Both the position numbers and the translations under genes were made by a program. Positions 1-28,649 of a DNA stretch of 28,649 nt are shown here, piece by piece. The DNA is from a virus: the IMG/VR virus record IMGVR_UViG_3300035659_003157, positions 1 through 28,649 of that record; one strand, given 5' to 3'. Position 1 is the stretch's first letter. Every line of letters starts with the position of its first letter. Below the pieces are notes generated by a model. It saw only the letters and a program-made list of their open reading frames with translations. It made no database searches and had not been told where the DNA came from.

Positions 1-3000
1 TCACGACGACTGCCCTTTCGCCATATCTTGTTCAATCACGGCAATCAATTGCTTCGTCTTCTCGACCTTCTGCGCGGCGCCGGCACCGCAGGTTTCGTAG
101 TTCCGCAGGGCGGCGAGGGCATACTCGCGCGCATCCGCCAGACGACCTGCGTCGGCGAGGGCCAAGGCCACCCCGGATCGCACCGTGGCAGCACGGTAGA
201 CATCGCCCCCATCCTCGAAGTACCGGATCGCATCGCGGTAGTGGGATAGGGCGCGATCAGTGGCTCCAGTACTGCGGTAGATAACCCCAAGCTGGTTGTG
301 CGTCACCGCCAGATCGTCGAGTGCATCCGATGGAATTGTCTTAAGCGCTGTGCTGTAGGAGTCCAACGCGCTATTGAGAAATCCGAGGAGTTCCGCTTCG
401 GGCTTCTTGGCTGCTTCTGCATCGTCGAAACGTTGTAGCGCCACCGCTCCCAGTTGCATATGACACTTACTCTGGGCCGATGGAGCGCGCACATCTGTCA
501 GTTCCAGGCTGCGCTGATACCAGAGTTCGGCCTGTTCCAGGTTGCGGATGTGGGTAACGTCCAAGTATGCAGTCCCGAGTTGGAAGGCGGCGTCCCCCGC
601 TCCGGAGTTGTCGCCGATACGGCGGAACAGTTCGTAGGCCTCCTCACTCAGACTCAGGCACTTCGGGTTGTCCTGTTCGCACACAATGCCCCCGAGCCAT
701 TGCAGATCAACCGCTAACCACCGGATTTCATCTCGCCGACCATCATCCAATGTCTCCGGGGGCGATTGAAGGGCGGGTGCGGCTCGTTCGCGGCTTCGGT
801 TCAAGATCGCCTGGAGGAGCCGCTCGGCCTCTGCCCACTGGCGCGTCTCTTGAGCTAGACGCACGCGATATGTGGTAACGAGCCTCCACCCCTCTTCTCG
901 TCCGGCCACCGGGCCGTTGGTGGCGGAATCCACGAAGTCCGGGACGATCTCATCCACCAGCCGGGCCCACTCCGCCAACCAGCCCCTGTGGTAGCGGAGC
1001 ACGTTCAAACCCTGCATTGTTCCGATGACCGCGTCCCACCACCCATGCGTGCGGGCGAGTTGCCTGGCGTATATCAGGTTGGCTTTCTCGGCTTCCAGTG
1101 GGCTAATCACCGCGTGATTGCCTTCTCGAAACTGCCAGATGTAGTACCTCCCCAGGTCACCCATCGCTTCGACGAAGGCGCGGGCGACACCCAATTGGGG
1201 GTTCGGTGTCGGGGGTCGGGGGTTTAGAGGTGCGGGATAATGCTTGTCGAAGAGGGTCTTGAAGAACCAGGGGACGGCAGGGTGGATGGCGTAGCGCCCG
1301 GCGCCGTGCACGGTAAGCAGGCCCACCTCCGCGGCGCTGTCCAGCAGTGAGATCCACTGTTCACGCGTCACCCCGCGGATGTCGACCAGACACCACTCCT
1401 TCTTGGGGTCGCCCATCCGGGTAAGTGCATCCACATTGACGAATGCCTGGAAAAAGTGCAGGCAGGCCAGTTGCTTCCGCTCCGCGTCGGTGAAGGCCGT
1501 CTTGAAGCCGTAATCGAGGGAGGCACCCAGGCTGCGGCTACGCCCCTGGTCGGCTTCGTCCGTGAACGCGGCCTCGCCGCGGCGGAGCTTCTCGACAAAC
1601 GCTTCGATCTGCTCGCGGTTGGTCAGCCCGTCGCGCAGGGCTTGACGCGCGAGCACCGTAATCGTTAGCGGGTTGCCTTCAGTGAAGCGCAGAAGCGGTC
1701 GCCAGTCGTCCACGTCGGTCAGCTTGCGATTGTGCCTTTCCGCCAACGCCTTCGCCAATTGGACTCGCTCCTGCATGGGCATGGGCGGGACGAGAATGCG
1801 CCTGGGTAAATCCTCCCCCAACCAGTCTCGCTCGTCGCGCCGCGAGATGAGCAGGAACTTGGCTTTTGTCTCCCGTGCATCGCGCAAAAAGTCCACCAGC
1901 TCGCGTTGTTCCTCGCCGCTCCACGTGGACTTGGTTCCCTTGGGGAACCCAGCCACCGGCTCGACGTTGTCCCAAATCCACAGGACCGGAACCTGCCTTA
2001 GCACTTGCAAGGCGACCTCGCGTCGTTTGGCGTCGTCGACGAGCGCCGGCCAATTGACGCCGGATCGTTCGAGCGTCGGTCCAAACACTTCGCCGATGCG
2101 GTCCAGCACCCGTGGCAGCGTCGTATATTGCTCAAACGATGTGAACAGCACGGCATAAGCTCCGCCGCCCAGGCCGCCGGTCAGGGAGTACCAGCGGGCG
2201 AACTCCGCGGCGGTGGCCGTCTTGCCGCTCCCGGCGTAGGCATGGAGCAGGACGATCTGCTGCGTGTCGAACGCCCGGTCGAGGGCCAGCAAGGTTTCGT
2301 CGCGCCCGAAGAAACCGACATCCGGCGGCTTGGGCAGCCTGCTGTCCAGCGAGCCGCCCTCGGCGGATGTCCCGCCCGCACCGATAGTGATGCTCAGTCG
2401 CCGAGCGTCATCCGGCTTTGGAAATATCGCGGTGGGCAGGGCTTCGTAGACGATCGGGACGCACCAGTCCTGTAGGCGGCGGGGCGAATAGGCGATGGAA
2501 CGTTCGGGATTAGCGGCCAGTTGTTTGCGACCCAGCGTCACCGCCTCACCCAACGAAGCGCCTTGAACCAGGGCCGCATACAGGTCGGCCACGAACTGCG
2601 CGGCGGTTACCACGTACACGTTGTAGCGCATGGCCACGACGCCGGTGACCCCTTTGTTGATCACTTCCTGGGCCAGGGAGCCGAAGGCGCCGACCTGGGC
2701 CTGAAGCTCGCTCGAGGACTCGGCTGCTTTCGGCTGCGGCGGCGGCTCGGCGTGAGCGCTGCGGCAGGCGTTCAAGACCAGCACCGGCACGTCGGTCTCC
2801 CTCAGCAGCTTGCCCAGGCTTTCGCCATCGACCAACTGGAGGTTCTCTTTCGTGCCTGGACTCTCAAACAGCAGATAGCCGTGGGCTCCCTGACGCGGGC
2901 CGGAAAGCATGAGGGGCACCAGGCTCCCCAGCCATTGTGCTGCACTCTTCGCGTCGGCGAGTTCAGCGTACATGCCGTGGCCGTCGAAATGAACGACGTG

Positions 3001-3675
3001 GTAAGGCCGCCCAGTCCGCTTCGCCTCGCGCAGAGTCTTGGCCAGTTTCTCAAAGGTCGGCGGGCGAAGCACCTCTAGTTGGAAGTCCGAACGAGCGTCG
3101 GCACTGAGCGTCTTGACCAGGCGGCTCGCCACGGATCGGAAAGGCACATCTTCGCGTTCCTTTGGTCTGCAAATGACCAAGAGGATGCGGGTGGGGCCGG
3201 ACTCGGTGGCGACAAGTCGCGGAGTTTCGACCGGTTGGTTGTGAGTGCGGACAAAGGCGAGGGCCCGTTGGGTCAGCACGGTGCCGGTGTACGGATCGCG
3301 GATCAACTCCCAGGGGATGGTCGTCGCCTCGCGCACGCTGGTGACGATCTCAACTCGGATATTGCTGAGCTGCTCGTACACTTTGCTCCAAAGGCGGCGG
3401 CTCTGCTCGTCGCTCTCGAACACTTTCTTAAACAGGTCGGTTCCGACTTCGGTGATGCGCTGTTCTACGCGGACGGCGATAGTGGGGGCGGGATCGTGGG
3501 GAAACTGCAGGTAATCTTCCAGGTACCAGCGCAGGTCTTCCTGATCCTGCGCGGTCATCTCAAAGAGGAAACGCGCGGTCGCAGTCTGGCGAAGGGGCCC
3601 GGGGCCCTCCAGCACGACCTCAGCGCGGTAGTGCCCGGCAGCGTCCGCGGACTGGATGATGCGTAACGTCGGCAT
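1..3675 (-). CDS. CHAT protease - NB-ARC ATPase - TPR protein
   Basis: A 1224-residue cytoplasmic protein that ends at the TGA complementary to bases 1-3. The N-terminal half is a CHAT (caspase-like) peptidase domain with the expected dyad: His233 in HFDGHG and Cys304 in LNACRS. An NB-ARC-type STAND NTPase follows, with Walker A AYAGSGKT (479-486), a Walker B-like LWIWDN (565-570), an SRRDERDW segment near 611 and the GNPL motif (667-670). The last third (about 870-1224) is alpha-helical with TPR-like repeats. In this class the TPR part is thought to sense a signal, the NTPase to oligomerise, and the CHAT domain to cleave a target; many such proteins act in conflict or antiphage defence. The frame stays open upstream to 4020, but ATG 3675 matches the usual N-terminus of CHAT proteins (MPTL...) and the upstream residues look noncoding. 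The Shine-Dalgarno is weak. It is transcribed away from the recombinase module. Substrate and trigger are unknown. Confidence 0.88.
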   Translation of the reverse strand: MPTLRIIQSADAAGHYRAEVVLEGPGPLRQTATARFLFEMTAQDQEDLRWYLEDYLQFPHDPAPTIAVRVEQRITEVGTDLFKKVFESDEQSRRLWSKVYEQLSNIRVEIVTSVREATTIPWELIRDPYTGTVLTQRALAFVRTHNQPVETPRLVATESGPTRILLVICRPKEREDVPFRSVASRLVKTLSADARSDFQLEVLRPPTFEKLAKTLREAKRTGRPYHVVHFDGHGMYAELADAKSAAQWLGSLVPLMLSGPRQGAHGYLLFESPGTKENLQLVDGESLGKLLRETDVPVLVLNACRSAHAEPPPQPKAAESSSELQAQVGAFGSLAQEVINKGVTGVVAMRYNVYVVTAAQFVADLYAALVQGASLGEAVTLGRKQLAANPERSIAYSPRRLQDWCVPIVYEALPTAIFPKPDDARRLSITIGAGGTSAEGGSLDSRLPKPPDVGFFGRDETLLALDRAFDTQQIVLLHAYAGSGKTATAAEFARWYSLTGGLGGGAYAVLFTSFEQYTTLPRVLDRIGEVFGPTLERSGVNWPALVDDAKRREVALQVLRQVPVLWIWDNVEPVAGFPKGTKSTWSGEEQRELVDFLRDARETKAKFLLISRRDERDWLGEDLPRRILVPPMPMQERVQLAKALAERHNRKLTDVDDWRPLLRFTEGNPLTITVLARQALRDGLTNREQIEAFVEKLRRGEAAFTDEADQGRSRSLGASLDYGFKTAFTDAERKQLACLHFFQAFVNVDALTRMGDPKKEWCLVDIRGVTREQWISLLDSAAEVGLLTVHGAGRYAIHPAVPWFFKTLFDKHYPAPLNPRPPTPNPQLGVARAFVEAMGDLGRYYIWQFREGNHAVISPLEAEKANLIYARQLARTHGWWDAVIGTMQGLNVLRYHRGWLAEWARLVDEIVPDFVDSATNGPVAGREEGWRLVTTYRVRLAQETRQWAEAERLLQAILNRSRERAAPALQSPPETLDDGRRDEIRWLAVDLQWLGGIVCEQDNPKCLSLSEEAYELFRRIGDNSGAGDAAFQLGTAYLDVTHIRNLEQAELWYQRSLELTDVRAPSAQSKCHMQLGAVALQRFDDAEAAKKPEAELLGFLNSALDSYSTALKTIPSDALDDLAVTHNQLGVIYRSTGATDRALSHYRDAIRYFEDGGDVYRAATVRSGVALALADAGRLADAREYALAALRNYETCGAGAAQKVEKTKQLIAVIEQDMAKGQSS

Positions 3676-4158
3676 ATTCGCTTCGCCCAACGATAGACCG
3701 TCCAAAATGGTCTTTGCGAAGTGGGCATCATACCGGCCATGCAGTCGGCCAAACAACTCCACAATCAGGGTGGGTTCGTGGTTCTTCACGCCCCGCGACC
3801 AATTTCGGGGGAGAAGGGGCCGGCGGACAGCCTTCCGGCAAACGGCGTAAGTAACGAGCAGACGAACAGCGTCCCTGGCGACGGCGTCGTCGAGATGGGG
3901 TCGCGGTTTGCGGAGTCTGCTCGTGAACGAAACGCACGAAGACGCCGGACTTTCGCCCTTTGAACGCCATCGCCAGGTCGCGGCGATCCTCGCCAGGGGC
4001 GTACTCCGGCTACGCCGCATTTATCAAACACGCGGCTTCGCACATGCTCCAGAATCTTTGCCGGATGGCCAGAATTGCCTTGAGTTCCCCGGCGAGACGA
4101 GGCTCAGTGTGGTCAACGGTACCCGCGGGTTCACGCCGCGGGACGACGGAGACGACGC
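3676..4158. other. Divergent intergenic region between CHAT gene and recombinase operon
   Basis: This 483-bp stretch separates the minus-strand CHAT gene from the plus-strand DUF2924 gene. The CHAT frame is open through most of it (to 4020), so a longer N-terminus cannot be excluded, although the predicted residues are arginine-rich and low in character. The one clear element is the inverted repeat at 4122-4142. I see no RNA gene and no convincing paired -35/-10 boxes. Confidence 0.4.
4122..4142. promoter_or_regulatory. Inverted repeat just upstream of DUF2924 start
   Basis: CCCGCGG at 4122-4128 pairs perfectly with CCGCGGG at 4136-4142 around a 7-nt loop, ending 16 nt before the ATG at 4159. 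It could be a hairpin in the leader of the recombinase operon or an operator. There is no T-tract, so it is not a typical terminator. Confidence 0.35.
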
Positions 4159-4653
4159 ATGAGCCTGAACATCGCCAAAGAGGTCGCGGCGCTCGAGCAG
4201 ATGACCGTCGGGCAGTTGCAGGATCGCTACGTGGAGGTGTTCGGCGAGACGGTCCGTAGTCGGCACCGGCAGTACCTGATCCGGCGTATTGCGTGGCGTC
4301 TCCAGGCCAACGCCGAGAGCGGCCTGACGGAGCGGGCGCTGCGTCGTGCCGAGGAACTCGCCGACGACGCGGACGTTCGCCTTGCGCCGCCACGGTGGGC
4401 AACCGTCGGAAGACAGGAACGGCCGGCCGAGGCGAATACGGTCCGCGTGCCCGTGACGACGGACCCGCGCCTACCGCCGCCGGGAGGGCAGATCACCCGC
4501 CGGTACAAGGGCCGCACGATCACCGTGACGGTCCTGGCGGACGGCTTCGAGTACCTGGGGGAGCGCTACCGGTCACTGACGGCGATCGCCAAGGCGATCA
4601 CCGGCTCGCACATGAACGGTTCCAGATTCTTCGGACTGGAGGGCAAGTCGTGA
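4159..4653 (+). CDS. DUF2924 family protein
   Basis: A 164-residue protein that I recognise as DUF2924. The helical N-terminal part (about 1-75) carries the characteristic LIRRIAWRLQ segment, and the C-terminal part (about 105-160) contains the RRYKGR and LTAIAKAITG segments typical of the family. The function is not established; members are repeatedly found directly before large serine recombinases in mobile elements of Alphaproteobacteria and Planctomycetota, so a role in integration, excision or DNA binding is a reasonable inference. The start is the first ATG after a GGAGAC sequence. Its stop overlaps the GTG start of the recombinase (GTGA, 4650-4653), which suggests translational coupling. 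Confidence 0.88.
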   Translation: MSLNIAKEVAALEQMTVGQLQDRYVEVFGETVRSRHRQYLIRRIAWRLQANAESGLTERALRRAEELADDADVRLAPPRWATVGRQERPAEANTVRVPVTTDPRLPPPGGQITRRYKGRTITVTVLADGFEYLGERYRSLTAIAKAITGSHMNGSRFFGLEGKS

Positions 4654-6293
4654 CCCAGCGCTTTGGCAACGCGAATGGCACGTCGAAGACGCCAGTAATT
4701 CGCTGCGCGATCTACACGCGGAAGAGCAGCGACGAGGGCCTCCAGCAGGAATTCAACTCACTTGACGCCCAGCGCGAAGCGGGCGACGCCTACGTTGCTA
4801 GCCAGAAGAACGAGGGCTGGGTTGCCCTGCCGGACCGCTACGACGACGGTGGCTACACTGGGGCGAACATGGATCGGCCCGCCCTGCGGCGACTGCTGAA
4901 GGACATTGAGGCCGGCCAGGCCGACTGCGTGGCGGTCTACAAGGTGGACCGCATCAGCCGGTCGCTGCTGGACTTCGCCCGCATGATGGAGACGTTCGAG
5001 AAGCACCAGGTCTCGTTCGTCTCCGTCACTCAGCACTTCAACACGGCTACGCCGATGGGGCGGCTGATCCTCAATATCCTGCTGTCGTTTGCCCAGTTTG
5101 AACGGGAGATCATCGGCGAGCGCATCCGCGACAAGATCGCGGCGTCGCGGCAGAAGGGCAAGTGGACCGGCGGCACGCCGATCCTCGGATACGATGTCGA
5201 CCGCCCCAACGGCAGCCCCAAGCTCGTCATCAACCCCGCCGAGGCCTCGCGGATCCTACAGATCTTCGAGATGTACCTCGAACTCGGCACGCTCCTGGGC
5301 GTCGTTGCCGAACTCGACCGTCGCGGCTGGCGGTCGAAGGTCTGGATGACTCGCGGCGGCAAGAGGCGCGGCGGTCTTCCGATCGACAAGTGCGGGCTTC
5401 ACAACCTTCTCACCAACGTGCTGTACGTCGGGAAGGTCCGGCACAAGAAGGAGGTGTACGCCGGCGAGCACGAGGCGATCGTCCCCGAGGACGTTTTCCG
5501 CCGCGTCCAAGCCCGGCTCCAACAGAACCGAAACGCCAGCAGCATCGAGCTGCGCAACCGCTACGGGGCGCTCCTGCGCCGGCTCCTGTATTGCAAGGCG
5601 TGCGGTCGCGTGATGGTCCACACGTTCGCCAGTCGCGGCAACAAACGTTACCGCTACTACACCTGCACGAACGCCATCAAGAATGGCCGCCGCAAGTGCC
5701 CGACTGCGTCGCTCCCGGCTGGTGAGATCGAGAAGGCCGTCGTTGACCAGATTCGTTGCATCGGCCAGGACGTTGACCTGCTTGGCGAGACGCTACGGCA
5801 GACTCGTTCCCAGACCGAGGAGGCGCTCGCGCGCCTGACGCGCGAGCGGCGGATCATCGAACGCGGCCTCGCCCGTTGCCACGCCGAGATACGTCGCACG
5901 GCCACGTCCGAGCCGGCCACAAGTGCCGCAACGGGCCGTATCGCCGACCTGACCGATCAGATCGGCCAGTCGGAGCGCCGGTTGACCGAGGTCGATGGCC
6001 AGATCGCCGAGTTGCGACGCGACCTGGTGACCGAGGCCGACATCGCCGCGGCGTTCGCCGACTTCGACAACATCTGGACGGCCCTCAGCCCGCGCGAGCA
6101 AGTGCGGTTGATTAACCTGCTGGTGCATCGCGTGGAGTTCGACGCCGCCGAAAGCAGCATCGAGGTCTCGTTCTACCCGTCGGGGATCAAATCGTTGGCG
6201 AACGGCGCCGATGATCCTGCCCCGACCGAGACGAAACCTCCTGTCGAGCGTGCCGGGAAGCGTCCTCGGGCCGTGAAGGAAGCGGCCGCATGA
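4650..6293 (+). CDS. Large serine recombinase (site-specific integrase)
   Basis: A 547-residue resolvase/invertase-family recombinase. The N-terminal catalytic domain has the IYTRKSS motif, with Ser26 as probable nucleophile, and the YKVDRISR segment with conserved Arg101 and Arg104. A 'recombinase' domain (about 175-290) is followed by a zinc ribbon with Cys315, Cys318, Cys339 and Cys350, and then a long coiled-coil region (about 375-460) typical of large serine integrases. Such enzymes join attP and attB sites without host factors. The frame is open upstream to 4293, but the GTG at 4650, overlapping the preceding stop, gives the correct N-terminus; the longer version would be antisense-like sequence over DUF2924. 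It ends in an ATGA overlap with the next gene. All catalytic residues I can check are present, so it is probably active and may be the integrase of this island. Confidence 0.93.
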   Translation: MTQRFGNANGTSKTPVIRCAIYTRKSSDEGLQQEFNSLDAQREAGDAYVASQKNEGWVALPDRYDDGGYTGANMDRPALRRLLKDIEAGQADCVAVYKVDRISRSLLDFARMMETFEKHQVSFVSVTQHFNTATPMGRLILNILLSFAQFEREIIGERIRDKIAASRQKGKWTGGTPILGYDVDRPNGSPKLVINPAEASRILQIFEMYLELGTLLGVVAELDRRGWRSKVWMTRGGKRRGGLPIDKCGLHNLLTNVLYVGKVRHKKEVYAGEHEAIVPEDVFRRVQARLQQNRNASSIELRNRYGALLRRLLYCKACGRVMVHTFASRGNKRYRYYTCTNAIKNGRRKCPTASLPAGEIEKAVVDQIRCIGQDVDLLGETLRQTRSQTEEALARLTRERRIIERGLARCHAEIRRTATSEPATSAATGRIADLTDQIGQSERRLTEVDGQIAELRRDLVTEADIAAAFADFDNIWTALSPREQVRLINLLVHRVEFDAAESSIEVSFYPSGIKSLANGADDPAPTETKPPVERAGKRPRAVKEAAA

Positions 6294-6691
6294 TCACCGT
6301 CAGACGCAAGGTCTATTTCGTCCGCCGCGACCACGGTCGCAAGACCATCGCCGACGCGCCGCGGCCGACCGACCAAGCCGAGCCCGGGCGCATTCCTCGG
6401 ATTGCACGTTTGATGGCTCTGGCCATCCGCTTCGACCGTCTGGTCCGCGAGGAAAAGGTGACGGACCTGTCCGAACTGGCCCGCCTCGCCCACGTCACGC
6501 AGCCCCGCATGACCCAGATCATGAACCTGACCCACCTCGCGCCGGACATTCAGGCGAAACTGCTGTTCCTGCCAAAGGTTACGATCGGTCGTGATCCCAT
6601 CCATGAGCGGATCTTGCGGCCGATCGTGGCAACGGTCCGCTGGGACACCCAACGGCGAATGTGGTTCAGCCTGAACCACCCGCCGCGTTAA
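6290..6691 (+). CDS. Small HTH-like protein downstream of the recombinase
   Basis: A 133-residue basic protein whose start overlaps the recombinase stop (ATGA, 6290-6293). A central segment (about residues 45-85), running from LMALAIRFDRL through VTDLSELARLAHVTQPRMTQIMNLTHL, has the pattern of a helix-turn-helix, with VTQPRMTQIM as a likely recognition helix. The C-terminal part ends in RRMWFSLNH. I know similar small proteins beside DUF2924/recombinase pairs but no established function. Tight coupling to the recombinase makes a recombination directionality factor or a regulator of the integrase plausible; this is inference from position. A transcription terminator is not obvious after it. 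Confidence 0.75.
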   Translation: MITVRRKVYFVRRDHGRKTIADAPRPTDQAEPGRIPRIARLMALAIRFDRLVREEKVTDLSELARLAHVTQPRMTQIMNLTHLAPDIQAKLLFLPKVTIGRDPIHERILRPIVATVRWDTQRRMWFSLNHPPR

Positions 6692-6774
6692 CATGCCCGT
6701 GGAGACCCCGCCGGCCGCTACGACATACGCGTGGCCTCAATCAGTGCTCGGCTGCGACCCAAGCTCAGCGCGGG

Positions 6775-6802
6775 TTGCATCGCCTGACCGGCGGGTTATC
6801 AT
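6775..6802 (+). promoter_or_regulatory. Candidate sigma-70 promoter of the hsd operon
   Basis: TTGCAT (6775-6780) and TATCAT (6797-6802) are separated by 16 nt and lie about 60 nt before the hsdM start. The -10 box matches 5 of 6 consensus positions and the -35 only 3 of 6. It is the best pair in the gap between the recombinase trio and hsdM. Confidence 0.35.
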
Positions 6803-6860
6803 CGTACACTGTTTGGTGAACGAGGACAATAGTTCCGGCGCCCCAGTGGGCGAGAGACGA

Positions 6861-7922
6861 ATGGCCCAGCTCGAAAACATCGAAGCCATTGAAAAGCGGC
6901 TCTGGAACGCGGCGGACACGCTGCGCGCCAACTCCAACTACGCCAGCAACGAGTACTTCATGCCCGTTATGGGCCTGATCTTCCTGCGCCACGCGTTCAG
7001 CCGCTTTCTCGCGGTCAAGGCGGACATCGAGGGCAAGCTGCCGAAGCGCGGCGGAAAGACCCGCGACCTCGCCAAGGAGGACTTCTCGCAACGGACCGCG
7101 ATCTTCCTGCGCCCCAAGGCTCAGTTCGACTACCTCGTCTCTCTCACCGACCGCGACGACCGCGCGCAGGCGATCATGCGGGCGATGGACTCCATCGAGG
7201 CCGACTACGAGGGCCTGCGCGGCGTCCTGCCCAAGTCGGAATACCAGGAGCTCGACAACACCGTCCTCGGCCAGCTTCTCCGCACACTGAATCCGGAGGA
7301 ACTCAAACGGGTCTCCGGCGATGTGTTCGGCCGCATCTACGAGTACTTCCTGACGCAGTTCGCCGACCAGAAGGCCCACGACAACGGTGAGTTCTTCACG
7401 CCGGTCTCGCTGGTCGCGCTCATCGCCAACGTGATCGAGCCGACCGCAGGGACCGTTCTCGACCCCGCGTGCGGCTCCGGCGGCATGTTCGTGCAGAGCG
7501 CGCATTTCGTCGAGCGGATGCACCAGAACCCCGCGGAGAAGCTGACGTTCCGCGGGATCGAGAAGAACGCCACGACGATCCGGCTCGCCAAGATGAACCT
7601 CGCCGTACACGGCCTTGAGGGCGACATTCAGAAGGCGATCACATACTACGAGGACCCGCACGAGTTGCTCAGCAAGGCCGACTACGTGATGGCCAATCCG
7701 CCGTTCAACGTCGACGAGGTCGACGCGGAGAAGGTGAAGAACGACCCGCGCCTGCCGTTCGGCCTGCCGGGTGTGAATAAGGCCAAGAAGGTCTCGAACG
7801 GCAACTACCTGTGGATCAGCTACTTCTACAGCTACCTGAACGCGAGGGCCGGGCCGGATTCGTCATGTCCAGCCAGGCATCCAGCGCCGGCCACGGCGAG
7901 AAGGACGTACGCCGGAAGATAG
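6861..7922 (+). CDS. hsdM: Type I restriction-modification DNA methyltransferase, N-terminal part (frameshifted)
   Basis: The M subunit methylates adenine at N6 in the sequence chosen by HsdS and is needed for both modification and restriction. This fragment has the HsdM N-terminal helical domain (about 1-150), the SAM-binding motif DPACGSGG (201-208) and the catalytic NPPF motif (279-282). The ATG at 6861 begins MAQLENIEAIEKRLW, a normal HsdM N-terminus; the frame is open back to 6693 but without family similarity. Homology stops after Asn327 (7839-7841) and resumes in another frame at 7847, so the last 26 residues of this reading frame are out of frame. As written the protein would lack the C-terminal third; if the missing base is a sequencing error the full protein is about 704 residues. 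Confidence 0.9.
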   Translation: MAQLENIEAIEKRLWNAADTLRANSNYASNEYFMPVMGLIFLRHAFSRFLAVKADIEGKLPKRGGKTRDLAKEDFSQRTAIFLRPKAQFDYLVSLTDRDDRAQAIMRAMDSIEADYEGLRGVLPKSEYQELDNTVLGQLLRTLNPEELKRVSGDVFGRIYEYFLTQFADQKAHDNGEFFTPVSLVALIANVIEPTAGTVLDPACGSGGMFVQSAHFVERMHQNPAEKLTFRGIEKNATTIRLAKMNLAVHGLEGDIQKAITYYEDPHELLSKADYVMANPPFNVDEVDAEKVKNDPRLPFGLPGVNKAKKVSNGNYLWISYFYSYLNARAGPDSSCPARHPAPATARRTYAGR

Positions 7923-8974
7923 TAGAGACCGGCGACATCGACGTGATGATCGCCATCCGCCCGAACTTCTTCTACACGCGCACGGTCCCGTGCGAACTGT
8001 GGTTCTTCGACCGGGGTCGGCCGAAGAATCGGCGCGACCGCGTGCTGATGCTCGACGCGCGGAACGTCTACCGCAAGGTCACACGGAAGATCTTTGACTT
8101 CGCGCCGGAGCAACTGGCGAACCTCACGGCCATCGTGGCGCTTTACCGCGGCGAGTCAAAGCGGTTCGTCGCACTGATCCGGGACTACTTGGCCGCGACC
8201 TGCACAGAGGCGGCCAACGTGCCCGAGGCCCTAGCCCCGTTCGACGCGGTGGCAGGCGCGGCCGGCGATCAGCTCGCCGCGATCACGAAAGCCACGAAGG
8301 GGATCAAGGGCATCGACGCCGCCAAGCACGAGGCACTGGCCGACGCGCTGAAGGAGTTGTCGGAGGCCACGGCCGCCTACGCCGGCGATCGCGACAAGCT
8401 GCTGGCGGCGCTGAAGCGATTCCGCGCCGCCTACTGTGACAAGCTGCCGGCGGACAACAAAGCCCAGCACAAGACCCGGAAGGCCTTCGAGCCACTTGCG
8501 GAGGAGCTGCGCGGCCTCGTGAAACAGGCGGACCTGATCTGCAAGGTCGCGGGCCGCGCCCGCGATGCAGCCCATGCGCTGGCGGACGACGAGGCTGCCG
8601 CCCAGCACGTCGATCGACGCGGGTTGTCGAAGACGATGAAGGAGTTGGACGAGGCGCGGCGGGTTGCCGTCGAGCAGTTGAAGGATGCCGGTTACTTCCA
8701 CAAGCAGGTTGTCTGGCTTCAGGACCGCTTCCCCGACGCCGAGTTGGTCCCAGTGCCGGGGCTGGTGAAGGTCGTGGACCGGGGCGAGATCGAGGGCGCC
8801 GACTGGTCGCTCACGCCCGGTCGGTACGTCGGCGTCGCACCGCCGGAGCCTGACGAGGACTTCGACTTCGAGGAGGCGATCCGCGACATCCATGTGGAGA
8901 TTGCCGGACTGAACGATGAAGCCGCCGAGCTCGCGAAGACGATCCAGGCAAACTTCGAGGAGCTCGGCGTATGA
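7811..8974 (+). CDS. hsdM: Type I restriction-modification DNA methyltransferase, C-terminal part (frameshifted)
   Basis: The continuation of hsdM in a different frame. Family-like sequence starts at 7847 with GRAGFVMSSQASSAGHGE and passes through FFYTRTVPCELWFFDR, the conserved stretch after the NPPF motif. It then runs through a long helical region (about 8100-8700) to a C-terminus rich in acidic residues. The first dozen residues from ATG 7811 are out-of-frame sequence; ATG 7865 is the other possible internal start, and neither has a clear Shine-Dalgarno. On its own this piece has no SAM or catalytic motif. The stop overlaps hsdS in ATGA (8971-8974), the normal arrangement of an intact hsd operon, so the operon was functional recently or the frameshift is an artefact. 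Confidence 0.88.
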   Translation: MDQLLLQLPEREGRAGFVMSSQASSAGHGEKDVRRKIVETGDIDVMIAIRPNFFYTRTVPCELWFFDRGRPKNRRDRVLMLDARNVYRKVTRKIFDFAPEQLANLTAIVALYRGESKRFVALIRDYLAATCTEAANVPEALAPFDAVAGAAGDQLAAITKATKGIKGIDAAKHEALADALKELSEATAAYAGDRDKLLAALKRFRAAYCDKLPADNKAQHKTRKAFEPLAEELRGLVKQADLICKVAGRARDAAHALADDEAAAQHVDRRGLSKTMKELDEARRVAVEQLKDAGYFHKQVVWLQDRFPDAELVPVPGLVKVVDRGEIEGADWSLTPGRYVGVAPPEPDEDFDFEEAIRDIHVEIAGLNDEAAELAKTIQANFEELGV

Positions 8975-10074
8975 GCTGGTGTCGCGGGAGGCTTGGCGAA
9001 TTCGTGACGCTCAAGAGGGGTTACGACCTCCCCGAATCGCGGCGTCTCGATGGCGACGTGCCGGTTGTATCTTCCTCCGGCATTACGGGATCACACAATG
9101 CAGCGAAGGTAGCGGGCCCCGGCGTCGTAACCGGACGCTACGGCACGCTGGGCGAGGTGTTCTTCGTCGAACGAGACTTCTGGCCTCTCAACACCGCGCT
9201 CTACGTCCGAGACTTTCACGGGAACGACCCCAGGTTCGTCGCGTATTTCCTGCAACATCTGTTGGGTAACACGCAAAGCGACAAGGCTGCTGTTCCCGGC
9301 GTCAATCGCAACGATCTGCACGAGCGCGAAACCTCGATCCCCGACGAAACGGAACAGAAGGCCATCGTCCGAGTACTCTCCGCCTACGACGACCTGATCG
9401 AGAACAACGCGCGGCGGATCAAGTTGCTGGAGGACGCGGCCCGGCTGCTCTACGAGGAGTCGTTCGTCCGCCTCCGCTTCCCCGGCCACGAGCACGTTCG
9501 GGTTCGCGATGGGGTGCCGGAGGGGTGGGTCAAGGCGAGACTCGGCGACTTGGCCGAGATCGTCATGGGCCAAAGCCCGCCGTCTTCGCTCTACAACGGG
9601 GACGGAGAAGGCCTCCCGTTCCACCAAGGCGTCAAGGACTTCGGCGATAGGTTCGTCACGCATCGCGTGTACACGACCGCACGGAATCGCATTGCCGAGG
9701 CACACGACATCCTCTGCAGCGTGCGAGCACCGGTAGGTCGACTGAACATCGCCCCCGACAGATTGGTCGTAGGGCGTGGTCTTTCCGCCATGCGGAGCCG
9801 CGCCGGGTTCCAGTCGTTCCTCTACTACCAACTGAAGCAGCATTTCTTCCGCGAGGATCTGATCGGTACCGGCGCGATCTTCGCTTCGGTCTCCAAGACC
9901 GATCTTGAACGACAGGAGCTGCTGACCCCGTCCGAGCGGCTCATTCGCGCCTTCGAGGAGATAAGCTGGCCGATCGACAGGCAGATTCGCGTGCTCTGGT
10001 CGCAAAACGCGAAACTGAAGGAGGCCCGCGATCTCCTGCTGCCGCGTCTTATGTCCGGGGACATCGCCGTATGA
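8971..10074 (+). CDS. hsdS: Type I restriction-modification specificity subunit
   Basis: A 367-residue HsdS that binds DNA and sets the bipartite target sequence of the complex. Two target recognition domains are visible: TRD1 (about 5-125) and TRD2 (about 180-310, starting with the typical GWVKARLGDLAEIVMGQSP). Each is followed by a helical conserved region, the first around TEQKAIVRVLSAYDDLIENN (127-146) and the second around the C-terminal LKEARDLLLPRLMSGDI. The length is slightly below the usual 390-450 residues but both halves are complete. It starts in an ATGA overlap with hsdM and ends in an ATGA overlap with hsdR. The target sequence cannot be predicted from the protein alone. Confidence 0.93.
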   Translation: MSWCRGRLGEFVTLKRGYDLPESRRLDGDVPVVSSSGITGSHNAAKVAGPGVVTGRYGTLGEVFFVERDFWPLNTALYVRDFHGNDPRFVAYFLQHLLGNTQSDKAAVPGVNRNDLHERETSIPDETEQKAIVRVLSAYDDLIENNARRIKLLEDAARLLYEESFVRLRFPGHEHVRVRDGVPEGWVKARLGDLAEIVMGQSPPSSLYNGDGEGLPFHQGVKDFGDRFVTHRVYTTARNRIAEAHDILCSVRAPVGRLNIAPDRLVVGRGLSAMRSRAGFQSFLYYQLKQHFFREDLIGTGAIFASVSKTDLERQELLTPSERLIRAFEEISWPIDRQIRVLWSQNAKLKEARDLLLPRLMSGDIAV

Positions 10075-13000
10075 GCCAGATGACCGAGGACACACTGGTC
10101 CAGCAGACGACGGCCGACTATCTGCGCGATCGGCTCGGCTGGGAGTCGATGTACGCCTACAACACCGAGACGTTCGGTGCCGACGGCACGCTAGGGCGGG
10201 CATCCGAGCGGGAGGTCGTGCTGACACGGTATCTGCGGCAGAAGCTGGTCGAGTTCAACCCGGGGCTGCCGGCGCCGGCGTACGACGACGCCGTGCGGCA
10301 GATCGTCGAGTACAGCGCGGCGCAGACGCTCCTGGCGACCAACCGCGAGAAACACGGCCTCCTGCGCGACGGGGTGCAGGTGCAATTCCGCAACGACCGG
10401 GGCGAACTGGTCAAACAGCGGCTGCGCATATTCGACTTCGAGGACCCCGAGCCGAACCACTTCCTGGTCGTGCGCGAGCTATGGGTCAAGGGCGATCTGT
10501 ACCGGCGTCGTGCGGACCTCGTCGGGTTCGTCAACGGGCTGCCTCTGCTGTTCATGGAGTTCAAGAACGTTAGCAAGGACATCCGGGCGGCCTATGAGAA
10601 GAACTTCAAAGACTACAAGGACACCGTGCCGCATCTGTTCCATCACAACGCCTTCGTGGTCCTGGCGAACGGCGTCCAGGCCAAGCTCGGCTCGGTGTCC
10701 AGCAAGTACGACCACTTCCACGAGTGGAAGCGGCTGGCCGAGGACGAGCGCGGCATGGTCGACATGGAGACGTTGCTGCGCGGCGTGTGCGATAAGCGGA
10801 ACCTGCTCGACATCTTCGAGAACTTCATCGTCTTCGACGAGACGGCGAGCGGGCTGGTCAAGGTTCTGGCCCGAAACCACCAGTACCTGGGCGTCAACCG
10901 CGCGATCGAGGCCGTGCGCGACCGCGAGGCGCGACAGGGCAAGTTGGGCGTGTTCTGGCACACGCAGGGTTCGGGGAAGAGCTACTCGATGGTCTTCTTC
11001 ACGCGGAAGGTCCACCGGAAGATCGGCGGCAACTACACGTTCGTGATCTGTACGGACCGCGACGACCTTGACACGCAGATCTACAAAACGTTCGCGGGCT
11101 GCGGTCTGGCAGACAATGACCGCGAGCCGTGCCGGGCACAGAACGGCGACCACCTGAAGCGATTGCTGAGCGAGCACAAGGCGTACGTCTTCACGCTGGT
11201 GCAGAAGTTCAACAAGCCGGTCGATCCGAAGAAGCCGGAGGAGTGGTACTCCTCCCGCGGCGACGTGATCGTCATCACGGACGAGGCCCACCGCACGCAG
11301 TACGGCATGCTCGCGCTCAACATGCGCAACGCGCTGCCCAACGCGAGCTACATCGGCTTCACCGGCACGCCGCTGTTTAAGGAAGACGAGATCACGCGAC
11401 GCGTCTTCGGTGACTACGTCAGCACGTACGACTTCCAGCGCGCCGTAGAGGACAACGCCACGGTGCCACTGTACTACGACGCGCGCGGGGAGAAGCTCGG
11501 CGTGGCGACGAACGAACTGAACGAGCGGATTGCAGAAAAGATCGAGGAGCTGGAGACTGACGACATCGATGTCCAGCAGCGGCTCGAGCGTGAGCTCAAG
11601 CGCGACTACCACATCATCACCGCCGGCAAGCGCCTTGAGCAGATCGCCCAGGACTTCGTACAGCACTACTCGGCTGCCTGGGAGACCGGCAAAGCGATGC
11701 TGGTGTGCATCGACAAGATCACCTGCGCACGCATGTACGAGCTGATCCGCCCGCGCTGGGAAGCGAAGGTCAACGAGCTGGGAGCTGGACTCGGTGCCGT
11801 GGCCGACGAGCAGGAGGAGGCCCAGCTTCGGCGGCGCATTGACTGGATGCGACAGACACAGATGGCCGTCGTCGTCAGCGAAGAACAGGGCGAGGTTGAG
11901 AAGTTCCAGAAGTGGGGCCTCGACATCAAACCTCACCGGAGACTGCTCAAGGACGGGTTCGAGCTGGCCGACGGCAAGCGGTTGGATGTCGAGTCGGCGT
12001 TCAAGAAAGAAGAACACCCGTTCCGTATCGCGATCGTTTGCGCGATGTGGATGACGGGCTTCGACGTCCCCAGCCTGTCGACCCTATACCTCGACAAGCC
12101 ACTGAAAGCGCACACGCTCATGCAGGCCATCGCGCGGGCAAACCGAGTGAACGAGGGCAAGAACAACGGGCTGATCGTTGATTACTGCGGCATTCTCAAG
12201 AACCTGCGGTCCGCCTTGGCGACGTTCGCGGGCCAGGGCGACGGGGGTCGTGGCGGCGCTGGCGGCAATGGAGCGGACCCCGCCAGGCCGGAAGAGGAGT
12301 TGCTTGAGGATCTCGACGAGGCGATCGAACTGGTCCGCGAGTTCCTCACGCATCGAGGCGCTCCGCTCGAACAGATCCTGGAGAGCACGGGTTTCGAGCG
12401 GAACGCGGCGATTGTCGCAGCCAAGGAAGCCGCGAACGAGAGCGACGAGACTCGGAAGCGCTTCGAGCTGATGTGTCGGGAGGTGTTCCGGAAGTTCCGG
12501 GCCTGCATCAACGTCCCCGGCGTCAACGAACGTCGGAGGGCGCGCGACGCCGTGAACATCATCTACAAGAGCCTCCAGGATGATCGCGAGCAGGCCGACA
12601 TCGGCGACATCATCCGTCAGTTGCATGCTGTAGTGGACGAGGCCGTGGACACCCGCGGCGACGCGGCGACGGAAACAAAGCCGTACGACATCAGTCGGAT
12701 CGATTTCGATCGCCTGCGGCGCGAGTTCCCACGATCGCCGGCGCCCAGGTCGACCGTGCAGAACCTGCGGCAAGCTGTGGAGGACCGGCTCCAGCGGCTT
12801 CTGCAACAGAACCCGCTGCGGACGGACTTCCAGCGGCACTACGAGGAGATCGTTGAGGCGTACAACCGCGAGAAGGACCGCTTCACCATCGAGCGGACGT
12901 TCGAGGCGCTGATCCGCTTCGTGCAGGAACTGGATGACGAAGAGATACGGGCCGTGCGCGAGGGTCTCGACGAGGAGAGCCTCGCGATCTTCGACCTACT

Positions 13001-13295
13001 GAAGAAGCCGGACCTGTCCGGCGCTGAGACCCGCCGGATCAAGGAGGTCGCGGTCGGGCTGCTCCAGACACTCAAGGCTGAGAAGCTCCGCATCGATCAG
13101 TGGCGCGATAAGGAAACCACACGCGACGCCGTGCGACTCACGATCCGCGATTACCTGTGGAGCGAGGAAACTGGACTGCCCGTCGACCGATACTCGGAGG
13201 AGGATGTCAGCGCACGGGCGGATGAGGTATTTCAGCATGTGTATCGAGCGTACCCGACGCTTCCGTCGCCATTCTATCAGGCGGCCTGCGCGTAG
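10071..13295 (+). CDS. hsdR: Type I restriction endonuclease/translocase subunit
   Basis: A 1074-residue HsdR, the subunit that pumps DNA with ATP and cuts it. The N-terminal PD-(D/E)xK nuclease is seen in RRADLVGF...LLFMEFKNV, with Asp149, Glu163 and Lys165 as probable catalytic residues. The superfamily 2 helicase motifs follow: Walker A HTQGSGKS (297-304), DEAH (404-407), GFTGTP (429-434), and further on TGFDVP and QAIARANR (motif VI). A short glycine-rich linker precedes the helical C-terminal domain that contacts HsdM. Its length is usual for the family and no frame break is visible, so the restriction subunit is intact while hsdM as written is not. Start in ATGA overlap with hsdS; the next gene follows after 30 nt. 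Confidence 0.95.
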   Translation: MSQMTEDTLVQQTTADYLRDRLGWESMYAYNTETFGADGTLGRASEREVVLTRYLRQKLVEFNPGLPAPAYDDAVRQIVEYSAAQTLLATNREKHGLLRDGVQVQFRNDRGELVKQRLRIFDFEDPEPNHFLVVRELWVKGDLYRRRADLVGFVNGLPLLFMEFKNVSKDIRAAYEKNFKDYKDTVPHLFHHNAFVVLANGVQAKLGSVSSKYDHFHEWKRLAEDERGMVDMETLLRGVCDKRNLLDIFENFIVFDETASGLVKVLARNHQYLGVNRAIEAVRDREARQGKLGVFWHTQGSGKSYSMVFFTRKVHRKIGGNYTFVICTDRDDLDTQIYKTFAGCGLADNDREPCRAQNGDHLKRLLSEHKAYVFTLVQKFNKPVDPKKPEEWYSSRGDVIVITDEAHRTQYGMLALNMRNALPNASYIGFTGTPLFKEDEITRRVFGDYVSTYDFQRAVEDNATVPLYYDARGEKLGVATNELNERIAEKIEELETDDIDVQQRLERELKRDYHIITAGKRLEQIAQDFVQHYSAAWETGKAMLVCIDKITCARMYELIRPRWEAKVNELGAGLGAVADEQEEAQLRRRIDWMRQTQMAVVVSEEQGEVEKFQKWGLDIKPHRRLLKDGFELADGKRLDVESAFKKEEHPFRIAIVCAMWMTGFDVPSLSTLYLDKPLKAHTLMQAIARANRVNEGKNNGLIVDYCGILKNLRSALATFAGQGDGGRGGAGGNGADPARPEEELLEDLDEAIELVREFLTHRGAPLEQILESTGFERNAAIVAAKEAANESDETRKRFELMCREVFRKFRACINVPGVNERRRARDAVNIIYKSLQDDREQADIGDIIRQLHAVVDEAVDTRGDAATETKPYDISRIDFDRLRREFPRSPAPRSTVQNLRQAVEDRLQRLLQQNPLRTDFQRHYEEIVEAYNREKDRFTIERTFEALIRFVQELDDEEIRAVREGLDEESLAIFDLLKKPDLSGAETRRIKEVAVGLLQTLKAEKLRIDQWRDKETTRDAVRLTIRDYLWSEETGLPVDRYSEEDVSARADEVFQHVYRAYPTLPSPFYQAACA

Positions 13296-13325
13296 GAGTC
13301 GTTTTCGCGTAAAGGCGAGGCGGAT

Positions 13326-13688
13326 ATGACGGATCGACAAAAGACATTCGGACAAGTACTCCGCGCGCGACGGATTGCCAAGGGGTACAGCCTGCGCAAG
13401 TTCGCCGAACTGGTCGATGTGAGCCCGACGTATTTGTCGCAGGTTGAACGGGACAAGGTCGAATCGCCGCCGACGGTGGAGCGACTCAACCGGATGGCGG
13501 ACGTGCTCGGCGAGAGCCGCGACGAGTTCGTCTCGTTCGCCGGCCGCGTTCCGGAGGACCTGCCGCGGATTATTCAGAGCCGCCCGGACAAGTTTCCAGA
13601 ACTTCTTCGGACCACCAAGGGGCTTAAGCCTGACCAGTTGCGCGAACTGATCGAACGAGCCAAGGAGATGAAGAAGAAGGAAGACTGA
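13326..13688 (+). CDS. XRE-family transcriptional regulator
   Basis: A 120-residue protein with an N-terminal Cro/CI-type helix-turn-helix (about 8-64). The core SLRKFAELVDVSPTYLSQVER shows the usual pattern with YLSQVE as the end of the recognition helix. The rest is a charged helical tail ending in KKKED. A good Shine-Dalgarno (AAAGGCGAGG) precedes the ATG. It lies 30 nt after hsdR and overlaps the next gene by one base (TGATG), so it probably shares a transcript with both. XRE plus ImmA/IrrE pairs are well known as repressor plus repressor-cleaving protease, and also as toxin-antitoxin-like modules. This protein is the expected DNA-binding partner and possible autoregulator. Confidence 0.9.
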   Translation: MTDRQKTFGQVLRARRIAKGYSLRKFAELVDVSPTYLSQVERDKVESPPTVERLNRMADVLGESRDEFVSFAGRVPEDLPRIIQSRPDKFPELLRTTKGLKPDQLRELIERAKEMKKKED

Positions 13689-14404
13689 TGGCCAGAACGA
13701 GTTCGACATTGTTGCGCGATGGGGTGCCGTTTCTCCGAGAGAAACAGATGGAGGCCGAAGCCCAATTGCTGCTTGAGGAATACGCGCAGGCTCCCGACTG
13801 GCGGATTGCCGCGCCGGTTCCCGTCGAGGAAATCATCGAGCTGCATCTAAAACTCGCATTCGCAATCGAAGACCTGCGGGCGCTTCTGTCGGTTGACGAC
13901 GTTCTCGGCGCGATCTGGTTTACCGAGAAAGAGGTGCGAGTTGACGTCCGCCTCGACCCATCAGCGAATCCGTCTTCACTCAGCCGCTACAGGTTTACGC
14001 TCGCCCACGAAGCCGGCCATTGGCGGCTTCATCGGCAGTACTATCAGGAGGATCGGAATCAGGGCAAACTGTTCGACGGCCGGGGGCAACCGGCGTTCAT
14101 CTGTCGATCCTCGATGAAGCCGCCGGCCGAGTGGCAAGCGGATTTCTTCGCCGGCTGCATGTTGATGCCACGCAATGTCGTGCGGTCCGCATGGCAGGAT
14201 TGGCGTGGCAATCTCGATCCAGTTGCCGTGCAGCAGCTTCCGGCCGTTACGATCAGCACTGATTCAAAGGAGAATGAGAATGCTACACTGGAGAGATTCT
14301 GCCGTTCGCTCGCTGGCCAGTTCGAGGTATCCGCGGAGGCCATGCGTATACGGCTGGAGAATCTTGGATTCCTACTCCGCGAGGTACCCAACACGCTGTT
14401 CTGA
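13688..14404 (+). CDS. ImmA/IrrE-type metallopeptidase
   Basis: A 238-residue protein of the COG2856 type. The zinc motif HEAGH (107-111) lies after a stretch of beta-strand character, and Glu148 in AEWQADFFA is the probable third ligand, followed by the typical CMLMP segment. In characterised systems (ImmA of ICEBs1, IrrE/DdrO pairs) such peptidases cleave an XRE repressor after a DNA damage or mobility signal. The gene starts on the A of the XRE stop (TGATG), so translation is coupled. The partner is almost certainly the XRE protein just upstream; what the pair controls could be the hsd operon, the two unknown genes downstream, or itself. All motif residues are present and no truncation is visible. 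Confidence 0.9.
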   Translation: MARTSSTLLRDGVPFLREKQMEAEAQLLLEEYAQAPDWRIAAPVPVEEIIELHLKLAFAIEDLRALLSVDDVLGAIWFTEKEVRVDVRLDPSANPSSLSRYRFTLAHEAGHWRLHRQYYQEDRNQGKLFDGRGQPAFICRSSMKPPAEWQADFFAGCMLMPRNVVRSAWQDWRGNLDPVAVQQLPAVTISTDSKENENATLERFCRSLAGQFEVSAEAMRIRLENLGFLLREVPNTLF

Positions 14405-14405
14405 T

Positions 14406-14437
14406 TCGCCGGTGTCGGCGAGGTACGGCGTTTTTTT
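14406..14437 (+). terminator. Probable intrinsic terminator after the ImmA-like gene
   Basis: Immediately after the stop codon, TCGCCG (14406-14411) pairs with CGGCGA (14416-14421). Alternatively CGCCG (14407-14411) pairs with CGGCG (14426-14430), directly followed by seven T residues (14431-14437). The second form is a canonical stem plus T-tract and would end the hsd-XRE-ImmA transcript. Confidence 0.55.
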
Positions 14438-14495
14438 GTGTTTGTCGTGTTCACTGTTTAGGGGACATGGACGCACACCAAAGGAGACCTAAATC

Positions 14496-15674
14496 ATGGC
14501 GAAACCGTTTGATCCCCGGAAGATGCTGAGGCAGATTTCCAATGCACTATTGCGCGAGTTCTTCGAGCAGCGCGGCGAACTGGGTGACGTGCCGTGGAAC
14601 GAGCTCACTGAGACGAAGATCGAACCGATCTTCGAGGCTTGGCAGGCGCTGCCGGATGGGAAATGCAAAGAGGTCCAAGTGGTCCTGCACGACATTAACG
14701 AGCTGGCGGATGAGCGCGGCCTCAGCGTTCTGGCGGAGGAGATCGGCTGGCGTTCCCCGGAGCGGATGCATGAGTTCACCGCACTGGAGGGCCGCGCCGA
14801 CCGTGCGATGTGGGTGTATCTCAATGCACACAGCGCGTTCACCGAGGCTGCGCTCTTCGCGCGGGCTGACGCGCTGGAAGCGGGTCGGTACTGGGTCAAG
14901 CGCAGCTGCCTACCGAGTCAGCCGGTCACCTTCAACGACCAAGTGCGCGATGCGCTGCAGGCCGCGCTCAGCGAGTTCTACTGGCCGACGCAGTTGCGAG
15001 GCCGCCATTGCTCAGTCGACCACTACGCGCGGGCCAACGGCGCGGAGTATTTCTTCGCCTACCTGGACGACTACCCGGATGCGCACGTGGTCTTTGATGA
15101 CAGTGGCAACGTCGTCAAGCGGACGGACCGCTATGCGTTCCAAAATGTGTTCGTGTTCAGCCCGGCGGATGGATCGCTGGACCTGTTCGCTCGCGGCGGA
15201 AACAAGGTCTGCACGGCGCTGCAGCAGGCGTTTTGCCGCGCCGTGCTGGGAATCGATGTCGGCCCCGAGGATCCGCTGCGACCCGCCTACCAACTCGATC
15301 ACGTGCTCGACCCGAATTGTCCGCTTCCAACTGAGCCTGGAGAGCAGATCGCCGAAGTCCGCATCACGCGAATGCGGTTGGAATCGCGTGACGCGCCCGG
15401 ACGCTACATCGAGGTGAAGGCGAACCCGAAAGGGCCGTGTGATGACATCTACCAGATGATCCAACACGATCTGAACCACCATAGCGTGGCACCGTCGCGG
15501 GTGCGCGTGCGCCAAGCCGGATTTCGGCTGTTGTTCATGAGCGAGAGTGGCGCGAAACCCAAAACGCTCGGCTTCAACGTGAGCTGTCCGAATTCGTGTG
15601 GCCTGAAGAGCAAGCCCGACGAGATGCGCGCCATCGGCGAACGGTGCCTGCGATCATGGAGGGTCACGCCGTGA
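14496..15674 (+). CDS. Unknown protein, first gene of a coupled pair (392 aa)
   Basis: I do not recognise this protein. It has 392 residues, no signal peptide and no membrane segment. Features visible: a helical, acidic N-terminal half (about 1-165), then a mixed alpha/beta part with an aromatic-rich stretch (AEYFFAYLDDYPDAHVVF, 183-200), a segment GRYIEVKANPKGPCDD (302-317) and a histidine-rich QHDLNHHS (323-330). A C-terminal cysteine group follows (Cys364, Cys368, Cys384) that might bind metal. A strong Shine-Dalgarno (AAGGAGA, 14481-14487) lies 8 nt before the ATG. The stop overlaps the GTG start of the next gene, so the two products are probably made together and may act as a complex. 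Its place right behind a restriction system and an XRE-ImmA pair suggests a defence or mobile-element role; this is inference only. Confidence 0.85.
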   Translation: MAKPFDPRKMLRQISNALLREFFEQRGELGDVPWNELTETKIEPIFEAWQALPDGKCKEVQVVLHDINELADERGLSVLAEEIGWRSPERMHEFTALEGRADRAMWVYLNAHSAFTEAALFARADALEAGRYWVKRSCLPSQPVTFNDQVRDALQAALSEFYWPTQLRGRHCSVDHYARANGAEYFFAYLDDYPDAHVVFDDSGNVVKRTDRYAFQNVFVFSPADGSLDLFARGGNKVCTALQQAFCRAVLGIDVGPEDPLRPAYQLDHVLDPNCPLPTEPGEQIAEVRITRMRLESRDAPGRYIEVKANPKGPCDDIYQMIQHDLNHHSVAPSRVRVRQAGFRLLFMSESGAKPKTLGFNVSCPNSCGLKSKPDEMRAIGERCLRSWRVTP

Positions 15675-16654
15675 CTAATCCGCTTGACATCATCTGGCCG
15701 AGCGTCGATTCGTCGAGGCCGCGCTTCACGGCGGACGAGGTGCGAGGATGGCCGATAGCCTTCACAAAGCGTCTGACGGCTCGCCGCCTCCTCATACGCG
15801 CCGAGTCGTCGGATCACGTTGTATGCCCAGCCTGTGGGGATCGCCACGTCGAGGAGGTCATCCCCCGCAAAGGCCGCGATGGTCGCGTGCGCTTTTTCAT
15901 CCGTTGCCCGGAAGCACTGCGCGTCGAAGTGCCCGAGGAGAGCGTGGTTCAGTGGACGATTGACTTCGACGCCGTGGCCCGCGCAATCGCCGGTAGCATG
16001 TCGCTGCAGGGTCGTTGCACATTGATCGTCCCAGGTCGCCTCTGGCGGTTGGGACGTGACTCCTGGCGGGGCGCTTCGCGCGGCATCGTGTTCGTGCGGG
16101 GCTTGCAATGGCCGGACGGCAAGCAACTCGCCGACCGAATCGGCACGCATGGACGGACCATCGTGTTGATCGCCGAACATGTACCGCCGCCGGAGTTCTG
16201 GGCGGGCCTTCCGCCGCCAACCGTTGCGCTGACCGGCATCACGACACTCGGGGAGTCCGGCATCGAACTTGATCGGGCGTATGTCGCAGCCCTTGTTGAA
16301 CAGGTGGACGCGACGAATCGGGCGATCCAGCCCGTGGCGCTCACGCCACAACAACAGAAGAAGCTGTTCCGTCAGCAGGCGGCGACAGTTCTGAAGTCTT
16401 ATCTGAAAGACGACGAACTCATCGACGCCTACAGGCAATACGGCTCGTCCCGAAAAGCAGCTGTAGCCCTGAGCAAGAAGCACGGCGTCAAGATCTCCAA
16501 GGATGCGGTTGCGCGGGCCGTGCAGAAACGCGGCGGTCCCGACGTCGTGAAATCCGATCACGATAGTTGCTCGGTCCGTCGCACCGTCGCGTCGCAACGC
16601 CGCGACAGGAAAAAGAGTTTCGCTGCACCGTCGGAACCTCCTGGATCTGAATGA
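15671..16654 (+). CDS. Unknown protein with CxxC motif and C-terminal HTH-like segment (327 aa)
   Basis: Not recognised as a known family. The N-terminal part contains CPACGDRH (52-59) and a further Cys79, which looks like a zinc-ribbon fragment. A central domain (about 95-215) includes strand-rich stretches and HGRTIVLIAEHVPPP. The C-terminal third has a coiled segment (LTPQQQKKLFRQQA) and then a segment with helix-turn-helix character, DELIDAYRQYGSSRKAAVAL to KDAVARAVQKRG. The tail is basic. The GTG at 15671 was chosen because GGAGGG lies 7 nt upstream and the start overlaps the preceding stop; an in-frame ATG at 15656 is the alternative. A DNA- or RNA-binding partner for the 392-residue protein is the simplest reading. 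Confidence 0.82.
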   Translation: MTNPLDIIWPSVDSSRPRFTADEVRGWPIAFTKRLTARRLLIRAESSDHVVCPACGDRHVEEVIPRKGRDGRVRFFIRCPEALRVEVPEESVVQWTIDFDAVARAIAGSMSLQGRCTLIVPGRLWRLGRDSWRGASRGIVFVRGLQWPDGKQLADRIGTHGRTIVLIAEHVPPPEFWAGLPPPTVALTGITTLGESGIELDRAYVAALVEQVDATNRAIQPVALTPQQQKKLFRQQAATVLKSYLKDDELIDAYRQYGSSRKAAVALSKKHGVKISKDAVARAVQKRGGPDVVKSDHDSCSVRRTVASQRRDRKKSFAAPSEPPGSE

Positions 16655-16866
16655 CTTGCGCCGCCGTTCTGGCGGTGCGCTGCTTCATCTTCGCGTGCCC
16701 AAACCGCGACACCGCGGCGGGCGGGTGTAGGCCGTGAGGCCATAACCCGCCAGTCACCAGTCGCGCCTGTGCCGGCAGTTGCGGCGTGCGCCGCAGCACA
16801 GAGATTCCCTGCGCGCAACTGAGCTGACCCTTCGCGGGCAGATGCCTCCGACCGCCGGAGGCGTCG
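16655..16866 (+). promoter_or_regulatory. Hairpin-rich leader upstream of the sigma-like gene
   Basis: Four inverted repeats lie in 212 nt. Hairpin 1: 16658-16665 with 16671-16678 (8 bp, one G-U, 5-nt loop), four bases after the preceding stop. Hairpin 2: GGCGGGT (16720-16726) with ACCCGCC (16745-16751), enclosing a GGCC/GGCC stem. Hairpin 3: CTGTGC (16767-16772) with GCACAG (16796-16801), enclosing TGCGGCG/CGCCGCA (16780-16795). Hairpin 4: GCCTCCG (16844-16850) with CGGAGGC (16856-16862), which contains the GGAGG ribosome binding site of the gene starting at 16867. This may be a cis-acting RNA controlling translation; the first hairpin may instead end the upstream transcript. Confidence 0.5.
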
Positions 16867-17451
16867 ATGGGCCCCACACCCGCCCGCGATGCGGTCCTGA
16901 CCGCATACGCACGGTCGCTGATTCGATTCAAAGCCAAACAACTCGCGAGGAAGCCCGGATTCACGAGGTCCGATCAGGAAGACCTGGAACAAGAGCTGAT
17001 AGCGCACCTGCTCGCCCGGGCGCACCACTTCGATCCGAAGCGCGGGTCGGCGAACACGTTCGCTGCACGCGTCATCAAGTCTGCCATCGCCATGCTCCTG
17101 CGAGACCGTCATCGCCAGAAACGCGCCGCCGGCTTCACGGCGCAGTCGCTCGAGGGGACCCGCACTCGATCGGCCGAGGAGGTCGAGTCGCTACGCGACA
17201 TGCTCACGGAAGCGGACCTCCGGCGGCGGATCGGCACGGGGGCCTGCGACCAGGACCGGGCCGAACTGATCACGGCGGTCGGCCAGGCATTTCAATCGCT
17301 GCCGCCGGACCTGCAGGACCTCTGCCGACGGCTGATCGAAGGTACCGCGGCCTCGCTCGCCCGCGAGTTGGGCATCTCTCGCCGACAGGTCCGCAATGCA
17401 ATCGAGCGTATCCGCCTCCACTTTGAGGCTGCCGGTCTCGGAGATTTCTGA
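16867..17451 (+). CDS. Sigma-70 family RNA polymerase sigma factor-like protein
   Basis: A 194-residue protein with the layout of a small sigma factor. Region 2-like sequence (about 10-85) includes DQEDLEQELIAHLL and FDPKRGSANTFAARVIKSA, resembling the core-binding and -10 recognition helices. After a linker, region 4-like sequence (about 135-190) includes LPPDLQDLCRRL and a helix-turn-helix in ASLARELGISRRQVRNAIER. Such short sigma factors occur in phages and mobile elements of this kind, where they may direct transcription of the element's own genes. Its ATG is 4 nt after a hairpin that covers the ribosome binding site, so translation is probably regulated. The next gene follows after 75 nt on the same strand. 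Confidence 0.82.
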   Translation: MGPTPARDAVLTAYARSLIRFKAKQLARKPGFTRSDQEDLEQELIAHLLARAHHFDPKRGSANTFAARVIKSAIAMLLRDRHRQKRAAGFTAQSLEGTRTRSAEEVESLRDMLTEADLRRRIGTGACDQDRAELITAVGQAFQSLPPDLQDLCRRLIEGTAASLARELGISRRQVRNAIERIRLHFEAAGLGDF

Positions 17452-17526
17452 TTTTGGCGGACAGATCGCGTGTGAACGGCACAGGTAACGCCGGGAGGCC
17501 CAACGAGGTCCCCAGTGGAGAGAGCG

Positions 17527-17841
17527 ATGACAGCGAATGCCTTCCGATTCGAGTTCGAGCCCCTGGTGTCCCTGGAGTCCGCGGAGTTGTCGCTGCACTT
17601 GGCGATGTACGCCGTCGAAGGGTTGTACGGCGAGGCCCGCGTTCGGCTCGACACAAGCTACCACCTCGACGAGGCGCGGCGGTCGATCACTGTGGATGGC
17701 GGCACGGAAGTTGGTGCGGCCATCGTCAAGGTCTTCACGCGGCTCCTGACTCGCGAATTCGGCGAAGACGGGTTCCGCGTGCGCCGCGCCGACAAGTGCT
17801 GCGCACCGGCGGAAGAGGAGGCCCAACGCGCCTATGCCTGA
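17527..17841 (+). CDS. Small unknown protein preceding the replication gene (104 aa)
   Basis: A 104-residue acidic protein with no domain I can name. It shows an N-terminal FRFEFEPLVSLESAELSLHL segment, a central LDEARRSITVDGG and an alternating alpha/beta character; no membrane segment. ATG 17527 was chosen because GGAGAG lies just upstream; a GTG at 17515 would add four residues. The stop overlaps the start of the primase-helicase gene by 8 nt, so the two are translationally coupled and it is likely an accessory replication or element protein. Confidence 0.72.
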   Translation: MTANAFRFEFEPLVSLESAELSLHLAMYAVEGLYGEARVRLDTSYHLDEARRSITVDGGTEVGAAIVKVFTRLLTREFGEDGFRVRRADKCCAPAEEEAQRAYA

Positions 17842-20413
17842 ATCCGTCGCCGCTACCGATCTGGACGTCGTCGCGCGGACCGTACCGGTCTGCTTGCGGG
17901 AGCGCGCCCAGTGGGTCTGCTGGAGGTACGTCGAGCGCGACGGCAAGCAGACCAAGTTCCCGATCAGCCCGACGAAGGGCGGGTCGGCGTCGTCCACCGA
18001 TCCGGCGACGTGGGGCACGTTTCAACAGGCGATCGCGGCTTGTCAGCGCTGTATCGATCTGGCGGGCATTGGGTTCGTGTTCACCGCGGATGATCCGTTC
18101 GCCGGCATCGACCTCGACAACTGCCTCGATGCTGCAACGCGCGAACTGAAGCCGTGGGCGCGGCCAATCCTCGATCAGCTCGACAGCTACAGCGAGATCA
18201 GTCCCTCGGGCGCTGGCGTGAAGATCTTCGTCCGTGCCCGCAAGAGGGGCCAGCGCTGCAAGACCGGCTATCAGGACGGCGCGATCGAGATGTACGACCG
18301 CGATCGGTTTTTCACCATTACCGGCCAGCGTCTGGCGGATACCCCCACGGACGTGGAGGAGCGACAGCCACAGTACGACGCGGTGTACGAGCTTCTTTTC
18401 GGCGGCGGCGATGCGCCCCAGCCCGGGTGGCCTATGGCGCGGGCGACGGCGTCCGACGACGACCGCTCGCATCTTGACGACGACGACGTAATCAGGATCG
18501 CCCTACGCAGCAAGAAGTCGGGCGAGAAATTCAAGGCCCTATGGGAGGGCCGATGGCAGGAGCATTTCGGCTCGCAGAGTGAGGCGGACGCGTCGCTTGT
18601 CTTCCGCCTTGCGTTCTATACGAAGGACGCGGCCCAGATCGACCGGCTGTTCCGTCGCTCAGGCCTCATGCGCGACAAATGGGACGAGAAACATGGTGCG
18701 CAGATGTACGGCGAAATGACCGTCGCCGGCGCCTTGGAAAAGGTGACATCACAGTACGTTGCGCGGAACGCCGCGATGTGCGGGCGGGTCGCAGCAAGAG
18801 TGCGCGGCGAGGCTTCTCTGCCGGAGATTATCATCACGGATGTCCAACTCCGCGAATTGACCGAACTCGCTGTTGACGCCCTAGGCAAGTCAAACGATCC
18901 ACCGGCCCTGTTCGTGCGATCGGGATCGCTCGTCCGAATCACCAAGGACGAGAAACATGTCCCGAAAATCGAGACGCTCGAACGTGTTCGCATGCGATCC
19001 CGCCTGTCCGACGTCGCCAACTTCTACGCCTTGAAGCGATCCGGGGATGCGGTCTATCAGGTCTCCGTCGCCCCGCCGTTACCCTTGGCCGAGAACATCC
19101 TTGTGCAGGGCACCTGGCCCTTTCCTCCGCTCGCTGGCCTCGCCCGTGCGCCGATCGTCAGGCCAGACGGCACGCTGTGCATGATGCCGGGTTACGACGC
19201 CCAGACCCGGCTGCTTTACGCTCCCGATCCCGACCTAAAGCTCTTGGCGATCCCGGAGCTCCCGAACATCCACGAGGTCCACGCTTGCGTCGAGATACTG
19301 TTGACGGTCATCGACGATTTCCCATTTGCCGATCAGGCGAGCAAGGCCAACGCCCTTTCGATCCTTTTCTCCGTCCTCCTGCGGTCAGTCATCAGGGGCC
19401 ACATCCCGCTGGCGATTTTCGATGCACCGGTCCAAGGAACGGGGAAGACGCTACTCGTTTCCGTCCTGGTCTGGATTGCCGTCGGGAGCATCGCGAGCGA
19501 GTCCGTTCCGTCGAAGCTCAACGACGATGAATGGCGTAAGAAGATTACCTCTGTCCTGATGACCTCCGCCCCCGTCATCCTGCTCGATAACGTTCCCGAC
19601 AACACCGCGATCGATTCACCCGCCCTGGCGGCGGCGCTCACGAGTCATGAATGGTCCGATCGCTTGCTCGGGAAGAACGAGACTATCCGCCTCCCCTCGA
19701 AGGCCATCTGGATCACAACCGGCAACAACCTCCGCGTTGCCGGCGACATGCCGCGGCGCTGCTATGCAATTCGTCTAGATGCACAGGCTGAACGGCCCTG
19801 GGAACGCAACGGCTTCCGAATCGCCGATCTTGAGGCCTACGTCCGCGAGAAGCGAGGCGAACTGCTGTCCGCTGCTCTCACCGTCATCCGTGGGTGGTTT
19901 TCGGCGCAATGCCCGCGGGTCAACATGCGCCCGTTCGGTAGTTTCGATGAATGGGCGGGCGTGGTCGGCAGCGTGCTGGGCTACGCCGGCATTAACGGAT
20001 TCCTCGACAACCTCGACCAGACGCGCTCCGTGCAGGACGAGGACAACCGGCAGTGGGGGGCGGTCTTCGATGCCTGGTGGAATCGGTTTGGAGAACACAT
20101 CGTCACCGTCGCCCAACTCTTCGCGGCATTCTTCGCCGAGGACGTCGCCGACCCAATCGACATCCCCGAGATCTTGCTGGGTCAAAAGGACCGCGGCGAA
20201 GGCTCGTTGCGGCGGTCGCTGGGGAGACAACTCTCCCGCCTGACGGGGCGCATCTTCGATGGACGGAAACTGTGCGACGCGGGCGGCGATTCGCACTCCA
20301 AGGTGCGTGCATGGTCGCTGCGACCTGTCCATGCGGGCCAAACTGAGGGGGCAAACCCCGCAGACCCCGCACTTTGCGGGGTTAGTTTCCAAGAAACCCC
20401 GCAACAGAAGTGA
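17834..20413 (+). CDS. PrimPol-like primase fused to AAA+ helicase (phage/plasmid replication protein)
   Basis: An 859-residue two-part replication protein. The N-terminal part (about 15-190) resembles an archaeo-eukaryotic primase/polymerase: WVCWRY, the probable metal-binding GIDLDNC (91-97, Asp93 and Asp95), SPSGAGVKIFV (123-133) and RFFTITG (158-164). A middle segment (about 215-300), DDDDVIRIALRS to YGEMTVAGALEKV, matches the helical domain seen after the primase in NrS-1-type phage polymerases. The C-terminal part is a P-loop ATPase with Walker A APVQGTGKT (531-539) and Walker B-like PVILLDNV (580-587), probably a replicative helicase. The likely role is priming and unwinding at the element's own origin. 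The conserved His of the usual SxH primase motif is Lys130 here, which also occurs in relatives as far as I recall. Repeats at its 3' end may belong to an origin. Confidence 0.87.
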   Translation: MPESVAATDLDVVARTVPVCLRERAQWVCWRYVERDGKQTKFPISPTKGGSASSTDPATWGTFQQAIAACQRCIDLAGIGFVFTADDPFAGIDLDNCLDAATRELKPWARPILDQLDSYSEISPSGAGVKIFVRARKRGQRCKTGYQDGAIEMYDRDRFFTITGQRLADTPTDVEERQPQYDAVYELLFGGGDAPQPGWPMARATASDDDRSHLDDDDVIRIALRSKKSGEKFKALWEGRWQEHFGSQSEADASLVFRLAFYTKDAAQIDRLFRRSGLMRDKWDEKHGAQMYGEMTVAGALEKVTSQYVARNAAMCGRVAARVRGEASLPEIIITDVQLRELTELAVDALGKSNDPPALFVRSGSLVRITKDEKHVPKIETLERVRMRSRLSDVANFYALKRSGDAVYQVSVAPPLPLAENILVQGTWPFPPLAGLARAPIVRPDGTLCMMPGYDAQTRLLYAPDPDLKLLAIPELPNIHEVHACVEILLTVIDDFPFADQASKANALSILFSVLLRSVIRGHIPLAIFDAPVQGTGKTLLVSVLVWIAVGSIASESVPSKLNDDEWRKKITSVLMTSAPVILLDNVPDNTAIDSPALAAALTSHEWSDRLLGKNETIRLPSKAIWITTGNNLRVAGDMPRRCYAIRLDAQAERPWERNGFRIADLEAYVREKRGELLSAALTVIRGWFSAQCPRVNMRPFGSFDEWAGVVGSVLGYAGINGFLDNLDQTRSVQDEDNRQWGAVFDAWWNRFGEHIVTVAQLFAAFFAEDVADPIDIPEILLGQKDRGEGSLRRSLGRQLSRLTGRIFDGRKLCDAGGDSHSKVRAWSLRPVHAGQTEGANPADPALCGVSFQETPQQK

Positions 20414-20562
20414 TTGCATGACAAGGACTTACGACATTTTGCGGGGTTTGCGGGGTTATTTCTCCTTCGCTCACACGCACGCGGGCGTGCCTGTGCGCGC
20501 ACGCACGCGTGAGAGAGTGGCAGTAGCGCAGAAAAAACCCCGCACTACCCGCAAACCCCGCA
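20355..20562. repeat. Cluster of eight 8-bp iteron-like repeats
   Basis: The octamer ACCCCGCA occurs at 20355, 20364, 20396, 20537 and 20555, and its complement TGCGGGGT at 20375, 20440 and 20449: eight copies in 208 bp, three of them within the last codons of the primase-helicase gene. Two inverted pairs can form hairpins (20364-20382 with a 3-nt loop). Between the halves lies an alternating purine-pyrimidine stretch (about 20471-20512) containing GCACGCGGGCGTGC. This layout resembles iterons of a plasmid or phage origin. Confidence 0.5.
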
Positions 20563-20940
20563 ACCCCAGCGCTGGTCACGACGGGCATGACGCAAATCTG
20601 GCAAAGCGTCGCAATGGGTCCCTGCAGCCGCGAGGCGCTACTCAGGCCCGCGGGAACCACAACGGGGATAGACCGACTTTATTGCGCTGTCTGGTCCGGT
20701 TTTCAGGAGGCCACGGGGCGCGCCTGGTTGGGCCGGGGGCGAACGGACGCCGCTAGGACGTACGGGGCTACGTCTTGGTCGCCCCGTTGGCCCCGGGCGG
20801 CGTTTCTGGGCGTTGGGGGCCAAGGGGCGTGGCGTAGTGCCTCGCTCGCGCCGCGTGGCGCGGCCTGACCCAATGGAAGCAACGGACCTGTCGGCCGCGG
20901 GCGGACCGCCCGGCGGCGGGCAGGTGACATGGAGGTTGAC
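20414..20940. other. Noncoding block, candidate replication origin region
   Basis: 527 bp without a convincing gene. It holds half of the iteron-like cluster and the alternating CG/CA stretch. It also holds a long imperfect hairpin: CGCCCC (20780-20785) and TTGGCCCC (20787-20794) pair with GGGGCCAA (20816-20823) and GGGGCG (20824-20829), leaving one bulged G. The reading frame from 20418 to 20756 encodes only repeat-derived, arginine-rich sequence and is not supported. The methyltransferase Shine-Dalgarno (GGAGGT, 20931-20936) ends the block. Confidence 0.45.
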
Positions 20941-22335
20941 ATGAACATCGAACTTAGGCCGCTGGCCGAGATCAAACCGTACGAGAAGAACCCCCGGATC
21001 AACGACGCGGGAGTGGAGGCGGTGCCCCGATCCATCGGGGAGTTCGGCTTCCGCCAGCCGATCGTCGTGGACGCCGACGGCATTATCGTCGTCGGGCACA
21101 CGCGATGGAAAGCAGCCGCGAAGCTCGGGCTGGACAAGGTGCCCGTGCATGTGGCTCGCGATCTGACGCCGGAGCAGGCGCGGGCGTACCGCATCGCCGA
21201 CAACAAGACGGCCGATCTGGCGACGTGGGATTTGGAGCTGCTGCCGGGCGAACTGGCCGAACTGCAGGCGTTGGATGTTGATCTCTCCCTCCTCGGCTTC
21301 GGCGAAGACGAGCTGGCGGAGCTGCTCGACCCCGGTGTGAAGCAAGGGCTGACCGACCCCGACGAAGTGCCCGAGCCTCCGGACGAGGCGATCACCCAGC
21401 CGGGCGATCTCTGGGTCATGGGCGAGCATCGCCTCTTATGCGGCGACAGTGGCATCGCCGCCGACGTGGACCGGCTGCTCGATGGCCAGCCGATCCACTT
21501 GGTGAATACCGATCCGCCGTACAACGTGAAGGTCGAACCGCGGAGCAACAACGCCATCGCCGCGGGGAACAGTTCGTTTTCTCTGATGAAGCATCAGCAG
21601 TTAACCCAGGCGGTCGACGCGACGCGCGGCGCCAGGGGGCTGCATCACCACCAGGCGTTCGACGTGGCTCGGCAGGGGGTGAAGCACGCCACGCACAAGA
21701 AGCTCCGCCCGAAAGACCGTCCACTGGCCAACGACTTCGTCTCCGACGAAGCCTTCGATCAGATGCTGCACGCGTGGTTCGGCAACATCGCCCGCGTGCT
21801 GGCGCCGGGCCGCGGCTTCTACATCTGGGGCGGCTACGCAAACGTTGGAAACTACCCGCCGGTCCTGAAGGCCTGCGGACTGTACTTCTCGCAGGCGATC
21901 ATCTGGGTCAAGGAGCATCCCGTCCTGACCCGCAAGGACTTCATGGGTAACCATGAATGGAGTTTCTATGGATGGCGCGAGGGCGCGGCGCACGTGTACC
22001 TCGGTCCCAACAACGCGACCGACGTCTGGAGCGTCAAGAAGATCAACCCCCAGCAGATGGAGCACTTGACGGCCAAGCCCGCAGAACTGGCGGTGCGGGC
22101 GATGCAGTACTCGTCCCGCGCGGGGGAGAACGTGCTCGACCTGTTCGGGGGCAGCGGCTCGACGCTGATCGCGGCGGAACAGACCGGGCGCCGGGCATAT
22201 CTGATGGAACTGGATTCCTTGTACTGCGATGTGATCTGCGATCGGTTCCAGCGCTTCAGTGGCAAGCCCGCCATTCTAGAACGCACAGGCACGTCGCCCA
22301 TACCTATGAAACCTCGTGAGAAGAACATGCGATGA
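20941..22335 (+). CDS. ParB-domain DNA methyltransferase (beta-class)
   Basis: A 464-residue fusion. The N-terminal ParB/sulfiredoxin-like domain (about 5-95) has VGHTRWKAA (51-59) and the YRIADNKTADLATWD segment that is standard in this fusion. The C-terminal DNA methyltransferase has catalytic DPPY (191-194) before the SAM-binding DLFGGSGST (400-408), the motif order of the beta group of N6-adenine or N4-cytosine enzymes. Such solitary methyltransferases are common in phages and integrated elements and probably protect the element from host restriction or mark its DNA. No cognate nuclease is adjacent. ATG 20941 follows GGAGGT by four bases; an ATG at 20929 in the same frame lies before that signal and is less likely. 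Residues 213-250 diverge from what I recall of relatives, but no frame break is certain. Confidence 0.9.
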   Translation: MNIELRPLAEIKPYEKNPRINDAGVEAVPRSIGEFGFRQPIVVDADGIIVVGHTRWKAAAKLGLDKVPVHVARDLTPEQARAYRIADNKTADLATWDLELLPGELAELQALDVDLSLLGFGEDELAELLDPGVKQGLTDPDEVPEPPDEAITQPGDLWVMGEHRLLCGDSGIAADVDRLLDGQPIHLVNTDPPYNVKVEPRSNNAIAAGNSSFSLMKHQQLTQAVDATRGARGLHHHQAFDVARQGVKHATHKKLRPKDRPLANDFVSDEAFDQMLHAWFGNIARVLAPGRGFYIWGGYANVGNYPPVLKACGLYFSQAIIWVKEHPVLTRKDFMGNHEWSFYGWREGAAHVYLGPNNATDVWSVKKINPQQMEHLTAKPAELAVRAMQYSSRAGENVLDLFGGSGSTLIAAEQTGRRAYLMELDSLYCDVICDRFQRFSGKPAILERTGTSPIPMKPREKNMR

Positions 22336-22412
22336 AAGTCTCTTGCATGGAGGACGGTGGATTAATACGACTGAGCCGAACGGTCTGCGACGGTCTTGGC
22401 AAAATGGACCGG

Positions 22413-22428
22413 GACCGGTATACCGGTC
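22413..22428. promoter_or_regulatory. 16-bp perfect palindrome upstream of the terminase gene
   Basis: GACCGGTATACCGGTC is a perfect palindrome in the 168-bp gap between the methyltransferase and terminase genes, 76 bp before the terminase start. Its length and place suit an operator for a dimeric repressor. A palindrome this long is expected about once per few tens of kilobases by chance, so the support is mainly its position. Confidence 0.3.
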
Positions 22429-22503
22429 GCAAAGCGGTGCGCTGGGCGCACATACCAGAGTGTGCCCGCCACGCACTTTTTCACGAGTTTTGAGGATGGG
22501 GGT

Positions 22504-23013
22504 ATGGGACGCCGGGGACCGAAGCCAACGCCTACGAAGATCCTCGCGGCGCGCGGCTCGTGGCGGGCGAAGATCAATCGCCACGAGCCGATACCGGATG
22601 ACATCTCGCCGGAACCTCCCGACCATTTGTCCGACGCGGCGAAGCAGGTTTGGTTTCACATTATCCCCAAGTTGTTGAGACTGCGGATCGTCGGCGACAT
22701 CGACGCTGACGCCCTCGCTCGATATTGTGATGCTCTGGTGAAGTGGCGGCGGGCGGCCGTTTTTCTGGAGGGGCATCCAGAACTCGTCTACCCCATCCGC
22801 GGTCCTGGAACGCCCGAAAACCCCAATGGGCGGCTTCTCGGACTGGCCCCATACCCGCAAAACGGGTTGTACGAAAAATATGCCCGAATCCTCGACCGAC
22901 TGGAGCAGTCCTTCGGTCTCACGCCCTCGGCGCGGACGCGGATCACCACGACCCAGGCGATCGGTCAACAGGCGCTTGACCCCAATAAGGCCCGATTCTT
23001 CAGTGCTGGGTAA
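22504..23013 (+). CDS. Phage terminase small subunit, P27 family
   Basis: A 169-residue protein beginning GRRGPKPTPTKILAARGSWRA after Met1, the signature N-terminus of P27-type small terminases. The HTH-containing middle (about 40-100) includes LSDAAKQVWFHIIPKL and DIDADALARYCDAL, and the C-terminal part contains FGLTPSARTRI. Small terminases bind the packaging site on phage DNA and guide the large subunit. ATG 22504 fits the family; the frame is open back to 22396 but without family similarity. Normally the large subunit follows at once; here it does not, so this is a remnant, a satellite-type arrangement, or the end of a rearranged prophage. The protein itself looks complete. Confidence 0.88.
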   Translation: MGRRGPKPTPTKILAARGSWRAKINRHEPIPDDISPEPPDHLSDAAKQVWFHIIPKLLRLRIVGDIDADALARYCDALVKWRRAAVFLEGHPELVYPIRGPGTPENPNGRLLGLAPYPQNGLYEKYARILDRLEQSFGLTPSARTRITTTQAIGQQALDPNKARFFSAG

Positions 23014-23194
23014 GCCGCCGGTTTATGTTGCCTCCGATCCCGAGCCGATCGCCGCGCCCTTGACCATGCCCGATGGCCGACTGTTGTTCATCACGCAGAG
23101 GTCATGGGGTGCGACGAAGCCGGAGTGCAGTGCTCGCAGTCGAAGCCCGGAGCAACGCCCCGGACATGCCGAGGCGTTGGTAGGGGAATGGGCC

Positions 23195-23572
23195 TTAGCC
23201 GTTCACGGCCAGGGCGTGGAACTCGATCATCGCATCCTCGAAGAAGGCCCCGTCCTCCACGCGGTTGCGGCGGCGGCGGATGTCGAGCAGCCCGCGCTCC
23301 TTCCAGAACGCGATGGCCACCGCAGCGTTCGTGTACGAGGCCCACGGCTGGCGGTCGTCGTCCTTGTCCTGCGGTCGGCTTCGGACTTGATGGGTCAGCG
23401 TCTCGACCGTGAAGCCATCGGCGGCGAGGTCGATTGCCGCCCAGGCCAGCTCGCGGTAGGAGGCGAGGGGACAACGATGCTCGTAGGGTTCGCCGCGTCG
23501 CGGCACGACCCTGCGGATCAGGTGGTCGTCCTCGACCTTGAAGACTTCGTCGCGTTCGTGCGTGGCGGTCAT
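23195..23572 (-). CDS. Unknown winged-helix-like protein (125 aa)
   Basis: A 125-residue protein on the minus strand, second gene of a two-gene operon starting 3 nt after the HARE-HTH stop. It shows an alpha/beta pattern with SYRELAWAAIDLAADGFTVE (38-57) and a likely winged-helix end in TNAAVAIAFWKERGLLDIRR (80-99), followed by RRRNRVEDGAFFEDAMIEFH. I believe similar proteins pair with HARE-HTH proteins in Planctomycetota, but I cannot name a family. DNA binding is a reasonable guess. No signal peptide or membrane segment. Confidence 0.75.
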   Translation of the reverse strand: MTATHERDEVFKVEDDHLIRRVVPRRGEPYEHRCPLASYRELAWAAIDLAADGFTVETLTHQVRSRPQDKDDDRQPWASYTNAAVAIAFWKERGLLDIRRRRNRVEDGAFFEDAMIEFHALAVNG

Positions 23573-23575
23573 CGA

Positions 23576-23941
23576 TCAGGCTCCCGCCTTGTTGAACGCG
23601 AACAGCCCGCGATCGACCTTGGAGAAGCGCGAGGCGGTTCCCTTATCGCGCGCCTCGCGCATCATGGCGGCGTAGAGCGTGGCGTGCGGGGTCTTGCCGC
23701 CGGGACTCTTCCACAAGCCCTGCTCGGCCATCGCCGCGATCAGTTCCTGGGCCCGCATGGGCTTCTCCGCTTTGGCCAGGACCTCCGCGGCGGCGTCGAG
23801 GGCACTGACCCGTTTGGGCTTCTTCTCGCCGGTCGCCTTCTTGGCCTTCTTGGTCGGAGCCTTGGTCTTGACGACCGCCGCCTTCACCTCGGCCTTGGCG
23901 GCGGCCTTCTTCCTCGACTTCCTCTTTTTCGTCGTACTCAT
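23576..23941 (-). CDS. HARE-HTH domain protein with lysine-rich tail
   Basis: A 121-residue protein. Residues 1-45 are a lysine/alanine-rich, histone-like tail starting MSTTKKRKSRKK. Residues 46-120 form a HARE-HTH domain (as in RpoE delta and ASXL proteins), with SALDAAAEVLAKAEKPMRAQ, a GLWKSPGGKTPHATLYAAMM core and a C-terminal FSKVDRGLFAFN strand. It is probably a nucleoid-associated or regulatory DNA-binding protein. ATG 23941 was chosen because a strong Shine-Dalgarno (AAGGAGATG) precedes it on the minus strand; the frame is open 16 codons further but without support. It leads a minus-strand pair inside an otherwise plus-strand region, which suggests a cargo or regulatory insertion. Confidence 0.87.
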   Translation of the reverse strand: MSTTKKRKSRKKAAAKAEVKAAVVKTKAPTKKAKKATGEKKPKRVSALDAAAEVLAKAEKPMRAQELIAAMAEQGLWKSPGGKTPHATLYAAMMREARDKGTASRFSKVDRGLFAFNKAGA

Positions 23942-24105
23942 AGGACATCTCCTTGGGTTAGAAACCACCGCGTCAACGCAACGCGGCATTGTTCACGTCC
24001 CCATGAGGGCAAGTCTCGGCGAACACATCAAGGGAAAAACCCCTGGAATTCCCGGCGATTTATCAGCTTTCTGCGGGCATTCGGTGACGCCGAATGGAGC
24101 GCGGC

Positions 24106-24318
24106 ATGACCGAACAGGTCTATGAACCCGGACCGGATGGGATGAAGCGGCGACGCTTGACCACGGTCACCGTCGAGCGACCGCGGTGTCCGGCGTGCCG
24201 TGGAGTGAAGCTGCGGAAATACCGCAGCCTTACCGACCAGGGCGACGGCAGCGCTCTGTGGTGGGTTCGATGTCTGGAGGCAAACTGCGGCCATCGGTTC
24301 CGCGTGCTTCTGGAATGA
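24106..24318 (+). CDS. Small zinc-ribbon protein (70 aa)
   Basis: A 70-residue protein with CPAC (about 28-31) and a second Cys pair in VRCLEANCGHRFRV, forming a probable C4 zinc ribbon, with the usual RYRSLTDQGD turn between. ATG 24106 follows GGAGCG by seven bases; ATG 24094 is an in-frame alternative. It is similar in layout to short zinc-ribbon proteins of phages that bind nucleic acid or recruit transcription or replication proteins; no specific function can be assigned. It is divergent from the HARE-HTH gene with a 164-bp gap. Confidence 0.75.
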   Translation: MTEQVYEPGPDGMKRRRLTTVTVERPRCPACRGVKLRKYRSLTDQGDGSALWWVRCLEANCGHRFRVLLE

Positions 24319-24319
24319 C

Positions 24320-24343
24320 GCTGTTTCCACAGGCTGGAACAGC
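24320..24343 (+). terminator. Hairpin directly after the zinc-ribbon gene
   Basis: GCTGTTTCCA (24320-24329) pairs with TGGAACAGC (24335-24343) with one bulged T, starting two bases after the stop codon. There is no T-tract, so termination is uncertain. Confidence 0.25.
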
Positions 24344-24389
24344 GGCGCGGTTGCACGGCTATGATTCGGCGGTGTAGCGAGGAAGCAAC

Positions 24390-25037
24390 GTGACCGACGA
24401 ATGCGACAACGCCGCGCCCACCGCCGAGGAATCGCCCATGTCCGCCGAGGTGGCGACGAGCGGAGAGCGTGCCCCGTGGCTCGCCCCGTATCGTTGGACG
24501 CCGGGCCAGAGCGGCAACCCCTCGGGTCGGCCTCGGGAGTCCGGCTCGCTGGCCGCCGCCTTGCGTCGCGTGGGGGTCAAGCCCGCCAAGACGCGCGCCG
24601 AACTGACCAAGCTCGCTGTGCAACTCGGCATGGACCCCGACGAGGCCCGGAACATCGATGTCGTCGCGGGGCTGATCTACGACGGCATCACCCAGTTGCT
24701 GATTCGTACGGTCAAGGGCAGCACCGGTGCGGGCGACAAGCTCGTGGGACTCCTGCAACTGCTGTTCAAGGCCCTCGACGGCGACGAGCGGCGGATCACC
24801 CTCAGCGGGCCGGACCAGTTGCAGGCGGCGCTCACCAGCATCTTGACGGTGAACCGGTCGGCGGCAAGGTCGATCCCGACTTCCTCGAACACGTACATCA
24901 CGAGGAACACGACCAGCCCGAACTGCCTTGGGAGCCTTGAGCCAACCGCTGACACGCCCAATTTCGGCCTTGACCCGGCCGCGATCGGGTATCATACTGT
25001 CTTCACCGGCTCGGGGGCGGTCTCCGGGCCTCGGTGA
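24390..25037 (+). CDS. DUF5681-like phage protein, probably frameshifted near its end
   Basis: A 215-residue frame. The segment APYRWTPGQSGNPSGRPRES (about 30-49) is the signature of DUF5681, a family found near terminase genes, with unknown function. Helical sequence follows to about residue 150. The GTG at 24390 has GAGGAA five bases upstream; ATG 24438 is an alternative. The last 58 residues in this frame look unlike coding sequence, whereas the next frame continues smoothly from about 24860 as GGKVDPDFLEHVHHEEHDQP, ending PELPWEP at the TGA of 24938-24940. One missing base around 24857-24860 would explain this, giving a true gene of 24390-24940. A promoter-like sequence lies just after that stop, in keeping with the shorter gene. 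Confidence 0.78.
   Translation: MTDECDNAAPTAEESPMSAEVATSGERAPWLAPYRWTPGQSGNPSGRPRESGSLAAALRRVGVKPAKTRAELTKLAVQLGMDPDEARNIDVVAGLIYDGITQLLIRTVKGSTGAGDKLVGLLQLLFKALDGDERRITLSGPDQLQAALTSILTVNRSAARSIPTSSNTYITRNTTSPNCLGSLEPTADTPNFGLDPAAIGYHTVFTGSGAVSGPR
24970..24998 (+). promoter_or_regulatory. Candidate sigma-70 promoter
   Basis: TTGACC (24970-24975, 5 of 6 to consensus), a 17-nt spacer and CATACT (24993-24998, 4 of 6). It would transcribe the two small genes between the direct repeats, with a leader of about 285 nt that includes the first repeat and the 25217-25232 palindrome. Confidence 0.4.
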
Positions 25038-25127
25038 ATCCGCGTCACGGGGCGAACGGATGCTCCGGGTGATGAACAGGGCTGCCGTGGAGAGTCAAAT
25101 GAGCGCCGGCGGCTCCCCTTCTCCCCC

Positions 25128-25185
25128 AACCCCTCACCCCCGGGCCACCCACGCACGTCCACGCGGAATCAAATTTCCTATCAGT
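25128..25185. repeat. 58-bp direct repeat, copy 1
   Basis: Begins AACCCCTCACCCCCGGGCCA and ends CCTATCAGT. It matches copy 2 at 26148-26205 in 55 of 58 positions by my alignment, at an offset of exactly 1020 bp. It lies upstream of the first cassette gene. Confidence 0.85.
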
Positions 25186-25216
25186 AAAGGATGAGAGCGT
25201 TGCTGTTGGCGTGAGC

Positions 25217-25232
25217 CGGGCGGTACCGCCCG
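25217..25232. repeat. 16-bp perfect palindrome
   Basis: CGGGCGGTACCGCCCG, 60 bp before the 127-aa gene. It could be an operator or a leader hairpin; no T-tract follows closely. Confidence 0.3.
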
Positions 25233-25292
25233 AGGGTCTTGCCGACGCGATGCGAGCGATGCGTGCGAGAAGCGTGCCCAGAAGGAGGCGCT

Positions 25293-25676
25293 ATGGAAAC
25301 AGTGATAGCGGCGGTTCAGTACGGCGACTTCGTCGGCGAGGCGAAAGCGGACGACGCCGACCGTGACGGAATCAGTAGTTTGGCGGAGAAGTTCGGCATA
25401 AGGGGGACGCCGGTCGCCGTGTCGATCTACTCCGGGGAAACAGGCTCTCTACAGGTCGCTCTTTACACGCCTGAGAAAAATGGAGGCGGCGAGGCTATTG
25501 ACGCGCAAGCCAAGGCGAACAGAGGGAAGTTGCGCGTAACGAGGCACACGCTACAAGGCGCTACTATCGCCGACCTGCTCGCGGTGTTCAAACGGTTCAG
25601 CGTGGCGCTGCGCTATCGCTATCCAAGCGTCGTGGAAATGGAATGGGAGGCGTCGGAAGAGGCTGAACGTTTATGA
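25293..25676 (+). CDS. Unknown protein, first gene between direct repeats (127 aa)
   Basis: A 127-residue protein with no family I recognise. It starts METVIAAVQYGDFVGE, has a middle with IRGTPVAVSIYSGETGSLQV and VALYTPE that looks beta-rich, and an acidic helical C-terminus (VVEMEWEASEEAERL). Many small unknown toxins, immunity proteins and integron cassette proteins have this size and mixed alpha/beta make-up, but nothing specific is visible. A strong Shine-Dalgarno (AAGGAGG) precedes the ATG at 25293; the open frame begins at 25239. The gene lies inside the 58-bp direct repeats and its stop falls within an attC-like inverted repeat. Confidence 0.7.
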   Translation: METVIAAVQYGDFVGEAKADDADRDGISSLAEKFGIRGTPVAVSIYSGETGSLQVALYTPEKNGGGEAIDAQAKANRGKLRVTRHTLQGATIADLLAVFKRFSVALRYRYPSVVEMEWEASEEAERL

Positions 25677-25728
25677 CGCGTCGGGGGTATCGCTCGCTTG
25701 GGCGACACCGTTGCAGTCATCGTTAGGC
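25661..25728 (+). repeat. attC-like imperfect hairpin
   Basis: At its 3' end is GTTAGGC (25722-25728), matching the integron core consensus GTTRRRY. At its 5' end GCTGAAC (25662-25668) matches the partner consensus RYYYAAC in 6 of 7 positions and overlaps the 3' end of the preceding gene, as in gene cassettes. Inside, ATGAC (25673-25677) pairs with GTCAT (25716-25720), leaving three extra T residues on one side, and GGTATCGCT pairs imperfectly with GGCGACACC. The spacing of the 3' half is shorter than usual. Confidence 0.35.
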
Positions 25729-25790
25729 GCAGCGGCAACGAGACACCAGGATGCAGCGATGTGCGCACCTGTTTTAAAAGGGAGCATTGG

Positions 25791-26144
25791 TTGGACACGA
25801 CAGTCATCACCAGTAGTGATAGGACCAGAATCGAGAAGCTAGCCAAAGAGGGCAAGACGATTCACGAGATTCGGGAGCGCCTATCGGATCGGTACGCCTA
25901 TGAGTTGATTCAAGCGTACATGTGGGAAGCGAACTGCATTACGCTCCGAGGTGCTAAGAAGGCGGTCTCGATCCGGCTGCGCAAGATCCTCAATGCGAGG
26001 CGTGAGCCCGAGCGAGAACGGCTCGCCAACGAAATCCGCGAGTTCGTGGACTACATCTACTACGCTGGCAAGGACACGCAGGAGAAGCTCGAAAAGGCAC
26101 GGAAGGCTCGCGCCCAATTGAAACGGCTGCTCGACGCCCAATGA
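25791..26144 (+). CDS. Unknown helical protein, second gene between direct repeats (117 aa)
   Basis: A 117-residue, highly charged helical protein not assigned to a family. The N-terminal part (about 8-45), DRTRIEKLAKEGKTIHEIRERL followed by YAYELIQAYMW, has helix-turn-helix character, and the C-terminal half (about 65-117) is probably coiled coil. The TTG at 25791 was chosen because GGGAG lies seven bases upstream and the upstream residues of the longer frame (ATG 25698) lie across the attC-like hairpin. If the longer frame is used the protein has 148 residues. It ends four bases before the second direct repeat. Confidence 0.62.
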   Translation: MDTTVITSSDRTRIEKLAKEGKTIHEIRERLSDRYAYELIQAYMWEANCITLRGAKKAVSIRLRKILNARREPERERLANEIREFVDYIYYAGKDTQEKLEKARKARAQLKRLLDAQ

Positions 26145-26147
26145 GAA

Positions 26148-26205
26148 AACCCCTCACCCCCGGGCCACCCACTCACGCCCACGCGGAATCAAAATTCCTA
26201 TCAGT
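26148..26205. repeat. 58-bp direct repeat, copy 2
   Basis: Second copy of the repeat at 25128-25185, differing at three positions. It begins four bases after the stop of the second cassette gene, so the two copies exactly enclose the two small genes. Confidence 0.85.
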
Positions 26206-26718
26206 TTTCCTATCAGTTATCAGTAACCGGCGAACAGGGGCGGCACCACATCGACGAGGGACGCCGCGCCTCGCGAAGCGGGAAGTCACGCCAACCGGCG
26301 GACGGCCCTGGCGCTGGCCCTGGACGCTGCGGGCACGGCCCCGGTGCAGTTGCACCTCTCTCCTCCGAGCCCTTATCCCCTCACCCGCCGCGAGCAGTGG
26401 GCGAGAATCTGACGCGGCGGATCATCTCGGCCGTGGCATCCTTCCTTCGCGTTCATCGGGGAGCGGGTTTTTCCGGCTCTCCGCCAAACTCGCTGATTCT
26501 TGTGGTCGCCCGACCGCTGGATTGCGGAACACCAACTTCAACGCCTCGTCAGGGAGGAGACTTACCCCCTTGCAACCGCTTTCCCAGTACTGGCAAGGGC
26601 TTTGGCCCACGAAATCGAACGGTCGCCTCTTGCAAGCTCTTGTGGTCAGCCAGCTTCCATCAGCGGAAATGGCGGAGAACCGTTTTTCCTTGCCGGGGGC
26701 GGGCCTCCGAGGTAAGCG

Positions 26719-26752
26719 TTGAGTTACGCTTTGTAGGAAAAGCGTAGCTCAA
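26719..26752. repeat. 14-bp inverted repeat before the recombinase
   Basis: TTGAGTTACGCTTT (26719-26732) pairs with AAAGCGTAGCTCAA (26739-26752) with a single T-G position and a 6-nt loop. It lies 31 bp before the ATG at 26784. A site bound or cut by the recombinase, an operator, or a leader hairpin are all possible. Just after it, TGCCA and TGGCA flank the GGAGG ribosome binding site. Confidence 0.5.
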
Positions 26753-26783
26753 GAATGCCAGGAGGTGGCACATATATGAGAGA

Positions 26784-27390
26784 ATGGTTGTAAATGAACG
26801 AATAGGCCCGCGGCGTCTGCCGCCCGAAGTTCTCACCGACGCCGAGGTCTGCGCGCTCATGCGCGTGTGGCCGCTACGCGCCGGCCGGACTACGCAACCG
26901 GGCACTGATCGCCTTGCTCTACCACACCGGACTGCGCATCAACGAAGCCCTAAGCCTCTATCCCAAGGACCTCGAATTGGCCGACGGCAGCGTTCGCGTG
27001 CTCCACGGCAAAGGCGGGCGATCCCGCACCGTCGGTCTGGACCCCGGCGCCGCCGCCATCATCGAGCGCTGGTTGGACGCGCGCTCCCGCCTCGGCCTGG
27101 GCGGCCGGAATCCCGTGTTCTGCACGCTCCGCGGTCACCGAATGTCCGACGCCTACGTCCGGGTCATGCTCAAACGCCTCGCCGCCCGGGCGGGCATCGA
27201 CAAGCGCGTCCACGCCCACGGACTCCGCCACACCCACGCCGCCCAACTCCGCGCCGAAGGCGTCGACATCGCCATCATCTCCTGCCAACTCGGCCACGCC
27301 AGCATCACCACCACCGCGCGCTGCCTCGACCACCTCGCCCCAAGAGCGGTCATCGAAGCGATGCGTGGTCGAAGCTGGACGGGAGCGTAG
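26784..27390 (+). pseudogene. Minimal tyrosine recombinase, frameshifted and lacking the nucleophile
   Basis: A catalytic-domain-only tyrosine recombinase of about 200 residues with no N-terminal SAM-like domain. It starts at ATG 26784 (RRLPPEVLTDAEVCALMR). Near 26864-26870 the frame changes by one base, and the family sequence resumes as CGRYAPAGLRNRALIALLYH in the frame that ends at 27390. Catalytic Arg (TGLRINEAL), HGLRH and LGHAS motifs are visible, but the tyrosine expected in TTARYLDH is Cys (TGC at 27322-27324). Two independent defects argue for a dead gene rather than one sequencing error. The tail REAMRGRSW-like end is normal. It may once have mobilised the neighbouring repeats. Confidence 0.85.
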
Positions 27391-27773
27391 GGTCACGCTG
27401 CTGACGTGCTGTTCCGCACGGTACGGCTGCAGATTCGATTCTGTGGGGTTTAGCCATTTCCAGCGATGGTAAGTCGTTTGTTTACAAGCACTTACGAATT
27501 AAACACAACTTTCCTGAAGTTGCCCGAAAATGCAATCGAACCTGCCGTTGCCGAGGTCGCCGACCCTTCGCGGGCTGAAAAACGGCTAAAGTCCACTTGA
27601 CTGAGAACACAAGCGCGAATCCGATCGAAGCTAGATTTGCCGTGAGAAAAGCGGCGTTGAACGTAGCGCCGGGGCCAAGGTCGGAATGTCGTCGAGCGGC
27701 TCCGGATTCTTGCCACCCAAATCGGGATGCACCCGAGCGGTATCCTGCTACCACGGCCCTGCTACCACGGCCC

Positions 27774-27904
27774 GGGTGCATGACCGTAGATGCGCGCCGA
27801 ACCTGCATTCTTGGCACCGAAAACGCGGGTCCATCCCAAAGCTGAGGGGCGTTGTAGCGAATGGAGCTGTGTTTTCCGTGGTCTGCAATAACGGTCATGC
27901 ACCC
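27774..27904. repeat. Element bounded by 14-bp inverted repeats
   Basis: GGGTGCATGACCGT (27774-27787) and its exact complement ACGGTCATGCACCC (27891-27904) enclose 103 bp. A third, partial copy ATGCACCC lies at 27727-27734. The 131-bp unit could be a small miniature transposon remnant or a long hairpin; no target duplication is evident. Confidence 0.4.
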
Positions 27905-27940
27905 CCTTGACCGCGATCGCCGGCGCGGACGCAATTAGGA

Positions 27941-27949
27941 TGATATAAT
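27941..27949 (+). promoter_or_regulatory. Extended -10 promoter
   Basis: TGATATAAT is a perfect TATAAT box (27944-27949) with the TGn extension. No -35 box lies at the normal distance, as is usual for extended -10 promoters. It would transcribe the 122-aa gene at 28035 with a leader of about 80 nt. Confidence 0.45.
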
Positions 27950-28034
27950 GCGCGAACCCGCGCTGTTAAGTGCGCCAAGGGGCTAATCTCGCAGCCGATG
28001 GCTGCACCCGCTTCGGCAATACGGAGAGCGTGCC

Positions 28035-28403
28035 GTGCTCAGTCCATCAGCGTCACAAATACCAGAGTTCGCATTCTACCAGGAAGGGTACCGATGGGAC
28101 GATCAAGTTGCAGTCAGAAACGCCTTGCTTTTCTTCGATGGCTTGGCGTTCCTCGTGCCAGAACACGAGGATGGTGCATTCGAAGAGGGCTTCGAGTGGC
28201 TCTACCCGACGCTCGAAGAACGGGGCCAGTTGAGGAGGTTGCGCCCCACACTTGTAATCGGGTCTGACGCTGCAAATCGGATTTGTGATCATGCAATCGA
28301 ACAGGTTTTGAACCAGCCGGAAATGAGCGACTCCGATCCGCTCGATTACAGGCTGGCCCTGAGCAAACTCGGCGTCGAACATCACCACGACCTAGTCCAC
28401 TGA
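28035..28403 (+). CDS. Unknown protein (122 aa)
   Basis: A 122-residue acidic soluble protein. The N-terminal segment FAFYQEGYRWDDQVAVRNAL followed by LFFDGLAFLVP faintly recalls proteins annotated as DUF6236, which are much longer, so this could be a short relative or only a coincidence. The rest is helical (EERGQLRRLRPTLVIGSDAA and on). The GTG at 28035 has GGAGAG six bases upstream and is the best start; the reverse-strand frame over the same bases is less convincing. It has its own promoter candidate at 27941. No function can be assigned. Confidence 0.6.
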   Translation: MLSPSASQIPEFAFYQEGYRWDDQVAVRNALLFFDGLAFLVPEHEDGAFEEGFEWLYPTLEERGQLRRLRPTLVIGSDAANRICDHAIEQVLNQPEMSDSDPLDYRLALSKLGVEHHHDLVH

Positions 28404-28583
28404 GTCCTTCAGCAGATGCGTCAGCGGCGGCTCGCGAGATTGGCTAATGATCACCGGTCTGTATTCTTGCCGACCCTTCTAGGGCACAGATTGCTACACG
28501 TAATAAACGTCGAGATCTGTCAGGAAGGTGGCGCTCCAATGTTTCTGTAAACTCGGCGATGGTGTGACTCCCACGTTCACTTT

Positions 28584-28649
28584 CTACGCCGTCTTCGCCG
28601 GGGGGGCAACCTCCGCCCGCAGCACGTTCAGTTTTTCCAGATCGCCGGG
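28584..28649 (-). CDS. Possible C-terminal end of a minus-strand gene
   Basis: The minus strand reads 21 codons from the window edge, GDLEKLNVLRAEVAPPAKTA before a TAG at 28584-28586. The composition resembles the end of a soluble protein, but the fragment is too short to identify and could be chance. Confidence 0.25.
   Translation of the reverse strand, partial: PGDLEKLNVLRAEVAPPAKTA

Follow-up and report, generated by a model that had tools for sequence, protein, structure and literature searches.

Are two overlapping genes that lie behind a restriction-modification (R-M) operon part of a defence system, or do they belong to the core of the element that carries them? The question is raised by a virus record of 28,649 nucleotides (IMG/VR record IMGVR_UViG_3300035659_003157), here called the window, which is probably a fragment. 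The preliminary description of this DNA reported two ORFs of 392 and 327 amino acids coupled by a GTGA. Their places and sizes and the GTGA itself were all recovered among the window ORFs, here named P1 and P2:

14496-15674, + strand: P1, 392 amino acids; matches PHROG 37634 (unknown function); putative obligate partner of P2
15671-16654, + strand: P2, 327 amino acids; GTG start; no database family
15671-15674, + strand: GTGA shared by the stop of P1 and the start of P2

The start of P2 overlaps the stop of P1 by 1-14 bases in almost all relatives, and because nearly all of them place the two within a few bases of each other the overlap is no accident. Neither protein has a Pfam match above cut-off or any NCBIfam match. 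The claim that they match no family holds for P2, which also lacks a match in the PHROGs profile search, and for P1 in Pfam, NCBIfam and PADLOC, but in PHROGs P1 is covered over its full length (residues 5-391, E 5.4e-40) by PHROG 37634.

Pattern and profile searches of IMG/VR contigs and GTDB genomes yielded relatives at more than 60 loci. Most come from Phycisphaerae MAGs; a few are labelled Nevskiales, Cyanobacteria, Streptosporangiaceae or Hyphomicrobiaceae, and some of the odd labels may be binning errors. Among the sampled genomes the P1 profile was found in 32 of 399 Pseudomonadota (about 8%) and 15 of 294 Planctomycetota (about 5%). Neighbourhoods were counted in 60 non-redundant loci, mainly from these two phyla, and a P2 detected by HMM directly adjoins P1 in 50 of them. 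Locus L138 has an overlapping gene of a size matching P2 next to P1, and a distant pair is present on the Ca. Tenderia plasmid CP013100, where P1' is about 21% identical to P1.

The pair also occurs as a natural fusion. At loci L142 and L143 a single ORF (724 and 721 amino acids, respectively) covers both P1 and P2, and its second half matches the P2 family (hhalign E 5e-7). Searches of phage records with P1 or P2 individually (tblastn) gave no matches; a further fusion, gp6 of AcaML1, a temperate phage of Acidithiobacillus caldus (PMC3826726), was reached by profile comparison only. This protein is recognised by both the P1 HMM (2e-29) and the P2 HMM (2.7e-13), and its consecutive parts align with P1 and P2 (hhalign 7e-17 and 7e-8). 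Thirteen other, neighbouring AcaML1 proteins served as negative controls and did not match P1 or P2; gp6 alone also matches PHROG 37634 (E 6.9e-10). P1-P2 is thus a real, widespread and tightly linked pair, of which AcaML1 gp6 offers a single-protein form for study.

The surroundings of the pair follow a recurring order: a DUF2924 gene, a serine recombinase gene and a gene for a 133-amino-acid protein, then in many cases XRE and M78 genes, P1, P2, often a sigma factor gene, and finally replication and recombination genes (Sak4-type AAA_24 ATPase, DUF669, DUF3799 exonuclease, RusA, helicase, primase). In the window this order is represented by:

4159-4653, + strand: DUF2924 protein of the integration module
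4293-6293, + strand: large serine recombinase; ORF as listed, the true start is probably inside
6290-6691, + strand: third protein of the integration module, 133 amino acids; phrog_14161, recombinase
13326-13688, + strand: XRE repressor-like protein (CapH-like)
13688-14404, + strand: ImmA/IrrE-like M78 metalloprotease (CapP-like)
16867-17451, + strand: sigma-70/ECF-like sigma factor, downstream partner in the Planctomycetota branch
17834-20413, + strand: primase-helicase with an NrS-1 polymerase-type domain, first of the replication genes

An integrase or a phage recombination or replication gene lies no more than 10 kb from P1 in 55 of the 60 loci. The nearest recognised downstream gene is on the strand of P1 in all 51 loci that have one, and is a sigma factor (30 loci), a Sak4-type ATPase (13), a primase (4), DUF2924 (2), an exonuclease (1) or XRE (1). 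XRE/M78 genes are found within 3 kb of P1 in only about 37 of the 60 loci. The integrase type, the R-M system, XRE/M78 and the replication genes all vary between elements, whereas the pair and its leading position in the early operon are constant over all element types. The early genes of many temperate phages, and of mobile elements related to them, are headed by P1-P2.

Some further features of these regions were observed. Portal (PF04860) and HK97-type capsid (PF05065) genes were not found in searches of 11 virus records. At the left of the window (1-4020, - strand) the integration module is adjoined by the gene of a 1339-amino-acid CHAT-protease/AAA/TPR protein, possibly an immune or death-type protein of the host or a neighbour. 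Near the right end of the element there are a HARE-HTH protein (23576-23989, - strand) and a tyrosine-integrase fragment (26914-27390, + strand), the serine recombinase being at the left. The Sak4-type AAA_24 ATPase at L064 (7593-9428, 611 amino acids) appears to be interrupted at the Walker A motif by an intein (PKLGK followed by CLGGDTLV). Upstream of P1 in L056 and L070 there is no XRE gene; its place is taken by an M78-like protein of a different kind and a second sigma-like factor, both encoded on the opposite strand, which make up an alternative switch region.

The preliminary description suggested an undescribed defence or regulatory system, and one possible reading is that the pair defends against phages and travels as cargo next to R-M genes. 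R-M genes are indeed found within 10 kb of P1 in 24 of the 60 loci. Locus L148 (1-10035) has P1-P2 between a type III R-M gene (Res), a DUF4357 protein and an AAA_13 protein with no recognised phage genes, and is the only locus with R-M alone. On the Ca. Tenderia plasmid (L005, 9978-13484) the distant pair is directly upstream of multi-ubiquitin, JAB and E1 (ThiF) genes. The arrangement resembles that in which known controllers lie next to their pathways, and would suit a regulator as well. Against a defence role, neither protein matched any PADLOC defence family up to E 1, and the pair has a core position in a temperate phage, AcaML1. The same P1-P2 core is also present at loci with no recognised R-M genes, among others L063, L064 and L131-L137; in L063 and L064 the 133-amino-acid protein is followed by P1 with no R-M genes in between.

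Co-inheritance gives the same picture. Pairwise P1 distances follow P2 distances (rho 0.87) but not those of the R-M subunits (rho 0.01 and -0.13); these rank correlations are descriptive, as locus pairs are not independent and the alignments are automatic. Among close relatives the correlation with P1 is 0.80 for P2, 0.72 for sigma, 0.38 for XRE, 0.29 for M78, 0.22 for Sak4, 0.06 for DUF669, -0.16 for the recombinase and about 0 for R-M. These values indicate that P1-P2, with sigma where present, is one inherited unit and that R-M genes are exchanged independently. The R-M type varies between loci, and the R-M genes beside P1-P2 are exchangeable cargo. An accessory role of the pair for the neighbouring R-M system was rejected on the grounds of this independent inheritance and of the limited number of loci with R-M. 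Defence by P1-P2 itself is quite unlikely. The earlier proposal was staked beforehand on homologues occurring as pairs near mobile and defence genes; they are paired and lie near mobile genes, with R-M at fewer than half of the loci. What stands of it is an undescribed and regulatory system, not a defensive one. A core phage gene had been taken for a defence gene since R-M cargo was inserted beside it, a natural error that can now be corrected. The window's own hsdM is divided between two overlapping ORFs (6693-7922 and 7811-8974). This points to a frameshift or an assembly error, and the R-M system here may therefore be broken.

P2 consists of an N-terminal zinc module, a central alpha/beta domain, a C-terminal HTH and a basic tail, and its structure was predicted with a mean pLDDT of 84. 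Two of its parts are important for the interpretation:

15824-15907, + strand: codons of P2 C52, C55, H59 and C79, a putative zinc site
16343-16552, + strand: C-terminal helical (HTH-like) part of P2, replaced by other winged-helix-like domains in relatives

The CxxC zinc-like motif pointed out earlier belongs to the set C52, C55, H59 and C79, which is invariant in an alignment of 27 P2 proteins; the distant Tenderia P2' lacks these ligands. The HTH-like C-terminus described earlier is borne out by helices in the predicted structure, but the match to HTH_50 (E 0.0085) is below cut-off, as is that to Zn_ribbon_19 (E 0.065), and P2 thus has no curated DNA-binding domain among the families searched. 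The C-terminal HTH carries a conserved tail, DSxSVxRxVASQxRDR. By our own reading of the sequences, the C-terminus is a different winged-helix-like domain followed by a coil in L064, L066, L067 and L071-L073, and yet another domain in the Tenderia P2'. Such an exchange would fit element-specific DNA recognition. The pI of P2 in the window is 9.9 and the median of its relatives is 7.7, so a basic pI is not general. For the fold of P2, neither PDB nor viral structures gave a match below E 0.02 (best Foldseek match 0.04).

P1 was predicted with a pLDDT of 84 and a pTM of 0.62, and its conserved residues include no set marking an enzyme. The histidine-rich stretch noted earlier (HDLNHH) occurs in the window and its closest relative alone, and the GERCL cysteine is the sole one near the C-terminus that is commonly conserved. 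A metal site formed by the histidines and cysteines of P1 was rejected for lack of conservation, and lectin matches in PDB were taken as chance because they cover a short local motif at 219-238. In Foldseek searches of PDB with the P1 model, CENP-N/Chl4 of the inner kinetochore constitutes all top eight matches (best E 2.4e-3, TM 0.21-0.37 with high rmsd), above the background seen for P2. The apparent likeness is that of an alpha/beta domain preceded by a helical domain at the N-terminus; CENP-N itself is built of a pyrin domain and a CLN homology domain, with a C-terminus that binds CENP-L (PMC5777823). Pfam CENP-N (PF05238) has no match up to E 10 in 10 genomes and records including the window, and hhalign of P1 against human CENP-N and yeast Chl4 is no better than shuffled controls, so that homology has no support from sequence. 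The resemblance of the predicted fold is a lead, not an assignment. That P1 is a phage relative of CENP-N, acting with a zinc/HTH partner at a control or origin site of the element, is highly improbable; if true, the DNA/nucleosome-binding architecture of the kinetochore would have a bacteriophage cousin.

In the sigma-containing branch P2 is separated from the sigma gene by 180-230 nt, mostly 215-222, and the gap encodes a structured RNA:

16655-16866, + strand: structured RNA in the P2-sigma gap, modelled core 16701-16804
16843-16864, + strand: hairpin containing the GGAGG ribosome-binding site of the sigma gene

Folding of the window copy gives a z of -3.2. For the 28-pair structure 87% of cells pair, falling to 30-43% in slid versions, but the structure was drawn with the same sequences in view and these percentages lean towards it. 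The double changes are stronger evidence: 15 of the 28 pairs have changed on both sides (8.3 +/- 1.4 in shuffles, 0 of 500 as high), and a tighter alignment with 23 pairs gives the same outcome. A covariance model built from 27 copies locates the RNA immediately after P2 in loci that were not used for training (L144, L162, L164, L020, L063, L064, L071, L072 and L034). With reduced-sensitivity filters it was detected in only 4 of 199 Planctomycetota genomes, each with P1-P2, and no copy was detected in the Pseudomonadota loci that were searched. Rfam gave only sub-threshold matches at E <= 10, and no tRNA identity was found for the gap. The RNA is a previously unlisted structure of the Planctomycetota branch, supported by covariation. 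Because the GGAGG ahead of the sigma start codon is paired in its last hairpin, the RNA may control the translation of sigma, although some copies (L004 type) lack pairing over the GGAGG. It is a candidate for a new riboregulator acting on a phage sigma factor.

The contrast between constant and variable features fits a DNA-binding complex of the element core better than defence, R-M support or a factor for one recombinase. We consider it about an even chance that P1 and P2 form an obligate complex that regulates or initiates the early programme. The complex would be the first product once the early operon is on and would act on the element's own DNA. While the element is integrated, the XRE repressor would silence the region, and by analogy with CapH/CapP and PprI/DdrO, DNA damage would activate the M78 protease to remove it. 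Adjacency suggests that this switch controls P1-P2. The pair would then be translated together, the exchangeable C-terminal domain of P2 binding element-specific sites and P1 acting as its structural and DNA-gripping partner. The complex would switch on downstream early genes, joined in the Planctomycetota branch by the sigma factor, whose translation would be gated by the RNA leader, and the element would thereby be committed to recombination and replication. Of this scheme, the pairing and coupling of the genes, their fusion, position and co-inheritance, the conservation of the metal ligands and the structure of the RNA are observed, and the formation of a complex, its binding to DNA and its regulatory action are inferred. 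A search for repeats, operator-like sites and iterons near P1 gave nothing convincing.

A role as replication initiator, in which P2 recognises the origin and P1 helps to load the primase-helicase, is unlikely. The replication/recombination operon always begins with the pair, these operons have no other recognised initiator, and a primase directly follows in L129, L130, L147 and L149, which have tyrosine integrases and no Sak4-type genes. However, the distances of P1 among close relatives follow those of sigma but not those of Sak4 or DUF669, and no iterons were found near P1. It is mainly this indirect evidence of co-inheritance that favours regulation over initiation. Excision, with P1-P2 as a directionality factor or recombinase accessory, is very unlikely. 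A recombinase is found within 10 kb in 29 of the 60 loci, DUF2924 and the recombinase follow the pair in L132 and L133, and the AcaML1 fusion shares an operon with an excisionase, DUF2924 and both recombinase genes. Yet elements with tyrosine integrases also carry the pair, the distances of P1 do not follow those of the recombinase among close relatives, and the pair usually runs away from the recombinase and into the early genes.

Comparison with known systems sets the pair apart. PHROG 37634, which P1, AcaML1 gp6 and the Tenderia P1' all match, describes P1 only and gives no function; P2, the fusion and the operon position are outside it. Gp6 of AcaML1 resembles the pair in the window in having P1 followed by P2 beside DUF2924 and a related serine recombinase (48% identical to that of L131), and differs in being fused. 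It is about 24% identical to the other fusions, is annotated as hypothetical and is located in a leftward excisionase-recombinase operon. In the PprI/DdrO system DNA damage activates an M78 protease and the repressor is removed. The window XRE protein matches capH (E 4.6e-10) and the M78 protein, which carries an HEAGH motif, matches capP (E 1.6e-17) in PADLOC; CapP is activated by ssDNA and cleaves CapH (PMC13373217). No part of ImmR/ImmA, CapH/CapP or PprI/DdrO is matched by P1 or P2, and XRE/M78 genes of this type are a frequent but not constant neighbour of the pair. In phage WO the two hypothetical genes of WO-PC1 have a related serine recombinase on one side and the replication module on the other (PMC9203015), a likeness of position. 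P1-P2 is an undescribed module at the head of the early operon, and its function would show how many serine-recombinase phages leave lysogeny.
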